From Sphingobacterium multivorum (GTDB taxonomy: Bacteria; Bacteroidota; Bacteroidia; Sphingobacteriales; Sphingobacteriaceae): DNA of 64,000 bases. The translations under genes were made by a program, and so were the position numbers. Under the pieces are notes generated by a model. It saw only the letters and a program-made list of their open reading frames with translations, did not search any database and had not been told where the DNA came from. Positions 1-64,000 of this stretch are shown here, in pieces (positions within the stretch are counted from its first letter, which is position 1; the number at the start of each line of letters is the position of its first letter). The DNA is taken from contig NZ_UAUU01000002.1 in the NCBI RefSeq assembly GCF_900457465.1, forward strand, positions 62,001-126,000, in the 5' to 3' direction.

Positions 1-197
1 AGATTGGTCTGTGAGACCGCTTTGGAGCTCCAGTCAACGGATTTGTGCATGTGACTGTAAAAATCATCGCCGACAAGATCACCGACCTTTAAACCTTTTA
101 CCTCGGAGAGCCCATCGGCCCCGCTGTCCTTGCGGGGCGTCTGAGCTGATAAACTAAACATAGAAACTAAACATAAAAACAAGCATGTCAAAATCAT
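1..197 (-). CDS. secreted protein, N-terminal part only (runs off the left edge)
   Basis: Reading leftwards from an ATG at 197, the frame stays open to the window edge. The first 18 or so residues form a signal peptide ending in LSAQ, the usual Bacteroidota cleavage context. The next stretch, LKVGDLVGDDFY, recalls the start of TlpA/AhpC-type thiol-disulfide oxidoreductases, but the catalytic region lies outside the window, so the family is only a guess. The frame is also open upstream of 197, so a slightly earlier alternative start cannot be excluded. Confidence 0.5.
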   Translation of the reverse strand, partial: MILTCLFLCLVSMFSLSAQTPRKDSGADGLSEVKGLKVGDLVGDDFYSHMHKSVDWSSKAVSQTN

Positions 198-539
198 ACG
201 ATACACACGCTTATAATCTGCAATCAACAAAAAGCATTTTAAAGCCCGCTGAACAACTAAACTTACTGATCCAAGCAAAGTGTTGGCTCGCAACACCAAA
301 GCCTTGCAGATCGACTTAAAGAACCATAAAACAGATCGTTCAGATTCTACTCCATACGTCAATCTAAAATCTCCCATCTGCTGAAATGCTTGCTTTTGTT
401 GTGTGGGTCTTGTGCAATCCTTTAGTTGTCCTTGAGTATAACAAGGGCTTAGCAAGGGTGAACCTAGGGTCGCGCTATAGTCAAGCTTGTGTGTTTCTTG
501 TGCCAAGCTATAGTCGACCATCTTTTGAGCAATTCCTGC

Positions 540-950
540 CGAATTTTTACATTTCATCGGATTTTCATCGAGTCCGCATCGGGTTTTGATCGGTGTAGCC
601 TGATGAGATCCCGATGAAAACTCGATGCCAATGGCATGAAAGGCAGACGCTGAAGCGAAGTTGATCAGGCAAAAGTCCGAAGAAGATAATACCTCTCCCG
701 CTCGTCGACTCGCCTCTGGCTCCGCTTTGAGACTTCTTCGGGACACATTCGAGGCATGTTCGGGAGTTCTTCGGCTCGGCTTCGGCAGGGTTTCGAGTAC
801 GCTTCGACTCGTACCCGAAGCGCAGTCGAACAACACTCGAAGCGTTCCCGAAGATGAGGCGACGCTGGTCCGACGCAGTGTCGAACGATCCTCAAACAAA
901 AGCCGAAGGCTGCCCGAAGAATCTGCATTTTTTAAAAGGTTTTGAGCGCC
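540..950. repeat. low-complexity TTCG/CGAA-rich quasi-palindromic region
   Basis: Part of a gene-free stretch from about 198 to 1150. From 556 to 632 short arms CATCGAG/CTCGATG and CATCGGG/CCCGATG form an imperfect palindrome. From about 700 to 930 the sequence is crowded with TTCGG/TTCGA words on the left and CCGAA/TCGAA words on the right, with the turn near 815-830. Open frames of 94 and 87 residues exist on opposite strands here, but they follow from the biased composition rather than coding. Function unknown; outside this region the stretch shows nothing recognisable. Confidence 0.5.
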
Positions 951-1150
951 AATCGTCCAGCGCTTTTTTAGCAGGACGGAAGTACCTTTAAAGTACGTTT
1001 TTCCTTGTCTAATTTTCTTACGCAAATTTTGCGTAATTAGTACTATATCTGTGCTTAAGTAGTGCTTAACACGTACTTGAAATATATAGGTTATATAGCC
1101 CCTTAAAAAGGCTAGTAATTGTTGGCTATTCATCATTTTTTTGTTAGTGG

Positions 1151-1525
1151 TTATTTCGACAACCGACCGAAAAACTCAGCGACTTTTCTGCTCAATTCTA
1201 GCTCTTTTCCGATGCGCTCTTCAGCTTGTGCTGACAGCTGCATTTTACGCAGGTCTATATTGCGATGATTGGCGATACAGTAAGCTATCAACACCCGATA
1301 CAATGCGGTTGCAAATTCCTGCATTTCCTCATCTTTTAGGAGCCTATTTTCTCCTAAGCCACCATTAAGATACGTACTCAATAGCTGGAGGATATGAGCA
1401 GAAATAGTATCTAAGACATAATGATTCCAAAACGCCTCAATCTCCTTTATAGGATCGTAATCGACCTTATGGACATCATAAATCATCAAGTCAAAAGAAA
1501 GTTGTAGCGCTAAAATCCCGTTCAT
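1151..1525 (-). CDS. hypothetical protein, 124 residues
   Basis: I do not recognise this protein. It has no signal peptide or membrane segment and is predicted mostly helical. A central part contains AEERIGKELELSRKVAEFF near the C-terminus, a possible short coiled coil. It stands alone between two non-coding stretches, reading away from the XRE genes to its right. The composition is normal for coding sequence and there is one clear ATG at 1525. A small regulatory or structural protein is possible, but there is no direct evidence for a role. Confidence 0.5.
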   Translation of the reverse strand: MNGILALQLSFDLMIYDVHKVDYDPIKEIEAFWNHYVLDTISAHILQLLSTYLNGGLGENRLLKDEEMQEFATALYRVLIAYCIANHRNIDLRKMQLSAQAEERIGKELELSRKVAEFFGRLSK

Positions 1526-1841
1526 TTTTCAGTCTGTAATCTTTAACCGAAAGTACATAGCATCCCCTCTCCGATCGAAATCAGCTTTTTTGGGAGCCTG
1601 ATGTTACTCAGTTCACATTAGTAATAATTAATTCATTCTGGGAGCCAGATCGCGTTTGAATGAGGGGTCACAAAGGTGTATAATATTGGCGTTACGCGGT
1701 CCATGGCAAAGAGAAGCCAAATCCTATTTGGCCACACCAGCCGAGCTACTCGGGGGCAGTGATGATGTTCTTTGATTGTTGTTTTTTGTTCATAACTCGT
1801 TTTTATAAATAAACGAGCCTTATAGAGGCGAGGCAAAAATA

Positions 1842-1990
1842 TATGGGGCCCACCTTCTTCACCTCTCCGAAAAAAGTTTCTGACGCCTTAACGGGATGAA
1901 GTACAGTGGAGCCCCATACAATTGCAAATATAGAATATTCCAATAATGTATGGGGATAATAATTCCACTGCCTTACTCCGATGCGTCAGA
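1842..1990. repeat. long imperfect palindrome in an intergenic region
   Basis: TCTGACGC at 1879-1886 is mirrored by GCGTCAGA at 1983-1990, and CAGTGGAGCCCCATACA at 1904-1920 is mirrored imperfectly by the segment 1948-1970 (TGTATGGGG then TTCCACTG). TATGGGGCCCAC at 1842-1853 also pairs with 1906-1918. The whole could be a miniature mobile element or a long transcript hairpin. It lies in the gene-free gap 1526-2160; the rest of that gap shows nothing recognisable. Confidence 0.5.
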
Positions 1991-2160
1991 ATGGAGAAGT
2001 AAGACTCATTAATTACTATCCTAAAAGCAGGTAGTTCATTCTAAAAATCAAAATAAAATGAGTACATTTACCTTAGCTTTTTCAAAAATAACAAACTGAT
2101 TTCTATATTATTATAATGAATTCTTATAATAACATAGACATAGCCTATAAAATTTTAGCC

Positions 2161-2568
2161 ATGAGTACCGGAACAATATTAAGAGCCCTCAGAGACGAAC
2201 ATGCGTGGTCACAGGAATTTGTCGCGAATGAATTAAACATTAGTCAACCTTCTTATTGCAGCCTAGAGCAAGACAAAACAAAACTTTCAATAGAGCGTGC
2301 CACCAAATTAGCTGAACTGTATAATGTTCCAATAGCTATCTTTTCCGAGGATAAAGATTCAATCATAAACTATAACCTTGGGAGAAAAAGTAGAACAATA
2401 ATCAACTCTAATATCATAAAAGAAAGCTTATCTTTGAAGGAGGAAAATCTTTATGAAGAAATCATCGAAGATAAGAATAACCAGATTCGACATCTAAAAT
2501 CCGAAATTGCGGAATTAAGAAAGAATATTAATTTTTTACAAAAGCAATTAGAGAAAGCATTAAATTAA
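2161..2568 (+). CDS. XRE-family HTH regulator with C-terminal coiled coil
   Basis: The first 65 residues form a Cro/C1-type helix-turn-helix: a short helix (ILRALRDEHAW), then SQEFVANELNISQPSYCSLEQ and a fifth helix ending near NVPIAIF. The last 45 residues are rich in Glu, Lys and Leu and look like a coiled coil (IAELRKNINFLQKQLEKAL), suggesting a dimer. The ATG at 2161 fits the domain start; an in-frame ATG at 2116 would add 15 unlikely residues. It lies 18 bp before a second HTH gene and probably forms an operon with it. A DNA-binding regulator is likely; its targets are unknown. Confidence 0.7.
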   Translation: MSTGTILRALRDEHAWSQEFVANELNISQPSYCSLEQDKTKLSIERATKLAELYNVPIAIFSEDKDSIINYNLGRKSRTIINSNIIKESLSLKEENLYEEIIEDKNNQIRHLKSEIAELRKNINFLQKQLEKALN

Positions 2569-2586
2569 ATAATATTTTAGAAGACT

Positions 2587-2862
2587 ATGGCACAAACCTT
2601 ACTTGCGGAATTGCGAATAAAAAAAGAACTGATACAAGAAACTGTTGCTAAGGAAGCGAATATTGATATTGAAAGATATAAGGACCTAGAAGCTGGATTA
2701 GCTTCTTTAAAATATGAAGAAGCAGGTTCACTTGGGCAAATACTTGGTATTAATCCAATCCATTTACTGGAAACTGCCAAAACCGTCAATTACAACATTG
2801 GCTCCTATGCAAGAACTATTTATGCAGAAAAATATTACGAAGGGGAAGAAAAAGAAAGATAA
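2587..2862 (+). CDS. small XRE-like HTH protein
   Basis: A 91-residue protein whose first 65 residues fit a diverged Cro/C1 helix-turn-helix (LLAELRIKKELIQETVAKEA, then a recognition-helix region and NPIHLLE). It follows the preceding XRE gene by 18 bp on the same strand and both end in charged tails, so the two may be a regulator pair from an old duplication. No toxin partner is obvious directly downstream. Assignment as DNA-binding is by pattern only. Confidence 0.6.
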   Translation: MAQTLLAELRIKKELIQETVAKEANIDIERYKDLEAGLASLKYEEAGSLGQILGINPIHLLETAKTVNYNIGSYARTIYAEKYYEGEEKER

Positions 2863-2966
2863 TACACTAAGCTATTAAAGTTATCTACATATTTTTTATT
2901 GATTTGGCAAACGAGCACGAAGGCAGATAAATAATAAAAGTGTTCTTAAAAAAATCGTTCAGTACG

Positions 2967-3053
2967 ATGTTATTAAGGAAAGCGATTTTAGATTTGATTA
3001 AGGCAATTGCTGATTTAGTGGAAGAGATGAAGGAATTAGAGGGAGGAAGTTGA
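2967..3053 (+). CDS. possible small ORF, 28 residues
   Basis: An ATG at 2967 opens a 28-residue helical peptide (MLLRKAILDLIKAIADLVEE, ending ELEGGS). A GTG at 2940 would lengthen it to 37 residues. It sits between the XRE pair and the HEPN-like gene on the same strand. Its amphipathic composition is coding-like, but the length is too short for confidence and no promoter is evident. Confidence 0.25.
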   Translation: MLLRKAILDLIKAIADLVEEMKELEGGS

Positions 3054-3117
3054 GCCTCTATTCCGAAGATGTTTATTAATAGATTGAAGATGAGTTCAAA
3101 AAATACTGAGTTAGGTA

Positions 3118-3660
3118 ATGGCAATTAATGAATTTGATGAGATAGATTGGTTAATCGGATTTCTTAAAAATGCTGATGGGCTAAAAAAAGAGGGGATATC
3201 TCGAATAAGGAACTTCTTACTACTTTGGAATTTACTAGAAGATGTAACACTGGGAAAGGACGCTAATATTGCTAAAATTAGACATCTGGTTGATCAAATC
3301 CATCAAAATGTTCCCCTTGTAGCAGGTGAATTTGATGAATTTGTTGATTATTTCTCCAAACGCTATTTTGATCCTACTGGTCAAAGTCCCTATTCTCTGG
3401 ACGGATTGAAATTTAGATCAGGTGCAAATGATCAGGGCGCAAAAGCCGAAGTTAAAGCAGTCTTGACTAAAAGTGAACAAAATCCAGTAATGGTTTTGAA
3501 AGCTTTGCTGATAATTTGTTATCGTTTCCGTAACAACTTATTTCACGGAGAAAAACAACTAGTTATTTTAGATGGACAAATCAATAATTTTATTGTCGCT
3601 AATAATATATTAAAGCTCATACTTGAAAAAATGAAGGCTGCCGGAATTCTTAATCTATAA
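3118..3660 (+). CDS. HEPN-like protein
   Basis: An all-helical 180-residue protein. Near residues 138-146 it carries FRNNLFHGEK, which matches the R-x4-6-H active-site motif of HEPN ribonucleases (Arg and His separated by four residues). HEPN proteins often act as RNA-cutting toxins in defence systems. No signal peptide or membrane segment is seen. It lies in a cluster with another HEPN-like gene and an FRG gene, which supports a defence role. No separate antitoxin gene is adjacent except possibly the small HTH genes upstream. The family call rests on the motif and helical pattern. Confidence 0.55.
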   Translation: MAINEFDEIDWLIGFLKNADGLKKEGISRIRNFLLLWNLLEDVTLGKDANIAKIRHLVDQIHQNVPLVAGEFDEFVDYFSKRYFDPTGQSPYSLDGLKFRSGANDQGAKAEVKAVLTKSEQNPVMVLKALLIICYRFRNNLFHGEKQLVILDGQINNFIVANNILKLILEKMKAAGILNL

Positions 3661-3740
3661 TTTACAAACTAATAAAATATCTCGAGACTGTAACCTGAAC
3701 TGTGTCAGAGGAATAATCCAATAAGATTATTTAAACTAAC

Positions 3741-4580
3741 TTAAAAAGGCATAATGAATAACCCCATTGTTTCAGCTAGATCAGCCACTAGCTTTTCAAC
3801 AATTTTTATTGTATTTTCAACTGTAGCCTTATCAATTGTATGAACATCACCCTCATTAGATTTTCCATTGCGATGCACAAGATCATGACGCACTTTCACA
3901 CATCGCATAACATCACCAATGAATGGGAATGTTATATCTAACGTTGTTGAATACATCATACGTACTTTTACAAGATCATGATAAATAGTTTCTAACATAG
4001 TTTTCTTAGCTATATCTCCAATAGAGTTGTATTTATCGTAAATTTGATCTAAGGTGAACTTTCTATCTTTAAAAGCTGGGTGGGATCTGACAAACTTTTC
4101 CATAAATAATTCGCTATTTGTCACCACTTTAACAAATGTTTCCGACAGAAAAGTTTCCATGGTAGTAATTGCTGCTATATAAACCTGACGCCTTAATATA
4201 ACTTCTAGATCTTTATTTCCAAGATCAAGGTTATTCAATCGACGCAAATTAACTATTTCCTTTTCAAAGTTATCTAAAAGTTTGCTAGTCTCTGTAATAG
4301 CTTCAAACTCATACTCATAAGGCTCCGCATCTATAATTACAGAAGCATCTACCTTCACTTTTCGGTCATCGACACCAGGAATTCTTGTCAAAAATTCTTT
4401 TGGAACATCCCTATGAAAGTTGACAGTAAATCCAGTAATCAAACCATCCTTAGACTGATTTTCTATAAGATCATATTCATATTTAGCCAATTCATAATAG
4501 TCTATCCCCCAATGCTCAGCTAATGCATCAGTCACATAATCATTATAACGTTCAATCATTAATTCGCTAAAATATCCCAT
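3741..4580 (-). CDS. HEPN-like protein, 279 residues
   Basis: The C-terminal third has RCVKVRHDLVHRNGKS (about residues 226-241), the RHDxVHRNG form of the HEPN R-x4-H motif seen in stand-alone HEPN proteins linked to phage defence. The N-terminal 100 residues (acidic, with beta-rich segments) may be a sensor or partner-binding domain. It is convergent with the HEPN-like gene at 3118-3660 and separated from the next minus-strand gene by about 130 bp. An RNase or RNase-like toxin is the inferred role; no partner is certain. Confidence 0.6.
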   Translation of the reverse strand: MGYFSELMIERYNDYVTDALAEHWGIDYYELAKYEYDLIENQSKDGLITGFTVNFHRDVPKEFLTRIPGVDDRKVKVDASVIIDAEPYEYEFEAITETSKLLDNFEKEIVNLRRLNNLDLGNKDLEVILRRQVYIAAITTMETFLSETFVKVVTNSELFMEKFVRSHPAFKDRKFTLDQIYDKYNSIGDIAKKTMLETIYHDLVKVRMMYSTTLDITFPFIGDVMRCVKVRHDLVHRNGKSNEGDVHTIDKATVENTIKIVEKLVADLAETMGLFIMPF

Positions 4581-4713
4581 ATTTAATTTATTTTTATTTG
4601 ACGCAAGTATAATGTCGCAGACTCATTTAATCGCCATTTTGAAAAAATTATTATTTTGAAAAATTTTACTTCACGTTCTTTTCCTATAGAGCTGCATTAG
4701 CAGTTAATTTTAA

Positions 4714-5535
4714 TTAGATAAAATATTCATCAAAAGCATACACAGTTTTTTTTGAAATGCCTTCCAGTCCTGGATAAATAGAATCATAAGAAATCCCTAA
4801 TTGATAAAGATCCTTTTTTATTTGTCTAAAGTGTTTATAAGGAATTACTATTTGTTTAAGAAAATCGCTATCAAACGGATGTAGCTTTAATCCATCCAGT
4901 TCATGTCCAAACAAAGTAAAACATGAATTTTGACTTTTCATTCGATCATCTATATAAAATGGTTTTAACGCAATTGGATATTTAACTTCGTTAGATTTGG
5001 CCTTTAGTAAATCAATATCAAAATAGCTCAAAACTTCTTTCTCAGGGTTTATTGAGGGATATAATCTTAATTCTTCGACGTCAATGCCACTTACAAATTT
5101 ATTTGTTGATGAATTTAATTTAAAAGGATCTAATACCCATATAAAAGCATCATTATTACTATAAACATTCTCAACAGCAAAAAATAAAGCTATTAGTGAA
5201 TTCTCCGTCCAATCTAAAAGTCTAGTATGCGAACTATAATGCTGCATAACGAAAGATGTTCCAAGATCATCATTTATAAGGTCGAATTTCCTTAAAAAAG
5301 GGTAGGCTTCATTTCGGAAAACAGCTCTGAGATTCCATTCCTTTATATAAAACTCTACAGTAGCGGCAGGCCCAATTATATACTCCCGATACAAGTTTGG
5401 TATGAGATAGGTTTTATCAAATTTAGAGTTTTCTGCCCTGAACCATAAATTATGTCCATAGAAATTTTCATTAAAATTTATTGACTTTACTTCATCAATA
5501 TATTGAGTTATCGAACTTATATTTTTAGTGATCAT
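4714..5535 (-). CDS. FRG domain protein
   Basis: The N-terminal half shows FRG-domain signatures: LWFRAENSKF near residue 30 (the F/W-R-G/A motif) and FVMQHYSSHTRLLDWTENSL followed by IALFFAVEN near residues 95-120. FRG proteins are a widespread family of unknown biochemical activity found in phage-defence islands. This copy is soluble, 273 residues, typical length, and starts at an ATG at 5535. Its neighbours are HEPN-like genes, consistent with defence. The family call is firm and the function is not known. Confidence 0.75.
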   Translation of the reverse strand: MITKNISSITQYIDEVKSINFNENFYGHNLWFRAENSKFDKTYLIPNLYREYIIGPAATVEFYIKEWNLRAVFRNEAYPFLRKFDLINDDLGTSFVMQHYSSHTRLLDWTENSLIALFFAVENVYSNNDAFIWVLDPFKLNSSTNKFVSGIDVEELRLYPSINPEKEVLSYFDIDLLKAKSNEVKYPIALKPFYIDDRMKSQNSCFTLFGHELDGLKLHPFDSDFLKQIVIPYKHFRQIKKDLYQLGISYDSIYPGLEGISKKTVYAFDEYFI

Positions 5536-5790
5536 TGTTCTAGTGTATAATTTTGAATGCTATCTGTTTCCACTAATTTTACCTTTATAAACCTTGTGCT
5601 ATTTTTTGCCATTCTGCATTGTTCCTCCATAATTAAGACTTATAAAACTTCTCCAAAAGTTTTAAGCCTTCTTAGCTTTTTGATTTGCTTCTTGCTGAAA
5701 GTTTATAGTTCATACCCATCTATATCAAAATACCAAATTGCAATTAAATTTTTCTATATCTCGTAATCGCTTAAACTTTTTTGCTAATAC

Positions 5791-5822
5791 TTTGTCTTAT
5801 TTAACAGAAGTTCTTACATTTG
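5791..5822 (+). promoter_or_regulatory. Bacteroidota sigma-A promoter
   Basis: TTTG at 5791-5794, a 20-bp spacer and TACATTTG at 5815-5822 match the Bacteroidota consensus TTTG and TAnnTTTG exactly. The small membrane ORF begins 24 bp downstream, so this promoter supports that gene as real. Confidence 0.7.
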
Positions 5823-5845
5823 ATAAGACCTAGAAATTAATAGAA

Positions 5846-6055
5846 ATGTTTGTCTTCATTATTTTTGCGTTTTGTGTAATAGCGATAGCATTCTTCCTAT
5901 TTTATAGCCCTTTATATTTTATTGGCTATAAAGTATTCGCTTTTGACAAAAAAATAGGTGACAAAAGTTTAGCTTTAGCTATATCAATAATGGCCTTGGT
6001 CTTATCTATTATATTTTTTAAAACTTTTTCGTCAATCCTTCTTAATCTGTGCTAA
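5846..6055 (+). CDS. small membrane protein, 69 residues
   Basis: Two hydrophobic helices (about residues 1-26 and 43-65) are separated by a short charged loop with FDKKIGDKSL. The gene follows a textbook promoter at 5791-5822. It overlaps by 24 bp the 3' end of the convergent 377-residue gene. I do not recognise a family. Given the island context, a membrane effector or toxin, or a regulator of the antisense neighbour, are both possible but unproven. The gap 5536-5790 to its left holds only a doubtful short open frame. Confidence 0.5.
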   Translation: MFVFIIFAFCVIAIAFFLFYSPLYFIGYKVFAFDKKIGDKSLALAISIMALVLSIIFFKTFSSILLNLC

Positions 6056-7165
6056 TGACTTTTCCGAAGATTCAATTGGTTCAGTTTGCATATGTTTTGA
6101 TGAATCCGCAAGTTCTTTAACTGCCGTTTTGAGAGTATTATTTTGTATTTTATTAAGTGAGTCTTGTAACAGCTGGACATCTATCTTATGACGAAGTTGT
6201 TCTAATTCACTTTTTCGAGCAAGAGAATCCTTTTTATAATCTATATCCAGATCCTCTGATTTATATTTGTTGTAGGCATCAAGCGCGTTCCCATCATATT
6301 TTATATCTATGTCTAAAACACTAGCGGCCTTTGCTTTTAATTCTAGATTATTGGAGAATAAACTGAGATACATAATAATTGCTGTAATTGCACCAACACA
6401 GCCCCCTATTAAGATTGCGCTTCCTCTAGATTGAACTTTTATCTTTATGTATAATTCTTCATCAACTTCATAACCATTTTCTTTACAAAGTTCAGTATAT
6501 AGGGTAGTGATCGCATCTAAGAATCTCTTCAGTTCGAAGGCATTTATATTCTCATCTTGATTGATATAAAATGTCCCATATGTCATTTCTTCTTTAACAA
6601 ATACACTTGAAAGATTACTTTCAATAAAATCGCCATATTTGTCAGCATTAGTCAACCCTAGGCGAGATGAAAATAAAGAACGTAGATCACCAACAACCTC
6701 ACTTTTTGGTAAAATCTTTTGCCATTTTACCTTTCTAATTTTCTCAGGATAAGACTCATCTTTATCGTTATGTTTTACGATCCCAGTGGTTTTTTCTATT
6801 TTTATATCCGAATCTATTAAACCAATCGCAATATAGTCACTATCAGCTGATGGCATCATTACAACATCCCCAATCTTCACATCATGATAAAATCTTAACA
6901 GTTGATTCGCTAACTTAGTAGCTTCACTTTGATTTTCTTGTACCTCGTTTTGATATATATATTGTTGAAGTGTTGTAAAAGTGGTATTATCATATCGTCC
7001 ATTTTTAATGTACTCCAAAGGCACTGAGTTCCCAATTATACCGACCTTTTCTCGTTCATAAAAATAACTAAATAATTGCCCCCCAAATGTTCTTATAAAC
7101 CAATATTTTCTACTGGAAGGGACATTTCTCGCCTCTTGTATTTCCAGTCCAAATGTATTTCCCAT
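6032..7165 (-). CDS. membrane-anchored protein of unknown function
   Basis: A 377-residue protein. The first 130 residues (KYWFIRTFGG, then a VKIGDVVMMPSADSDYIAIG stretch) recall the PUA/EVE-like sensor folds found at the front of some restriction and defence proteins. One transmembrane helix follows near residues 248-270 (SAILIGGCVGAITAIIMYLS), and the last 80 residues are charged and helical. The combination of a soluble sensor-like front, one membrane helix and a coiled tail is unusual. The EVE comparison is a shape impression, not a confirmed hit. Confidence 0.45.
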   Translation of the reverse strand: MGNTFGLEIQEARNVPSSRKYWFIRTFGGQLFSYFYEREKVGIIGNSVPLEYIKNGRYDNTTFTTLQQYIYQNEVQENQSEATKLANQLLRFYHDVKIGDVVMMPSADSDYIAIGLIDSDIKIEKTTGIVKHNDKDESYPEKIRKVKWQKILPKSEVVGDLRSLFSSRLGLTNADKYGDFIESNLSSVFVKEEMTYGTFYINQDENINAFELKRFLDAITTLYTELCKENGYEVDEELYIKIKVQSRGSAILIGGCVGAITAIIMYLSLFSNNLELKAKAASVLDIDIKYDGNALDAYNKYKSEDLDIDYKKDSLARKSELEQLRHKIDVQLLQDSLNKIQNNTLKTAVKELADSSKHMQTEPIESSEKSLAQIKKD

Positions 7166-7367
7166 ATTATTAATTTGATTCAGTTTTTAATTATCTGTAA
7201 TTATTTTCCGCTAACTTAAACACATGTACAATAAAGCTATATCTTTGACAAATGTTTATCTAAGAAATTTAAATGACAGAGGTTATACTTTTCATTAACA
7301 ATATCGATCTACTCAATATTGCTACGGTAATCAAACATCGGAATTTGACTTGAGTTTTCCAAACAAT

Positions 7368-7432
7368 AAATCTACTTACATGAAAGTAGAAACTTAAATT
7401 TTGGCATATTTGATGATTAAGTAGATTTTTTT
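7368..7432 (+). terminator. inverted repeat with T-run, terminator-like
   Basis: AAATCTACTTA at 7368-7378 and TAAGTAGATTT at 7418-7428 form an 11-bp stem with a long 39-nt loop, followed by a T-run to 7432. The long loop makes it a weak terminator; it may be a remnant end of an element. The rest of the gap 7166-7478 shows nothing. Confidence 0.3.
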
Positions 7433-7478
7433 AAAATCATTTCCTCAACCTACTTCTAAAATACCGTTCATTCTCCTG

Positions 7479-7796
7479 CATACGTACGCTGGGACATGCT
7501 CTCGGAATATCTGCGCGACGGGAATCTGCAGATTGACAATAACCTTATCGAGAATGCCATTCGCCCTGTTGCTCTGGGACGCAAAAATTGGTTGTTCGCC
7601 GGAAGCCATGAGGCAGCAAAGCGATCAGCAATGATCTACTCTTTCTTCGCTATCTGCAAAAACCATGAGGTGAACCCATTTCTGTGGTTAAAACATACAA
7701 TAATGAATATAGCGTCAATAAACCACAAGAATATAAAAGAGCTTTACCCACAGAACTTAAAAAAATCAACTGAAATGTAGTTCATAGGCCGGATAC
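7479..7796 (+). mobile_element. 3' remnant of an IS66-family element
   Basis: About 318 bp match the 3' end of the complete IS66 element at 52341-54605, covering the last 94 codons of the transposase (7496-7780, including the catalytic region IDNNLIENAIRP) and the right inverted end GGCCGGATAC at 7787-7796. The left part is missing; the match stops near 7479. A few substitutions (for example AAKRS for AAQRS) separate the two copies, so it is an older insertion that lost its left part. Confidence 0.9.
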
Positions 7797-7807
7797 ATAA
7801 TAAGGTA

Positions 7808-7846
7808 AAAAAGAAAACCCAACGCCTAAAAAGAGTTGGGTTTTAT
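7808..7846 (-). terminator. intrinsic terminator of the AbiF RNA
   Basis: On the minus strand the stem AAAACCCAAC (from 7844 down) pairs with GTTGGGTTTT (to 7814), with a loop containing TTTTTAGG, and is followed by CTTTTTT. The T-run follows only in the minus direction, which fixes the transcript strand. Confidence 0.75.
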
Positions 7847-7904
7847 AAATTCTTGTTTTAAAGTGCTGCTCTATAGCAATAGAGTATAGAGGGGCACTAA
7901 CTAC
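7808..7904 (-). ncRNA. candidate AbiF-associated structured RNA
   Basis: On the minus strand, directly after the AbiF-like gene, a promoter is followed by about 95 nt that fold well. AGUGC pairs with GCACU and encloses CUCUAU-UGCU-AUAGAG; after an A-rich linker comes a strong hairpin AAAACCCAAC/GUUGGGUUUU and a run of T. Structured RNAs next to abiF genes are known (the abiF RNA motif), and AbiF HEPN proteins with such RNAs behave as toxin-antitoxin pairs. Position, promoter and terminator fit that model. The exact 5' end is estimated. Confidence 0.65.
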
Positions 7905-7908
7905 GGTA

Positions 7909-7940
7909 CAAATATACAAACTTTTCTATTAAATAGCAAG
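7909..7940 (-). promoter_or_regulatory. promoter for the AbiF-associated RNA
   Basis: On the minus strand CTTG (7940-7937) and TATATTTG (7916-7909) are separated by 20 bp, a near-consensus Bacteroidota promoter. It overlaps the last codons of the upstream abi gene, so the RNA can be made independently of the toxin mRNA. Confidence 0.6.
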
Positions 7941-8807
7941 ATCAAAAACTATATGTTGATCAATCATTTCATTTACAGCTCCATTAGTTCTAGCACTAGC
8001 GAACAGAGCTATGAGTTCTCTCTCTAAATCATCAGCTCTATTTTGAGAAACTTTACTCAATACAAAAAGAATTAGACGAATTGACGCATTAAGATTCGTT
8101 TGATTACGTGTTCTTAATCTATATCGTTTGTTGGGAATTCTTCGGATACCTAAAGGTTGATTACAATCAAATAAAACACCACTGTGACTACAAATATTTC
8201 GAATATTGATTAGGGCTAAAATATGATTTTCAAGCACATCTATGTCTCTTATTTGATATACATCTGAAACTTTTTGCTTAACAATATCTTCTTTCAAACT
8301 TTTAAAAAGGGTATATACCTGACCAAATGTAAAAAATTCCAACGTTTTCCAGGTCGGGGCATAGATATCGTTAATATATTTAGCATGATGATCTCGTATA
8401 GGAACGTTTTTAGATTTAAATTTATCGTTATAGATCTTCGGCAACTTTTGAATAAATGGGGCATGCACTACTCTAGGATCATTGAACCAAGTTGGAGATT
8501 GTAGATAGTGATTAGAAACATGATAGACTACCTGCGTTCGAAAATGGACTTCAATTCTGTATAAATATTTTCCCAAAAGATTCCGCAAATCAACGTCGAA
8601 ATAATAGAGTTTGATAATATCATCAAGACTGATCCCCTCACGAAGATTGTGATTTTCATCCACTTCAAAGTAATGCCAATAAAAACCCAGCCGATAATAC
8701 CCAATATCTAATAAATATTCTTTGGCTTTTTCATCGTCATCAATATACAGCCCTCTATCCTTGAGTAACTGAATTTGTGCGTCCACATCTGTAGCTTGTC
8801 TCCCCAT
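7929..8807 (-). CDS. abiF: Abi_2/AbiD-AbiF family HEPN protein
   Basis: The 292-residue protein matches the Abi_2 family: an early LLKDRGLYIDDDEKAKEYL, YYRLGFYWHYFE, LYYFDVDLRNLLGKYLYRIE and a late INIRNICSHSGVLF, where R-x4-H (RNICSH) is the HEPN ribonuclease motif. Members abort phage infection, probably by cleaving RNA, and are ancestral relatives of Cas13 nucleases. It sits 50 bp after hsdR on the same strand and is followed by a promoter-driven structured RNA, the expected RNA partner. Length and motifs look intact. Confidence 0.8.
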   Translation of the reverse strand: MGRQATDVDAQIQLLKDRGLYIDDDEKAKEYLLDIGYYRLGFYWHYFEVDENHNLREGISLDDIIKLYYFDVDLRNLLGKYLYRIEVHFRTQVVYHVSNHYLQSPTWFNDPRVVHAPFIQKLPKIYNDKFKSKNVPIRDHHAKYINDIYAPTWKTLEFFTFGQVYTLFKSLKEDIVKQKVSDVYQIRDIDVLENHILALINIRNICSHSGVLFDCNQPLGIRRIPNKRYRLRTRNQTNLNASIRLILFVLSKVSQNRADDLERELIALFASARTNGAVNEMIDQHIVFDLAI

Positions 8808-8857
8808 TTTAATTTTCTGAAAATTAATAAATACTTGCTAATTAAAAATACTGCTCA

Positions 8858-11800
8858 CTACCTCTCCAAATAACGTTGTGTACTATTCCGAAATTCCTGT
8901 TTAAATTGATCATCCATTAAACGTTTCGCAAATTCCATCTGAAACTTACGCATGGAAAGAGCTACATCATCAAATATCTTCTTATAGGCAAGTTCTCGCG
9001 TATAAGGGTCCAAATTATCTACATACTTTTGCTGGTAATCCGGATGATCTGCGATACGCTGGGTAAATGTCTCGTATACCTGACGCTTATCCTCTGGCGT
9101 TGCTTCCCAATCCGCAAACCAGCGATCATTAAAATCGCGAATAATCTTATCCAAAGCATCGGTCTCATCATCACCATGCGCGCCACGCGGATTGGCATTG
9201 GCAGGATCTAACGTGCTTTCACCCTTGTCAAGTAGTAGCGATTCATTGAGGCGTACACGCTCAATACCATATGTTGACAAATCTACTGCATCCAATAACT
9301 CATCCAACAGTTCATCTTCTTTGCGCTTTATGATCATCTTAGGAATAAGGAATTTTAGGAACCAAAATAGCTTTTCCCAAAACATATTTTCAAAACTGAT
9401 CACCGCAGCCACTTGCCCATACACTTTTACAAAATGCTTAGCCTTGATCTTGAGATCCGCTTTTTGCTCTTCATTTAAATCCAGAGTATTATTAAATCGT
9501 AATGCAGCTTGGTCAATAATAGGGCTCAATTGATCTGCCGGTACACTTTGAAAAAACTTGGTATTGAAAATCTCAACCTCATGCCACTCGTAAATACCGG
9601 AATCATCAAGGCTATCTTTGAGATCATGCAGCACATTGACGTCGGTAGCACCACTCAGGGATGTCGCCGTATAAAATGGATCAAATGCGGCTTTGATATC
9701 AGCACCATCATTGAAGAAATCTAATACAAAAAGATTTTCTGTTTTCTTTCCGTATTTATTGGCTGAACGGTTAAGTCTGGAAAGTGCCTGTACACATAAT
9801 ACGCCCTGCAATTTCTTATCTACATACATTGTGGTCAGCTTGGGCTGATCAAAACCCGTAAGGTATTTATTGGCGACCACAAGGATACGATTGTCATCCT
9901 CGTCAAATTTGTCTTTGGTCTCTGAATCTGGAAATCCATTCAAAGATGCTTCGGTATACTCAATACCATCCACAAGCTTTTTCCCTGAAAACGCAATAAC
10001 AATTTTAAAAGGATTGTCGTATTCTGCTAGTATAAGCTTCAAGGCTTGATAGTAGCGTATAGCCGATTCGATACTCTGCGTAACGACCATCGCCTTCGCT
10101 TTTCCTTTGAGCAGCTTTTTGTAATAAACCTGCTGTAGAAAATGCTGTAGCATAATCCGTGCTTTGGCCTGTATGGTTCGGGGATCACGCTCTACAAAGG
10201 CTTTTAAACGTTTCTGTGCCTTGCTGGTATTGAATTCAGGATTATCCTCAACAGACTTTTGTAATTGGTAGTAGCTGCGGAAGGTGGTATAGTTCGCCAA
10301 TACATCTAAAATAAACCCTTCCTCTATCGCCTGCTTCATTGAATACAGATGAAAGGGCTTAAAAGATCCGTCGGCTTGTTTGGTACCGAAACGCTCTAGC
10401 GTAGCATTTTTAGGTGTTGCTGTGAAAGCAAAATAGGACGCATTTTGACGCATCTTACGAGCTTCCATCGCACGCAGGATTAAATCCTGTGCATCGACCT
10501 CGCCCTCTTCGTTCGTATCCAACTTACCCAAAACCTGATTCATCTTATCCGCTGCTGAGCCACCTTGGCTACTATGCGCTTCGTCGATAATAATAGCAAA
10601 GCGTTTATCGCTCATGTCATCGATATCCTCAAGGATATGTGGGAATTTTTGTATGGTGGTAATAACGATACGCTTTCCGCTTTCGAGAGCCAGTCTCAGA
10701 TCGCTGGAAGAAAATGCTGCACCAATAATATTTTTCACCTCGGAGAAGCTCTTAATGTTATCGCGCAATTGCCGATCCAATACCCTTCTATCAGTAACTA
10801 CGATAACGGAATCGAAAAGCGGCATACCTTGCTGGTCTTCCACTTCGATAAGCTGAAAGGCTGTCCACGTAATGGAATTGGATTTACCAGAACCAGCGGA
10901 ATGTTGTACCAAATAGGTGCTACCAACTCCTTGTTTACGTACATCAGCTATTAACTGTTGCACCACATCCAACTGATGGTACCTCGGAAAGATGTAGAAC
11001 TTCTTACTAAGCGGATCGCTATCTTTACCCTCTAACAGCATAAAATGCTGTATAATGCTAGCCCAGCTTTCTTTGCTAAATGTTTCTTCCCAAAGATAGG
11101 CTGTCCGGTGTCCATTAGGATTTACAGGATTTCCCTTGCCCATATTATCGCCTTTATTAAAGGGCAGGAAGAAGGTGTCCTTTCCTTGAAGTTTGGTTGT
11201 CATATACGCTTCGTCCGTATCAACAGCAAAATGTACTAAACAACGCCCGAACTGCAATAAAGGTTGATTACTATCACGCGTATGTCTATACTGGTGTATT
11301 CCTTGCACCGCGGCAGTCTGGCCGGTCCAGGTATTCTTTAGTTCAATCGTACAAAGTGGTATGCCGTTGACTGTGATGACCATATCAATTTCTTCCCCTG
11401 GATTGAGATTGGAGTAACGCACTTGTCGGGTTACAGCAAATTGATTATGTTCAAAATTATTCTGTACAGCCTGCGCACTGCTAGCACTGGGTGCTTCATA
11501 GAAAAGGGTAAAATGTGCATTATCCACATCTATTCCTTTCTTAAGTACACGCAATACGCCATACTTTTTGACCATACGATCATAACGTTCCAAGATCTTA
11601 AGTTTCCAATCGCCATAGACTTGCAATTTAGCAAGTTCTTTGGCCTGCGTAGCCTGAAGGAAATTCCAAAACCGGTGTGCATCTAATGCATAGCTCTTGT
11701 CGAAATCGAGTGGATCGCCCAGATAGTACCCTTTTCCGGACAGATATTGCCCATATTTATCGTTGGCATCTGCAATGGTTGTCCCCTGCTCTTTCAGATC

Positions 11801-11872
11801 TTCCAATGATGATCCTGTAAGTGCCTTTTCAATAAGGGATTCTAAAGCTTGTTCGTTATATTTTGAGGTCAT
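8858..11872 (-). CDS. hsdR: type I restriction enzyme, R subunit
   Basis: A 1004-residue HsdR. The nuclease domain has a PD-(D/E)xK pattern (EIDMVITVNG, then TIELKN near residue 175). The helicase motor follows: Walker A QHSAGSGKSNS near 325, DEAHSSQGG near 430 and FTATPKNATLE near 490. It translocates and cleaves foreign DNA when complexed with HsdM and HsdS. It is the last restriction gene of the operon hsdM-rhuM-hsdS-GIY-YIG-hsdR and is 50 bp before abiF. The length is normal and no break is seen. Confidence 0.93.
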   Translation of the reverse strand: MTSKYNEQALESLIEKALTGSSLEDLKEQGTTIADANDKYGQYLSGKGYYLGDPLDFDKSYALDAHRFWNFLQATQAKELAKLQVYGDWKLKILERYDRMVKKYGVLRVLKKGIDVDNAHFTLFYEAPSASSAQAVQNNFEHNQFAVTRQVRYSNLNPGEEIDMVITVNGIPLCTIELKNTWTGQTAAVQGIHQYRHTRDSNQPLLQFGRCLVHFAVDTDEAYMTTKLQGKDTFFLPFNKGDNMGKGNPVNPNGHRTAYLWEETFSKESWASIIQHFMLLEGKDSDPLSKKFYIFPRYHQLDVVQQLIADVRKQGVGSTYLVQHSAGSGKSNSITWTAFQLIEVEDQQGMPLFDSVIVVTDRRVLDRQLRDNIKSFSEVKNIIGAAFSSSDLRLALESGKRIVITTIQKFPHILEDIDDMSDKRFAIIIDEAHSSQGGSAADKMNQVLGKLDTNEEGEVDAQDLILRAMEARKMRQNASYFAFTATPKNATLERFGTKQADGSFKPFHLYSMKQAIEEGFILDVLANYTTFRSYYQLQKSVEDNPEFNTSKAQKRLKAFVERDPRTIQAKARIMLQHFLQQVYYKKLLKGKAKAMVVTQSIESAIRYYQALKLILAEYDNPFKIVIAFSGKKLVDGIEYTEASLNGFPDSETKDKFDEDDNRILVVANKYLTGFDQPKLTTMYVDKKLQGVLCVQALSRLNRSANKYGKKTENLFVLDFFNDGADIKAAFDPFYTATSLSGATDVNVLHDLKDSLDDSGIYEWHEVEIFNTKFFQSVPADQLSPIIDQAALRFNNTLDLNEEQKADLKIKAKHFVKVYGQVAAVISFENMFWEKLFWFLKFLIPKMIIKRKEDELLDELLDAVDLSTYGIERVRLNESLLLDKGESTLDPANANPRGAHGDDETDALDKIIRDFNDRWFADWEATPEDKRQVYETFTQRIADHPDYQQKYVDNLDPYTRELAYKKIFDDVALSMRKFQMEFAKRLMDDQFKQEFRNSTQRYLER

Positions 11873-11902
11873 GAATTGAATAGTTATTGGCTAATAAATT
11901 TA

Positions 11903-12700
11903 TTAATCTTTTAAATTAGCAAAAGGTCGCTTTCCGTAATAGCGCGTAAACTCTTTTATCAAATTTGTCTCTACCGTTGTTGGTTCAATACCTTCTATAG
12001 TTTTCCAGCACACAGTGAGTTCTTCGGCCTTTTCCAATTGCCAGATATATCTGCCGCCTTGATGTCCGACGGCCTTTCCTTGGCCAAACTGAAAGTATTG
12101 TATTAACCTTGATCGCAAAGTTGATAGACTGGTAGTTGAACCCGCTTTTCCAACATATACAATGTGACTATTATCTACCCAATTAGCTTTTAATTCATCC
12201 AGCGATACATTAGGATCTTTACCCTTAAAATAACCACCGGAGCCTATTTCCCGAAAAGTGTATTTTTTTGCTGTATTTAATATTATATACACGCCCTGTG
12301 TTTGAGGTATTATTTTATTATTTTGTCTAACATGATTAATAGTAACAAAACCTTGGAAATCAAAATCTTTTAGTTGAGTAATAATATTCTCTGCATGATT
12401 GAGGCTTAACATTTCAAAACTACTTTGTAAAATTGGACTTTTCGCCTTCTCCTTCAACACGGTCTTGATTGGAGCTTGATCTACTAAAGTCGCATCCTTC
12501 GTTTCAATGATCTTGGCCACACGTCTAAAATCATTTACAGTGTAGCCGTTGCCTACGCCGAAATCACTCGCATAAAATCCTAACGTACGAATCTTAGCCC
12601 GAATGCCTTTCTGCTTATCCGAAGATGCATTGCATTTTTGCTCAATGAGCTCCTCAATTGCCAACGCTTCTAGTTTTGTAAAAATAGTTTTCCCCTTCAT
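11903..12700 (-). CDS. GIY-YIG-like nuclease within the restriction operon
   Basis: The C-terminal half shows a GIY-YIG-like signature: QGVYIILN near residue 141, HIVYVGKAGS near 175, an Arg-containing helix LRSRLIQYF, GGRYIWQL and a late acidic residue in TTVETNLIKEF. The first 120 residues are a separate, mostly helical, basic domain that may bind DNA. The gene lies between hsdS and hsdR with about 30-bp gaps on both sides, so it is co-transcribed. It could be an extra nuclease or a regulator of restriction. Cleavage activity is inferred from the motif only. Confidence 0.65.
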   Translation of the reverse strand: MKGKTIFTKLEALAIEELIEQKCNASSDKQKGIRAKIRTLGFYASDFGVGNGYTVNDFRRVAKIIETKDATLVDQAPIKTVLKEKAKSPILQSSFEMLSLNHAENIITQLKDFDFQGFVTINHVRQNNKIIPQTQGVYIILNTAKKYTFREIGSGGYFKGKDPNVSLDELKANWVDNSHIVYVGKAGSTTSLSTLRSRLIQYFQFGQGKAVGHQGGRYIWQLEKAEELTVCWKTIEGIEPTTVETNLIKEFTRYYGKRPFANLKD

Positions 12701-12732
12701 TCAAATTTTGATTTAAAATTGATTAATAAGAA

Positions 12733-14028
12733 CTATCCTGTTACTTTTATCTTTCCTGTTACTACCTCGTTAATTAAACTTTGCTTGTATTCTTTGAGTT
12801 TAACAATCTGTTCTTGCCTTTGACTAATCGCTTTATCAATTTTTGAGGTTTGCTCTTGTAAATGGGTGATTATGGCTTTTTGTTCTGATACAGGAGGAAT
12901 TGGTATCCACAAACAGCCTAAATCAGTAGAATTGATTGCTGGATAACTCATTCCCTTAGATGCAAAACTAACTTGATCGGTAAATACATTACTTCTAACC
13001 ACATTAGCTAAATATTTCGGCGAGACACCATTAGGAGTTAAAATTGCAAAGCCAGTAGAAAAAATAAACTTAGATTTGCTCTCATCAATAAAATCAATTG
13101 CTTTTAAATACGTTCTTACAGTTGAAATAATTGTATCATTCACACTTGCAATTCTTCTTGCTCTTGATGGCGAATTGCCAAATAAATATGATTCAGTTTT
13201 TTCAATTCCATGCGTTAAAGAAACGCTACCTATATCAACATAATCAAGTTCCTGATTTTTATCCGTTGTTTCCGACAATGATTTTTGATTGATTAGACAA
13301 GTATATTTTAACCTCTTCACTTCCCAATCCTCTGGCACTTTCCCAATCCATTCGATTCCTGAATCTTTCATTTGGACAACCTCTCCCTTAGAATGTCGAA
13401 CTCCCTTAGTGACAGCATTGTGGATGGTAATCTGACGGAATTCCTTAAGCTTTTCAATTTGTTGCTCTTTGAAGTGTATAGCTGAATCAATTTTCTCACA
13501 TTTGTCGTCTAGAAATTTAGCGATAGCTTCTTGTTCACTAATTGGAGGAAGAGGATATATTAGATTAGAAAAGTCGTTAAATCTAAAATCAGTACTTCTT
13601 TCTCTAATTCCCTTAGCTAAACTCGAAATTACACCAGCTAAAGCCATTGATCTAAGATAATAAGCATAAAAGTAGTTCGAAACGTTGCTAACTCTTGGTG
13701 AACACACTGAATAAACTGGAGTGGATTTACCATCTGAATCGGAAACACCGATTGCACCAGCGAAAGCATCCATTTGATGGATCACCAAGTCTCCTTTTAA
13801 TACTCCTTGGTAACCAATTTCTTTTAATGAATTGGTGAATCCATCCTCACGTCTATTTTTTCTTAGAGTAACTTCTCCATCTCTAAAACATGTAATAACG
13901 TCGTAATCGGCTAGAACTGGCCTCTCATTTTTAATAAATAACCATTTTCCTTTTTCTGTTTCCCAATTTACAGGAATCTTCCCCAACCAGTCTATCCGGC
14001 TATCTTTATATTTTTCGTATCGCTGCAT
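12733..14028 (-). CDS. hsdS: type I restriction specificity subunit
   Basis: A 431-residue HsdS with two target-recognition domains, each followed by a conserved helix: PLPPISEQEAIAKFLDDKCE (near 158-177) and PIPPVSEQKAIITHLQEQTS (near 375-394). Both repeats start with an IDWLGKIP/IEWIGKVP motif (residues 12 and 225). The subunit reads a bipartite DNA target for methylation and cleavage. It abuts rhuM (1 bp apart) and is intact; the two recognition halves differ, as expected for a bipartite site. Confidence 0.93.
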   Translation of the reverse strand: MQRYEKYKDSRIDWLGKIPVNWETEKGKWLFIKNERPVLADYDVITCFRDGEVTLRKNRREDGFTNSLKEIGYQGVLKGDLVIHQMDAFAGAIGVSDSDGKSTPVYSVCSPRVSNVSNYFYAYYLRSMALAGVISSLAKGIRERSTDFRFNDFSNLIYPLPPISEQEAIAKFLDDKCEKIDSAIHFKEQQIEKLKEFRQITIHNAVTKGVRHSKGEVVQMKDSGIEWIGKVPEDWEVKRLKYTCLINQKSLSETTDKNQELDYVDIGSVSLTHGIEKTESYLFGNSPSRARRIASVNDTIISTVRTYLKAIDFIDESKSKFIFSTGFAILTPNGVSPKYLANVVRSNVFTDQVSFASKGMSYPAINSTDLGCLWIPIPPVSEQKAIITHLQEQTSKIDKAISQRQEQIVKLKEYKQSLINEVVTGKIKVTG

Positions 14029-14029
14029 G

Positions 14030-15028
14030 CTACTTCTTCTTTTTACTTTCTAGACTTTTGGCTGTGGTATCAATGAAGGCGACAAAATCCTTCTCCACTT
14101 TGGATAATTCATTTTTGGTCTTCTCCTTGTACTTAGCATATTCAAGCTCCGCCTTTTTCACTGCTTGATCATGGCTTACTGCTCCGGCATGTTGTAATAC
14201 CTCATTACCCACCATACGTAGAAAATCATCTAGACGCGTAATCCAGTCCTGCATATACATCGGCTTACGATTGAGTGCCTGCAATTCGGCTAACTCCAAA
14301 TAGGCTGTTACCGTACGATTGAGAATATTAAGTTCCTCCTCTGTCAAATAATTTTTAGCAACCTGTATTTCTTGTTTGCTTGGTTGTTCGCCTTTGAAGT
14401 TCGTTAGTCCAAGATTCGGTTTATCGGCATCAATGCGTTTGTAAATAATCTCAGCGGCTGTATTTCCATGCGTAGCAAAATGCATCTTGTTCTGTACAGT
14501 TTTGAAAAAGTGCTGTGAGACCTCCGTCTTAGGGTCGTAATCAATACTCGTGGCATAGATATCCAACACTTTGCGCCAAAAGACTTTTTCGGATGAGCGT
14601 ATATCACGGATGCGAGCCAATAACTCGTCAAAGTAATTGCCTCCTCCAGCTTGCTTCAACAACTCATCATTCATGGTAAAGCCTTTGACGATATATTCGC
14701 GTAAACGCGCCGTAGCCCATTGGCGGAACTTGGTGCCCTGATGACTCTTGACACGGTAGCCTACGGAGATAATGACATCGAGATTGTAATAATTAGTAGG
14801 CTTGGTAGAAAAATCGGAAATTCCGATTTTTCTCTTTACCTCATCCTCAACCAGTTCCTCTTCCTTGAAGATATTAAGCACGTGCTCATTGATTGTGGAC
14901 TTAGATTTTTGGAACAGCTCGCTCATCTGTTCCAATGTCAGCCATACCGTTTCGCCCTCTAAACGTGTCTCGATACGGGTAACACCGTCTTCACTTTGAT
15001 AAATAAGTAGATTACTTTGTGGCTCCAT
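14030..15028 (-). CDS. rhuM: RhuM family protein
   Basis: A 332-residue protein of the RhuM family: the N-terminus has VWLTLEQMSELFQKSKSTIN, a winged-helix/KilA-like DNA-binding start, then YYNLDVIISVGYRVKS and FRQWATARLREYIVKGF. The C-terminal half is helical with a long charged tail. RhuM genes were first described from Salmonella pathogenicity island 3 but occur widely within type I restriction operons. Here it is tightly packed between hsdM and hsdS, so a role tied to restriction-modification is likely. Its biochemical role is unknown. Confidence 0.85.
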   Translation of the reverse strand: MEPQSNLLIYQSEDGVTRIETRLEGETVWLTLEQMSELFQKSKSTINEHVLNIFKEEELVEDEVKRKIGISDFSTKPTNYYNLDVIISVGYRVKSHQGTKFRQWATARLREYIVKGFTMNDELLKQAGGGNYFDELLARIRDIRSSEKVFWRKVLDIYATSIDYDPKTEVSQHFFKTVQNKMHFATHGNTAAEIIYKRIDADKPNLGLTNFKGEQPSKQEIQVAKNYLTEEELNILNRTVTAYLELAELQALNRKPMYMQDWITRLDDFLRMVGNEVLQHAGAVSHDQAVKKAELEYAKYKEKTKNELSKVEKDFVAFIDTTAKSLESKKKK

Positions 15029-15031
15029 AAC

Positions 15032-15757
15032 CTAGAAGTTTAAAATATCTTGCAATAAGCCATCTGCCTGTTCTTCTAATGCCAAGAGATCTGCCTTGAC
15101 TTCTTCGATAGAGCGTAATGGTGTATGCTTATAGAAATATTTGTTGAAGGAGATCTCATAACCGATCTTGACAGAATCCAGATTGATCCAGGCCTCCTCT
15201 ACATGCGGAAGCACCTCACGCTCAAAATAGCTGATAATGGATTCATCCAATGGAATTTGTTCGCTGTCTCGCAGATCACTCTCGGTCTCGTATACGGTAT
15301 ACTCCCCTGCTTTAGCAGTTGCATAATACCCAAACAATGGCAACTGCTCCTCGGAGCAACCTAAATGATTAAGCAATTGGACTTTTTTATCACCCGTAAT
15401 CTTTTCGATCTTTTTGATCACTTTCTCTGCTTCGGCATCGTAAGTGCTTATCGCCGATAAGATCGCTTTCTTTTCCGTAGCAGCAAGGGTAATCTTATGC
15501 TTTTTGCAGGTATCGTCCACCAAACTTGAAAAGGCATTAAAATCCTTAAACTCATTATCGCCAATATGCGACCACAGCACAAGAGCTGCGTCATATAGTG
15601 CTTTGGGTTTATTCCAGGTAGCTGCTTCGATCAGCTTAGCCAACTGCTTTTTGTTGAGTCCCCAATCTTCTTTCTCAGCACGCTGGTTGATCTCTTCGCT
15701 TTTGCTAGCAAGGTCGGTATAAACTAGGTCGCCATAGGTTTCGTACAGGGCCTGCAT
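15032..15757 (-). CDS. hsdM: hsdM C-terminal part, separated by a frameshift
   Basis: These 241 residues match the tail of type I methyltransferase subunits, including SYFEREVLPHVEEAWINLDS and VKIGYEISFNKYFYKH, normally fused to the N6-methyltransferase core. The frame starts at an ATG inside the end of the upstream frame (34-bp overlap). One extra base near 15770 would join them into a single protein of about 780 residues. It could be translated by restart, or the break may be a mutation or sequencing error. Confidence 0.75.
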   Translation of the reverse strand: MQALYETYGDLVYTDLASKSEEINQRAEKEDWGLNKKQLAKLIEAATWNKPKALYDAALVLWSHIGDNEFKDFNAFSSLVDDTCKKHKITLAATEKKAILSAISTYDAEAEKVIKKIEKITGDKKVQLLNHLGCSEEQLPLFGYYATAKAGEYTVYETESDLRDSEQIPLDESIISYFEREVLPHVEEAWINLDSVKIGYEISFNKYFYKHTPLRSIEEVKADLLALEEQADGLLQDILNF

Positions 15758-17370
15758 CGGTACTTGAGGACTTTATCAAAACGTAATTCGTCCAAAGCAA
15801 TTGCTGTAAACTGTGACTTAAGTCTTTTTGGACGTTCGATATTGACTTTATAGTAGCCAAAGTCTGTGTTCTTAAAGCGTTTAACTTGAAGCAGATCATT
15901 CTCCGCGCTCTCGGATCGGTTCTCAAGATAATTTTTAACGATCTCCCCTATCTGTGCTGGTGAAAACTCAGAGTTCTTGCTCCCCAGGTTTTTACGTAAT
16001 TTTTGAAACAGCTTATTGGCATCAAGCAATTGTACATGTCCTTTTCGCGCAGCTGGCTTATTATTGTTTAATAACCAAACATAAGTGGTTATACCCGTGT
16101 TATAGAACAAGTTATTGGGCATCTGAACAATTGCATCCAATAGATCGTTCTCGATAATATACCGACGGATGTTGCTTTCACCAGAACCTGCATCACCTGT
16201 AAAAAGTGATGAGCCGTTGTGCACAGATGCAATACGGCTACCTATCTTATTGGAAGTAGGAGCTTTCATCTTATCCACCATTTCCATCAAGAAAAGGAGC
16301 TGTCCATCGGAACTACGCGGTGTAGCATCTACGGTTTCCCAGTTGCCCCAATAGTCTTTAAGTTTGATCTGAAAACGGGTATCGATAACATCCTTACCAT
16401 CTTTGATGTACTTCTGCTCTGAAGCCCAAGATTTACCATAAGGTGGATTGGACAACATGAAGTCGAACTTCATATCCGAAAACTCATTGGTCGATAATGT
16501 AGAACCGACACGAATATTCTCTGGATCCTTGCCCTTAATCATCATATCGGACTTACAGATGGCATAAGTCTCGTCATTGATCTCCTTACCATACAAGTAG
16601 ACATCCCCTTTATATTTAAAGGCGTCATCTTCGACAAGATAGTTTTCACTTTCGGTAAGCATCCCCCCACTTCCACAGGCAGGGTCATAGATGGTAATAA
16701 TATTGGGTAGATGATCTTTTAAAGGTTCGAAGACCAAGTGGGTCATTAACTGAATGACTTCACGTGGTGTAAAGTGCTCTCCGGCCTCTTCGTTATTCTC
16801 TTCGTTGAATTTGCGGATCAGCTCTTCGAATACATAACCCATTCCCAGGTTGGACAACGCTGGCAATAGACGTCCCTCGGGATCGTTCTTTGTTAGCGGT
16901 GTCAGGTTGATATAAGGAGAAGTAAACTTTTCCAGGACATCCAACAATACATCTTTGGTTGCCATGTGACGTATCTGCGCACGCAGATTAAACTTCTCGA
17001 TAATCTCTTGCACATTGGCAGAAAAGCCAAGCAGATACTCTTCAAAATTAGCCACCAATTTTTGTTGCGAATTGGTCGCTGTGCCTTTGAGCTTCTCCAT
17101 TGTCCACGGTGATGTGTTATAAAACACATACTTGGATGCATGTCTAAGACCATCGGGATCGAGTTCGATCTGGCCTGCATCCTCCCGCTGATAGCGCACT
17201 TCCTCTAGTACCGCATCTTTTGTCGTTTCCAGCAAGGAATCGATACGCCTTAATACAACAAAGGGCAAAATAATATCACGATACTTACCTCGTACATATA
17301 CGTCGCGAAGGCAATCATCGGCAATGGACCAAATAAAACTAACTAATTTATTATGAGCAGTATGAGTCAT
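15724..17370 (-). CDS. hsdM: type I restriction methyltransferase subunit, truncated by a frameshift
   Basis: The methyltransferase core is present: N-terminal helical HsdM domain, SAM-binding DPACGSGGMLTES near residue 230 and the catalytic NPPYG near residue 307. It methylates adenine in the target set by HsdS. The frame ends after LRFDKVLKY with a short unrelated tail (RCRPCTKPMAT), whereas the next frame continues the expected C-terminal domain. It is the first gene of the operon. Whether the split protein works is unclear. Confidence 0.88.
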   Translation of the reverse strand: MTHTAHNKLVSFIWSIADDCLRDVYVRGKYRDIILPFVVLRRIDSLLETTKDAVLEEVRYQREDAGQIELDPDGLRHASKYVFYNTSPWTMEKLKGTATNSQQKLVANFEEYLLGFSANVQEIIEKFNLRAQIRHMATKDVLLDVLEKFTSPYINLTPLTKNDPEGRLLPALSNLGMGYVFEELIRKFNEENNEEAGEHFTPREVIQLMTHLVFEPLKDHLPNIITIYDPACGSGGMLTESENYLVEDDAFKYKGDVYLYGKEINDETYAICKSDMMIKGKDPENIRVGSTLSTNEFSDMKFDFMLSNPPYGKSWASEQKYIKDGKDVIDTRFQIKLKDYWGNWETVDATPRSSDGQLLFLMEMVDKMKAPTSNKIGSRIASVHNGSSLFTGDAGSGESNIRRYIIENDLLDAIVQMPNNLFYNTGITTYVWLLNNNKPAARKGHVQLLDANKLFQKLRKNLGSKNSEFSPAQIGEIVKNYLENRSESAENDLLQVKRFKNTDFGYYKVNIERPKRLKSQFTAIALDELRFDKVLKYRCRPCTKPMAT

Positions 17371-17700
17371 CTATCTATTTATCTAAAATCTCTATGGCTT
17401 AACCTACAAATTAACATTTTTTTTAACTGATTAGCAATAAATGTTATTAACATTGTAAAATAGCATTCTTTTTAAGCTGTCACAAGGATAAAATGGTAAG
17501 ATAAGGTCAAGGCTGTTCAGTTTATTAATGCTTGATCTTTCTACTAATGTGCGCTGATGGATATTCTTAAACACCAAAATCAAGCTCCTGCGAAAGACTG
17601 ATCGTGAAACGAACAACTGTAATCTTTTTTGAACAGTTAAATATCAAACAGGTCCAAAACCAAACAGTACCACAAACTTTCTGCGGACGTACTATTGGAC
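17371..17700. other. intergenic stretch with no recognised gene
   Basis: Upstream region of the restriction operon and 5' boundary of the defence island. It should hold the hsdM promoter, but I see no clear TTTG/TAnnTTTG pair. A 61-residue open frame on the minus strand looks non-coding. Confidence 0.4.
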
Positions 17701-18570
17701 TTAGTTACCAGTCCAGTTTCTAAGCACTGTCGGAGTTTTTATTGTTATTTGTCCATTTTGGCTTCTTTTAACATAAATTTTTAAAATTGAATTCAAAGGC
17801 CTACTGACATTACCCCGAATCGCAGCTTTCCATTTTGAGGTACCGTCGCCAAAATAGTTCGTATTTTTTTCAGACAATTTCTTTTGAAGCGCTTTAGAAT
17901 ACGAAGATTTATTACCATATACTGGCTCTACTTCCTCTAAGTCGCCTTCTTTTGATATTTTTACTTTAAATAGAAAAACACTATCTACATCATTTTTTGA
18001 CAGCTCAGGACGACTAATTGAACTTAGATTTTTTTCAAGTTCTTTCGTTCCTCCAACATACCTGGCAGCAAACGCCCATACGTTTTCTGTAAGATAATCT
18101 CTTGTACCCGAAGAAATGGTAGCACTAAATAATGATAGATGAAGTTTTTTTCTTTCTATAGTAATGGATTTTATCCTCTGAATCTTTTCTATTCTTAAAC
18201 TGGCATTGCTATTAAACTCGTCCGATTGTAAATCCAATACTTCAATCGAAGGGTATGCTTTTTTTAGAAGCCATAAATCTCCTTCAAATGTCAGGTCAAA
18301 GTGCTCAGTCTTGGTGCCTAACGAATCATTCTTAAAATTTAATAAAATGTAATAAGGTTTTAAATCCTTATATCCTATAACAATTGAATTTATTGAATCA
18401 TAGGATTTAAAAAATGTCTGGTTGGTGGCAATATCAAACTGTATATCATCAGTCCAAAAGGCTGGATCATTGTTACGACTAGTTTGAGCTATACTCGTGG
18501 AAGTACAATAGAAACATATTATAATTCCTAATAAGAATGAAGAGAATATTCGTGATGTTTCTTTTATCAT
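17701..18570 (-). CDS. secreted protein with a possible TonB-like C-terminal domain
   Basis: A 289-residue protein with an N-terminal hydrophobic segment ending in TSIAQ, so probably exported. The C-terminal part (VFLFKVKISKEGDLEEVEPV and WKAAIRGNVSRPLNS) resembles the TonB C-terminal fold seen in many Bacteroidota proteins of uncertain role. No proline-rich linker or retained membrane anchor is clear, so it is not a standard TonB. It lies alone between the restriction operon and the first NTF2-like repeat unit. Confidence 0.55.
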   Translation of the reverse strand: MIKETSRIFSSFLLGIIICFYCTSTSIAQTSRNNDPAFWTDDIQFDIATNQTFFKSYDSINSIVIGYKDLKPYYILLNFKNDSLGTKTEHFDLTFEGDLWLLKKAYPSIEVLDLQSDEFNSNASLRIEKIQRIKSITIERKKLHLSLFSATISSGTRDYLTENVWAFAARYVGGTKELEKNLSSISRPELSKNDVDSVFLFKVKISKEGDLEEVEPVYGNKSSYSKALQKKLSEKNTNYFGDGTSKWKAAIRGNVSRPLNSILKIYVKRSQNGQITIKTPTVLRNWTGN

Positions 18571-18624
18571 AACTGATTATTTAAAATATTTAATTGAATA
18601 GCCTGGTCCCTAATAATAGGGATC

Positions 18625-18900
18625 TTCATACAGTTTAAATAAGCCAAGCCAATTTATAAAAAAAATCACTCCGATAAAACTATTTCAAATTGGCTATTGT
18701 TCTAACAATACAAAACGGCTACAAGCTGCCTTTCGAAAGAAAGGTTCAACATAAAAATTGGCGTCGCACAGTGAAAATCCAATAGTCTTTAAAAACATTG
18801 GATGACGAAACAAAAAAGAGGAAACGATAGGAAACATAAAAATTGCTGTACAAATAAACGCTAAGAGAAAGGGTCTGATGAGAATCAGGCCCTTTTGACG
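18625..18900 (+). repeat. element R copy 1, candidate structured RNA
   Basis: A 275-bp intergenic element also found at 36113-36230, 44056-44304, 54704-54981 and 57554-57760. It contains a stem CCTTTC-GAAA-GAAAGG, a second stem ATCCAAT/ATTGGAT enclosed by CGTC/GACG, and at the right end AAAGGGTCTGAT-GAGA-ATCAGGCCCTTTT (18868-18896). Stems are kept in other copies while loop lengths vary, and the reading frame across it is not kept, which favours RNA over protein. It directly precedes the terminator of NTF2-like copy 1. Confidence 0.55.
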
Positions 18901-18901
18901 T

Positions 18902-18926
18902 AAAAAGCCACATCTCACGATATGGC
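18902..18926 (-). terminator. terminator of NTF2-like copy 1
   Basis: Stem GCCATATC/GATGTGGC on the minus strand followed by TTTTT. The copies of this terminator differ at paired positions in a way that keeps the stem largely intact. Confidence 0.7.
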
Positions 18927-19001
18927 TTCTAAACTAAACTTAAACATATGATTCACTAGTGGTTTGTCTCCTTTTACTGACAAACCACTAGTTATTGGAT
19001 A

Positions 19002-19521
19002 TTACTTATACGAATTGATCGATTTGGATACTTTCCAGTCATTGCCCACACGCTCCAAGGTAACGAGGTCAGTCTTGATGAAGTTTTCAAATTTCAAAGT
19101 CACTTTAGCGACCATATAGTCTGCTGATTCTTCTAAGATATCAGTGCTTACTGTACAGTTCAGCTTCTCTCCTTTTTGCTTTTTCAATAGTTTGAGCACT
19201 CCACTACGGCTGTTAGATTGTGCATTAGAAGATTGGATCTTTTGGTTGAAATCTTCAGCGAATAACTGTTCTACTCCTGCTGATTCTCCCTCTGTCGTTA
19301 CCGCAACGTAGTGCTCTAAAGCAAAGTCTGCTGTGGAAAGGTTAACGTTAGCTTTTGTTGCTTTTGCTCCTGGTCCTTCAGCTGCAATAGCGAATGTTGA
19401 TATGGCGATTAAGGCTGCTGCTGCAAATGTTTTTATTAGCGTTTTTTATCGAAATTATTTGTTTTTTATTTGATGATAAAGCTATCATGAGTGTCCTTTG
19501 AATACACTCATGATGGTTCAT
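19002..19521 (-). pseudogene. NTF2-like secreted protein, copy 1, start codon displaced by an insertion
   Basis: The body matches the array family through to KSINSYK, but a roughly 73-bp insertion (19446-19518) separates the original ATG (19519-19521) from the signal-peptide codons and shifts the frame. The insertion carries a perfect 11-bp inverted repeat, ATCATGAGTGT/ACACTCATGAT. Met before AAEGP is Ile here, so no internal ATG rescues it. Distinct residues (GVLKLLKKQ, ILEES) group it with the copy at 48283. Unit boundaries are about 18902-19655. Confidence 0.8.
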
Positions 19522-19655
19522 AATATCTTTATTTTATAATGTTAGTTCTGTTGTTCTTATTTGTTGACTCAAAACTACAACACATTAGGCCCCTAGCCTA
19601 CGGGCTTTAGACCAACGATCGGGAAAACTCGGTGAGTGGCGGGAAGAGGGAGGTA

Positions 19656-19850
19656 AGTCTGCCTCATATCACATTCGTACCACGTTCGGATCATCAATAG
19701 ATATTGTACAGACACCCAGCAGACCTTGTCCAGTCTCTGTACAGGGAAAAACTGGTCAGATACTGGTCAACAATCGAACCCTAGATGTCCTGATCCGAAG
19801 GCTATACGAAGCAGGTACGAACACAACCCCTATTGAAGTTATTTAAACTT
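19656..19850. repeat. repeat B copy 1, palindromic element
   Basis: About 195 bp nearly repeated at 43524-43718. It contains TTCGTACCACGTTCGGATCA near its left end and TGATCCGAAGGCTATACGAA near its right end as inverted arms, and a central hairpin AGTCTCTGTACAG-GGAAAAA-CTGGTCAGATACT that is degraded here but perfect in copy 2. It directly follows the leader of an NTF2-like unit in both places. Confidence 0.7.
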
Positions 19851-19892
19851 ATCCCTAATTAGCAGTTTTTAGCAAATAATGCCTAGTGCAGC

Positions 19893-20024
19893 GACGAAAT
19901 CCGTGAGTTCGTGTTGGAGCGATCACCGAGATACCATGTCTTTGGTCATAACCATGCACGCTATGGTAAGAGGAAAACTAAGGCGATCCAGTTTATCAAA
20001 GCTTCGTTGTATGAGCTGTTGTAG
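19893..20024 (+). pseudogene. C-terminal remnant of a metallophosphoesterase
   Basis: An open stretch of 43 codons reads YHVFGHNHARYGKRKTK and ends LYELL before a stop. FGHNHARYG is the last metal-binding motif of calcineurin-like phosphoesterases. No upstream part of the gene remains, so this is a decayed fragment left between two array units. Confidence 0.6.
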
Positions 20025-20087
20025 GGAAAGGTGTGATTAAACTACACGATCAACTCAAGTGCATTCAAGATCTATAAACGAGGCGAT

Positions 20088-20295
20088 ACTACTATCTTTC
20101 TACTAATTCTTCTACTTTCTTTCTACTTCTTCTTCTCCTAATCTTTCCCTAGTTCTTTCCCTAAAATATTTACATTTTTCCTTCTGAAATAGCTCACAGC
20201 CCATTGTACGAGCGTTATAACAACTCTATTCCTTTAATCTCTTCTCCTAATTCTTCTCCTAGATTCATCTATTCTTTCTACTTAATTATTCTAAT
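20088..20295. repeat. pyrimidine-rich degenerate repeat
   Basis: One strand is almost all C and T, with irregular TTCTAC, TTCTTCTCC and CTTTCCC words. No gene or clear site is seen. A similar shorter tract with CCTTTTCCTAA words occurs at about 41975-42015, also between units. Confidence 0.4.
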
Positions 20296-20350
20296 TGAGC
20301 TCCACTAGCTGGCTATCCCCGAGGCAACTCGCTATTTTAAATAGATCATG

Positions 20351-20375
20351 AAAAAGCCACATCTCCCGACATGGC
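20351..20375 (-). terminator. terminator of NTF2-like copy 2
   Basis: Minus-strand stem GCCATGTC-GGGA-GATGTGGC followed by TTTTT, starting just after the gene's 3' untranslated region. Confidence 0.75.
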
Positions 20376-20409
20376 TCTACAACATATATATATTTATTTG
20401 AGATGGCTC

Positions 20410-20856
20410 TTATTTATACGAATTGATTGATTTAGATACTTTCCAATCATTACCTACACGCTCCAAGGTAACCAGGTCAGTCTTGGTGAAGTTTTCAAAT
20501 TTCAACGTTACTTTAGCCACCATATAGTCTGCCGATTCCTCGATGATATCTGTGCTTACTGTACAGTTCAGCTTTTCGCCCTTTTGTTTTTTCAAGGATT
20601 TAACCACTTCGCTACGGCTGTTAGACTGCGCATTGGATGCTTGAATCTTTTGATTAAAATCAGCTGCAAATAACTGCTCTACGCCTGCTGATTCTCCCTC
20701 CGTAGTGACCGCAACATAGTGCTCTAAAGCGAAGTCAGCTGTGGAAAGGTTAACGTTTTCTTTTGTTGCTTTTGCTCCAGGTCCTTCAGCTGCCATAGCG
20801 AATGTAGATACTGCGATTAGGGCTGCTGCTGCGAATGTTTTTACTAGCGTTTTCAT
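20410..20856 (-). CDS. secreted NTF2-like protein, array copy 2
   Basis: A 148-residue protein with a signal peptide of about 22 residues (MKTLVKTFAAAALIAVSTFA then MA) and a mature domain whose size and pattern fit the NTF2/SnoaL-like fold: an early helix (LSTADFALEHYVAVTT), a middle helix with LFAADFNQKI, and late strands (VAKVTLKFENF, LVTLERVGNDWKVSKSINSYK region). Such proteins bind small molecules or act as scaffolds; no catalytic residues are clear. It is the right-hand neighbour on the left edge of the nitrous oxide cluster. Unit spans about 20351-20990. Ligand unknown. Confidence 0.8.
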   Translation of the reverse strand: MKTLVKTFAAAALIAVSTFAMAAEGPGAKATKENVNLSTADFALEHYVAVTTEGESAGVEQLFAADFNQKIQASNAQSNSRSEVVKSLKKQKGEKLNCTVSTDIIEESADYMVAKVTLKFENFTKTDLVTLERVGNDWKVSKSINSYK

Positions 20857-20903
20857 AATGTTTTTTTTTATTGTGTTAGTACTTTAGTTCTTATTTGTTG
20901 ACT

Positions 20904-20934
20904 CAAAACTACAACACAATAGGCCCTTAGCCTA
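20904..20934 (-). promoter_or_regulatory. promoter and inverted repeat of NTF2-like copy 2
   Basis: On the minus strand TAGTTTTG (20911-20904) matches the Bacteroidota -7 element TAnnTTTG. Instead of a -33 TTTG, the inverted repeat TAGGC-taagg-GCCTA (20934-20920) occupies the spacer region, suggesting a regulator-controlled promoter. The same layout recurs before every full copy in the array. Confidence 0.6.
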
Positions 20935-21007
20935 AAGGCTTTAGACTAACGATCGGGAAAACTCGGCGAATAGCGGAAATAGGGAGGTGAATTTATTCTT
21001 CAAGAAA

Positions 21008-21349
21008 TCATTCTCGTTCCAATAGGCTCTTTCCCTCTTCGCTGATCCGATCGGGAGTCCAAATAGGATCCCAAACGAGCTCGATAATTATTGCCCGCTG
21101 TGGAAATTGCTGTTGCAATGTTTTTTCAACGCCATGAACGATAGAGTCGCCCATCGGGCAATAGGATGAAGATAACGTCATGGTAACAACAATACGACTG
21201 GGATCGGTTAAATTAATATCATAAATTAAGCCCATATCTACGATGTTGATCCCCAATTCGGGATCCATCACAAGCATCAATACCTGAACAGCTTTTAACT
21301 GATCGGAAGCCTCCGGTTTTGTTAGATCAATTTTCATGGTATCTTTCAT
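21008..21349 (-). CDS. MIP18/PaaD-like (DUF59) metal-sulfur cluster protein
   Basis: A 113-residue DUF59 protein: VMDPELGINIVDMGLIYDI at residues 28-46 and VTMTLSSSYCPMGDSI with the conserved Cys near residue 64. Family members assist iron-sulfur cluster assembly or delivery. As the last gene of the nitrous oxide cluster on this strand, it probably helps mature iron-sulfur or related metal centres used in denitrification. Start at 21349 could be later (Met 5), which would fit the domain equally well. Confidence 0.8.
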   Translation of the reverse strand: MKDTMKIDLTKPEASDQLKAVQVLMLVMDPELGINIVDMGLIYDINLTDPSRIVVTMTLSSSYCPMGDSIVHGVEKTLQQQFPQRAIIIELVWDPIWTPDRISEEGKSLLERE

Positions 21350-21374
21350 TAAATATATAGGCGAGGTGCGTAGT

Positions 21375-22637
21375 TTATTTACTTTTTCTTTGATGAAAAA
21401 CTACTTTTCCGACATTGACAACATAAACAGCAGCAAGTGCTGCCCAAAGCCAGGCTGCACAGTATAATGCCCACCTGAATTGACCGGCTACAGCAACCGC
21501 CATGACGACAAGCGCCACTAGGTAAAGATAATATTGTATAGAAAGTAATCGCTGACTATAAAGTTCCTTGGGCAAAGGTATTTTTTTGATGCCATTGAGA
21601 TCTTTATAGCGCCAATTCCAGATCATAAAAGGCAGGGTCTTATAGGTCATCCCTAAAATAATACCCGTTATCCATCCAAAAAACACCCATACGGCATATA
21701 AATTCACCCAATTACCAGACTCCTGCCGGACAACCATAGGTAAGGTGAGAAACGCGAACAATAAACTCAAAAAGGAAATGAAACTATGTTTCATCGGAAT
21801 ATCCAGTACCTTACGAGCCCGGTGCACTAAACAATCCACGACAAAAACGGCCCAGCAAACTACTCCCAATAGCACTATTGCTCCAAAGGTAAGAGATCTT
21901 AATCCCACAGGATGGCTGTATCCGTCCAATAAAAAAAGTACCAATCCAAGGTTTATCAAAATGACCGAAACATAAAGCCACTTTGTTTTGGTGGATTGTC
22001 CCAAGAGAAACATCGGCAGCATCTTCGCTCCCGCTCCCAGGATCAACTGCAAAAACCAACCAACAATACCGACGTGGGCATGTAGCTTTAGGATATCGAG
22101 GTGACTTTTTGTTAGAAAACCATGGGCTAAATTAATGGCAAGCAAAAGGCCTAAGGTGGTTGTAAAACAAAGCCAGAAGGCCGAGAACGTAAAATAAAGG
22201 CGTAGTTCAAATAGATGCTCCACATCTTTAGTCGTCATCCACAGCAAGTAGAAGTACAGGTAGGAGCTGAGCGTAATCAATAGCCCTCCAACGCACATGA
22301 GTAAACCGATCTTGAAATACCAGAAACTATAAATCAACACACAGGTTCCCGATGTCAATAAGATATAACTGAAAAATGCCAATTTGGAAGAGCGAAGTGA
22401 ACGTTCAAAAATAACCGGCACCAGCTGATACGCCGCTCCATAAATCACCATCGTGCCCCAACCTAGTGCTAGGCTATGGACGATTGCCAGCACTTTTGGT
22501 TGAAAATGGTGCCCAAAGAGCTGCCCCCCGCTAAAAACCAAGAGGAAGCTGAACAGTAGAAAAAAAATGCCCGCAGTGATAAAAAACGGCAATACAGCAT
22601 ACGCTTCTGGGCTCTTATGAATAGCAATATGTGCCAT
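21375..22637 (-). CDS. heme-copper oxidase subunit I-like membrane protein
   Basis: A 420-residue protein with about 12 transmembrane helices. His-containing helices such as VLAIVHSLALGWGTMVIYGA (around residues 51-70) and HAHVGIVGWFLQLILGAG resemble the heme-copper oxidase subunit I or NnrS superfamilies. Related genes accompany nos and nor genes in Bacteroidota. It overlaps closely the DUF2249 gene (1-bp gap). It may take part in nitric or nitrous oxide handling or in electron flow. I cannot decide between an NnrS-like and a NorB/cbb3-like protein. Confidence 0.65.
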   Translation of the reverse strand: MAHIAIHKSPEAYAVLPFFITAGIFFLLFSFLLVFSGGQLFGHHFQPKVLAIVHSLALGWGTMVIYGAAYQLVPVIFERSLRSSKLAFFSYILLTSGTCVLIYSFWYFKIGLLMCVGGLLITLSSYLYFYLLWMTTKDVEHLFELRLYFTFSAFWLCFTTTLGLLLAINLAHGFLTKSHLDILKLHAHVGIVGWFLQLILGAGAKMLPMFLLGQSTKTKWLYVSVILINLGLVLFLLDGYSHPVGLRSLTFGAIVLLGVVCWAVFVVDCLVHRARKVLDIPMKHSFISFLSLLFAFLTLPMVVRQESGNWVNLYAVWVFFGWITGIILGMTYKTLPFMIWNWRYKDLNGIKKIPLPKELYSQRLLSIQYYLYLVALVVMAVAVAGQFRWALYCAAWLWAALAAVYVVNVGKVVFHQRKSK

Positions 22638-22638
22638 T

Positions 22639-23466
22639 TTATTTAACGGGGTAAATTAACAGATGGACATCTCCAGGATGTTGTTCATGGATGAAAATCC
22701 GATAAGAAAAATGATCCAGTTCTTCTAGTAAATGGAGCGGAACCTTCCGATGTTTTACATAGACAACCTCATCGGCTTTCAGTTGAGCAAGGGCCTCAAG
22801 AATTGATTCCATGGGCTGCGGCATAGGCAATGTCCTGACATCCAATGTAACAAGTTGAAGCGCGGAAAGTCGCGCTAATTTCTGCTCAAAAAGTCGTTTC
22901 GGCACAAATGAAATATGATCGCCCTCAGCAGGCTGAACGGACAGCACTGTATCTTTTTTATAAAAGTAACTTCTGAATTCGCCCTCCGCCCATTCGTGGC
23001 TATAGCTTGGCACTCCACGCTCCTCCATACGCCTAATCAATGGAATGGGGACAAATGAATTGCTGATGCAAAGAATCCCTCCTGCGACGAGTGAGCGATA
23101 CAACTGAAAAATATCTTTTAATGGATCTTGCCCCATTTCCAATAGGGGTCTCACATCGAATACAACCGTCACTGCTGCATCATCCATCCAACTTGGCCGC
23201 TCTGCTGCATCGAATGGATCATTGACTTTCTCAGCTCCATCTGACATCCAAATAAAGCCGAGCGGTACCAGCGCAGCACGAAAATCTGCAACCGAACATC
23301 CGCCAATTTTTGCTGCTTCGCCTATGGAGACCCGAGGGGCCAGTATCCGACGCAACACCGGGATCCGGATCTTACGCAAGGGTTTGGCAATAGCTGCAAT
23401 GGCTTCAATGCTTAAGTCATTATAGCTGATCAGTTCTGAAATCTTGGTATGCTGGTTTATCCGCAT
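22639..23466 (-). CDS. DUF2249 domain protein
   Basis: A 275-residue soluble protein. The N-terminal 75 residues resemble a DUF1858-like helical domain (IRINQHTKISELI-type start, then IPVLRRILAPRVSIGEAAKI). The rest has two DUF2249-type segments: VVFDVRPLLEMGQDPLKDIF and later LVTLDVRTLPMPQPMESIL, each beginning with the typical D-R-L/P pattern. DUF2249 proteins occur next to nitric-oxide-responsive hemerythrin proteins and denitrification genes. It lies between the RIC gene and the membrane protein in one operon. Confidence 0.75.
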   Translation of the reverse strand: MRINQHTKISELISYNDLSIEAIAAIAKPLRKIRIPVLRRILAPRVSIGEAAKIGGCSVADFRAALVPLGFIWMSDGAEKVNDPFDAAERPSWMDDAAVTVVFDVRPLLEMGQDPLKDIFQLYRSLVAGGILCISNSFVPIPLIRRMEERGVPSYSHEWAEGEFRSYFYKKDTVLSVQPAEGDHISFVPKRLFEQKLARLSALQLVTLDVRTLPMPQPMESILEALAQLKADEVVYVKHRKVPLHLLEELDHFSYRIFIHEQHPGDVHLLIYPVK

Positions 23467-23480
23467 GGCTTTTCTAGTTT

Positions 23481-24407
23481 TTAATTCATTTGAACACCGT
23501 AGCTCGTGAGCAACTTTGGAAATAAAATATTATTCTCCAGGTGGATATGCTGCAAAAGATCGGATTCGAAAGATTCGATCTGTGAAAATAATGACGTGTA
23601 GGAATTGCAGGCATTGGCTGGCAATGTGTAATTTTGGGTAATTTTGCGCAACTGCTGAAGTTCCTTTCCTGAATCTTCGTGTTCGGAAATCAAAAATTGA
23701 ATGAGCTGATCTACCTGTTTGCTGGTCAATTCTTGTTCATTCTTGGTTGCCGGAAAGAGCTGCTTCTCCTCTTTATCCAAATGATGGTAAAGGTCATCAA
23801 GAAAGGCATCGAGTTCTTGGGACAAGTTGACCAGCTCGGGATGCTGCTGTGCATGCACATCGGCCACTTTATGTGCAAGTTCCTGAATAATCGGTCCTTT
23901 TTCCCGGACATACCGATGATGAACATTCTTAATATAATCACTTAAAAAATCGATATCCCAATCTTTAAAATTTAGCGGTGGGCCGGCTATAGGAAGCTCT
24001 TCGGATTGGTTTAACCGTCTGCGCAATTCAATTTCATCGAGACCAACACTATGAGCGGCCTCCTTAAGCGTCTGCTTACCACCGCAACAAAAATCTACCC
24101 CAAGCTGTTTTAAAACTTCGGCCTTGCGGATATCCTTGGCAGCAATATGGCCAACGGTTTCCAGTGTTTCGCTTTCGAGCGGTTTGCCAAGGCGAACCTG
24201 CCAGTATTCGGGCCCCGATTCAAGATAATTCCAAATGAGATCCTTTCCACGTTCACCCAGCAACTGATAATAGAGCGGTTTAGGATCATGATCGTTTTTG
24301 ATAATAAATGACTCGCCCGAATCCAGGGCATCGAAGTGATCAAATATGGTCGGGTGTTTAAGTCGAGGTTCCATATTGAAAACCTCCAATAACGGTGATT
24401 TAATCAT
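23481..24407 (-). CDS. ric: RIC-type di-iron (hemerythrin) protein with N-terminal DUF2249
   Basis: A 308-residue fusion. Residues 10-75 resemble DUF2249 (FDALDSGESFIIKNDHDPKP then YWQVRLGK). Residues 85-135 are the ScdA N-terminal domain with VDFCCGGKQTL. The remainder is a hemerythrin-like domain with His/Glu ligands (YVREKGPIIQELAHK, HHLDKEEKQLFP, EHEDSGKEL, HIHLENNILFP). RIC proteins repair nitric-oxide-damaged iron centres. Standard RIC is about 220-240 residues, so the N-terminal addition is the difference. Confidence 0.85.
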   Translation of the reverse strand: MIKSPLLEVFNMEPRLKHPTIFDHFDALDSGESFIIKNDHDPKPLYYQLLGERGKDLIWNYLESGPEYWQVRLGKPLESETLETVGHIAAKDIRKAEVLKQLGVDFCCGGKQTLKEAAHSVGLDEIELRRRLNQSEELPIAGPPLNFKDWDIDFLSDYIKNVHHRYVREKGPIIQELAHKVADVHAQQHPELVNLSQELDAFLDDLYHHLDKEEKQLFPATKNEQELTSKQVDQLIQFLISEHEDSGKELQQLRKITQNYTLPANACNSYTSLFSQIESFESDLLQHIHLENNILFPKLLTSYGVQMN

Positions 24408-24436
24408 GATAATAGTATTAAATGGTCAATAAATTA

Positions 24437-25204
24437 TTATAAATCCTTTTTCTTAAAATAGCGAATAGATAGCCCTAGAGGAATGAGGCACCAGAGCAAC
24501 ATGACCAACAGGGTGATCGCAATGCCGAATGTATTACCGAAGAAATTCCGAAATATCGCCCCTGTATAGCCCATCATCGCGGAGAGATCGACCTGTAATA
24601 AAATAAGGATGCGACAGATATCGATGGGATTGAGCATGGACAGTGCAACCATTCCATGTTCGATGGGATAATCCGCAAACTGAAATAGGATGAAAAGCAC
24701 CAGTGCGTCAAAAAGCAGCGTGAAATAAAGCCAAAGCAAAATTGCCAATCCTATCCCCTTCGACTTATCTCTGATCAATACAGATGTCCACATCGCGATC
24801 GAAACGAAAATCAAAGAAAGTAACAGTCCGCAACCGACCAAAGTAATTCCCGAAGAGCTAAATGCATAGATAAAAGTTGGTATGCCAACGCCAATAAAAA
24901 AAGCTAAACTAAGTGCACCTGCCAGACCCACATACAGGCTGCCCCAAATGCTTTGCCGTTGCAAAGGCTGACTGACAAGGCAATTGATAAACTCGGAACT
25001 CTGGTAGATATAGATGCCTGAAAAAATGATACTCATCAGCGGAACTACAAACAACACAATATTCAGTAGACTGAGTAATCCCTTTTCATAGTTGTCCTCC
25101 ATGCTATAAACCGTCATGGAAAGTACAAAGAGTAATATGGTGTAGCATAAAATGGTCTTGTTGCGCAAGAGATCCACAAAAACGTAGCGTATAATTTTAT
25201 TCAT
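24437..25204 (-). CDS. nosY: nitrous oxide ABC transporter permease NosY
   Basis: A 255-residue ABC-2 type permease with six hydrophobic segments, directly after nosF (7-bp gap). NosY with NosF and NosD forms the NosDFY complex, which supports assembly of the copper-sulfide centre of NosZ. Position next to nosF and nosD defines the assignment, since ABC-2 permeases alone are hard to tell apart. Confidence 0.88.
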   Translation of the reverse strand: MNKIIRYVFVDLLRNKTILCYTILLFVLSMTVYSMEDNYEKGLLSLLNIVLFVVPLMSIIFSGIYIYQSSEFINCLVSQPLQRQSIWGSLYVGLAGALSLAFFIGVGIPTFIYAFSSSGITLVGCGLLLSLIFVSIAMWTSVLIRDKSKGIGLAILLWLYFTLLFDALVLFILFQFADYPIEHGMVALSMLNPIDICRILILLQVDLSAMMGYTGAIFRNFFGNTFGIAITLLVMLLWCLIPLGLSIRYFKKKDL

Positions 25205-25211
25205 CTTTTCT

Positions 25212-25925
25212 CTAATTAGACAGGTCGCGGTTCTGCATCAAATAAGCGATTGCTTTAGATAGCTTTTCAGTACCTGTATCTTCTTTTAATTGCTGCAAAC
25301 TCTTATGAAACTTCAGCTCTCCTTCCTGCAGAAAGACAATCTGCGATACAAATTCATCGAGATCACTAAGCACATGGGAACTGATGATGATCAGTTTACC
25401 GCGTCCGATTTCTTTTTTGATTTTATCCTTGAGAATTTCGGTAGACAGAGGATCCAGTCCTGCTGTAGGTTCATCCAGGATGAGTACTTTGGGGTCAAAC
25501 ATAAATGCGATACAGGCACTTACTTTTTGTCTTGTGCCACCGGAAAGCGTTGCCATCCGTTTTTCCAACAGCTTGTCCACGCCAAAAGCCTGATAAAGAT
25601 CCGAATCCGCCTGGGGCTGTTTACGGATATCTTTGATCATATCCAGGACCTGTTTGATGGACATATTCTCAGGATATTGACCGATCTGCGGCATATAGCC
25701 GATATGGTTCCGATAAGCCCATTGCTGTCCAATGTCCTGTCCTTCAAAAGTGATCCGTCCGGCACTCGGCATGACCATACCTAGGACAGACTTGATCAAA
25801 GTAGTCTTACCACTGCCATTGGGGCCAATTAAGGCAACGCATTCGCCGCCATTCAAGGTCAGATCAATGCCCTTTAATGCATTGAATTTTCCAAAGCTTT
25901 TCGTTAACTGCTGGATACTAATCAT
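25212..25925 (-). CDS. nosF: nitrous oxide ABC transporter ATPase NosF
   Basis: A 237-residue ABC ATPase with Walker A GPNGSGKTT near residue 34, the signature LSGGTRQKV near 128 and Walker B VLILDEPTAGLDP near 147. It powers NosY. The stop of nosD overlaps its start by 4 bp (25922-25925), indicating translational coupling. Confidence 0.92.
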   Translation of the reverse strand: MISIQQLTKSFGKFNALKGIDLTLNGGECVALIGPNGSGKTTLIKSVLGMVMPSAGRITFEGQDIGQQWAYRNHIGYMPQIGQYPENMSIKQVLDMIKDIRKQPQADSDLYQAFGVDKLLEKRMATLSGGTRQKVSACIAFMFDPKVLILDEPTAGLDPLSTEILKDKIKKEIGRGKLIIISSHVLSDLDEFVSQIVFLQEGELKFHKSLQQLKEDTGTEKLSKAIAYLMQNRDLSN

Positions 25926-27172
25926 ACTTTTATTGATTTCATGCGAGGCTTATCGTCTTTAAGCCCCTCGGGTGTCAGACTTGGTAATAGCTTTTCAGTC
26001 CGGTCGAACAACATGGCCATAAAACTTCGAAAAAGTAACATCGCCGAAGGATAGCGCTCAACCATCATCGAGAATAGGCTTACGGGACGAAAAGGGATAT
26101 CCCCAAATCCGTCTTTGTTCAGATCGTATCCCTCGTATTTGTCCCAATAGTTATGCACAAAGCTGTTGAGTGTAAGGGTACCATTGGTGGCAACATCAAA
26201 GGTATTCTGAAGAAAATTATTGTCTTTAAGCACATTGTCCATACAGCTCGACTGAATCTTGAGCCCCCATCCGTTGCTCTTAAAATTGTTATGTTCAATA
26301 TGGATACGATTCGATCCTTCCATAAAAATACCCGTGGTATTGCGGCTAAACTGATTGTTGATGATCTGACTATCGGAAATATCTTTGAGCAACAATCCAT
26401 AGGCGGCATCGCCCCAATTCTCTTCGAAATTATTGTTTTCCATATGGACATGCTTGGTATACATAACAGCTACACCTGCACCATTGCTGCGAAAGGTGTT
26501 TGAGATGTAACTGTTCTCATGGGAAAACATAAAATGGAGACCATAGCGCAGATTTTTTTCAGAAAGATTGCCCTGTACTCGAGTATGGGTCACAAACTCA
26601 AGATAAATACCGTCCCTATGTCCAGACACTTCATTATTTTCAACACTTAAACTATCTGATTTCCAAGCATGAATACCATTACCAATCAGCTGCTCCGCTG
26701 TACCAAAAGCTTTGAGGATATTGCCCCGTATTTCAACGTTTGTAGCATTCTGCGCATAAATCCCGAAAAAATTGTCCACGAGCTCATTGTCAAAAATTTT
26801 GATATGCGCTGTATTGTAAATTTTAATACCGGCAATATCATTCATGGAAGAATGTCCCGAATGCTGTATTAAAAAGCCTTGAACAGTAACCTGCGGTGAT
26901 TTGATCGAGAGCGGTTCATATTTTTTCTCGCCGTCCAGCACAGGTTTTCCCAGGCCTTTCAGGAAAATTGCCTTATCAATAACAATATTCCCCTCCTTAT
27001 ACACACCCGCCGCTACTAAAACGGTATCACCTGATTTCGCTTGTGCTAAGCCAGCCTTTATTGTTCTGACCGACTGCCCCTTTCCTACCTGGATGGTTTT
27101 CGCCGATACAGGCACGTTTACGAGCCAAAGACAAGCCATTGCACAGTACAACGCTAAAGCTAGATTCTTCAT
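25922..27172 (-). CDS. nosD: NosD periplasmic copper-assembly protein
   Basis: A 416-residue exported protein with signal peptide ending VPVSA. The body is a right-handed beta helix made of repeated strands such as NNIVIDK and IEHNNFKSNGWGL, typical of NosD/carbohydrate-binding parallel helices. It delivers sulfur or copper species for the NosZ CuZ site together with NosFY. It is 10 bp after nosL. Confidence 0.92.
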   Translation of the reverse strand: MKNLALALYCAMACLWLVNVPVSAKTIQVGKGQSVRTIKAGLAQAKSGDTVLVAAGVYKEGNIVIDKAIFLKGLGKPVLDGEKKYEPLSIKSPQVTVQGFLIQHSGHSSMNDIAGIKIYNTAHIKIFDNELVDNFFGIYAQNATNVEIRGNILKAFGTAEQLIGNGIHAWKSDSLSVENNEVSGHRDGIYLEFVTHTRVQGNLSEKNLRYGLHFMFSHENSYISNTFRSNGAGVAVMYTKHVHMENNNFEENWGDAAYGLLLKDISDSQIINNQFSRNTTGIFMEGSNRIHIEHNNFKSNGWGLKIQSSCMDNVLKDNNFLQNTFDVATNGTLTLNSFVHNYWDKYEGYDLNKDGFGDIPFRPVSLFSMMVERYPSAMLLFRSFMAMLFDRTEKLLPSLTPEGLKDDKPRMKSIKV

Positions 27173-27182
27173 TGTTATTCAT

Positions 27183-27632
27183 TTATTTCCACAGATCATT
27201 CCAGGTCATCACCGTGCCACCGATCTCTGCTTTGACCTTATCCAGTTCCACCCGTTTTTCAAATACAGCAACATTGCCTCGCATTGGGCTTTTCAAGGCT
27301 TCACTTTTGAGATAATATGCACCTTCAGCCGGCACGAGCTTATGGCTAACATAATCCGGCAGGTAATAAACGGCAATCTCTTCTTTTTTGACCGAGTTCC
27401 CTTTGACAAAGGCGATCATACATTGTACGTCATCAAAATTAAAGACCCGTCCCTTTTTTGTCTGCAGCTGCGTACCAAAACGCGCGTCCGTTATTGTCAT
27501 CTTACAGTGGGCACATTGCTCGCTACCGTATTTAATAGGCTTGGGTTTATTGTTGCCCTGACAGGCCTGCAAACTACATAGAACCAGCAATATACTACTA
27601 CAGATCAACGCAAATAATTTATAGTTTCTCAT
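27183..27632 (-). CDS. nosL: NosL copper chaperone lipoprotein
   Basis: A 149-residue lipoprotein: signal peptide with lipobox LCSLQAC near residue 24, then EQCAHCKMTITDARFG, the NosL motif with two Cys, and FNFDDVQCMIAF. NosL carries copper to NosZ. The gene overlaps the end of the upstream membrane protein by 14 bp. Confidence 0.92.
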   Translation of the reverse strand: MRNYKLFALICSSILLVLCSLQACQGNNKPKPIKYGSEQCAHCKMTITDARFGTQLQTKKGRVFNFDDVQCMIAFVKGNSVKKEEIAVYYLPDYVSHKLVPAEGAYYLKSEALKSPMRGNVAVFEKRVELDKVKAEIGGTVMTWNDLWK

Positions 27633-28233
27633 ATGATTTTAGTTTTAGGGTTTTATTATTTTGCCACTCCCGCACTGTACAAAAGGCCAAGATAATTCCA
27701 CAGAGTATAAAGATCCATCCCCCGATATCAGGTATAGAATAGGCGCCAAAATTTAAAAGCTGTTTGTATCCGATCAGTGGTGGCTGATAAGACATTCCGG
27801 GAACTTTTATCGGTGCAGATGGATCGAGCTGATGCCCATAGTTGTATTCCCAGATATAAAAGTCAACTAGGGCTGCGACTCCAAAAAGCAGAAAACAAAA
27901 GAATAAGCCATAGAGCAGTTTTCTATTCTGCACGAAACCGGTAAGCAAAAAAGCAAGCGCAAAAAATAAGATGATATAGGGCAAGACCTTAAATTCTATG
28001 AAATCTTCCGCATGTAGCGTTTTCATCCCGATATAGTGGTTCAGTCCATTGATAATATCAACTTGTCCGGCCAACTTGTTGCTATAGATCTGTAGTTCTA
28101 GCCCTTCTGGGTATTGTGCTGCGTCGAGCTCAATACGCCAGATGGGTAGGAAGATGACCGCTACCAGGGCCAGGCCACTCAGGATCAAAAGAATCCGATG
28201 TACTGCTGACAGGTGACTTGTAGTTTTCATCAT
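27619..28233 (-). CDS. conserved membrane protein of the nos cluster
   Basis: A 204-residue protein with about four transmembrane helices, one near the start and three in the second half. It lies between nosZ and nosL, and overlaps nosL. A protein of this type is regularly seen between nosZ and nosL in Bacteroidota clusters. A role in electron transfer or NosZ maturation at the membrane is likely but not shown by any motif here. Confidence 0.7.
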   Translation of the reverse strand: MMKTTSHLSAVHRILLILSGLALVAVIFLPIWRIELDAAQYPEGLELQIYSNKLAGQVDIINGLNHYIGMKTLHAEDFIEFKVLPYIILFFALAFLLTGFVQNRKLLYGLFFCFLLFGVAALVDFYIWEYNYGHQLDPSAPIKVPGMSYQPPLIGYKQLLNFGAYSIPDIGGWIFILCGIILAFCTVREWQNNKTLKLKSYEKL

Positions 28234-28244
28234 TGTAGGTTATA

Positions 28245-30233
28245 TTAATTGGTCTTCTCTTGCGGTTGATTGGTTCCCAGACTATAAATCAACGGAACAT
28301 TGTTTCCTTTTTTTGAGATACGGATATACCCCTGCATCTCTTGGTGTAACGCGCTACAAAAATCCGTACAGTAGAACGGGAATACACCTACTCTATCTGG
28401 AACCCATTTCAATGTCTGTGTCTCTCCCGGCATAATGAGCAATTCTCCATTCTTTGCGCCTTTGACAGCAAAGCCATGCGGCATATCCCAGTCCTGCTCA
28501 ATATTGGTCACATGGAAATAGACTTCATCGCCTAGTTGTACACCCTCGATATTGTCCGGAGTGAAGTGTGAACGGATGGATGTCAGGTATACATGTACCT
28601 GGTTACCTTTACGTTCAACGCGTGCATCTTTGTCTCCTTTGGCAACAAATGGGCTGGTATTTTCTTCAATTTTAAAAATCTTCACACTTTTGTCTTTCAC
28701 TTTCTCCGCTTTGATAGCTTGCGCATAATGTGGTTCACCAATGGTCGGAAAGTCTAACAACAATTGCATTTTGTCTCCCGAGATATCAAACAATTGGGCA
28801 CTCTGAGCCAACTCCGGTCCTGTAGGGAGAAAGCGGTCTTTCGTAATCTTATTATAGGCGATGACATATTTGCCTTCTGGATTTTTGGTATCTCCACCAG
28901 GTATCATTAAATGGCCTGTTGAGTAAAATGTTGGTGTACGGTCGAGCACCTTTAAATCCTTAATATTCCATTTCACCAATTCGGAAGACACAAAGAATGA
29001 CGTGATTGCATTTCCTCTGCCATCAAATTCTGTATGCAGTGGGCCCAAGCCAGGTTTTTGGACTTCGCCGTACAGCGCAGATTCGTATTTGATAATTGGG
29101 ATACCACCGAATTTTCCTTCGAATTGTTTTTCCTGGATTGCTTTCTGCATCTTAGCGAACGAGAATACAGGTATGACCGCAGCCAGTTTACCCGACCCTA
29201 CAATATATTCGCCTGTAGGATCAACGTCGACACCGTGCGGAGATTTTGGGCAAGGGATATAGTAGCATAGCCCCTCCAGCTCCTCTGCCTTCAATACGAT
29301 CGTTTCTGTATTAAAAGATGTTTTTGCGGTATGTGATTTCTCGTCGTAAGTGTTATGGGCATACTTCAACCCGGTAACCTTTTTCCCTTTTCCGGCTTTC
29401 AAATACTCTTCGGCTTTTTTCCAGTTGACGGCCAATATAAAGTCTTTGTCATTTTTGGATGCATTGACCTCCAGCAATGTATTTGCCTGTTCGGTATTGT
29501 AGGTGGAGAAGAAGAACCAACCATGAGAAGTCCCTTTACCGGCTCGGCTCAGGTCATAGTTTACACCGGGTGTCTCAATCTGAAAAGCCAATTCCATGTT
29601 GCCATTATCCTTATTGACGCTGACAAAGCTCAATGTTCCGCGAAAATTCTTTTTAAAGGTATTGATAGGTACATCGCCCGACTCACCGTCCAGCGGAACC
29701 GAAAATCGCGTTCCTGCAACAACATATTCGGTATTTTCAGTAATGTACGGCGAAGAGTGGTTTCCACCGCTGTTGGGGAGTTCGAGTACTTCAGCCGTAC
29801 GAAAAGTTGTCAGATCCACCCGGGCAATACGGGGTGTATTGTTGGCATTGACAAATACCCAGCGGCCGTCGTAGTTTCCATCGGTTTTCGAAAGCTGCAC
29901 GTGGTGTAAATCATCCCAAGGTACATTGCCATGGGACGTTTCGAGCATCGGTTTAGTTTCTTCACTAAAACCCCAGCCCTTTTCGGGATCTAGTGAAAAA
30001 ACGGGTATTACACGCAATAATCTGCCGGATGGAAGTCCATAAACGGAGAGCTGCCCACTAAATCCCCCGGATACGAAATTGTAGAATTCATCGTATTTCC
30101 CTGGGGCAACATATACCTTCTCAGCGGCATCACCACTCACGGCGGCTCCCGCTCCTTTGGGTTTACAGGCATGGAAAGTCGATAACATCGCGCTCGCCAT
30201 TAGGCTCGTCAATATGTATTTTGTTAAAGTCAT
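28245..30233 (-). CDS. nosZ: nitrous oxide reductase, clade II (Sec-type)
   Basis: A 662-residue NosZ. The signal segment ends at a Cys (STFHAC), consistent with a Sec-dependent lipoprotein-like export signal rather than Tat, the clade II hallmark. CuZ His motifs are visible: DDLHHVQLS near residue 107, GGNHSSPY near 166, SPHGVDV near 335, PLHTEFDG near 400, STGHLMIPG near 442 and EPHYAQ near 510. The CuA site is YCTDFCSALHQEMQG near 620-635. It reduces N2O to N2 in the periplasm. Confidence 0.96.
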   Translation of the reverse strand: MTLTKYILTSLMASAMLSTFHACKPKGAGAAVSGDAAEKVYVAPGKYDEFYNFVSGGFSGQLSVYGLPSGRLLRVIPVFSLDPEKGWGFSEETKPMLETSHGNVPWDDLHHVQLSKTDGNYDGRWVFVNANNTPRIARVDLTTFRTAEVLELPNSGGNHSSPYITENTEYVVAGTRFSVPLDGESGDVPINTFKKNFRGTLSFVSVNKDNGNMELAFQIETPGVNYDLSRAGKGTSHGWFFFSTYNTEQANTLLEVNASKNDKDFILAVNWKKAEEYLKAGKGKKVTGLKYAHNTYDEKSHTAKTSFNTETIVLKAEELEGLCYYIPCPKSPHGVDVDPTGEYIVGSGKLAAVIPVFSFAKMQKAIQEKQFEGKFGGIPIIKYESALYGEVQKPGLGPLHTEFDGRGNAITSFFVSSELVKWNIKDLKVLDRTPTFYSTGHLMIPGGDTKNPEGKYVIAYNKITKDRFLPTGPELAQSAQLFDISGDKMQLLLDFPTIGEPHYAQAIKAEKVKDKSVKIFKIEENTSPFVAKGDKDARVERKGNQVHVYLTSIRSHFTPDNIEGVQLGDEVYFHVTNIEQDWDMPHGFAVKGAKNGELLIMPGETQTLKWVPDRVGVFPFYCTDFCSALHQEMQGYIRISKKGNNVPLIYSLGTNQPQEKTN

Positions 30234-30292
30234 TCTATTCTTATTTTAAGGTTAATACCTATGCAGCTTTGTTGATTCTTATTCAGCTTTTA

Positions 30293-30769
30293 TTATTTTA
30301 CACCATCATTTTGTCGCATAAACTCCAATACCTTTCGGGCTTCCTCGTCCGTTAGATTTTGGTTAGGCATCCGGACCATGCATAGTTCAAGTTGCGCCTG
30401 TAATTCCGGATCCTTATCGATCATCGGATCAGGATTAGTGATAAAATTCATGATCCACTGTGGTTTTCTCCGTTGTGTCACACCTTTCCATCCTGGCCCG
30501 ACTAGTTTCTCGTCGGTTAGCTTGTGGCAGGAAGCACATTTCAGGTCAACAATCAATTTTCCGGCTGCGGCCATTGGTGCATCCAAATGGTCAGCGATTT
30601 CCACTTTGTCAAATTTTCCCTCACCGCGGTGAGGATCATATCCACTGGCGTCATTTGCCGAAGCCCCAGATTCATTAACACTGTTGGCAACGGTCTTTTT
30701 CTCACCATTGTTTGAGGAACAGGAATAGATAAATAATCCCATCAAACAACATACAATTAGCTTTCTCAT
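30293..30769 (-). CDS. c-type cytochrome lipoprotein of the nos cluster
   Basis: A 158-residue protein with lipoprotein signal (FIYSCSS) and one heme site, CASCHKL near residue 79, with a likely axial Met in CMVRMPNQNL near 133. It is the first gene of the minus-strand nos operon, 60 bp upstream of nosZ, and probably feeds electrons to NosZ. Clade II clusters usually carry such a cytochrome in place of nosR. Confidence 0.9.
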   Translation of the reverse strand: MRKLIVCCLMGLFIYSCSSNNGEKKTVANSVNESGASANDASGYDPHRGEGKFDKVEIADHLDAPMAAAGKLIVDLKCASCHKLTDEKLVGPGWKGVTQRRKPQWIMNFITNPDPMIDKDPELQAQLELCMVRMPNQNLTDEEARKVLEFMRQNDGVK

Positions 30770-30932
30770 CTTATTTTGGTTTTGTGTTCAAACTTGATTG
30801 TGTTTTACTTAATCCAAAGGTATTATCGAAGCGTGTAGCCATTTTATGAGGCAAATCATAAAATGATTCCGGTGAGAACAAACCATCAATCAAAAACAAT
30901 AAAACACTATATATAAACACATTAACACCATA

Positions 30933-30946
30933 TTGATTTTCATCAC
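30933..30946. promoter_or_regulatory. Fnr-like box between nos operon and its regulator
   Basis: TTGAT-TTTC-ATCAC matches the Fnr palindrome TTGATnnnnATCAA at nine of ten positions. It lies about 165 bp upstream of the cytochrome start and about 86 bp upstream of the Crp/Fnr gene start, in the only divergent intergenic region of the cluster. The adjacent regulator is the natural candidate to bind it. Confidence 0.5.
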
Positions 30947-31031
30947 TCATTCCCGTGATCAACATCAAGATCTATTTTGTGACACTACTATATCTTTACG
31001 CTGTGTAGTAAAAACTAACTTATATCGAACG

Positions 31032-31643
31032 ATGATTCCAACCGCAATACTTCTCGAAAAGGGAGCGAGCAGCCTACATGCCGATATTGGTGAAATACTT
31101 TTTCATGAGGATAGCATGGCCACATTTTATTATCAGTTGTTAAGCGGGCGAGTTCGTCTTTCTAATTTCTTATCAGACGGTAGGGAGGTCCTCCACAATG
31201 TTATCTGTGCCAATGAGGGCTTTGGAGAAGTAGCGATATTGGACAATGGCGTTTATACAGTGACGGCAATTACCGACAGTTCATGTACATTACTGAAGAT
31301 CAGTTCGAAAAAATTCATCGAAATCATACATGAATATGGTAACCTACATCGTTTGGTATCACAAAAGATGGCGCGCGAACTACACTTTAAACTCTTTATG
31401 ATCAAATTAATTTACAATCGTTCACCGGAGGAGATCCTCTCCAATCTGATCCAAAAGTTAAATGAAAGCAAGAGACTCGTTTGTCAGGAATGCAACCGAC
31501 TTATGCTTACGCGCCAACAATTGGCTAATATGACCGGGTTAAGAGTAGAAACAATCATCCGGACAATGAAGCAAATGGACAAGGAAGATAAATTGAACAT
31601 TATCCGCGGAAAAGTTTTTGTTCCGGCCGATGGTATTGATTGA
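31032..31643 (+). CDS. Crp/Fnr family regulator
   Basis: A 203-residue protein with an N-terminal cyclic-nucleotide-binding-like barrel (LLSGRVRLSNFLSDGREVL, then GEVAILDNGVYTVTA) and a C-terminal HTH with LTRQQLANMTGLRVETIIRTM. One Cys pair CQEC near 153-156 lies before the HTH, not the classic Fnr N-terminal cluster. The ATG at 31032 matches the domain start; an in-frame ATG at 30933 would place an Fnr-like box in the coding region. It likely responds to nitric oxide or low oxygen and controls the cluster. Confidence 0.85.
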   Translation: MIPTAILLEKGASSLHADIGEILFHEDSMATFYYQLLSGRVRLSNFLSDGREVLHNVICANEGFGEVAILDNGVYTVTAITDSSCTLLKISSKKFIEIIHEYGNLHRLVSQKMARELHFKLFMIKLIYNRSPEEILSNLIQKLNESKRLVCQECNRLMLTRQQLANMTGLRVETIIRTMKQMDKEDKLNIIRGKVFVPADGID

Positions 31644-31657
31644 AGCTTGAAACAACG

Positions 31658-32923
31658 ATGTTTCAGCTATCGGAAAGAAATCAACGTATGAATAAAATCA
31701 GTAGCTATTTAAGTATCAGGAAATGGATCGTCATCACCCTATTCAATTTACTTATTGTAGGTATTTTCGGGTTGATTATGCGCTTAAAATTTTTATTTCC
31801 CATTCCTTGGATCGACCAGAAAAACCTCATGCATGCGCATTCGCATTTTGCTTTTTCCGCCTGGGTATCCCAAGCTCTTATGATTTTTCTCATAATGACC
31901 GTTCTGGGAATAAAAACCAATCAGATTTTGTGCAGGAAATATCAGCATATCCTATGGGCTAATTGGACGGTTTCGATAGGCATGCTTATTTCCTTTTCAG
32001 CTGCTGGCTATAACCTATGTTCGATTATATTATCCTTTTTATCGATACTTGTCTCTTATTGGTTCTGCTTTCAATTAGTGCGGGATCTTAAATCATCGAC
32101 GCTTCCTCCGGCCATTTCGATCTTAATTAAGTCGGCACTATTTTTCAATATATTTAGTTCACTAGGGACCTATTTTCTGGCATATCTCAAAGTGAGCCAC
32201 CAACTGGATCCATTAAAACAGCTTGCATCAGTCTATTTTTATCTTCATTTTCAGTATAATGGCTGGTTTTTCTTTGGCTGTATTGCTCTGTTTGCCAGTT
32301 GGCTGTATAAACGTACTGGTAAAATACCAATAAGTCCGCGTTTTTCGCTCGTGTATGTCATGACTGTTATACCAACCTATTTCTTATCTGTTCTATGGTG
32401 GAAGGGTTTACCCCTGTGGCTATATATTATTATAGTCATTACAGTCGGATTGCAATTTGTCCTGTGGGGAACATTAGCACAACGAGTCGTCCGACTGGTC
32501 CGAAGCAATATTTCACTCCGCTTAAGCCCCGATACATCTAAAATTTGGTTATGTGTCCTGTTTGCCATTTTTCTCAAACTGATATTGCAAGGCATATCGG
32601 TCATACCTGCTCTGAGCCAACAAGCTTATGGATTTCGACCAATTGTTATTGCTTATCTTCACCTCGTCCTTTTGGTGGTAATATCACTCTTTTTAATTGG
32701 GTATGCTTTTCAGATTTGTATGTTAAAAATCGAAAAAGGCATTCACTATGGCGTTTATGGCTTACTTGTTGGAATCTTTTTGAATGAATTTGTGTTAATG
32801 TTGCAGGGGCTCGGTGGATTTATACATTATTCTATCAGGGGAACACATCATGTGCTGACGGTCGCTGCAGCTATTATTGTTGTCAGCCTCTACAGGATAA
32901 CGCAAACCCAATTACGCAAATGA
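31658..32923 (+). CDS. multi-pass membrane protein with heme-copper-like histidines
   Basis: About 420 residues with some 12 membrane helices. Conserved His residues occur as LMHAHSHFAFSAW near the start, YFYLHFQYNGWFF in the middle, IAYLHLVLL and RGTHHVLTV near the end, a spacing like oxygen- or nitric-oxide-reductase subunit I relatives. It starts right after the Crp/Fnr gene (TTG at 31640 or ATG at 31658 or 31688), so both are likely co-transcribed. It resembles the membrane protein at 21375-22637 in type. A role in NO or cytochrome handling is inferred. Confidence 0.65.
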   Translation: MFQLSERNQRMNKISSYLSIRKWIVITLFNLLIVGIFGLIMRLKFLFPIPWIDQKNLMHAHSHFAFSAWVSQALMIFLIMTVLGIKTNQILCRKYQHILWANWTVSIGMLISFSAAGYNLCSIILSFLSILVSYWFCFQLVRDLKSSTLPPAISILIKSALFFNIFSSLGTYFLAYLKVSHQLDPLKQLASVYFYLHFQYNGWFFFGCIALFASWLYKRTGKIPISPRFSLVYVMTVIPTYFLSVLWWKGLPLWLYIIIVITVGLQFVLWGTLAQRVVRLVRSNISLRLSPDTSKIWLCVLFAIFLKLILQGISVIPALSQQAYGFRPIVIAYLHLVLLVVISLFLIGYAFQICMLKIEKGIHYGVYGLLVGIFLNEFVLMLQGLGGFIHYSIRGTHHVLTVAAAIIVVSLYRITQTQLRK

Positions 32924-32970
32924 TGCTATTAGCATAAGCCATGAGAGATGATCGATCATGAAATAGCTAG

Positions 32971-32997
32971 AAAATAAGCCACATCTCTCGACATGGC
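32971..32997 (-). terminator. terminator of NTF2-like copy 3
   Basis: Minus-strand stem GCCATGTC-GAGA-GATGTGGC followed by TTATTTT. It lies just downstream of the convergent membrane-protein gene, so it may serve both. Confidence 0.65.
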
Positions 32998-33031
32998 TCT
33001 ACAACATTTATATATTTATTTGAGATGGCTC

Positions 33032-33478
33032 TTATTTATACGAATTGATCGATTTAGATACTTTCCAGTCATTACCTTCACGTACAAGAGTCACTAGGTC
33101 TGTTTTGGTAAAGTTTTCAAACGTCAACGTCACTTTGGCTACCATATAATCCGCCGACTCCTCAAGGATTTCGGTGCTTACCGTACAGTTTAGCTTTTCA
33201 CCTTTTTGTTTTTTCAAGGATTTAACCACTTCGCTACGGCTGTTAGACTGCGCATTGGTAGCTTGGATCTTTTGACTAAAATCAGCTGCGAATAACTGCT
33301 CTACTCCTGCTGATTCCCCTTCAGTAGTTACCGCAACATAGTGCTCTAAAGCAAAATCTGCTGTGGAAAGGTTAATGTTAGCCTTTGTTGCTTTTGCTCC
33401 AGGTCCTTCAGCTGCCATAGCGAAAGTTGATACTGCGATTAAAGCTGCTGCTGCGAATGTTTTTACTAATGCTTTCAT
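33032..33478 (-). CDS. secreted NTF2-like protein, array copy 3
   Basis: Full-length at 148 residues with intact signal peptide. It is the most diverged intact copy: FSQKIQATNAQ, EILEES, VTLTFENF and TLVREGNDW replace the usual residues. It forms the right border of the nitrous oxide cluster (unit about 32971-33613), matching copy 2 on the left border. Reads toward the cluster. Confidence 0.8.
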   Translation of the reverse strand: MKALVKTFAAAALIAVSTFAMAAEGPGAKATKANINLSTADFALEHYVAVTTEGESAGVEQLFAADFSQKIQATNAQSNSRSEVVKSLKKQKGEKLNCTVSTEILEESADYMVAKVTLTFENFTKTDLVTLVREGNDWKVSKSINSYK

Positions 33479-33526
33479 AATGTCTTTATTTTATTGTGTT
33501 AGTTCTGTTGTTCTTATTTGTTGACT

Positions 33527-33558
33527 CAAAACTACAACACAATAGGCTCCTAGCCTAT
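33527..33558 (-). promoter_or_regulatory. promoter and inverted repeat of NTF2-like copy 3
   Basis: TAGTTTTG at 33534-33527 (minus) with ATAGGC-taggA-GCCTAT at 33558-33542 upstream; the repeat stem is perfect here. Confidence 0.55.
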
Positions 33559-33714
33559 CGGCTTTAGACTAACGATCGGGAAAACTCGGTGAATGGAGGG
33601 AATAGGGAGGTGAAGCAAGTTGCATTTCAGGATAATTTTGTTCATCTTCATCCTCCCAACAATTCGACTTCCAAGCTGAATGATTGGACTTTATTACGCA
33701 TTAAAAAAAAGAAA

Positions 33715-34170
33715 ATGGTCACATATCTAGATTCTGGAAATATATTCAATTTACCTGATGTAAAAAATTATGCTCATGGTTGTAATTGCGCTGGAGCAAT
33801 GGGGAAAGGAATCGCTTTACAATTCAAAGAAAAATATAATCAAATGTATTTGGAATATAAAAAGCGTTGTAAAGATGGTGATTTCTCTCTTGGGGATGTT
33901 TTTTCTTACGACTATGGTGAAGGCACTGTTTTCAATCTTGGCACTCAAAAGACCTGGAAAACCAAAGCAGAACTTAAAGCAATTGAAGATTCTCTTCTCA
34001 AAATGCTTGTATATGCCCGCCAAAATGGCATCGAAAAAATAGCCCTGCCAAAAATTGGGGCCGGGTTAGGTGGTTTAGTTTGGGACGATGTAAAAGCTAC
34101 TATTAACAGGGTTGCCAAAGATTATGATGATATTGATCTTATCGTTGTAGAAAATTATAGAAATATTTAA
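33715..34170 (+). CDS. macro domain protein
   Basis: A 151-residue single macro domain: NYAHGCNCAGAMGKGIALQF near residues 18-37, the ADP-ribose-binding loop, and LPKIGAGLGGLVWDDVKATI near 113-132, typical of the TARG1/DarG-like type. It is expected to bind or hydrolyse ADP-ribose, for example removing ADP-ribose from DNA or protein. It is the only cargo between copies 3 and 4, without a DarT-like toxin beside it, as an orphan antitoxin would be. The ATG at 33715 fits the domain; the frame upstream is a leader readthrough. Confidence 0.75.
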   Translation: MVTYLDSGNIFNLPDVKNYAHGCNCAGAMGKGIALQFKEKYNQMYLEYKKRCKDGDFSLGDVFSYDYGEGTVFNLGTQKTWKTKAELKAIEDSLLKMLVYARQNGIEKIALPKIGAGLGGLVWDDVKATINRVAKDYDDIDLIVVENYRNI

Positions 34171-34207
34171 AAAAATAATTGACAATTAGTAGCAAGTGGA
34201 CAAAACT

Positions 34208-34233
34208 AAAAAAGCCACATCTCACGACGTGGC
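34208..34233 (-). terminator. terminator of NTF2-like copy 4
   Basis: Minus-strand stem GCCACGTC-GTGA-GATGTGGC with TTTTTT after it. Confidence 0.75.
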
Positions 34234-34301
34234 CTTAAATAAACATATGATTCACTAGTGGTCTGCCTTTTTATAATTGACAAACCACCAGTTATTGGAT
34301 A

Positions 34302-34748
34302 CTACTTATATGAATTGATCGATTTAGATACTTTCCAGTCATTACCCACACGCTCCAAGGTAACTAAATCTGTTTTGGTGAAGTTTTCAAATTTCAACGT
34401 TACTTTAGCGACCATATAGTCTGCCGATTCCTCAATGATATCTGTGCTTACTGTACAGTTTAGCTTTTCACCTTTTTGTTTTTTCAAGGATTTAACCACT
34501 TCGCTACGGCTGTTAGACTGCGCATTGGTAGCTTGGATCTTTTGATTAAAATCTTCGGCGAATAACTGCTCTACTCCTGCTGATTCGCCCTCTGTAGTTA
34601 CTGCAACATAGTGCTCTAAAGCGAAGTCCGCAGTGGAAAGGTTAACGTTTGCTTTTGTTGCTTTTGCTCCAGGTCCTTCAGCTGCCATAGCGAAAGTTGA
34701 TACTGCGATTAAAGCTGCTGCTGCGAATGTTTTTACTAGTGTTCTCAT
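34302..34748 (-). CDS. secreted NTF2-like protein, array copy 4
   Basis: Intact 148 residues starting MRTLVKTF. A second hairpin, ACTGGTGG near the stop codon paired with CCACTAGT-like sequence about 30 bp on, precedes the main terminator, as in several copies. Distinguishing residues are LFAEDF and QATNAQ. A longer open frame to 34811 only reads through the 5' leader. Unit about 34208-34883. Confidence 0.8.
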   Translation of the reverse strand: MRTLVKTFAAAALIAVSTFAMAAEGPGAKATKANVNLSTADFALEHYVAVTTEGESAGVEQLFAEDFNQKIQATNAQSNSRSEVVKSLKKQKGEKLNCTVSTDIIEESADYMVAKVTLKFENFTKTDLVTLERVGNDWKVSKSINSYK

Positions 34749-34795
34749 AATGTCTTTTTTTATTGTGTTAGTTCTGTTGTTCTTATTTGTTGACT

Positions 34796-34827
34796 CAAAA
34801 CTACAACACAATAGGCTCCCAGCCTAT
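34796..34827 (-). promoter_or_regulatory. promoter and inverted repeat of NTF2-like copy 4
   Basis: TAGTTTTG at 34803-34796 (minus) with ATAGGC/GCCTAT arms at 34827-34811 upstream. Confidence 0.55.
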
Positions 34828-35025
34828 CGGCTTTAGACCAACGATCGGGAAAACTCGGTGAATGGCGGAAATGGGGAGGTGGAAGTTCTCGTTCAAAATA
34901 TCGCTTCAATTGAGCTATATTTAAATAGGGAATTACAAAAGTCAATGGAGCATAAAACGAAAGGTATATTTTTAATAAGTCCTTACCTGCTCACCAATTG
35001 GACAGTTAAATAATAAAAAAATATC

Positions 35026-35697
35026 ATGCGCAAAATAATAATCTTATTTACTTTCTTAGCCGTATTAGCCTTCCAACTTATTGGTAGCTGCTTTGCTCAA
35101 ACCCGATATGTTGTATTTGATCAAGACAAACTAACCGATTCACTGGACGGGCATTTACTCTGCAAAAGAACATATGCAGAAATCAGATCCGACAGCACCA
35201 ATTTCCCAGATTTAACTATTTATAACTTTCTGTTCAAAAAAAGCATAACTGATTATGATTCAAATCAAAAAGTATTTCAGAATTTTATAAGCTTTGAACG
35301 TGAAGGGAAAAGTTTACCCGTTGATATCTTAGTTACAATAACGCCGTTGACAAGGTCTAAATTTGAGCTAAAAAATATCTCGAAAGCCATTGTTAACAAG
35401 GATATAAACGTAATTTCTTTGGATAGCCTATTGCGAACCTCAGCAAAAGATATATTTTATGCGACTTATGCTCCTTTAGGTATTTTTTCAGAGACGCCAT
35501 CACTCAACTTGAAAAGAACGGATTATAAAATCGTGATAAAGCGAAAAAATGAATATTTTCTAGTTGACAACGAGACCTTAACTGAATCCTATTTTATTGG
35601 TAATGGGTATATGGAGCCTTATAGAACCAATGCGGCGGGAATATATCCGCATAGTAAGAATTTTCAAAACAAAATTATCTTTCTGTTGAAAAGTTAA
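35026..35697 (+). CDS. secreted protein of unknown function
   Basis: A 223-residue protein with a signal peptide ending GSCFAQ. The mature part is a mixed alpha/beta chain without motifs I can place; the Cys within the signal region (GSC) could alternatively be a lipidation site. It lies alone in the cargo slot after copy 4, transcribed away from it, and is followed by decayed coding remnants. Confidence 0.55.
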   Translation: MRKIIILFTFLAVLAFQLIGSCFAQTRYVVFDQDKLTDSLDGHLLCKRTYAEIRSDSTNFPDLTIYNFLFKKSITDYDSNQKVFQNFISFEREGKSLPVDILVTITPLTRSKFELKNISKAIVNKDINVISLDSLLRTSAKDIFYATYAPLGIFSETPSLNLKRTDYKIVIKRKNEYFLVDNETLTESYFIGNGYMEPYRTNAAGIYPHSKNFQNKIIFLLKS

Positions 35698-35708
35698 ATA
35701 CGCTAAAA

Positions 35709-35933
35709 GGGGGAATAATAAAAGATACTACCATAAATTTAAATAATCAAGGCCAAATTATAGCTATAGATAGATTTTGGACAAATGAACCTCACATTCC
35801 TTTTACAAAAAGTGCAGGTTTAAATAAAGGTAATGATTGGCATGCAGTAGAAGGAATTGGAGATTTTGAGTTCTATTGGGGCAATGGTATATTAAACGGT
35901 AATTTTTGGACTATTTTAAAAAAGCCAAGTTAA
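35709..35933 (+). pseudogene. C-terminal remnant of an unknown, possibly toxin-like protein
   Basis: An open tail without a start reads IAIDRFWTNEPHIPFTKSAG, then NDWHAVEGIGDFEFYWGNG and a stop. A more decayed relative is at about 43770-43905 (matching EPxIPFTK and AGLNK). Two degraded copies of one coding tail within the same array suggest remnants of polymorphic-toxin C-terminal ends, though the family is not recognised. Confidence 0.45.
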
Positions 35934-35938
35934 ATTAT

Positions 35939-36067
35939 ATGCCCGATAAACAGCTCAATAGAAAACTGAACCTTTGGTATAAAACAAAGAAAATTAATGG
36001 GATACCATTCGAAGATTTTTTTAAAAACAAAGGTGTGAACAACTCAAACTTGAAATCAATGTTATAG
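35939..36067 (+). CDS. small ORF, 42 residues
   Basis: MPDKQLNRKLNLWYKTKKIN followed by GIPFEDFFKNKG, directly after the coding remnant. It could be the tail of an immunity-like protein or a real small gene. No promoter is visible and there is no family match. Confidence 0.25.
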   Translation: MPDKQLNRKLNLWYKTKKINGIPFEDFFKNKGVNNSNLKSML

Positions 36068-36112
36068 TTATCAATACCCAATGTTTCATTGGCGTTATAC
36101 ATTGTAAATTCA

Positions 36113-36230
36113 ATTATCTTAAAAACATTTGGTGACGAAACAAAAAGAGGAAACGATAGGAAATATAAAAATTACTATACAAATAAACGCTAAGATAAAG
36201 GGGCTGATGAAGAATCAGGCCCTTTTGACG
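36113..36230 (+). repeat. element R copy 2, 3' half
   Basis: Contains the ACATTTGGTGACGAAAC segment, GAGGAAACGATAGGAAA and the terminal hairpin GGGGCTGATGAAGAATCAGGCCC. The 5' hairpin is missing. The loop is five bases here versus four in copy 1. It leads straight into the terminator of NTF2-like copy 5. Confidence 0.55.
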
Positions 36231-36231
36231 T

Positions 36232-36258
36232 AAAAAAAGCCACATCTCACGACGTGGC
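36232..36258 (-). terminator. terminator of NTF2-like copy 5
   Basis: Minus-strand stem GCCACGTC-GTGA-GATGTGGC and TTTTTTT. Confidence 0.75.
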
Positions 36259-36327
36259 CTTAATAAACATATGATTCACTAGAGGTCTGTAGTCTGCCTG
36301 AGCTGACAAACCACTAGTTATTAGATA

Positions 36328-36774
36328 CTATTTATACGAATTGATCGATTTGGATACCTTCCAGTCATTGCCCACACGCTCCAAGGTAACTAAATCTGTT
36401 TTGGTGAAGTTTTCAAATTTCAACGTTACTTTAGCCACCATATAGTCTGCCGATTCCTCGATGATATCAGTGCTTACTGTACAGTTTAGCTTTTCACCTT
36501 TTTGTTTTTTCAAGGATTTAACCACTTCGCTACGGCTGTTATTTTGTGCATTGGAAGCTTGGATCTTTTGATTGAAATCAGCTGCAAATAATTGTTCTAC
36601 CCCTGCTGATTCTCCCTTTGTGGTTACCGCAACATAGTGCTCTAAAGCGAAATCTGCGGTAGAAAGGTTAATGTTAGCTTTTGTTGTTTTTGCTCCCGGT
36701 CCTTCAGCTGCCATAGCGAAAGTAGATACTGCGATTAGGGCTGCTGCTGCGAATGTTTTTACTAGTGTTCTCAT
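36328..36774 (-). CDS. secreted NTF2-like protein, array copy 5
   Basis: Intact 148 residues, MRTLVKTF start. Unique changes: AKTTKANINL, VTTKGESAG (Glu to Lys) and AQNNSRS. It follows element R copy 2 and precedes the PD40 lipoprotein gene. Unit about 36232-36909. Confidence 0.8.
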   Translation of the reverse strand: MRTLVKTFAAAALIAVSTFAMAAEGPGAKTTKANINLSTADFALEHYVAVTTKGESAGVEQLFAADFNQKIQASNAQNNSRSEVVKSLKKQKGEKLNCTVSTDIIEESADYMVAKVTLKFENFTKTDLVTLERVGNDWKVSKSINSYK

Positions 36775-36822
36775 AATGTCTTTATTTTATTGTGTTAGTT
36801 CTGTTGGTCTTATTTGTTGACT

Positions 36823-36854
36823 CAAAACTACAACACAATAGGCTCCTAGCCTAT
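36823..36854 (-). promoter_or_regulatory. promoter and inverted repeat of NTF2-like copy 5
   Basis: TAGTTTTG at 36830-36823 (minus) with ATAGGC/GCCTAT arms at 36854-36838 upstream. Confidence 0.55.
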
Positions 36855-36927
36855 GGGCTTTAGACTAATGATCGGGAAAACTCGGTGAGTGGCGGGAATG
36901 AGGAGGTGAAAAGTCTTATAGCAGTAT

Positions 36928-38106
36928 TTACTTTTTTACGGTTATAATAATCTTATCGTCTGCCATATTTGAATATCGGTCTCTTGCTGAAAAAGTGAGT
37001 TCAAAGTCCCCCTCGACGGTTGGCAGCCCAGATAATTTCATTTGTTCTCTATCAAAATGCAGCCAATTAAGTTGGTTTTGGTTAATACTGTACACCAACC
37101 GTTCATCATCTATATCTTTAAAATAATTTTTTGGGACGGATATCTCGAATTTCCTTCCTATTTGAATTGTTGTATCAGAAAGAGAATTATAGACAAAAGG
37201 CTTAAACAGTTTTGAAGTATTAACCCAATATATATCAGATTCGGTTACTCCGCTTTCTCCAATTTGCAATCGAGTAAAAAACAGGAACTTATTATCAATA
37301 GTTACAAATGGTCTTCTGTCCCAATCTTTTGAATTTATTGTTGAATGAACAATTTGCGGCACAATCCAATTATTGTGTATATCGCGGTAACTGATATATA
37401 GATCGACTTTACTTTCATCGTTTGTATATCTACAAAAAATTATGTAATCCTCTTTTGGAGAAATAAATACACTTTCCTCATCATTTGGGGAGGCAAATTC
37501 CGGTATGATATCTGCGCTTGGATGCGCATTACCCACGAGCTTTGAATAGAATAAATCAGCGTTGTGGCAATTTTCCTTTCCCTCGCAATTTCTGTTGGAT
37601 GAAAAATAGATTGTACCGTCATAAGTCATGCAGGCGTTTGCTTCCCTACTTGCCGAATTTATTGGAGCTTGTATCATATTTGGAATCCCCCACTCACCTT
37701 TAACTTTCTCAAGTATCCAAATATCTGTGGAGGCGTTGTCCTTTCCAGCATTACTTTGACTAAAAAGTAAGGATGTACCGCTAGGTGAAAAATAGGGTAA
37801 ATAGACACACTTATTTCTTAATGGTTCGAAAACTACAGGTTTAGTCCACTTTTTGTTGATTATTTTAGCATGAAATATCGCTCCACTGAAATCTTCTTTA
37901 TCGAGTATTCCAAATGCTAATTCCCCGCCATCAGGTGTAAATGAAATACCATGTTCCAGTCGGCCTTTTACTGAAATGGTACCTGGGGCAAAAACAATAG
38001 GGATAGAATCAGGGTAGGTTTGCCCAAAATAATCTACCGAATCGGTAATCGATTTACAACCAATTAATAGAAAGATTAGAATAAGAGGAATGATTATTTT
38101 AGTCAT
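36928..38106 (-). CDS. PD40/WD40-like beta-propeller lipoprotein
   Basis: A 392-residue lipoprotein (signal with lipobox FLLIGC). Repeated blades such as GISFTPDGGELAFG, PYFSPSGTSLLFSQ, FISPKEDYIIFC and PFVTIDNKFLFFTR are typical PD40 repeats. The last 90 residues resemble a cadherin-like/putative Ig domain (SGLPTVEGDFELTFSARD). Such proteins bind or sense at the cell surface. It starts right after the leader of copy 5 and is transcribed in the same direction as the array genes. Confidence 0.75.
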   Translation of the reverse strand: MTKIIIPLILIFLLIGCKSITDSVDYFGQTYPDSIPIVFAPGTISVKGRLEHGISFTPDGGELAFGILDKEDFSGAIFHAKIINKKWTKPVVFEPLRNKCVYLPYFSPSGTSLLFSQSNAGKDNASTDIWILEKVKGEWGIPNMIQAPINSASREANACMTYDGTIYFSSNRNCEGKENCHNADLFYSKLVGNAHPSADIIPEFASPNDEESVFISPKEDYIIFCRYTNDESKVDLYISYRDIHNNWIVPQIVHSTINSKDWDRRPFVTIDNKFLFFTRLQIGESGVTESDIYWVNTSKLFKPFVYNSLSDTTIQIGRKFEISVPKNYFKDIDDERLVYSINQNQLNWLHFDREQMKLSGLPTVEGDFELTFSARDRYSNMADDKIIITVKK

Positions 38107-38216
38107 ATATCCGAATTTACGAATGCTCAGGAATCATGCCCAACCAATCTATTCCATTATCTTTATGTACTCGCATCTTAGCATATTTTCTTCTTCTTAT
38201 AAATACAGGTACATTT

Positions 38217-38552
38217 TTATTTCCGTTTTATTGCGGGTGGCAGCTCTTCGTAATAATCTTTTATATAACGACTAAATGGATCTCCTGTAAGACCGATACT
38301 ATATTCAAATAAATCAAAATCAAATGTGAAAGAAACTTCCTTATCCAGAAAAACCTTATTCTTCTGGTAGAGCTCTTCGTCTATAAAATAACTGACATCT
38401 TTAAACAAGAAGGTTTCAGTAGTCACTTGATCCTGAAAAAGTTCATAAAATTTTTCATAAGGAATATGAGAGACATTTAAATAGCCAAAAACGTAATCGG
38501 CTCCTTTTAAAACAATTTGTAAATAAAGTTTATAATAATACTTTTCGGTCAT
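38217..38552 (-). CDS. immunity-like hypothetical protein
   Basis: A 111-residue cytosolic acidic protein, rich in Phe and Tyr (YEKFYELFQDQ, FDLFEYSIGLTGDPFSRYIK). Size, acidity and position between repeat units suit an immunity protein of a contact-dependent toxin, but I cannot name the family. No toxin lies beside it. Confidence 0.45.
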   Translation of the reverse strand: MTEKYYYKLYLQIVLKGADYVFGYLNVSHIPYEKFYELFQDQVTTETFLFKDVSYFIDEELYQKNKVFLDKEVSFTFDFDLFEYSIGLTGDPFSRYIKDYYEELPPAIKRK

Positions 38553-38656
38553 AATTAATATATCCTTGTGGCAATACTCACTTCATAAAGAAAACTCATC
38601 ATCACCCATGAATACTTAAAGTTAACCAAAAAGTCTGTCTTATACTTGAGCAAAAG

Positions 38657-38682
38657 AAAAAAGCCAGATCTCGCGACCTGGC
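38657..38682 (-). terminator. terminator of NTF2-like copy 6
   Basis: Minus-strand stem GCCAGGTC-GCGA-GATCTGGC then TTTTTTC. Compared with copy 4 two paired positions have changed together (CAC/GTG to CAG/CTG), keeping the stem. Confidence 0.75.
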
Positions 38683-38751
38683 CTTTAAACTAAACTTAAA
38701 CATATGATTCACTAGTTGTCTGCTACCGAGCAGACAACTAATGATTAAATA

Positions 38752-39198
38752 CTATTTATACGAATTGATCGATTTGGATACTTTCCAGTCATTCCCTACA
38801 CGCTCCAAGGTAACGAGATCCGTCTTGGTGAAGTTTTCAAATTTCAACGTTACTTTAGCCACCATATAGTCTGCGGATTCTTCGATGATATCTGTGCTTA
38901 CTGTACAGTTTAGCTTTTCGCCCTTTTGTTTTTTCAAGGATTTAACCACTTCGCTACGGCTGTTAGACTGCGCATTGGTAGCTTGGATCTTTTGATTAAA
39001 ATCAGCTGCAAATAACTGCTCTACTCCTGCTGATTCTCCCTCTGTGGTTACCGCAACATAGTGCTCTAAAGCGAAGTCTGCTGTGGAAAGGTTAACGTTT
39101 GCTTTTGTTGCTTTTGCTCCAGGTCCTTCAGCTGCCATAGCGAAAGTTGATACTGCGATTAGGGCTGCTGCTACGAATGTTTTTACTAATGCTTTCAT
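38752..39198 (-). CDS. secreted NTF2-like protein, array copy 6
   Basis: Intact 148 residues, with MKALVKTFVAAALI (Ala to Val in the signal peptide) and QATNAQ. The leader has TTTTTTAT where others read CTG before GTTCTTATT. The CPBP gene is divergently transcribed just beyond the leader. Unit about 38657-39335. Confidence 0.8.
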   Translation of the reverse strand: MKALVKTFVAAALIAVSTFAMAAEGPGAKATKANVNLSTADFALEHYVAVTTEGESAGVEQLFAADFNQKIQATNAQSNSRSEVVKSLKKQKGEKLNCTVSTDIIEESADYMVAKVTLKFENFTKTDLVTLERVGNDWKVSKSINSYK

Positions 39199-39249
39199 AA
39201 TGTCTTTATTTTATTGTGTTAGTTTTTTATCTGTTCTTATTTGTTGACT

Positions 39250-39280
39250 CAAAACTACGACACAATAGGCCCTTAGCCTA
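39250..39280 (-). promoter_or_regulatory. promoter and inverted repeat of NTF2-like copy 6
   Basis: TAGTTTTG at 39257-39250 (minus) with TAGGC-taagg-GCCTA-type arms at 39280-39266 upstream. Confidence 0.55.
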
Positions 39281-39387
39281 CGGGCTTTAGACTAACGATC
39301 GGGAAAACTCGGTGAGTGGCGGGAATGGGGAGGTAAAAAGAGAAAGTTTTTTGCTATCTTATAGTAACCCATTAGAAATATATCTTT

Positions 39388-40131
39388 ATGCAATCTTATT
39401 TAAGATCTTTTTGGAAAAGTATCCTCGATTTCAATTGGAAGTTTGGGTTATTTCTAATTCTAATAATTTGTGTACCAAGATTTATTATGGTGCTCCATGC
39501 TAACCAATATGCCGATTATCGTTTTATTGGTTTAATAATGCTGGTATCATTTATTGTTCCTTTCATATTCTTAAATAAACAGGGAATTAAGGCTATTGGC
39601 TGGAACAAACCTGAAAGTTATAAGTGGTTATCCATAGCTTTTATTAGCGGTTGCTTGTATGCTTACCTGTTATTCCTCTTGGGTAAATACCTTTATCAGG
39701 ACAGTTATCAAAACTGGTATGTATATATATCAAATTCCTATAAAATTCCCACAGATTTAACTGTAGAGGAAAAAAGGCAAATGTTCTTCATCATGGCTGG
39801 CACAGGAATGTTATTTAGCCCTTTTGGCGAAGAACTTTATTTTCGAGGAATAGTTCATGAAACCTTTGTTTCGAGATTCGGGAATCGTGGAGCATCAATA
39901 CTTGATAGTTCGGCGTTTGCCTTAACCCATATCGCACATTTTGGATTAATATTCCTGCTCGACGGCTGGCATCTTCTTTTTATACCTACTCTCATATGGT
40001 GTTTTTCGATGTATTTTGTAAGCAGACTGTTTTACTTCTTTAAAGTGAAATCAGGAGCCATTTGGGGCGCAATAATTTGCCATTCAGCTTTTAACCTTAG
40101 TATGATTTATTGTATATTTTACCAGTTATAA
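39388..40131 (+). CDS. CPBP family intramembrane metalloprotease
   Basis: A 247-residue protein with about seven membrane helices. Motif 1 FGEELYFRGIVHE (near residue 154) and motif 2 with ALTHIAHFG (near 183), then a late ICHSAFN, carry the Glu, Glu, Arg and His residues of CPBP (Abi-type) proteases. Family members process prenylated peptides or give immunity to bacteriocins. It is cargo after copy 6, divergent from it; an immunity role is an inference from context. Confidence 0.8.
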   Translation: MQSYLRSFWKSILDFNWKFGLFLILIICVPRFIMVLHANQYADYRFIGLIMLVSFIVPFIFLNKQGIKAIGWNKPESYKWLSIAFISGCLYAYLLFLLGKYLYQDSYQNWYVYISNSYKIPTDLTVEEKRQMFFIMAGTGMLFSPFGEELYFRGIVHETFVSRFGNRGASILDSSAFALTHIAHFGLIFLLDGWHLLFIPTLIWCFSMYFVSRLFYFFKVKSGAIWGAIICHSAFNLSMIYCIFYQL

Positions 40132-40244
40132 TATCAAAAGCGTCTAAAAATTTAGTAGAATCATATAGATTGTTGTAATATGTAAAGGTTATTTTATCGT
40201 GACTATATTTCTTAATCGCTTAGAATATTTCGTTATTCTGCCCT

Positions 40245-41237
40245 TTAACGATTCATGCTATCTTGAATTTTTCTGATACTTATTAGAAGTTCCTCCCATG
40301 TTAGACTTTCTCCCACTATCATATTTTCACGCATGGTTTTATAATCCGCTGCCCACTCTTTTATTACCTCGTCAGTCGGAAGGATACTTAACCTCCCTTT
40401 TCGATGGTTGGAATAGTCAATTCCTCGTATTGGAGTGACTGTTTTGCGATGCTGAACTATTGTGTTAAATAATTCTTCGTCAGCAATGGCTTTTTCCCCA
40501 AAATCAGTATTCATAATCCGATCTATATCATAGAAATGCCTAGTAAGTCTATCTGTCCTGATTTTGTCAACCGGCTTCGAAAACTCTTCATGTAGTAAGA
40601 GAACCTTTTCTATAAAAGTCCGCGTAGGAATTACGACCCGAACATTAAAGGCTGGTTGAATAAAGTCTTGATCTTTATAATGGTTGTCTATAAAAGATAC
40701 GACCTCTTGCGTTTCAAATGGTTCTGTCAGTGATCTCGCTCCCATTTCGAGCAGGACTCTCTGTTGAATGTAAACATTGCCAACAGGGGTCACAGGCTGA
40801 TAATAAATTTCCAGCGTATTGGGATCGCTGGTATCGTCTACATGGGCATTATAACGAATTTCATAGAACTCTTTGGAAACTCCCAGTTTTTCCAATTGGA
40901 TGATCAATTCTTCCCTAAACTCATTAACGATAAAACCTCCAGAAGCCTTCCTTAGTTTTTTGATTTGAGATTTCGAATCTAATTCATCGAAACCTAATAG
41001 ATGTCGATCGATAATTAAATCGATATCTTCTGAAAAACGGTCTATCAACTGATACGCTTTGCTTAAAGACGTACCGCCTTTAAAAATAATAGACTCTGCA
41101 TATCTTGTTGCAAAAACAGCCTTCAGAACAATACACACCCACCAATCCTTTTCAATAACAAAAGCTGGCAATCCCATTATATTGCTCAATTGATCCAATA
41201 CAAGCCTCTTTTGTTCTGTCTTAAGATTTAACCACAT
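40245..41237 (-). CDS. abiEii: AbiEii-type nucleotidyltransferase toxin
   Basis: A 330-residue nucleotidyltransferase of the AbiEii/DUF1814 family: IFKGGTSLSKAYQLIDRFSE with DIDLIID near residues 52-75 supplies the G-S/T and D-x-D metal-binding core. As a toxin it transfers nucleotides to RNA and halts growth. It follows its antitoxin gene by 4 bp, the standard AbiE order. Confidence 0.88.
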   Translation of the reverse strand: MWLNLKTEQKRLVLDQLSNIMGLPAFVIEKDWWVCIVLKAVFATRYAESIIFKGGTSLSKAYQLIDRFSEDIDLIIDRHLLGFDELDSKSQIKKLRKASGGFIVNEFREELIIQLEKLGVSKEFYEIRYNAHVDDTSDPNTLEIYYQPVTPVGNVYIQQRVLLEMGARSLTEPFETQEVVSFIDNHYKDQDFIQPAFNVRVVIPTRTFIEKVLLLHEEFSKPVDKIRTDRLTRHFYDIDRIMNTDFGEKAIADEELFNTIVQHRKTVTPIRGIDYSNHRKGRLSILPTDEVIKEWAADYKTMRENMIVGESLTWEELLISIRKIQDSMNR

Positions 41238-41241
41238 AATT

Positions 41242-41844
41242 TTAGGATTGGTAAAGCTTAGTTATTTCTTTCTGGATCCATACTGGAGCATATTTCAACT
41301 GAGAATCAAGAATTTGTTTTTCTATCTTTTTGACTGAATGTTTGATCATGCTTAAGAATTCTTCAGAAAGTCCCTCTTGACCTTGTTCTTTAAAAGCTGA
41401 AACAACCAACTGTAATAAATCATCTTTTATCGCAAAGCTTTTGGGTACAGTACGTTTAAATTTGATTGTACGCTTACCTATTTTAATATCCCGCTGTGAA
41501 CCATCTGTTAAATAAACGGCTTTTAGCGGCACCTGCGTAGTCAGCCCTAATAAATACAACGCTAATACACCTGTCGGAGCAATACGAGCTTTGTCTCGCC
41601 TTGCAATTTCTTTAGCAATTTCTTCAACACTAGGATATATTGTACCCAATAAAGGGTCCTTTTTAGGTTTAATATAAATACCATGAGCCAATCTTTCAAT
41701 AAGTCCATCATTCTCCAGGCGGAAAAGTGTCAACCTGATATTCTCTGGTGTCCCATAATTCTTAAAATCAGCTGCGAAAAAAAATTCGCCGCGAGAAGAC
41801 TTAAAAATCTTTGTTTCTATCTTATTTCTAGATGTTTCTGACAT
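41242..41844 (-). CDS. abiEi: AbiEi-type antitoxin
   Basis: About 200 residues starting MSETSRNK at 41844. The N-terminal winged helix (RGEFFFAADFKNYGTPENIR then LERLAHGIYIKP-type segment) fits the DUF6088/AbiEi DNA-binding domain; the C-terminal part is the antitoxin domain. The start at 41844 is preferred over an in-frame ATG at 41898, because the promoter and operator lie between them. AbiEi normally represses its own operon. Confidence 0.8.
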   Translation of the reverse strand: MSETSRNKIETKIFKSSRGEFFFAADFKNYGTPENIRLTLFRLENDGLIERLAHGIYIKPKKDPLLGTIYPSVEEIAKEIARRDKARIAPTGVLALYLLGLTTQVPLKAVYLTDGSQRDIKIGKRTIKFKRTVPKSFAIKDDLLQLVVSAFKEQGQEGLSEEFLSMIKHSVKKIEKQILDSQLKYAPVWIQKEITKLYQS

Positions 41845-41860
41845 TAAAAACCATTTAATC

Positions 41861-41895
41861 TGTAACAAATTTAGCAAATATTTGTTACAACAAAA
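41861..41895 (-). promoter_or_regulatory. abiE promoter with inverted-repeat operator
   Basis: TGTAACAAAT (41861-41870) and ATTTGTTACA (41880-41889) form a perfect 10-bp inverted repeat. On the minus strand TTTG (41894-41891) and TAAATTTG (41873-41866) form a promoter within it, spacing 17 bp. A bound AbiEi would block RNA polymerase, matching known AbiE self-repression. Confidence 0.7.
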
Positions 41896-41898
41896 CAA

Positions 41899-42359
41899 TC
41901 TATCGTATAGTATTTACCTTCGATTGCGCCAAATTAAGTGGTATGTCGGAAATTCTGAGCAAGCACTTACAACTATTTCTTTCCCTAAACCTTTTCCTAA
42001 TCCTTTTCCTAACTTGAAGTTCCTGTCATTTACAGTCAGATCTTCGGGCATTGACCTCTCCCTAAAAACTGGAGCATTTAAAAATAGAGAATTCAGTCTT
42101 GAATTAAATTTCACATCACGAGTCTCGTTTTAGCCAGAATTGAACAGTGCGGAGTGTAATTTTAAAACAACTTACCTAATTGTAACAATATCAGAAATAC
42201 CGTTTCGTAAACTATCTTATTCAACCATAAAATAACAATGAATTCAACGCTAACAGTCAATGTAACGTCACTAACGCATGGGATGGTTCAAAAGAATGAA
42301 AACAATACTATCGTGGTGCCATAAAAAAGATAGGAGGAAATAATTTTTCATGAAGCTTA
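41899..42359. other. gene-free stretch with short pyrimidine repeat
   Basis: Contains CCTTTTCCTAA-type words at about 41975-42015 and nothing else recognisable. Short open frames on both strands here are not convincing. Confidence 0.4.
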
Positions 42360-42713
42360 TCATCCGAAAAAACATGCATATCCATCATGATTTATTTCAT
42401 CCAACAATAATTGCAGATTAGTACTCTCGGGCTCCGGTTCATAAGCCTCCCATTTGCCCGATCTTCGCATCCAATAGAGTTTCCAAATTTTAGATGCTTT
42501 CACAAAGCGAAGCTTTGCAAACGGTAATTCTAAAATATTCGATGGGTCATTCCATTGTGGTCTAATTTCAAACAGTAAAGCCGTTTGTCCATCCCACGAA
42601 TAACCAAAATCCAATTTTTTGCGCACTTCTACATCTTTCGGTCTTTTGGAATCTATAAAGCTTTTCAACTGAATTTCAATCATTAAAATAAGTTCTTTTT
42701 TATCCATCATCAT
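42360..42713 (-). CDS. DUF3024 domain protein
   Basis: A 117-residue basic protein. FGYSWDGQTALLFEIRPQW, then AKLRFVKASKIWKLYWMRRS and WEAYEP, match the DUF3024 pattern. The role of the family is unknown; it often lies near mobile or defence genes. It is the second cargo gene between copies 6 and 7. The start could be at any of three consecutive Met codons. Confidence 0.75.
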   Translation of the reverse strand: MMMDKKELILMIEIQLKSFIDSKRPKDVEVRKKLDFGYSWDGQTALLFEIRPQWNDPSNILELPFAKLRFVKASKIWKLYWMRRSGKWEAYEPEPESTNLQLLLDEINHDGYACFFG

Positions 42714-42827
42714 TACAAATTTAAAATTATCGGCTTATTCTTCATCTCATACCAATCATCTAACATACTTTTTTGAACTAAAACCTTGATCGGCAATCAA
42801 CGAGTAACGCACATTGCATGACAAAAC

Positions 42828-42853
42828 AAAAAAGCCAGATCTCAAGACCTGGC
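42828..42853 (-). terminator. terminator of NTF2-like copy 7
   Basis: Minus-strand stem GCCAGGTC-TTGA-GATCTGGC and TTTTTTG. Confidence 0.75.
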
Positions 42854-42931
42854 TTCTAAACTAAACTTAAACATATGATTCACTAGTGGTCTGTAGCCTG
42901 CCTGAGCTGACAAACCACTAGTTGTTGGATA

Positions 42932-43378
42932 CTACTTATACGAATTAATTGATTTAGATACTTTCCAGTCATTGCCCACACGCTCCAAAGTCACCAAGTC
43001 TGTCTTGGTAAAGTTTTCAAATTTCAATGTCACTTTAGCCACCATATAGTCTGCCGATTCCTCGATGATAGCTGTGCTTACTGTACAGTTTAGCTTTTCG
43101 CCTTTTTGTTTTTTCAAGGATTTAACCACTTCGCTACGGCTGTTAGACTGCGCATTGGTAGCTTGGATCTTTTGATTGAAATCAGCTGAGAATAAATGCT
43201 CTACTCCTGCTGATTCTCCTTCAGTCGTTACCGCAACATAATGCTCTAAAGCGAAATCTGCGGTGGAAAGGTTAACCTTTGCTTTTGTTGCTTTTGCTCC
43301 AGGTCCTTCAGCTGCCATAGCGAAAGTTGATACTGCGATTAAGGCTGCTGCGGCGAATGTTTTTACTAGCGTTTTCAT
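42932..43378 (-). CDS. secreted NTF2-like protein, array copy 7
   Basis: Intact 148 residues. Changes: TKAKVNLST, VEHLFSADF, TAIIEES. The 5' leader carries a local duplication of the GTTCTTA segment. Repeat B copy 2 directly follows its leader. Unit about 42828-43523. Confidence 0.8.
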   Translation of the reverse strand: MKTLVKTFAAAALIAVSTFAMAAEGPGAKATKAKVNLSTADFALEHYVAVTTEGESAGVEHLFSADFNQKIQATNAQSNSRSEVVKSLKKQKGEKLNCTVSTAIIEESADYMVAKVTLKFENFTKTDLVTLERVGNDWKVSKSINSYK

Positions 43379-43436
43379 AATGTCTTTTTTATATTGTTAG
43401 TTCTGTTGTTCTTACTGTTGTTCTTATTTGTTGACT

Positions 43437-43468
43437 CAAAACTACGACACAATAGGCCCCTAGCCTAT
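43437..43468 (-). promoter_or_regulatory. promoter and inverted repeat of NTF2-like copy 7
   Basis: TAGTTTTG at 43444-43437 (minus) with ATAGGC/GCCTAT arms at 43468-43452 upstream. Confidence 0.55.
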
Positions 43469-43523
43469 GGACTTTAGACTAATAGACAGGAAAACTCGGT
43501 GAATGGCGGGAATAGAGAGGTGA

Positions 43524-43718
43524 GCCTGCTTCGTATCAGATTCGTACCACGTTCGGATCAACTACAGATAATGTACAAACACCCAACAGACCTTGTACAG
43601 TCTCTGAACAGGGAAAAACTGTTCAGAGACTAGTCAACAATCGAACCCTACATGTTCTGATCCGAAGGCTGTACGAAGCAGGTACGAACAAGACCCCTAT
43701 AAAAGTTATTTAAACCCA
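43524..43718. repeat. repeat B copy 2, palindromic element
   Basis: Outer arms CCTGCTTCGTA (43525-43535) and TACGAAGCAGG (43672-43682), middle arms around CGGATCA/TGATCCG, and a perfect central hairpin AGTCTCTGAACAG (43599-43611) with CTGTTCAGAGACT (43619-43631) and loop GGAAAAA. Copy 1 at 19656 has the same layout with a degraded centre. Confidence 0.75.
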
Positions 43719-43769
43719 TCCTCGAACAATAGATTTTCATAATTGCTAAAATCAGAATTTTATATTTTA

Positions 43770-43905
43770 CAACATGGACAAACAGAAGCCGCTAACCATA
43801 ATAGTCCAGGTCGAACTATAGTGATCGGTAGATGTTGAACGGATGAGCCCAGCATTCTCTTTACAAAATTGCAGGTCTAAATAAAATTACTAATTGTTGG
43901 GGAAT
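43770..43905 (+). pseudogene. decayed relative of the 35709-35933 coding tail
   Basis: Reads EPSIPFTK and AGLNK in a frame broken by stops, aligning with EPHIPFTK and AGLNK of the better-kept remnant. No function remains. Confidence 0.4.
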
Positions 43906-43953
43906 CAATTTATAAGCTTTCTCCATAGCTGAATTATAGAATATAAGCCATTT

Positions 43954-44043
43954 TCAATCATCCTGACTTTCAATCAAATCCCTAATGCTATTCGACCGGT
44001 CAATTATTTTTAGCCAATTTTCTTTTGCAAATTCCTCTTTCAT
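43954..44043 (-). CDS. possible small ORF, 29 residues
   Basis: Reads MKEEFAKENWLKIIDRSNSI then RDLIESQDD, an acidic helical peptide. It may be the only surviving start of a small immunity-like gene. Low support. Confidence 0.2.
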   Translation of the reverse strand: MKEEFAKENWLKIIDRSNSIRDLIESQDD

Positions 44044-44055
44044 GGTAAATATCCT

Positions 44056-44304
44056 GTTATAAAAAAAAATCACTCCAATAAAACTATTTCAAATCGACAA
44101 CTGTTCCTACTATACAAAACGGCTACAAGCTACCTTTCGAAAGAAAGGTTCAACATAAAAATTGGCGTCGTACAGTGAAAATCCAATAGTCTTTAAAAAC
44201 ATTGGATGACGAAACAAAAAAGAGGAAACGATAGGAAACATAAAAATTACTGTACAGATAAACGCTAAGAGAAAGGGTCTGATGAGAATCAGGCCCTTTT
44301 GACA
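44056..44304 (+). repeat. element R copy 3
   Basis: Nearly full copy with the stem ACCTTTC-GAAA-GAAAGGT, the ATCCAAT/ATTGGAT stem and the end hairpin GGGTCTGAT-GAGA-ATCAGGCCC. It leads into the terminator of NTF2-like copy 8. Confidence 0.6.
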
Positions 44305-44305
44305 T

Positions 44306-44331
44306 AAAAAAGCCAGATTTCAAGATCTGGC
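44306..44331 (-). terminator. terminator of NTF2-like copy 8
   Basis: Minus-strand stem GCCAGATC-TTGA-AATCTGGC and TTTTTTAT. Confidence 0.7.
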
Positions 44332-44407
44332 TTCTAAACTAAATTTAAAGATTTGATTCACTAGTGGTTTGTCTTTTTATGATTGGCAAACCACCAGTTA
44401 TTGGATA

Positions 44408-44938
44408 CTACTTATACGAATTAATTGATTTGGATACTTTCCAGTCATTGCCTACACTTTCCAAAGTAACTAAATCAGTCTTGGTGAAATCCTCAAATTT
44501 CAAAGTTACTTTAGCAATCATATATTCTGCCGATTCCTCGATGATATCGGTGCTTATTGTACAGTTTAGTTTCTCGCCTTTTTGCTTTTTCAAGGATTTA
44601 ACCACTTCGCTACGGCTGTTAGACTGCGCATTGGAAGCTTGAATCTTTTGATTGAAATCAGCTGCAAATAACTGCTCTACGCCTGCTGATTCTCCTTCTG
44701 TCGTTACCGCAACGTAGTGATCGAGTGCCAAGTCTGCTGTGGAAAGGTTAACGTTTGCTTTTGCCGATTTTGTTCCCGGTCCTTCAGCTGCCATTGCGAA
44801 AGTTGATAATGCGATTAGGGCTGCTGCTGCGAATGTTTTTACTAGCGTTTTTTTATCGAAATTATTTGTTTTTTATTTGATGATAAACCTATCATGAGTG
44901 TCTTTTGAATACACTCATGATGGTTCATAATGTCTTTA
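44408..44938 (-). pseudogene. NTF2-like secreted protein, copy 8, start displaced by insertion
   Basis: The body is complete with changes GTKSAK, DLALDHY, YMIAKVTLKFEDF and LESVGNDW. The original ATG (44936-44938) is separated from the signal-peptide codons by the same insertion as in copies 1 and 11, with inverted repeat ATCATGAGTGT (44891-44901)/ACACTCATGAT (44911-44921). From that ATG a 28-residue frame ends before the gene proper. An internal Met gives 128 residues without a signal peptide. Confidence 0.75.
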
Positions 44939-45171
44939 TTTATTGTGTTAGTTTTTAGTTCTTATTTGTTGACTCAAAACTACAACACAATAGGCCCTAG
45001 CCTATGGGCTTTAGACTAACGCTCAGGAAAACTCGGTGAATGGCGGGAATGGGGAGGTGAAGTAAAATAAGAGCATTTTTTACACCTAAACAAAAAACAG
45101 GAGTGCTTTTTTACTATTTTTACACTCGTAACACGCACAGAAGTAAAATTTACACTCGACTGTAATTAAAT

Positions 45172-45300
45172 CAAGCCACATCTCCCGACGTAACCTTAAT
45201 AAACACATGATTTACTAGTGGTCTATAGTCTGCCTGAACTCACAAACCACCAGTTATTAGATACTATTTATACGAATTGATTGATTTGGATACTTTCCAA
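45172..45300 (-). repeat. fragment of an NTF2-like unit (unit 9)
   Basis: Carries the terminator region, the ACTAGTGG-type hairpin sequence and the last codons of the NTF2-like gene (KVSKSINSYK), then stops abruptly at about 45300 where unrelated sequence starts. The rest of the unit is missing. Confidence 0.75.
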
Positions 45301-45331
45301 GATATCCAAAACCTAATTTTTACAAACGGTC

Positions 45332-45716
45332 TCAATCCCCGCTTTTACAGAGAAAGGTTCTACTTTCTTCGGAGTTGAAAATAAAGTAATAGACCCTTCC
45401 GTCTTTTAAGATCACTTTAGTAATCTCTCCGCTTTTCAAATTTTTAATGATATCAATATCTTTTACAGTAAATGGTTTTGATAGTTTCGAAGTAAAAAAA
45501 CACATCGTTTTCATAGGATAAATCATCCAATTTATAATATAATCCTAACTTCTTGACAAGAAATACATATAAAAGGAATATCAACACGAAAAAAATTACG
45601 ACTAAACTAAACGGATAGCCGGCCAAAAAGCCGATACAAATTTGAACAAGGCATGTAAAATAAACCCCTATAGGTAATAATTTAATAAATTGCGTATTTT
45701 GATTAGTTAACTTCAT
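45332..45716 (-). pseudogene. small membrane protein gene split by a homopolymer frameshift
   Basis: From the ATG at 45716 two membrane helices are encoded (about residues 10-60), then a soluble domain. At a run of seven T on the coding strand near 45487-45493 the frame breaks; with six T it would continue into the second frame (TVKDIDIIKNLKSGEITKVI, then VYYFIFNSEE). So a single protein of about 127 residues is likely ancestral. Either a real inactivation, a slippery switch or a read error. Confidence 0.6.
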
Positions 45717-45808
45717 TTTATGTACTCATTGCTTATTCATTCGCATAAGTGCTTTTGTAATGGTCTTAATTACTTTTTTTATTAAAAGTACAGAATAATT
45801 TCTCCTAT

Positions 45809-46192
45809 TTAATCCGATATCTTCGAATCAGCCTTTTCATAAAAAAAATTACAGGTATCATCCAATACAATATTGATCTTATTTCCAACTTTTTTTATTT
45901 CTAACTCATTTGAGACCGTCCCACCTGAATTGCTTAAAACTAATAGTGTTCTAAAAAAATCATATTCTATACGATATTCCCCATTTCCCCAGTAAGAACT
46001 TCTATATTTATTTTCATCAAGCAAAGTAAGCATATCATCGCTTTTCGGTAAATCCCCCATAGCAGTACATTCGTGATATTTAAAATAATATTTCCCTATA
46101 ATCATCGAATGAGTAATTAACCGTGAATATACAATTGCCAAAACCAATAAAAATACAATAAATAAGAATGGCCAATTTTTAGTTTTTTTCAC
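45809..46192 (-). CDS. membrane-anchored hypothetical protein
   Basis: A 127-residue protein with one N-terminal hydrophobic helix (FLFIVFLLVLAIVYS) acting as anchor or uncleaved signal, and a soluble domain with CTAMGDLPKSDD and DDTCNFFYEKAD. Two Cys could form a disulfide outside the membrane. Unknown family. Part of a run of three small envelope genes between repeat fragments. Confidence 0.5.
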   Translation of the reverse strand: MKKTKNWPFLFIVFLLVLAIVYSRLITHSMIIGKYYFKYHECTAMGDLPKSDDMLTLLDENKYRSSYWGNGEYRIEYDFFRTLLVLSNSGGTVSNELEIKKVGNKINIVLDDTCNFFYEKADSKISD

Positions 46193-46259
46193 TCTTAAAC
46201 CGACATTATACTGTTGATCATTATTGGTTGCATAAATTAAAACATGTTAATATGGTCAA

Positions 46260-46553
46260 TTATTGCTCACAGTACCTATAGGTTTTTTGATCAGAAAGCC
46301 TATTTAGATATAACCTTCTTTCGCCATAATAGCTATCAATCCGGTTAATCACAGCGATTGGGGAGTCAATAACCAGCCTGCTATAGATGGTATCATTCCG
46401 TACGAAATTACTCGTATCATTAAACACAAGGATATCCTGTAGGTCACTATTATCGCCACAATTTTTCCAAATGGAATTTGTTAAACTCTTGTTTTTGCAA
46501 GAAAAAAGCAAAAAGCTTGGCCCCAAAATAACAAGGAGAAATTTTAGTCTCAT
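46260..46553 (-). CDS. lipoprotein of unknown function
   Basis: About 97 residues from the Met at 46553, with lipobox LLFSC (Cys near residue 19). The mature chain is short, with SIWKNCGDNSDLQDI and a C-terminal RYCEQ, so it likely has a disulfide. An in-frame ATG at 46571 would only extend the signal peptide. No family recognised. Confidence 0.5.
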   Translation of the reverse strand: MRLKFLLVILGPSFLLFSCKNKSLTNSIWKNCGDNSDLQDILVFNDTSNFVRNDTIYSRLVIDSPIAVINRIDSYYGERRLYLNRLSDQKTYRYCEQ

Positions 46554-46675
46554 CGTAAAACTACTTTGCATAATATGTACGCTAGCAATAATACATAATT
46601 TTCTAAACTATTTCAGCCTCCAATTTTGCAGAGAAGTCTTCTACTTACCTCAGACTTGAAAACAACATAAAATAG

Positions 46676-46870
46676 AAAAAGCCACACCTCACGACATGGC
46701 TTCACAACTTATCTATTTGTAAGGGATGGCTCCTAATTTATACGAACTGATCGATTTGGAGACTTTCCAGTCATTACCTTCGCGCTCCAAGGTAACTATG
46801 CGCTACGCCTGCTGATTCTCCCTCGGTCTTTACCGCAACATGGTGTTCGAAGGCAAATTCAGCGGTGGAA
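46676..46870 (-). repeat. internally deleted NTF2-like unit (unit 10)
   Basis: Contains terminator, gene end (SINSY region) and, after an internal deletion joining at about 46800, part of the signal-proximal region (EHHVAVKTEGESAG). The deletion ends share a few bases. An old, non-functional copy in the gap 46572-46944. Confidence 0.75.
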
Positions 46871-46944
46871 TCCAATTTCTAACAGATTAATTTTGAAAGC
46901 AGGATTCAAACTAATATATTAGTTATAAAACTAAAAAACTAGTT

Positions 46945-48177
46945 ATGAAGATATTTTTCACGCTATTCCTACTTATAATTAGCGACTTAGTCTCAGGACA
47001 AATCACAACGCAAAAATTATTTGATCTCAATGACCAACTTTTTAAAAAGCATCCAGAAAACTACCAGATAGCTATCCAGGAATTCAACAAGCTAACAGTG
47101 GATAGCATGGATGCAAGAACGAAATCTCTTTTTTATCAACTCCAATCTACCTATCATTCTTTTATCGGCAACTATGATAGCTCCAGATTTTATTGGGATC
47201 AGCAATATGTCCACGCGCTCAAAAACGATGAAATAAAATATGATAGCAAATTTTATAAGCAGCACGACTTTGTCGATGCCAGAAAGTTCATCCTAAAAAA
47301 GGCCAAAAATGAAAAAGTAGTCATGATCAACGAAGCTCATAATATTCCCTATCATCGCACATTTGCAGCTCAATTATTAAATGGGTTTCGCAAATTAGGT
47401 TTTAAATATTTAGCTATTGAAGACCTTGCTGATCAAAACATTAACACGACACGAACCGTTACAGATACAACAGGCTATTATAGCCATGAGCCCCTTTTCG
47501 CAGAAATGATCAGGGAAGCATTGCGACAAAATTTTGTATTGATAAATTATGACGCCAACAATACAAATAGTAATCGCATGCGCGACTCATTACAAGCCGT
47601 CAACCTAGCAAAATTGCTAAAAACTGATCCTGATGCGAAACTGCTTGTGTATGCAGGATATGACCATATCCATGAAAATACACGAACCAACTGGAAAAAA
47701 ATGGCTCAGTTCTTTAAAGAAATGACCAATATCGACCCCTTAACAATATCACAAACTCGACATATTGAACGATATTATTCCCAATTTGAAACGGACGAAT
47801 TCCTTACCGTAAACAAGTTTGTTTCGTTTAGCTTTAGCAAACCTGTCGTCGCTTTAAAAGACGGTACAGCCTGGCATGATGACTTCGTGGATATTTCACT
47901 TTTTTACCCTCGCTATCTAACTCCAAATAGTCGCCCTGAATACTTGTCAGATAATAACCTTACAAAGTCAATACAGCTAGATACGCACGGACAAAAAGGG
48001 ATTTTTGTTCAAGCTTATTATGCAGACGAAAAACAAGGACATCGAATACCAGCAGACCAGCTTTTCATCAAAAACACAAAGGAATTTCTATATTTAAGGC
48101 CTGGCAACTATATTCTTGAATTTAAAAACACAAATGATCAGATTGTAAATACAAAAAGATTAAGTGTTCGTAAATAA
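46945..48177 (+). CDS. secreted EreA/ChaN-like protein
   Basis: A 410-residue exported protein with signal peptide ending LVSGQ. VVMINEAHNIPYHRTFAAQL near residues 124-143 and LLVYAGYDHIHEN near 229 resemble the erythromycin esterase/ChaN/TraB-like fold, where Glu and His residues bind metal or heme. The C-terminal 120 residues are a separate beta-rich part. Enzymatic activity is uncertain. Its stop lies 8 bp before the terminator of copy 11, so both convergent genes share it. Confidence 0.6.
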   Translation: MKIFFTLFLLIISDLVSGQITTQKLFDLNDQLFKKHPENYQIAIQEFNKLTVDSMDARTKSLFYQLQSTYHSFIGNYDSSRFYWDQQYVHALKNDEIKYDSKFYKQHDFVDARKFILKKAKNEKVVMINEAHNIPYHRTFAAQLLNGFRKLGFKYLAIEDLADQNINTTRTVTDTTGYYSHEPLFAEMIREALRQNFVLINYDANNTNSNRMRDSLQAVNLAKLLKTDPDAKLLVYAGYDHIHENTRTNWKKMAQFFKEMTNIDPLTISQTRHIERYYSQFETDEFLTVNKFVSFSFSKPVVALKDGTAWHDDFVDISLFYPRYLTPNSRPEYLSDNNLTKSIQLDTHGQKGIFVQAYYADEKQGHRIPADQLFIKNTKEFLYLRPGNYILEFKNTNDQIVNTKRLSVRK

Positions 48178-48182
48178 CAATC

Positions 48183-48207
48183 AAAAAGCCAGATTTCACG
48201 ACCTGGC
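48183..48207 (-). terminator. terminator of NTF2-like copy 11
   Basis: Minus-strand stem GCCAGGTC-GTGA-AATCTGGC and TTTTTGATT, just after the stop of the convergent gene. Confidence 0.7.
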
Positions 48208-48282
48208 TTCTAAACTAAAATTAAATAGATGATCCACTAGTGGTTTGTCTTTTGTTACTGGCAAACCACAAGTTGTAAAGTT

Positions 48283-48802
48283 CTATTTATACGAATTGAT
48301 TGATTTGGACACTGTCCAGTCATTACCCACACGCTCCAAGGTAACTAAATCTGTTTTGGTGAAGTTCTCAAATTTCAAGGTCACTTTAGCGACCATATAG
48401 TCTGCCGATTCTTCTAAAATGTCTGTGCTTACTGTACAGTTCAGCTTCCCTCCTTTTTGCTTTTTCAATAGTTTAACTACGGCACTACGGTTGTTAGACT
48501 GTGCATTGGAGGCCTGGATCTTTTGATTGAAATCTTCTGCGAATAACTCCTCTACTCCTGCTGATTCGCCCTCCGTAGTTACCGCAACATAGTGATCGAG
48601 TGCCAAGTCTGCTGTGGAAAGGTTAACGTTTGCTTTTGTTGCTTTTGCTCCAGGTCCTTCAGTTGCCATAGCGAAAGTAGATACTGCGATTAGCGCTGCT
48701 GCTGCGAATGTTTTTACTAGCGTTTTTTCTCGAAATTATTTGTTTTTTATTTGATGATAAAGCTATCATGAGTGCCTTTTGAATACACTCATGATGGTTC
48801 AT
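48283..48802 (-). pseudogene. NTF2-like secreted protein, copy 11, start displaced by insertion
   Basis: Body intact with changes MATEG, DLALDHY, VEELFAEDF, AVVKLLKKQKGGKL and DWTVSKS. The start codon (48800-48802) is separated by the same insertion and inverted repeat as in copies 1 and 8. It is the most diverged copy overall. Leader ends at about 48935. Confidence 0.75.
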
Positions 48803-49022
48803 AATGTCTTTTTTTATTGTGTTAGTTCTGTTGTTCTTATTTGTTGACTCAAAACTACGACACAATACGCCTCTAGCCTACTTGCTTTAGACCAACAATC
48901 CGGAAAACTCGGTAAATGGCGGAAATGGTGAGGTGAAGGTTAGCAGTAGATTTTTATTTAAAAATAATATTAAATTTAGATCTTTACTGATAAAGCATTC
49001 AATCTTAAATTCTTCTCAAAAT

Positions 49023-49631
49023 ATGGTTAATAAAAATGTTATTAGTAAACTATCAGATAGAGAACTCGAAAAATATATAGAACCAGATAGTCGATCTGTT
49101 TCAAATGCTGTAAAATATGCCTACGAGATTCTACAGGAACGTGGGCGAACTTTTACTCCTTCCGAAACAGCACGAATCGAAGCTTTAATTGCCAAAAAAA
49201 ACGATAGTGAAAAAATAGTGGACAAAGGATGGGACAAAGGGCTCACAGAGGACGTAAACGCTATTGAACTATATACAAATACACTTATTTGGATGCTTTC
49301 CGTAATATTTGGTGTCTTTTTTGGTGGTGTACTTCAAGTGCTAAATTTCATAAAAATAAAAAATATAAAAGGAGCTGTTATTACTACTTTTTATAGTATT
49401 ATTTATATAGGCATTCAACTAATTATTATAAATTATATTCGAAATAATTATCCTGAAATGAGCCAGAATATATTTTATGTTAACTTCATCCTCTCGGGCA
49501 TAGGTGCAACTGGTCTATTTTTTATCAGACAACAAATGTTTCCTAATGATCTACAGTATAGAGCCAAATCTTCCATTGTACCATTAATTGCATCACTAGG
49601 AATTTCTATTGCGCTATTCTATTTATCTTAA
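49023..49631 (+). CDS. membrane protein of unknown function, 202 residues
   Basis: N-terminal soluble part of about 80 residues (VISKLSDRELEKYI, YEILQERGRTFTPSETARIE) then four membrane helices in the second half. Likely start ATG at 49023. The N-terminal helical motif with FTPSE resembles parts of rhomboid-neighbour hypothetical proteins but no family is firm. Cargo after copy 11, divergent from it. Confidence 0.5.
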   Translation: MVNKNVISKLSDRELEKYIEPDSRSVSNAVKYAYEILQERGRTFTPSETARIEALIAKKNDSEKIVDKGWDKGLTEDVNAIELYTNTLIWMLSVIFGVFFGGVLQVLNFIKIKNIKGAVITTFYSIIYIGIQLIIINYIRNNYPEMSQNIFYVNFILSGIGATGLFFIRQQMFPNDLQYRAKSSIVPLIASLGISIALFYLS

Positions 49632-49679
49632 AATAATAAGTGCCATATCTTATAACAAATTGACTTAATGGGGCGAAGT

Positions 49680-50438
49680 TTAAGGCTCGATATATTCATG
49701 GTAACTTTTTTTGATGTACAGGATAATATCATAGTCGGACATGTATTTAGCGGCGTCAATATTCGGACGGTACAACTGCATGAAAGTTTGTAGAGAATCA
49801 CCTTTAAGGCCCGTCAAATTTTGAACCTTACGCTTCGAAAAGGTATTATCAAGATACTGTTCTTCTTCTTCCTTTATCAATTTCTGTTGGAGCTTGGATT
49901 GAGGGGTCCTATTTTTCCCTAACATAGAAATAACAGAAAGCACATCAATACTAATCAGCGAGGCGGTACTATTGCTAGCTTGATTAGGGTGTCTCGGGAC
50001 ATTTGAAGAATAATTTTTGCTGATGAAAATGTCTTTAAATTTGGGTTTGCTATAATTGAAAGTCTTGGCAAATTCTTCCCGAAACTTTAAGGAATCAGCC
50101 TTATAATTTCCTAAAGAATTGATCTTGACTTCATCCAACAATATCGTTGTTTGCTTCATATATATGACCAAATTATCAAGATTGCTATTATCAACTATAT
50201 ATTTTTCCTCGCGATATCCTATTGAAGAAAAGGTAATTGTATCTCCAAGCTTAATGCCTGTCAATATAAATTTGCCATAGCTATCGGAATAGGTGCTGCG
50301 TGAAGCTACTTTGATCGAAACACCTATAAGAATATCACCCGAATACTTATCTTTAATCGTGCCTTTCAGATCTTGTGCAGAAGATAAGTTTGCGATAAAG
50401 AGCAATAGCAACAACAACTGCAGTCTACTCATTTTCAA
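49680..50438 (-). CDS. secreted carboxypeptidase-regulatory-like domain protein
   Basis: A 252-residue exported protein: signal peptide ending LSSAQ, then a CarboxypepD_reg-like domain (LKGTIKDKYSGDILIGVSIK, SDSYGKFIL, GDTITFSSIGY) as found at the front of TonB-dependent receptors. The remaining 150 residues are a conserved-looking helical tail without receptor barrel. A cell-envelope role is likely. Confidence 0.75.
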   Translation of the reverse strand: MKMSRLQLLLLLLFIANLSSAQDLKGTIKDKYSGDILIGVSIKVASRSTYSDSYGKFILTGIKLGDTITFSSIGYREEKYIVDNSNLDNLVIYMKQTTILLDEVKINSLGNYKADSLKFREEFAKTFNYSKPKFKDIFISKNYSSNVPRHPNQASNSTASLISIDVLSVISMLGKNRTPQSKLQQKLIKEEEEQYLDNTFSKRKVQNLTGLKGDSLQTFMQLYRPNIDAAKYMSDYDIILYIKKSYHEYIEP

Positions 50439-50480
50439 TTAGTTTTACAATAAAAATATTATAAAACCAAACATCTAGCA

Positions 50481-50798
50481 ATGTTATTAACTCTTTTTAA
50501 CGCGCGACGCTTAGAGGAAGGAGTAAACTATAGCGACACCACTCGGATTTGTACACTTAAAGACATCCCTATCCTGACGTATCATGGAACGGATAACGAA
50601 ATCGCCATACACGAAACAGAACGTATAGCCGAATCTCTAAAGAAGTGCAATGTAAATATGATCTTTCACCGCATCGCAGGTGAAGGTCACGGCACCCAAT
50701 ACCTTTATGAAACTGAGCCCTGGATTTATGAGTGGTTGCTGATACAAAGGAAGACGTCGAATAATAACACGCCCATCAAGAAAATTTCAAATAATTGA
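50481..50798 (+). pseudogene. C-terminal fragment of an alpha/beta hydrolase
   Basis: 105 residues with HGTDNEIAIHE (the acid-residue loop) and GEGHGTQYLYE (catalytic His) of the S9-type peptidase/esterase fold. The nucleophile region (GxSxG) is absent because the 5' end is missing, so this is a remnant. Confidence 0.65.
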
Positions 50799-50925
50799 AT
50801 TTATCGTATTGTTTTAAATAGCGTAGTTCATTATTTTTATGGAGATACAAAATTTAACAAAGGCCATATAAATGAGATATCAAGACATGGGTATCAGAAA
50901 AACACTTTAACCTTTAAATTATACC

Positions 50926-51432
50926 ATGGGAATGACACAAAGCTATCTACGTGTAGATAACGAAACACTTAATAACTTTATCGCAGATAGTAGACGTTTA
51001 GAAGATATTGCATTCAAACAAAATAATATTGATAGCGAAAACTTTCTGTATTTAGATAAAGCTTGGGAAGGCATTTTTTTCCTAATTACTGGACAAAGCT
51101 TGGCAGAAGCAGTTGAAGAAGAAGCACCGCTTTTAGGTATACTTATGGGGCCTACAGAAATTGACCCCGATCAAGATATGGGTTATGGCCCGGCAACATA
51201 TAGTACAGCTGAACAAACCAAAGAAATATATAGCGCGATAAAAGATCTTACAAAGGAAGAGCTTTCAGCAAACTATAATCCGAATAAGATGATAGAAGAA
51301 GGTATCTACCCTGACATCTGGAAAGATGATGAAAATGCCTTGGAATATCTTCTCGATTACTTCGATGATCTCAAAATCTTCTATAAAAAAGCTGCGGAGA
51401 ATGGAGATGCTATGGTGATGTATTTGAGTTAA
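50926..51432 (+). CDS. DUF1877 (YfbM-like) protein
   Basis: A 168-residue acidic soluble protein starting MGMTQSYLRV, with LDKAWEGIFFLITG, GPATYSTAEQTKEIYSA and a late YFDDLKIFYKKAAENGDAM; this is the DUF1877/YfbM pattern. YfbM-like proteins have been placed among immunity proteins of polymorphic toxin systems. It fits the immunity-rich setting; no toxin is adjacent. Confidence 0.8.
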   Translation: MGMTQSYLRVDNETLNNFIADSRRLEDIAFKQNNIDSENFLYLDKAWEGIFFLITGQSLAEAVEEEAPLLGILMGPTEIDPDQDMGYGPATYSTAEQTKEIYSAIKDLTKEELSANYNPNKMIEEGIYPDIWKDDENALEYLLDYFDDLKIFYKKAAENGDAMVMYLS

Positions 51433-51501
51433 AAATAATTAGGTTTTATTCAAAACTTAGAAATAACTTATATTGACAACAACTCATGTGAATTAATCAA
51501 C

Positions 51502-51624
51502 ATGAAACAATTAATATTTACTGTCCTTTTCGCATCATTATTTTCGTTAGGTTATGCCCAGACTACAGTGCAGCTCTCAAAGACATCAAAAGGAGCACCT
51601 ATTATATTGATAGCGTACAGATAG
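51502..51624 (+). pseudogene. truncated secreted protein
   Basis: A signal peptide of about 20 residues (MKQLIFTVLFASLFSLGYAQ) leads into only 20 more residues before a stop. A shifted frame continues with YYIDSVQIGKRTV, so a frameshift has probably broken a larger secreted protein gene. Confidence 0.45.
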
Positions 51625-51674
51625 GAAAGAGAACTGTTTGAGAAGTTTTTGAGGTGAGAAATATTCTTGAAAAA

Positions 51675-52340
51675 ATGAAGTTAACAAAAGCAAAATTAAT
51701 CACTAAAGTCAAGGCTCCTTTAGCGACATTGGGGTACCTCTATTTTAAAGACTCTATATCTAGCGCACAAGGATTTTTTTCAAAAAAGCTAGAAAACGGT
51801 TTTTATTTATCCTTAGGACTAACAATTGACAGGTATATGGAGAGTGAGTTTACTGGATGTTTTTATTATTCCAAAACAACCCGATGGGCTTCCGTTTGGG
51901 GTGATATTCCAACAGAAAGTTATGTAAGACCAGGCTCCTTAATGTCAACAGAAGAACGAAGGGTTTATTTTGACACTGAAAATGAACAACTACGTGATTA
52001 TTGGTGGGATGGTTTTGATGATTCGTCGGTCGCTTCTTTTATTGAAGTCATCAAGCTCACCGAATCGAGATTGTATGAGGACCGATTGTTGACAAAAAGG
52101 ATTGAAGATAGCCTCAGCGTGTCACAACTGAAAAATTACGCCGATGAAGTAAAGAAATTGGTCTCCGACATCGAAAAACTGAATTTCATTTATTCTTATT
52201 TACCAGACAAAGAAATAGATGGAATACCGATGCAGTGGTTTAAAGCTAGTGAATATATCTTAAAAGAACAGAATGGTATACTCAATAAGAATACGGTTAA
52301 AAATTTAGCGTCTGATGCTTTTATTCAACGTACAATAGAC
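51675..52340 (+). pseudogene. hypothetical protein interrupted by IS66 near its 3' end
   Basis: From the ATG at 51675 a soluble acidic protein runs 222 codons (LTIDRYMESEFTGCFYYSKT, WWDGFDDSSVASFIEVIKL) until the IS66 insertion at 52341. Removing the element and one target repeat restores the end as FIQRTIDNLSAIGTR with stop at 54638-54640. So only nine residues are lost and replaced by IS-encoded ones, and the product may still fold. Size and neighbours suggest an immunity-like protein; the family is not recognised. Confidence 0.6.
52333..52340. repeat. 8-bp target site duplication, left
   Basis: CAATAGAC directly before the IS66 left end, repeated exactly at 54606-54613. Confidence 0.92.
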
Positions 52341-52399
52341 GTATCCATTCTACCAAGTACATATTGACTTAGGTCGGCTCAGTGGTTAGCTTTGCTGTT

Positions 52400-52684
52400 A
52401 TGAACAACCTTCAAGAAAAACGTGAGCGTATGCTGTCTATGATAGCAGACTGGCAACAGAGCGGAAAAAGCAAGAAAGCGTATTGCACGGAAAATGGGAT
52501 CAAGGAAGCGACTTTTTATTATTGGTTTTCGCGCAGTAAAGAAAATGACACTACCGGAGGGAACTTTATCACAATCGACAACGCGCCCCGAAGGAACGAT
52601 GTTGAGATTATCTATCCCAACGGTGTGCGTATAAAGGTCGAAAATGATCTTGCCCTTGTATCACAGCTGATCCGTCTGTACTGA
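52400..52684 (+). CDS. tnpA: IS66 accessory protein TnpA
   Basis: About 94 residues from ATG 52400 with MLSMIADWQQSGKSKKAYC and ATFYYWFSR, the helix-turn-helix-like pattern of IS66 TnpA, which is needed with TnpB for transposition. Stop TGA overlaps the tnpB ATG by one base, indicating coupling. Confidence 0.88.
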   Translation: MNNLQEKRERMLSMIADWQQSGKSKKAYCTENGIKEATFYYWFSRSKENDTTGGNFITIDNAPRRNDVEIIYPNGVRIKVENDLALVSQLIRLY

Positions 52685-53022
52685 TGTTTGCACTGGGGTC
52701 ATCGCACCGCTTTTATCTTTACGATGGGTTTTGCGATATGAGAAAGTCATTCGACGGGCTCTGTGGATTGATCAGTTCGGGGATGGGTCGTCAGGCTACC
52801 AATGGTGAGGTTTTCGTATTTCTGAACCGTAGCCGTACGCATATGAAACTGCTGCACTGGGAACAAGGAGGCTTTGTCCTTTATTATAAGCGTCTGGAGA
52901 GCGGAACATTCATGCCGCCGAAGGTAAAAAACGGAGAATTGTCCTGGAGCGACCTGGTACTGATGGTCGAAGGGATACAGGTGGTAAAAAGTATTCAAAA
53001 AAGACGTTTTTCTTTACCTTAA
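52684..53022 (+). CDS. tnpB: IS66 accessory protein TnpB
   Basis: A 112-residue IS66 ORF2 protein: FYLYDGFCDMRKSFDGLCGL near the start, then VFVFLNRSRTHMKLLHWE and FVLYYKRLE. This family is unrelated to the TnpB of IS200/IS605. Intact. Confidence 0.92.
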   Translation: MFALGSSHRFYLYDGFCDMRKSFDGLCGLISSGMGRQATNGEVFVFLNRSRTHMKLLHWEQGGFVLYYKRLESGTFMPPKVKNGELSWSDLVLMVEGIQVVKSIQKRRFSLP

Positions 53023-53071
53023 AAATGGACTTAAAATAGGAATAAAGGTATCTTTTGAGTATCTTTAGGGT

Positions 53072-54589
53072 ATGGAAACAGCACTGGAAAACCTATCAAA
53101 AGAAGACCTTCTGAAAATGGTTTCCAGTATGTCCAAACAGAATGAACTCCTCCATCAGGAGCGTGAGATTCTTTCACAGGAGCGTGATTACCTGAAAGCT
53201 CAGGTGGAGATGCTTCAGCGTATGCAGTTCGGACAGAAGCGTGAGCGCTTTGAAGGCGATCCTGATCAGACGATGCTCCCTTTTAATGCAGAGCCTGCTG
53301 AAGCAGAGCAGCAACAGGAAGAAATCAAAGAAAAGATCGAGTATGTCCGTAAACGTCCCAATCATAAAGGACGCGCTAAATTACCTGCCCATCTCCCTGT
53401 AGTCGAGATCGAGATACACCCTGAAGGAGACCTTTCCAAAATGGTCTGTATCGGCAAGGAAATTACCGAGGAACTGGAGTGCGAGCCTGCAAAGTTCTAT
53501 ATCAAACGTTACATCCGTTATAAATATGCAGCTAGAAACGGAAATGGCGTATCCATCGCCGAACTGCCTGAACGGGTCATCGATAAAGGAATTGCAGGGC
53601 CGAGCTTACTGGCGATGATATTGGTAGGTAAATATCAGGACCACCTTCCGCTATACCGGCAAAAACAGATCTTCGCAAGGGAAAACATACAGATCCCATC
53701 CTCAACCATCGAAGGATGGACCAGACAGGCCCTGGAAAAACTGGAACCATTATATGAACAGCTGGTCTTCGATACCAAATCTCAGGGCTATCTGCAGGTT
53801 GATGAGACCCCTATAAAAGTACTGGACAGCGATAAAAAAGGAGCTGCCCATCAGGGGTACTTTTGGGTCTACCATTCGCCTTTGGATAAAACGGTACTGT
53901 TCGATTATAACCCTTCCCGTGGTGGTCATGTACCTAAATCCATGCTGGATAACTTTAAAGGATATCTGCAGACGGATGGGTATGCGGCCTACGAAAAGTT
54001 TGGCAAAAAGAAAGACATCACCCATCTGGCCTGCTGGGCACACGCACGCCGTGAGTTTGAGAAGGCCCTAAAGAATGACCCGGCAAGGGCCCAAAAGGCA
54101 CTGCTGATGATACAGGAACTTTATAAAGTTGAGCGAAAAGCCAAAGAAGAAAAGTTATCACCCGATAAGATCAAGGAGCTGCGGCTGAAAGAATCGCTCC
54201 CGGTTATCAACGAGCTGGGCAAATGGATCTTTGATGAAATAAAGGACACCCTGCCCAAAAGCCAGATCGGGAAGGCTATGGCCTATGCATACGTACGTTG
54301 GGACATGCTCTCGGAATATCTGCGCGACGGGAATCTGCAGATTGACAATAACCTTATCGAGAATGCCATTCGCCCTGTTGCTCTGGGACGCAAAAACTGG
54401 CTGTTCGCCGGAAGCCATGAGGCAGCACAGCGATCAGCAATGATCTACTCTTTCTTCGCTATCTGCAAAAAGCATGAGGTGAACCCATTTCTGTGGTTAA
54501 AACATACGCTAATGAATATAGCGTCAATAAACCACAAGAATATAAAAGAGCTTTACCCACAGAACTTCAAAAAATCAACTGATATGTAG
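53072..54589 (+). CDS. tnpC: IS66 transposase
   Basis: A 505-residue transposase: N-terminal coiled coil, the IS66 zinc-binding-like region, then DDE residues in LQVDETPIKV, LQTDGYAAYEKF and IDNNLIENAIRP (near residue 450). C-terminal region is duplicated in the remnant at 7496-7780. Intact. Confidence 0.95.
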   Translation: METALENLSKEDLLKMVSSMSKQNELLHQEREILSQERDYLKAQVEMLQRMQFGQKRERFEGDPDQTMLPFNAEPAEAEQQQEEIKEKIEYVRKRPNHKGRAKLPAHLPVVEIEIHPEGDLSKMVCIGKEITEELECEPAKFYIKRYIRYKYAARNGNGVSIAELPERVIDKGIAGPSLLAMILVGKYQDHLPLYRQKQIFARENIQIPSSTIEGWTRQALEKLEPLYEQLVFDTKSQGYLQVDETPIKVLDSDKKGAAHQGYFWVYHSPLDKTVLFDYNPSRGGHVPKSMLDNFKGYLQTDGYAAYEKFGKKKDITHLACWAHARREFEKALKNDPARAQKALLMIQELYKVERKAKEEKLSPDKIKELRLKESLPVINELGKWIFDEIKDTLPKSQIGKAMAYAYVRWDMLSEYLRDGNLQIDNNLIENAIRPVALGRKNWLFAGSHEAAQRSAMIYSFFAICKKHEVNPFLWLKHTLMNIASINHKNIKELYPQNFKKSTDM

Positions 54590-54605
54590 TTCATAGGCCG
54601 GATAC

Positions 54606-54613
54606 CAATAGAC
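54606..54613. repeat. 8-bp target site duplication, right
   Basis: CAATAGAC after the IS66 right end, identical to 52333-52340. The displaced last nine codons of the interrupted gene follow (54614-54640). Confidence 0.92.
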
Positions 54614-54703
54614 AATCTGTCAGCGATAGGAACCCGCTAGCCATTATAAGCGTTAACTTGCGGAATATGGGCGAACAAGAATGACATTAGAATAACCAAG
54701 ATG

Positions 54704-54981
54704 TTCATACAGTTTAAATAAGTCAACCCAATTTATAAAAAAAAATCACTCCGATAAAACTATTTGGAAATGGCAGTTGTTCTTACAATACAAAACGGCT
54801 ACAAGCTACCTTTCAAATGAAAGGTTCAACATAAAAATTGGCGTCGTACAGTGAAAATCCAATAGTCTTTAAAAACATTGGATGACGAAACAAAAAAGAG
54901 GAAACGATAGGAAACATAAAGATTACTGTACAAATAAACGCTAAGAGAAAGGGTCTGATTTAACATCAGGCCCTTTTGACG
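54704..54981 (+). repeat. element R copy 4
   Basis: Full-length, starting TTCATACAGTTTAAATAAG as in copy 1. Stem ACCTTTC-AAAT-GAAAGGT has a changed loop, and the end hairpin GGGTCTGAT-TTAAC-ATCAGGCCC has five loop bases; stems are unchanged. It leads into unit 12. Confidence 0.6.
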
Positions 54982-54982
54982 T

Positions 54983-55130
54983 AAAAAAGCCACATCTCCC
55001 GACCTGGCTCTACAACATATATATTTATTTGAAATCGCTCTTATTTATACGAATTTATTGATTTAGATACTTTCCAATCATTCCCCACACGCTCCAAGAT
55101 AACTAAATCTGTTTTGGTAAAATCTTCAAA
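54983..55130 (-). repeat. fragment of an NTF2-like unit (unit 12)
   Basis: Terminator and the last 30 or so codons of the gene (about GNDWKVSKSINSYK) remain, ending at about 55130 where unrelated sequence starts. Confidence 0.75.
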
Positions 55131-55147
55131 ACAAAAAAAGACCTTGA

Positions 55148-55495
55148 TCATAGGTCCTTTAAGTCTTTTAAGAAGAAATTTTGAAAAACACAATCCCAAT
55201 CGTTAGAACCATAAACGAATAGTTCCAAATTAACTAATTTAAAATTTTCAATATTTCCAATGAACCCAATCCCGATTTCCAATCCTTCTGTTATTATGAT
55301 TTTATCAACTGAGAGAATATCTTCGGAAATTGGGAGAATATCATTTTCATCATAATATTTTAAGAATACGTATTGCCCCATACCGGTACATTCTCTTTCA
55401 CCTACATATATTTTATCAATATGAGTATACAAAACCGGGTATTTCTCTGCTAAGGCAAAAAGCAGAGCCATTTCAAAAACTGTCAATTTGTTCAT
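55148..55495 (-). CDS. immunity-like hypothetical protein, 115 residues
   Basis: Acidic, soluble, starting MNKLTVFEMALLFALAEKYP, with CTGMGQYVFLKYYDENDILP and GSNDWDCVFQNFFL. I do not recognise a family. Size and charge resemble polymorphic-toxin immunity proteins. First of five small minus-strand genes (55148-57482) spaced by 20-400 bp. Confidence 0.5.
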   Translation of the reverse strand: MNKLTVFEMALLFALAEKYPVLYTHIDKIYVGERECTGMGQYVFLKYYDENDILPISEDILSVDKIIITEGLEIGIGFIGNIENFKLVNLELFVYGSNDWDCVFQNFFLKDLKDL

Positions 55496-55549
55496 TACAA
55501 TCCTTTTTTACTAAAAGCTGATATTTCTATGTGTAAAGTCTCCTAATTA

Positions 55550-55792
55550 TCAAGCCTGAAAACAATCAATTTGATATATATATTTATCAAATTCGAATTC
55601 AATGTCTACATATTTTTTTAGAATTTCAGATTCCGCTATATTAATATCATAAGGATTGTACATTAAAGGATCTTCAATCGGAGGTCTAAAAGTCTCCTTC
55701 AAAAGATCTAAAGGTATAAAGTCTATATTAAATTCACCAATAAGCCTCTCATCTCTTCTATCAAACCAACTAATAATACGCCCTATTTTCAT
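55550..55792 (-). CDS. small hypothetical protein, 80 residues
   Basis: Acidic with PPIEDPLMYNPYDINIAESE in the middle and FEFDKYIYQIDCFQA at the end. The proline-rich MYNPY motif resembles a small family found near toxin systems, but I cannot be sure of its name. Probably an immunity-like gene. Confidence 0.45.
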   Translation of the reverse strand: MKIGRIISWFDRRDERLIGEFNIDFIPLDLLKETFRPPIEDPLMYNPYDINIAESEILKKYVDIEFEFDKYIYQIDCFQA

Positions 55793-55815
55793 AAAAAATC
55801 AATTATTTCGCAATT

Positions 55816-56343
55816 TCAAAGTTCTTGTACATGAGTAAAATCTCGCTCTATAAGTCTAAATTTTGAATTATCTAGCTTGTATATGGAGTGTTTATAATCC
55901 GTTGGTGATGGAAAATCTATTAGCTCTTTATTTTTGTTTAACTTCCTCCGCTTTATAAATATCTTCGAAGCTAAAGCTACTTCCGGTTTTATATCTAATA
56001 ATTTCTCAGCACTTTTATGTATTCCAATAATCCTACCTTTTATTTGAACTCCGAGGATCTCTTTTGAATTGCCCAACAGATAATCGTATAATAAATCCCT
56101 TCCCATGTAGAAGATATTTAAAGTAGAATCAGCTTTCTCAAAAGAGACAACCGCATCCAAATTGAAGATACTCGAATTTACTTCAGTTATTTCTTTAAAA
56201 AAAACTTTGTCAAGTTGATCATTGTTGTGCTCAATTACTGGAAAAATAACATTGGATTGAGATTTCACCATAAAGCATGAAAAGCAAAGCAAAACTAAGA
56301 TGTGGATTTTAAGGGTATATTTTATCTTTATCATATTGCGCAT
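55816..56343 (-). CDS. secreted hypothetical protein, 175 residues
   Basis: Signal segment with LLCFSCFMVKSQ, which could be a lipid-modified or cleaved signal. The mature part is an alpha/beta chain of about 145 residues without a known motif (SFEKADSTLNIFYMGRDLLY). Its 3' end lies 23 bp from the neighbouring 80-residue gene. Unknown role. The gap 56344-56710 to its right holds only a short repeated motif described in the findings. Confidence 0.45.
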   Translation of the reverse strand: MRNMIKIKYTLKIHILVLLCFSCFMVKSQSNVIFPVIEHNNDQLDKVFFKEITEVNSSIFNLDAVVSFEKADSTLNIFYMGRDLLYDYLLGNSKEILGVQIKGRIIGIHKSAEKLLDIKPEVALASKIFIKRRKLNKNKELIDFPSPTDYKHSIYKLDNSKFRLIERDFTHVQEL

Positions 56344-56710
56344 AAACTTGGTTATAAACTCTGAATAATTTTAAAATGGTTCGTGGAAAATATCTGCTCA
56401 TTGCTTTAGAATAAACTCCTCAATTTATTGCAAAAATGACAGAATTTGAAATACTATTTTGACTTTTCTGGATATTAATATTTCCTATATTTCAACAATA
56501 AGGGAAAGCTCAAGGAAACACATTTTTTTGCAATAAGAAATAGGCCTTCCATTTTTCGGAACCTGTTTGGGACAGTAAATATTGAACAAGATACTCTTAA
56601 AATTACTGAAATGGAAGCTATATTTAAATAGGAAATTACGGAAGGCAATGCAGCATAACATTAAAACTTATGCTGGGGACGGGTTTTTATTTATACAAAA
56701 GTTATTAAGT

Positions 56711-56932
56711 TCATTCGGTTATAAAGCCAGAAGTCCAGTTATCCTTATCTATTTTATATTCTGATATCTCAAAACCCGCTGTATGATCCCGGAAACCTTC
56801 TACTTTGGACATTCTTACTAACGCATTTTCAGCAAGTTCCTTGGTACTGTAAACTCCTATCAATTTCACGTCTTCTCCTCCATCTAATGATTCGTCAAAG
56901 TGGGTGTGCCATAGCAAAAATACATTCTCCAT
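56711..56932 (-). CDS. DUF7336-like small protein
   Basis: A 73-residue soluble protein: VFLLWHTHFDE at the start, then VKLIGVYSTKELAENALVRM and GFEISEYKIDKDNWTSGF. This small YxS-keE-a pattern is common in single-domain proteins of the immunity type (DUF7336 by recollection). Likely an orphan immunity protein. Confidence 0.6.
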   Translation of the reverse strand: MENVFLLWHTHFDESLDGGEDVKLIGVYSTKELAENALVRMSKVEGFRDHTAGFEISEYKIDKDNWTSGFITE

Positions 56933-57041
56933 ATCATTGATTATTTATTTTCATCATCATTTTTATTAACTCCAATGCTCATTTTGGCAACAATCCTCTA
57001 GATTACTTACAATATCAAAAAGAAAATCTTTACTATAGAAA

Positions 57042-57482
57042 TTATAGCCTGTACTTCCCTTGTTTTATTTCCCTTTCAAATATTTTCAAATTTGCTTTTG
57101 CAATAATTGACCCGAGTTCAGCCCCTCTTTTATATAATGCGTAACTCATCTTTAAATCTTGCTGAATCCCTTCGCCTCTTTCATAAAAATCCGCTAGGTT
57201 ATTATAAGCCTCTGCATAACCACCATTGGCCGCCTTTGTATACCAATAGATACATTTCTTTGGATTGTATAATGGATTATTAACACCTAAAAAATTAATT
57301 GAATCAAACTGTTGCGCATAATCATATTGACCTTCCGGATTACCGCTATAAGCACTTTTTTTTATGTGATCAAATGCCAGCCAATATAATTTGTACTTTT
57401 CTTCGGAAGAGAGAGAAGAAGGATATTCTTGTATCTTCCGACTAATTTCCTTCGCAATTTCAAAGTTCTTGTCCTTTCTCAA
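57042..57482 (-). CDS. Sel1-like repeat protein
   Basis: A 146-residue protein with two to three Sel1/TPR-like repeats: CIYWYTKAANGGYAEAYNNL, ADFYERGEGIQQDLKMSYAL and YKRGAELGSIIAKANL. Such repeats bind protein partners. No signal peptide. Standing at the end of the small-gene run it may be a toxin-immunity or scaffold protein. Confidence 0.75.
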   Translation of the reverse strand: MRKDKNFEIAKEISRKIQEYPSSLSSEEKYKLYWLAFDHIKKSAYSGNPEGQYDYAQQFDSINFLGVNNPLYNPKKCIYWYTKAANGGYAEAYNNLADFYERGEGIQQDLKMSYALYKRGAELGSIIAKANLKIFEREIKQGKYRL

Positions 57483-57553
57483 AATCTATGGTTTATTTCT
57501 TATTTCCCAATGGGCTCCCTCTGGATTATCAATAAGGGGATTCCTAATTTTAG

Positions 57554-57760
57554 GCCAACACAATTTATAAAAAAAATCACTTTGATAAAACTATTTCAAA
57601 TTGGCTATCGTTCTTACAATACAAAACGGCTACAAGCTACCTTTCAAATGAAAGGTTCAACATAAAAATTGGCGTCGTACAGTGAAAATCCAATAGTCTT
57701 TAAAAACATTGGATGACGAAACAAAAAAGAGGAAACGATAGGAAAAAAGAAAAATTACTG
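57554..57760 (+). repeat. element R copy 5, not followed by an NTF2-like unit
   Basis: Keeps the stem ACCTTTC-AAAT-GAAAGGT and ATCCAAT/ATTGGAT; the sequence departs from the others after GAGGAAACGATAGGAAA and lacks the terminal hairpin. The only copy without an adjacent array gene, so a solo left half. Confidence 0.55.
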
Positions 57761-57802
57761 GCAATGTTGTGCCACAGGTCAGACTGCGGCACAACATAAA
57801 TG

Positions 57803-58282
57803 TTAGTTATTTTTTGTTACGAAAAGATCATCAGCCCCCTCATTGATAGGGATATACAATCTTTCCCAGCTTTTTGAATGAACCATTTCCCAGCTATGCC
57901 CAGTACCTTTCAAATCTTCAGCCAAAAGAATCGTTCCAGGTTCAATTAAAAAAGTTGAACCATCGCTGACTTTAAATTTGATTTTACCTTTCAGCGTAAC
58001 CACGTATTGTCTTCTTGGAGCTGGATGAGCGTTTTTCTCCCATTCTTCTGTTTTATTGCTTGTCCAAAATGTACTCGTATTGGCGTGTTTCAATGTTGGA
58101 ATAAAGCCTTTTTGAAACGAGCAGGTTCCATCCGGATTGTTGATCAATCGCACTGCAGGCATTTTACCTTCGGCTTCCACGTTGACCTCCTTAATTTTTC
58201 CATGACCTTCTTGCGCTTTCACAGCGGTTAAGCTTGATGCTGCCAATACGCAAGCAATAGTTAGTTTGGATATCATTTTCAT
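57803..58282 (-). CDS. secreted cupin-like protein
   Basis: A 159-residue exported protein (signal peptide ending AVKAQ). The cupin motif pair appears as HPAPRRQYVVTLKGKIKFKV (residues 87-106) and EPGTILLAEDLKGTGHSWEM (residues 114-133), with His residues for metal. Last gene of the porin operon. Substrate unknown. Confidence 0.7.
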   Translation of the reverse strand: MKMISKLTIACVLAASSLTAVKAQEGHGKIKEVNVEAEGKMPAVRLINNPDGTCSFQKGFIPTLKHANTSTFWTSNKTEEWEKNAHPAPRRQYVVTLKGKIKFKVSDGSTFLIEPGTILLAEDLKGTGHSWEMVHSKSWERLYIPINEGADDLFVTKNN

Positions 58283-58320
58283 TTTGTAATGTTTGAAATT
58301 ATTATTTTGTTGTTTTAATT

Positions 58321-58731
58321 TTAGAATTCATAAACCGTGTCGTGCACCATCATCCGTTCAAAATAAGGTTTGTATTTAGCGACAAGGGCGAGATGTCCCG
58401 GCAGTTTACCATAAGCCTCTAGTTCCTCCAATGTCGCAAATTCCATGGACGCATTGTAGGTAAACGAGTTGTCCAATACCGCTCTTGGGGAAGAAGCAGC
58501 TGGCTTGCCATAACGTACATTTTTGACATAGGGAAGCTTTTTAAGACCTTCAAAAAACTGTTTAAACTCTTCTACCTGTTCAGCAGACAAATCAGGTTTT
58601 AGCCAAAAAAGCAAATAGTGGAAATACACTTTTTTTGTTTTCGCTTTTTTCTCTTTTGCCATCAGTGAGGTGGCCGCAAAGCTCATTACGCCAGCAGTAC
58701 CTAGTGTAAGGATAAAATCTTTTCTTTTCAT
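58321..58731 (-). CDS. Dabb (stress-responsive A/B barrel) domain protein
   Basis: A 136-residue protein; the first 25 residues form a signal peptide (FAATSLMA). Mature part: VYFHYLLFWLKPDLSAEQ, then KNVRYGKPAASSPRAVLDNS and YKPYFERMMVHDTVYEF, the Dabb fold. Located between the porin and cupin genes with short gaps, so in one operon. Confidence 0.8.
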   Translation of the reverse strand: MKRKDFILTLGTAGVMSFAATSLMAKEKKAKTKKVYFHYLLFWLKPDLSAEQVEEFKQFFEGLKKLPYVKNVRYGKPAASSPRAVLDNSFTYNASMEFATLEELEAYGKLPGHLALVAKYKPYFERMMVHDTVYEF

Positions 58732-58742
58732 GTTATTGCTAT

Positions 58743-60068
58743 TTAATTAAAATCAATTCTATATTTAAGCACAAATGCCCACTTGTGATCTGTTACCACA
58801 GCTTGATCCGCAGCATTTAAATTATAGATCGGACGATTTTGCGCATCAAAAGTCAGCCGGCTGCTATTACCGTGCATCAGTAGCGAGATACCTGCATCAT
58901 AAATTAGACTTTTGTCTTTCAATGCCTTGTAGTCCCCTACTTGTACAGAAACCGCTGGCTGCAGCTGTAAATTATGTTTGGATGGATTGAAATAAGGGAG
59001 TGTACCGCCGACCTGTGCGTAAAATGTATTTCCCGTGCCAGCATTTGGCAAGCTATTTCCCGCACCATTCAGGCTTGCATTGGCCGCATCGATACCTGTC
59101 GCGGGGTTGTTTGTCCCTGCAAAGCGGAGATAGTTAGGACCATAATCGCTGTGCATGGCCATACCATAGGCACTAATCGAAGTTCCTTTCTCTTTGTCGA
59201 TGGGCGCGTCATAGATGATATCCGCTGCAAAATTGCGCATATCGTCATTTTTGGTCATCTGCCGTTCATCCAGATGCCAAAGGGCATTGTGCATATACTC
59301 AAATCCAGCCCCTATGCTGAGCACATCTTTTTTACCGAGGTATGTACCCGAATTGAATGGCGTTTCGTTACTTTCTTTATCGTGAAATGCGTAGCGGAAG
59401 TAACCTGACACATCTTTGCGTGCTTCATTTTTGCTGAAGGTGGCTTTATTTAATTTTGGATCAGCACTGGCGGCGGAATATGGATCAGCCAGTACCACCC
59501 GATAGTCAAATTTTCCAAGCTGCCCTTTTGCATAGATGCTCATTTCACGCACGACCATATCAGTAGCTCCAGTATTGGATGTCGCATACAGGGGCAAGTC
59601 GTAAAGCAGCGTATTGAGCGGTCCTGTTGTAAAACGGGAAAGACCGCGCCAAGTCGAACGGCCGCCACCGATCGCAAATTTGGGGCTGAAACTATATTCC
59701 GCATAGGCATCCAAGAGATCCATATACGTATTAGTCTTGCTGTTGACGTTTACGTTAGTAGGCCCCATCTGTAATACAAACAGTAAATTTTCGGTAGGCT
59801 TATAAGTCATCTTTGCCCTAATACGCCGCAAAGAAAGATCAGATACATTCGAAACGGACTCGTTGTTTACCAAGCTTCCCGGATTGAGCTGGCTATATCT
59901 CGCCCACAGCTCAGCGTATCCGCTGAAGCTGATATAACGTGTATGCTCCTTATTTAAGAAATGAGTAAGTTTTGGATTTCCAAAATCATTGGTTTGCGCC
60001 TCGGCGAGCTCTGCGCTACCTAGTCCCAAACTGAGGAACAATGCCAAGGTAAGCTGTTTTCTATTCAT
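58743..60068 (-). CDS. outer-membrane porin, OprO/OprP-like
   Basis: A 441-residue beta-barrel protein with signal peptide ending LAEAQ. Repeating amphipathic strands (ISFSGYAELWARYSQ, LRRIRAKMTYKPTENLLFVL, KWAFVLKYRIDF at the end) with a terminal aromatic strand. First of the three-gene operon just downstream of the histidine kinase; expected to take up a small anion or organic substrate. The two-component pair beside it may regulate it. Confidence 0.8.
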   Translation of the reverse strand: MNRKQLTLALFLSLGLGSAELAEAQTNDFGNPKLTHFLNKEHTRYISFSGYAELWARYSQLNPGSLVNNESVSNVSDLSLRRIRAKMTYKPTENLLFVLQMGPTNVNVNSKTNTYMDLLDAYAEYSFSPKFAIGGGRSTWRGLSRFTTGPLNTLLYDLPLYATSNTGATDMVVREMSIYAKGQLGKFDYRVVLADPYSAASADPKLNKATFSKNEARKDVSGYFRYAFHDKESNETPFNSGTYLGKKDVLSIGAGFEYMHNALWHLDERQMTKNDDMRNFAADIIYDAPIDKEKGTSISAYGMAMHSDYGPNYLRFAGTNNPATGIDAANASLNGAGNSLPNAGTGNTFYAQVGGTLPYFNPSKHNLQLQPAVSVQVGDYKALKDKSLIYDAGISLLMHGNSSRLTFDAQNRPIYNLNAADQAVVTDHKWAFVLKYRIDFN

Positions 60069-60155
60069 GATTCAACCTAATTTTGTTTTTTTGATAAGTC
60101 AAAATTAGGCTGAATATGGAGGTGATATTATTAGAAAACCATTAGAATTTTTAGC

Positions 60156-61535
60156 TTATTCAAGCTCCTTTGGATAGGCCAGTTTAAGTTCGACTGAAAA
60201 CACAGTCCCTACATGGAGAGTTGAATTAACCGCTACGTTACCCTGATGCATCTCAATAATTCGCTGAACAATTGAGAGACCGATGCCATGTCCCTCTTTT
60301 GAAGGCGTACCCGCCACACGGTAAAACAAATCAAAGATATGCGGGATATCCTTGCTGTCTATTCCGATACCATGATCTATTACCTGCACCTTCGCTACGG
60401 TTTTATTTCTGGAGAGCAGTACCTGGGCATGCCGATCGGCACTATATTTACAAGCATTCTCGATCAGATTAGCAAAGGCCACTTTCAAGAGGTAGGCATT
60501 TGCAGATACCAAGATTTCCTCTTCGTCGATTGCAGCATTAGCATCAAAAGAGATGCTTACCCGATAGTCTTTATTTTTCTCTAAGACCACTAACTTTGCT
60601 TCAAGCAGTATTTCATCCAGTCTGATTTCTTCAAAATTTACCTGCGAACTATCGTAGTTTGCCCGGGCAAAATCCAGCAAGGCTGTCGAAAGTACCGTAG
60701 CCTCCTTCGCATCGAGCAATGCCCTATCAATAGAGTTAAAATACTCATCCACATTGGTATTCAGCTGCTGCGCCAATTCCAGTTCGGCGATCATAGCTGC
60801 CAAAGGTGTTCTAAACTCGTGTGAAATAATGGATACAAAATGGCGCTGGTTATTGAAAGATTTTTCCAACCGATTGAACGTATTGTTGAATGTTTCGATA
60901 AGTTCTGAGAGCTCATCTTTTGCATTACTATAGGAGACACGCGTGCTCAAGTTATGTTCGGACACATCCTTGATCTGATGTATAATGTAATTGATTGGCT
61001 TAAGAATATAACGTGCAAATAGAAATGAAGAGAAAAAAATAAAAAATAGGGCAACGATATAAATCGTTATCAAAATATTTTTCAGCCGTTCCATATGTGC
61101 AAAACCCGTTACATCGTACGCATGTCCGATCAAGAAAAAAGGCTTACCCTCAAATTGATAGTTTAAGCCCATATACAGTTCTTTGCCTTGCTCCCATGTA
61201 AAAAAATTAGACGTTTTGAAAGATTCCAATTTAACATCGGGATACGTCGGTTCGCCTATATCGGAAAAAACAACCCTATTCTGCTGATCGAAAACAGTAA
61301 TCTGGGCTTCGTTGATCAGCTTTTTATTTTGTTCATGAATTCTTCTTATCTGATGTTCCTGCACCTGTGCATCAAAAATAAATTCTGCGCGCCAGATGAT
61401 CTTATAGCGCAGCCGATCCACAAATTCTTCCTGCCGATTTAATTCCGAAAAGAAATAAACCGCATAGGCGAATAGAAACAAGATGATAGCCGAAGAGAGC
61501 GTAAATACCCAGGAAGTTCTATTGACAATCTTCAT
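60156..61535 (-). CDS. sensor histidine kinase
   Basis: A 459-residue kinase: TM1 near residues 12-31, periplasmic sensor of about 120 residues, TM2 near 152-172, HAMP, phosphoacceptor FVSIISHEFRTPLAAM near 245, N-box ENACKYS, G1 VIDHGIGIDSKDI and G2 GHGIGLSIVQR. Overlaps the response regulator stop by 4 bp (61532-61535), so they are coupled. Stimulus unknown. Confidence 0.93.
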   Translation of the reverse strand: MKIVNRTSWVFTLSSAIILFLFAYAVYFFSELNRQEEFVDRLRYKIIWRAEFIFDAQVQEHQIRRIHEQNKKLINEAQITVFDQQNRVVFSDIGEPTYPDVKLESFKTSNFFTWEQGKELYMGLNYQFEGKPFFLIGHAYDVTGFAHMERLKNILITIYIVALFFIFFSSFLFARYILKPINYIIHQIKDVSEHNLSTRVSYSNAKDELSELIETFNNTFNRLEKSFNNQRHFVSIISHEFRTPLAAMIAELELAQQLNTNVDEYFNSIDRALLDAKEATVLSTALLDFARANYDSSQVNFEEIRLDEILLEAKLVVLEKNKDYRVSISFDANAAIDEEEILVSANAYLLKVAFANLIENACKYSADRHAQVLLSRNKTVAKVQVIDHGIGIDSKDIPHIFDLFYRVAGTPSKEGHGIGLSIVQRIIEMHQGNVAVNSTLHVGTVFSVELKLAYPKELE

Positions 61536-62221
61536 TCTTTATTGGATAAAATAAATCCATGTCCGGATTTCGTATGAATCAATTTAGGTGAAAAATCCCG
61601 GTCTATTTTTTTACGCAAATAATTGATATATACATCAATATAGTTTGTTCCGGTATCAAAGTTTTTGCTCCATACATTACGTGCTATTTCATCCTTGCTG
61701 AGCATGGTCTCACTATGTTTCAAAAAGAAGTGGAGGAGATCAAACTCTTTGGGAGTCAACTTGATAAGTTGACCCTGACTATGAACCTGCTTACTCCGGA
61801 GATCAATACTGATACGATCATAGGTCAGCATCCCCTGAATCTCTTCTTCACTGATTTCCCTGTGCCGCTTGAGCAAGACAGCGATACGTGCAAAAAGTTC
61901 ACGTATTTCAAAAGGTTTCACCATATAATCATCGGCTCCCGCATCAAAACCAGATATTTTTTCATCAATACTGCCCAATGCTGTGAGCATGATGATTGGG
62001 ATCCTCGGGTAAGCCGCACGCATCTGTTTACTGAGCTCAATCCCATTCATTCTTGGTAACATGATGTCTATGAGAAGTAAATCATAGTCAACAGATTTGG
62101 CTTCTTTGATCGCTGATTCCGCATCACCAAAAACATTGACCAGGTAGCCCTGACTTGCTAATCCTTTTTTCACACTCGAAGCAACGCGTTCATTGTCTTC
62201 TACGACCATTATTTTCACCAT
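61532..62221 (-). CDS. OmpR-family response regulator
   Basis: A 229-residue regulator: receiver with VVEDNERV, phosphoacceptor Asp in LLLIDIMLPR and Lys in DYMVKPFE, then a winged-helix output domain (LTPKEFDLLHFFLKH, YINYLRKKIDR). Probably controls the porin operon downstream. Confidence 0.93.
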   Translation of the reverse strand: MVKIMVVEDNERVASSVKKGLASQGYLVNVFGDAESAIKEAKSVDYDLLLIDIMLPRMNGIELSKQMRAAYPRIPIIMLTALGSIDEKISGFDAGADDYMVKPFEIRELFARIAVLLKRHREISEEEIQGMLTYDRISIDLRSKQVHSQGQLIKLTPKEFDLLHFFLKHSETMLSKDEIARNVWSKNFDTGTNYIDVYINYLRKKIDRDFSPKLIHTKSGHGFILSNKE

Positions 62222-62357
62222 TCTAGCATGCTTGTATGTATCTACTAATACTCCTGGACAAAGTTAGTTATTTTTCAAAAAGGCTGGAGAGTTCGGTTTC
62301 AACTTATTAAATGTAACAGCAGTATAGTCAAAATCCTATGCGCTCCTCATAGTAGCG

Positions 62358-62402
62358 CAGCCTCCATGAACTTTAGACAACGGTCAGGAAAACTCGGTAA
62401 AT
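62358..62402. repeat. solo leader fragment of the NTF2-like unit
   Basis: CTCCATGAACTTTAGACAAC then GGTCAGGAAAACTCGGTAAAT matches the leader outer part (CTTTAGACTAACGATCGGG, AAAACTCGGTGAAT) of the array units. No gene or -7 box remains. It marks the right-hand trace of the array, 7 kb beyond the last gene fragment, in the gap 62222-62420. Confidence 0.6.
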
Positions 62403-62420
62403 TTACCGTTATCGTTATTG

Positions 62421-63131
62421 CTAAAATGGCATGGTTACAACTCGTGCATTATATGTACCTTTTTTAATCTCAAATAAAACTGCATACCCACCAGCCCCAT
62501 CGCCGTTAACAGTACTGATATATAAAATATCATTTGAGTCATCATAGTAGCATGTTGCAAACTCGTTGTTTACATCAAATAGGCTTTCAATTTCCCTTGC
62601 CGGGATCTGGATAAATCTTCCCTTTATAGTAGCTTCAATGGAGGTATAATGGCTTGTAGGGATTTCGCCACCTGTTCCCCAGACCTGCTGCTCTCTAAAT
62701 TTGTCTACAACGGTATAGCCATCATATTGAGTCGATGAAAAATCACCTTTATTTTTTTCATAATCGGAACTATCTGAATTTATTTGCACGGTTATATCTT
62801 TTGCCATAAATTTTGCTGTGCCTTCATCAGAAAATACAGTAGGGATCTGCTTATAGGATTCGATATATTTAATTCTTGAATGGTGTACATAGCCAGTGAT
62901 ACTCTTGTTGCTTTTGTCTGTATAATCTACAATTACCCAATCGCCGAACTGGTCATCAGGAAATGCATAAACAATTTCATCAGCAGCAATTTTTGAAACA
63001 ACCGCACTATTCACTGTAGCTTGTTTCCTCACATTTACATAGCCGTCTTTATCAATGATTTTTGCAAATTGGGCCGAGGCCAATTGGCATACTGTGAGAA
63101 AAAGTAGTACTAAAAGATATCTGTGATTCAT
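62421..63131 (-). CDS. secreted bacterial SH3-domain protein
   Basis: A 236-residue exported protein (signal ending LASAQ) with an SH3b domain in residues 25-95 (KDGYVNVRKQATVNSAVVSK, WVIVDYT). The rest has VWGTGGEIPTSHYTSIEATI and an end with DGAGGYAVLFEIKKG. SH3b domains bind cell-wall or partner peptides. Unknown role. The gap 63132-63426 to its right shows nothing. Confidence 0.75.
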   Translation of the reverse strand: MNHRYLLVLLFLTVCQLASAQFAKIIDKDGYVNVRKQATVNSAVVSKIAADEIVYAFPDDQFGDWVIVDYTDKSNKSITGYVHHSRIKYIESYKQIPTVFSDEGTAKFMAKDITVQINSDSSDYEKNKGDFSSTQYDGYTVVDKFREQQVWGTGGEIPTSHYTSIEATIKGRFIQIPAREIESLFDVNNEFATCYYDDSNDILYISTVNGDGAGGYAVLFEIKKGTYNARVVTMPF

Positions 63132-63426
63132 TTGGTATAAAGTTATTACTAATAATATTTTGCCCTCAGCTTAATAAGGTCTTCGATCATTTTATCTTCT
63201 TTAATTGAGGTACTGTATACAAATTTAAACTGAAAGCTGATAATTTCGTTACTTTTATTTCATTTGCTACTTTTTAATTACTCAGCTCATAGCGATAAAT
63301 TTCCCTAAACTTATTACATTCAAAACCCAGCGCAGCATTACATATTATTTCACTGGCAGAAGAATTGATTTCAAAAAGTTTTGAAATAACCGTAAATTCA
63401 TTTTAAAATAATAATGTTGAATTAGA

Positions 63427-64000
63427 ATGATGAGATACTTTATATTGACAATCGCTTTTTGTGCATTCGTGTTTGTATGCTGCAGTAATGAAAAAAATGG
63501 TAAAAGTGACATTAAAAAAAATGACCAAACCGACACGGAGGGAAAACTTCCTATGAAATCTTATATGCTCAATCACGAAATAAGAAATATAGACTATGAA
63601 ATATATTTAAATGATTTTCTTATTGCCCATTCACAGGAGAACAATGGTATCCCTGGCCCTTACAAGTTGAATCAGTACATTTTTTCCAGTGGAATACAGG
63701 AGGTGAAAATCAGGATCTCGTCAAATAAGAGCCAAAAATCGATAACTTCTGATATGCTCAATGAAATAAGTAGAAACACAGGGATCTACCTGCTTGAAAA
63801 TAAAGATTATGGTAATATTAAGGAGATCAAAAAACTTGAATTTCCAGCGCTTGAAAAACCGCTAGATGCTTATACGCATACCTGGGATTTTGAAGCAGAA
63901 GCGCCAACTTCGGTCACAAGTCTGAACAATTCCCAGGATCTTTCAGAAATGAATCAAAATAAGCTACAGGTGGAAGTATTAGCAAAATATGATCAACTAC
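63427..64000 (+). CDS. lipoprotein, partial (runs off the right edge)
   Basis: From an ATG at 63427 (or the next codon) a lipoprotein signal FVFVCCSNEK leads into a soluble region: MKSYMLNHEIRNIDYEIYLN, then FSSGIQEVKIRISS. About 190 residues are visible. No known family; the chain continues past 64000. Divergent from the SH3-domain gene. Confidence 0.7.
   Translation, partial: MMRYFILTIAFCAFVFVCCSNEKNGKSDIKKNDQTDTEGKLPMKSYMLNHEIRNIDYEIYLNDFLIAHSQENNGIPGPYKLNQYIFSSGIQEVKIRISSNKSQKSITSDMLNEISRNTGIYLLENKDYGNIKEIKKLEFPALEKPLDAYTHTWDFEAEAPTSVTSLNNSQDLSEMNQNKLQVEVLAKYDQL

Follow-up and report, generated by a model that had tools for sequence, protein, structure and literature searches.

Element R is a unit of about 240 nt that occurs five times in the 64,000-nt stretch of Sphingobacterium multivorum DNA analysed here (hereafter the window; feature coordinates refer to it). 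We read it, with a probability of roughly 0.57, as a multicopy gene for a structured noncoding RNA whose copies also act as recombination joints. Of this reading, the fold on the + strand, the number of copies, their fixed orientation, their location at junctions and the position of the placed junctions at or near the 5' end of the element are shown directly. Judged from its sequence, R is a candidate new family of structured RNA that covaries clearly and has an open loop of unusual conservation. It sits in an array of unrelated genes that is punctuated by copies of R and of an NTF2-like gene.

The location and the five window copies given in a preliminary description of this DNA were borne out by a family profile and by BLAST matches. 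The copy studied here, delimited by family-profile and covariance-model matches, is full and lies at 18667–18900. Two other full copies are found at 44072–44321 and 54748–54999, the latter ahead of an NTF2 remnant (55044–55151). The 5' part of the copy at 36088–36248, which precedes an NTF2-like gene, is lost or has diverged, and the copy at 57579–57760 is truncated at its 3' end and lacks the end hairpin. All five are on the + strand. Past the window, the same contig carries four more copies, one of them full, which brings the number to nine inside 66 kb; the ten BLAST matches to R in its own genome are these nine clustered copies and one weak 28-base match far off.

Folding of 72 copies with RNAalifold yielded hairpin P2; a second hairpin (P3) and an A-rich loop of about 38 nt, both enclosed by the long-range helix P4; and, at the end, hairpin P5, after which comes TTTT. 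In the studied copy, all on the + strand, these elements begin downstream of two 5' boxes, AAAACTATTT ... TTGTTCTAACAATACAA, recognized by column conservation at 18676–18713. P2 (18728–18745) has a GAAA loop and covaries; P4 (18760–18862) pairs the segments 18760–18764/18858–18862 and 18766–18773/18844–18851, and within it P3 (18777–18803) stands beside the hyper-conserved A-rich loop (18804–18842). P5 with its TTTT (18868–18896) is terminator-like on this strand; it is absent from the terminator-scan output for the region, and its T-run has only four bases. The preliminary description had proposed three conserved stems. We count four helices, of which one is long-range and split into two segments. 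Both hairpins that the description had named, the GAAA-looped one and the GC-rich one at the end, are real, and the one-base change in loop length that it reported is seen in the end loop. For the copy at 44072 the folding energy is −51.2 kcal/mol (z = −4.4), a value matched by none of 200 shuffles; its opposite strand has z = −3.0, with one shuffle in 200 as good.

In an earlier set of fetched loci, the profile gave 149 matches to R, of which 106 were distinct and 74 of these full. Alignment A1 holds 72 of the 74 full copies, and the model alignment A2 holds 28 of those 72. Covariation was assessed on 112 copies fitted to the model (matches up to E 1e-15, from 100 loci), 106 of them distinct. 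Among the 106 distinct aligned copies, 96.0% of helix cells hold standard pairs. Two-sided changes occur in 12 of 38 pairs (shuffled mean 8.3, reached by 3 of 500 shuffles) and in 127 cells (shuffled mean 37.0; none of 500 shuffles reached 127), values to be read with the fact that the shuffles ignore relatedness and that the alignment had been fitted to the model. Structures slid along the alignment are at most 49.1% paired, yet still give 4–9 pairs and 14–50 cells with two-sided change. P2 contributes most of the signal, in six of its seven pairs, and one P5 pair is A-U instead of G-C in 29 rows. The copies that show these compensatory changes come from many Sphingobacterium genomes. The aligned copies contain 349 G-U cells versus 65 A-C cells; after removal of three mostly-G-U pairs the figures are 118 versus 65, with 21 of the A-C cells in one column. 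From this excess of G-U over A-C we take the folded strand to be the + strand of the window. GNRA sequences are frequent both in P2 (46 of its 88 four-base loops) and in P5 (79 of the 100 that were matched), which leans towards RNA, with A-rich composition uncontrolled.

Rfam produced no match at gathering thresholds over the whole window; for two R copies searched individually, the best E values were 0.22 and 0.88, both below gathering. Together with the compensatory changes, this supports the earlier suggestion of a candidate novel structured RNA. In the open-licence literature we found no description of R. Pedobacter belongs to the same bacterial family as Sphingobacterium. R resembles the Bacteroidota motifs of Rfam, for example Pedo-repair (RF01715), in being a structured RNA candidate, but none of these motifs is among its Rfam matches up to E 5. 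We know of no Bacteroidota promoter that the 5' boxes of R match. A search of 2.3 Mb of fetched DNA with a pattern derived from the box pair gave 141 occurrences within R and two outside it, the latter being one place in two overlapping loci. The conserved boxes at 18676–18713, around which the placed junctions fall, are candidates for a promoter-like element or a recombination core.

The array, as defined against 80 kb of a close relative (G025), is hypervariable; it covers 18600–57760 of the window and continues to about 84750. Just past it, the DNA of this relative is 95.5% identical over 20.7 kb. Inside it, the matches (at least 250 nt, at least 80% identity, same strand) are mainly the R and NTF2 units. 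Cargo common to both genomes amounts to few pieces, such as 42823–44067 and 51632–52340 and, beyond the window, 67239–68252 and 80370–81046. Judged from these 80 kb of G025, the array turns over fast between close relatives. Some of the cargo is defence- or toxin–antitoxin-like: PADLOC matched five of ten scanned array proteins, namely AbiEi, AbiEii, a DarG-type macrodomain protein, PDC-S43 and the NADAR protein PDC-M42C.

Several other features of the region were noted. A set of genes resembling an IS66-type transposase set (52382–54589) lies between the cargo at 51654–52367 and the R copy at 54748; in G025, where this insert is lacking, R comes about 100–200 nt after the corresponding cargo. 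A block of genes resembling nos (nitrous-oxide-reductase) genes lies within the array at 21375–32923, with NTF2-like copies on either side. Past the window there is a direct repeat of 873 nt (62397–63266 and 74039–74904, 91.6% identical) that contains two copies of a gene for a 236-residue protein, SH3-like by resemblance. To the left of the array, ORF translations and sizes point to type I restriction-modification-like genes (8858–17370). The NTF2-like genes themselves number 11 near full-length copies at positions 60001–160000 of the contig (C3), and the sole copy scanned against Pfam (20410–20856) matches Lumazine_bd_2. Remnants at 46737–46869 and 55044–55151 represent decay of array units. 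Four of the 11 copies (19005–19445, 44411–44851, 48286–48726 and 79858–80298) align from residue 2 only, so these may lack the usual start codon.

With the covariance model, R was found in 31 of 93 Sphingobacterium genomes at E ≤ 0.001, in a search whose stricter filters may miss weak matches. The signal is strong in 28 of them, with 2–12 matches each, and weak in three (E 5.9e-5 to 6.0e-4). Among 300 genomes of the order, 23 have R: 22 are Sphingobacterium, and there is one weak match outside the genus. The exact R pattern hits 70 stretches in a species-genome collection, 60 of them titled Sphingobacterium. One of the other ten, L173 (titled Massilibacillus), carries a real R; it comes from a sample series that also includes a Sphingobacterium bin and is probably mis-binned. 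By rough estimate, the remaining matches under other titles are about the number expected by chance. The viral-contig, phage and plasmid collections gave no R matches.

Comparisons between genomes place R at junctions. In S. faecium G009, two R copies flank a gene block whose genes we take, from the look of their sequences, to be DinB, a DnaE2-like polymerase and an SRPBCC protein. Where G009 has two copies, genome G091 has a single chimeric R: it agrees with one G009 copy over its 5' flank and initial part and with the other thereafter, the switch coming just before P2. More broadly, among the 5565 pairs formed by 106 copies, comparison of 350-nt flanks showed 111 pairs that share the 5' flank only, 283 the 3' flank only and 33 both; many of the 3'-only sharings run through NTF2 units. 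Change points were fitted on 63 main-type copies, using pairs whose flank identity reached 90% or more over 150 nt or more, and a position-specific background, chosen because the 5' part of R varies more in general. In nine of 12 one-flank pairs the change of partner falls at or before nt 90 of R and in none within the 3' half, the other three pairs giving no placed change point; in some of the nine a single event is seen through two genomes, and several of the log-likelihood gains are modest (2.6 to 6). Two pairs outside these 12 were fitted with a flat background. The pair L112/L147 has its change point at 38; against a placement near the 5' end, the S. faecium-type pair L081/L131 shares the 5' flank and the entire R (change point 232). 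Five pairs are alike in both flanks; the R body differs in two and is common in three.

Divergence along R was compared by the flank that a pair shares. In columns 0–16, 16–60, 60–130 and 130–234, respectively, unrelated pairs diverge by 0.216, 0.239, 0.121 and 0.067, the 57 main-type pairs that share only the 5' flank by 0.112, 0.196, 0.102 and 0.044, and the 260 main-type pairs that share only the 3' flank by 0.213, 0.224, 0.113 and 0.048. The R copies of the last group are hardly closer than background, which indicates that old NTF2 sharing hardly carries R along and that the case for R travelling with its 3'-side DNA comes from few high-identity pairs. Seven other genomes were searched with the peptidase that neighbours a dispersed R in G089; five have orthologues of 84–87% identity and lack R in the 1.5 kb downstream. 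This comparison gave no clean empty site, the intergenic DNA being unalignable.

The orientation of R relative to replication is constant. All 60 listed copies (of 62 matches) are head-on to the fork, in 11 single-contig genomes, at 18 loci and on both replichores, with fork direction set by taking dnaA as the origin and assuming the terminus opposite; one G089 locus lies too near the assumed terminus for its side to be certain. Neither the copies of one array nor orthologous sites count as independent, and symmetric inversions leave the orientation unchanged, so there are far fewer than 18 independent cases. Of 63 loci that span 10 kb or more, 55 have a GC skew that agrees with the head-on orientation, and six of the eight exceptions are near zero. 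At one dispersed site (L223/L243, in two near-duplicate genomes), local GC skew is clearly opposite to the dnaA-based head-on assignment. The head-on orientation puts the folded strand of R on the leading-strand template. Junctions near the 5' end, combined with constant orientation, are unlike what plain homologous recombination along R would give.

Some readings of R look to its neighbourhood or to a coding function. That R encodes a conserved 20-residue peptide is suggested by a frame in the conserved loop (ATGACGAAACAA...) that begins ATG ACG or ATG ATG in 95 of 112 copies. The changes in this frame are nevertheless spread evenly over the codon positions (16, 18 and 18), synonymous excess is absent (10 of 52 minor alleles, for an expected fraction of 0.20) and several copies break the frame; on these grounds we rejected a small ORF, and we regard the peptide as very improbable. 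The preliminary description was right that four of the five window copies precede what it called an NTF2-like terminator, with the qualification that one of these NTF2 units is the remnant at 55044–55151, and it had proposed an antisense or regulatory link with the array. In the main type, adjacent R and NTF2 are convergent, as with the studied copy and its NTF2-like neighbour (19005–19445, − strand), and the end of R mostly lies 46–92 nt from the NTF2 stop codon. Furthermore, of 36 genomes of the genus, the 12 with strong R are the same 12 that have NTF2 copies of at least 54% identity (a thirteenth, G008, has a 25-base R match only), a joint presence that may reflect one clade only. Against an antisense or convergent regulator stands the unlike arrangement between lineages: adjacent NTF2 genes are divergent and on the 5' side of R in S. 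faecium-type genomes, and 15 of the 26 dispersed-type R loci, covering 12–20 kb each (G062, G063, G089, G091 and G098, with the near duplicates G062 and G063 both counted), have no NTF2 match. The proposed link is not supported by these observations, and regulation of NTF2 by R is unlikely. The link to the array that is seen is positional, R marking junctions of cargo exchange.

Other readings concern R as DNA. The core boxes of integron attC sites are RYYYAAC/GTTRRRY. R could be a single-stranded-DNA recombination site functionally like attC, whose R-sense strand folds when single-stranded and at whose 5' boxes a recombinase from elsewhere joins cassettes (a gene and then R, on the other strand); we hold this to be possible but doubtful. 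Like the attC of sedentary chromosomal integrons, R is structured, lies between unrelated cassette genes and, in the main type, follows a gene: in 56 of 63 cases a gene lying up to 400 nt away on the 3' side is directed at R, while the 5' neighbour is unoriented (31 opposite versus 29 same). The placed joints are at the end of R away from that 3' gene, part of the cargo is defence- or toxin–antitoxin-like, and the uniform head-on orientation agrees with PMC11023631, which reports that in sedentary chromosomal integrons the recombinogenic strand of attC stays on the leading-strand template. By analogy, attC geometry would fit the main type, with R following a gene, the folding strand being the template strand of that gene and the joints at the far end. 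Unlike attC, R is about 240 nt long and strongly conserved in primary sequence, many array genes have no R, and no core boxes were seen on inspection of the alignment by eye; its GNRA loops also lean towards RNA. The other type has no bias of the 3' neighbour (19 versus 18), and the copies are not independent. None of the 93 genus genomes has a TIGR02249 integron integrase above cut-off, in a search run without an integron-bearing positive control, and matches below cut-off occur in all 93 as well as in 14 control genomes. The nine tyrosine-recombinase matches of the R-bearing genome include none on C3, its 1.2-Mb contig. Given the lack of an integrase above cut-off, the contig free of tyrosine-recombinase matches and the conserved sequence, R is not classed as an integron, though it may work like one even so. 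A specific form of this idea, argued by analogy and in our view rather doubtful, is an integron-like cassette system without IntI, served in trans by a putative host recombinase. Its 240-nt site would follow a gene, fold on the leading-strand template and recombine at the distal boxes, in an array that carries defence genes. Movement of R as a nonautonomous mobile repeat, either a MITE or REP-type element moved by a Y1 transposase or a retroelement, would account for its multiple copies, its dispersal in the S. faecium type and its fixed orientation to replication. Y1 transposase, however, is present in just two of 28 strong R genomes (G021 and G098), reverse transcriptase was not found in nine of 20 R genomes tested, and the plasmid, phage and viral-contig collections hold no R; with the enzymes absent from many R genomes, the Y1/REP and retroelement readings are weakened, and a mobile repeat appears quite unlikely.

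The array also invites comparison with the recombinase-associated acquired interbacterial defence (rAID) arrays of Bacteroidales, which are described in PMC12247911 as having a predicted tyrosine recombinase and co-oriented genes. Both are Bacteroidota arrays with short accessory genes and a conserved intergenic sequence. In contrast to the rAID arrays described there, the R array has genes in both orientations and no tyrosine recombinase on its contig. R is new as an RNA family; as a system, it is a variant of arrays with conserved intergenic elements.

Returning to R as an RNA gene and joint, we propose that the + strand of the window would yield an RNA of about 190 nt, from just past the conserved 5' boxes through the end hairpin, the boxes starting the transcript and P5 ending it. 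The copies would at the same time serve as joints for reshuffling the accessory-gene array, with R (and NTF2) repeats presumably recombining by homology. A partner would probably make contact at the hyper-conserved A-rich loop enclosed by P4, and since this open loop is so conserved, the partner of the RNA should be findable. R provides an easily recognised marker of a Sphingobacterium gene-swapping hotspot with defence-type genes. Should the DNA itself turn out to be the recombination site, shuffling of the integron kind would occur with no integron integrase, and the rule of orientation to replication known from chromosomal integrons would gain a second case.
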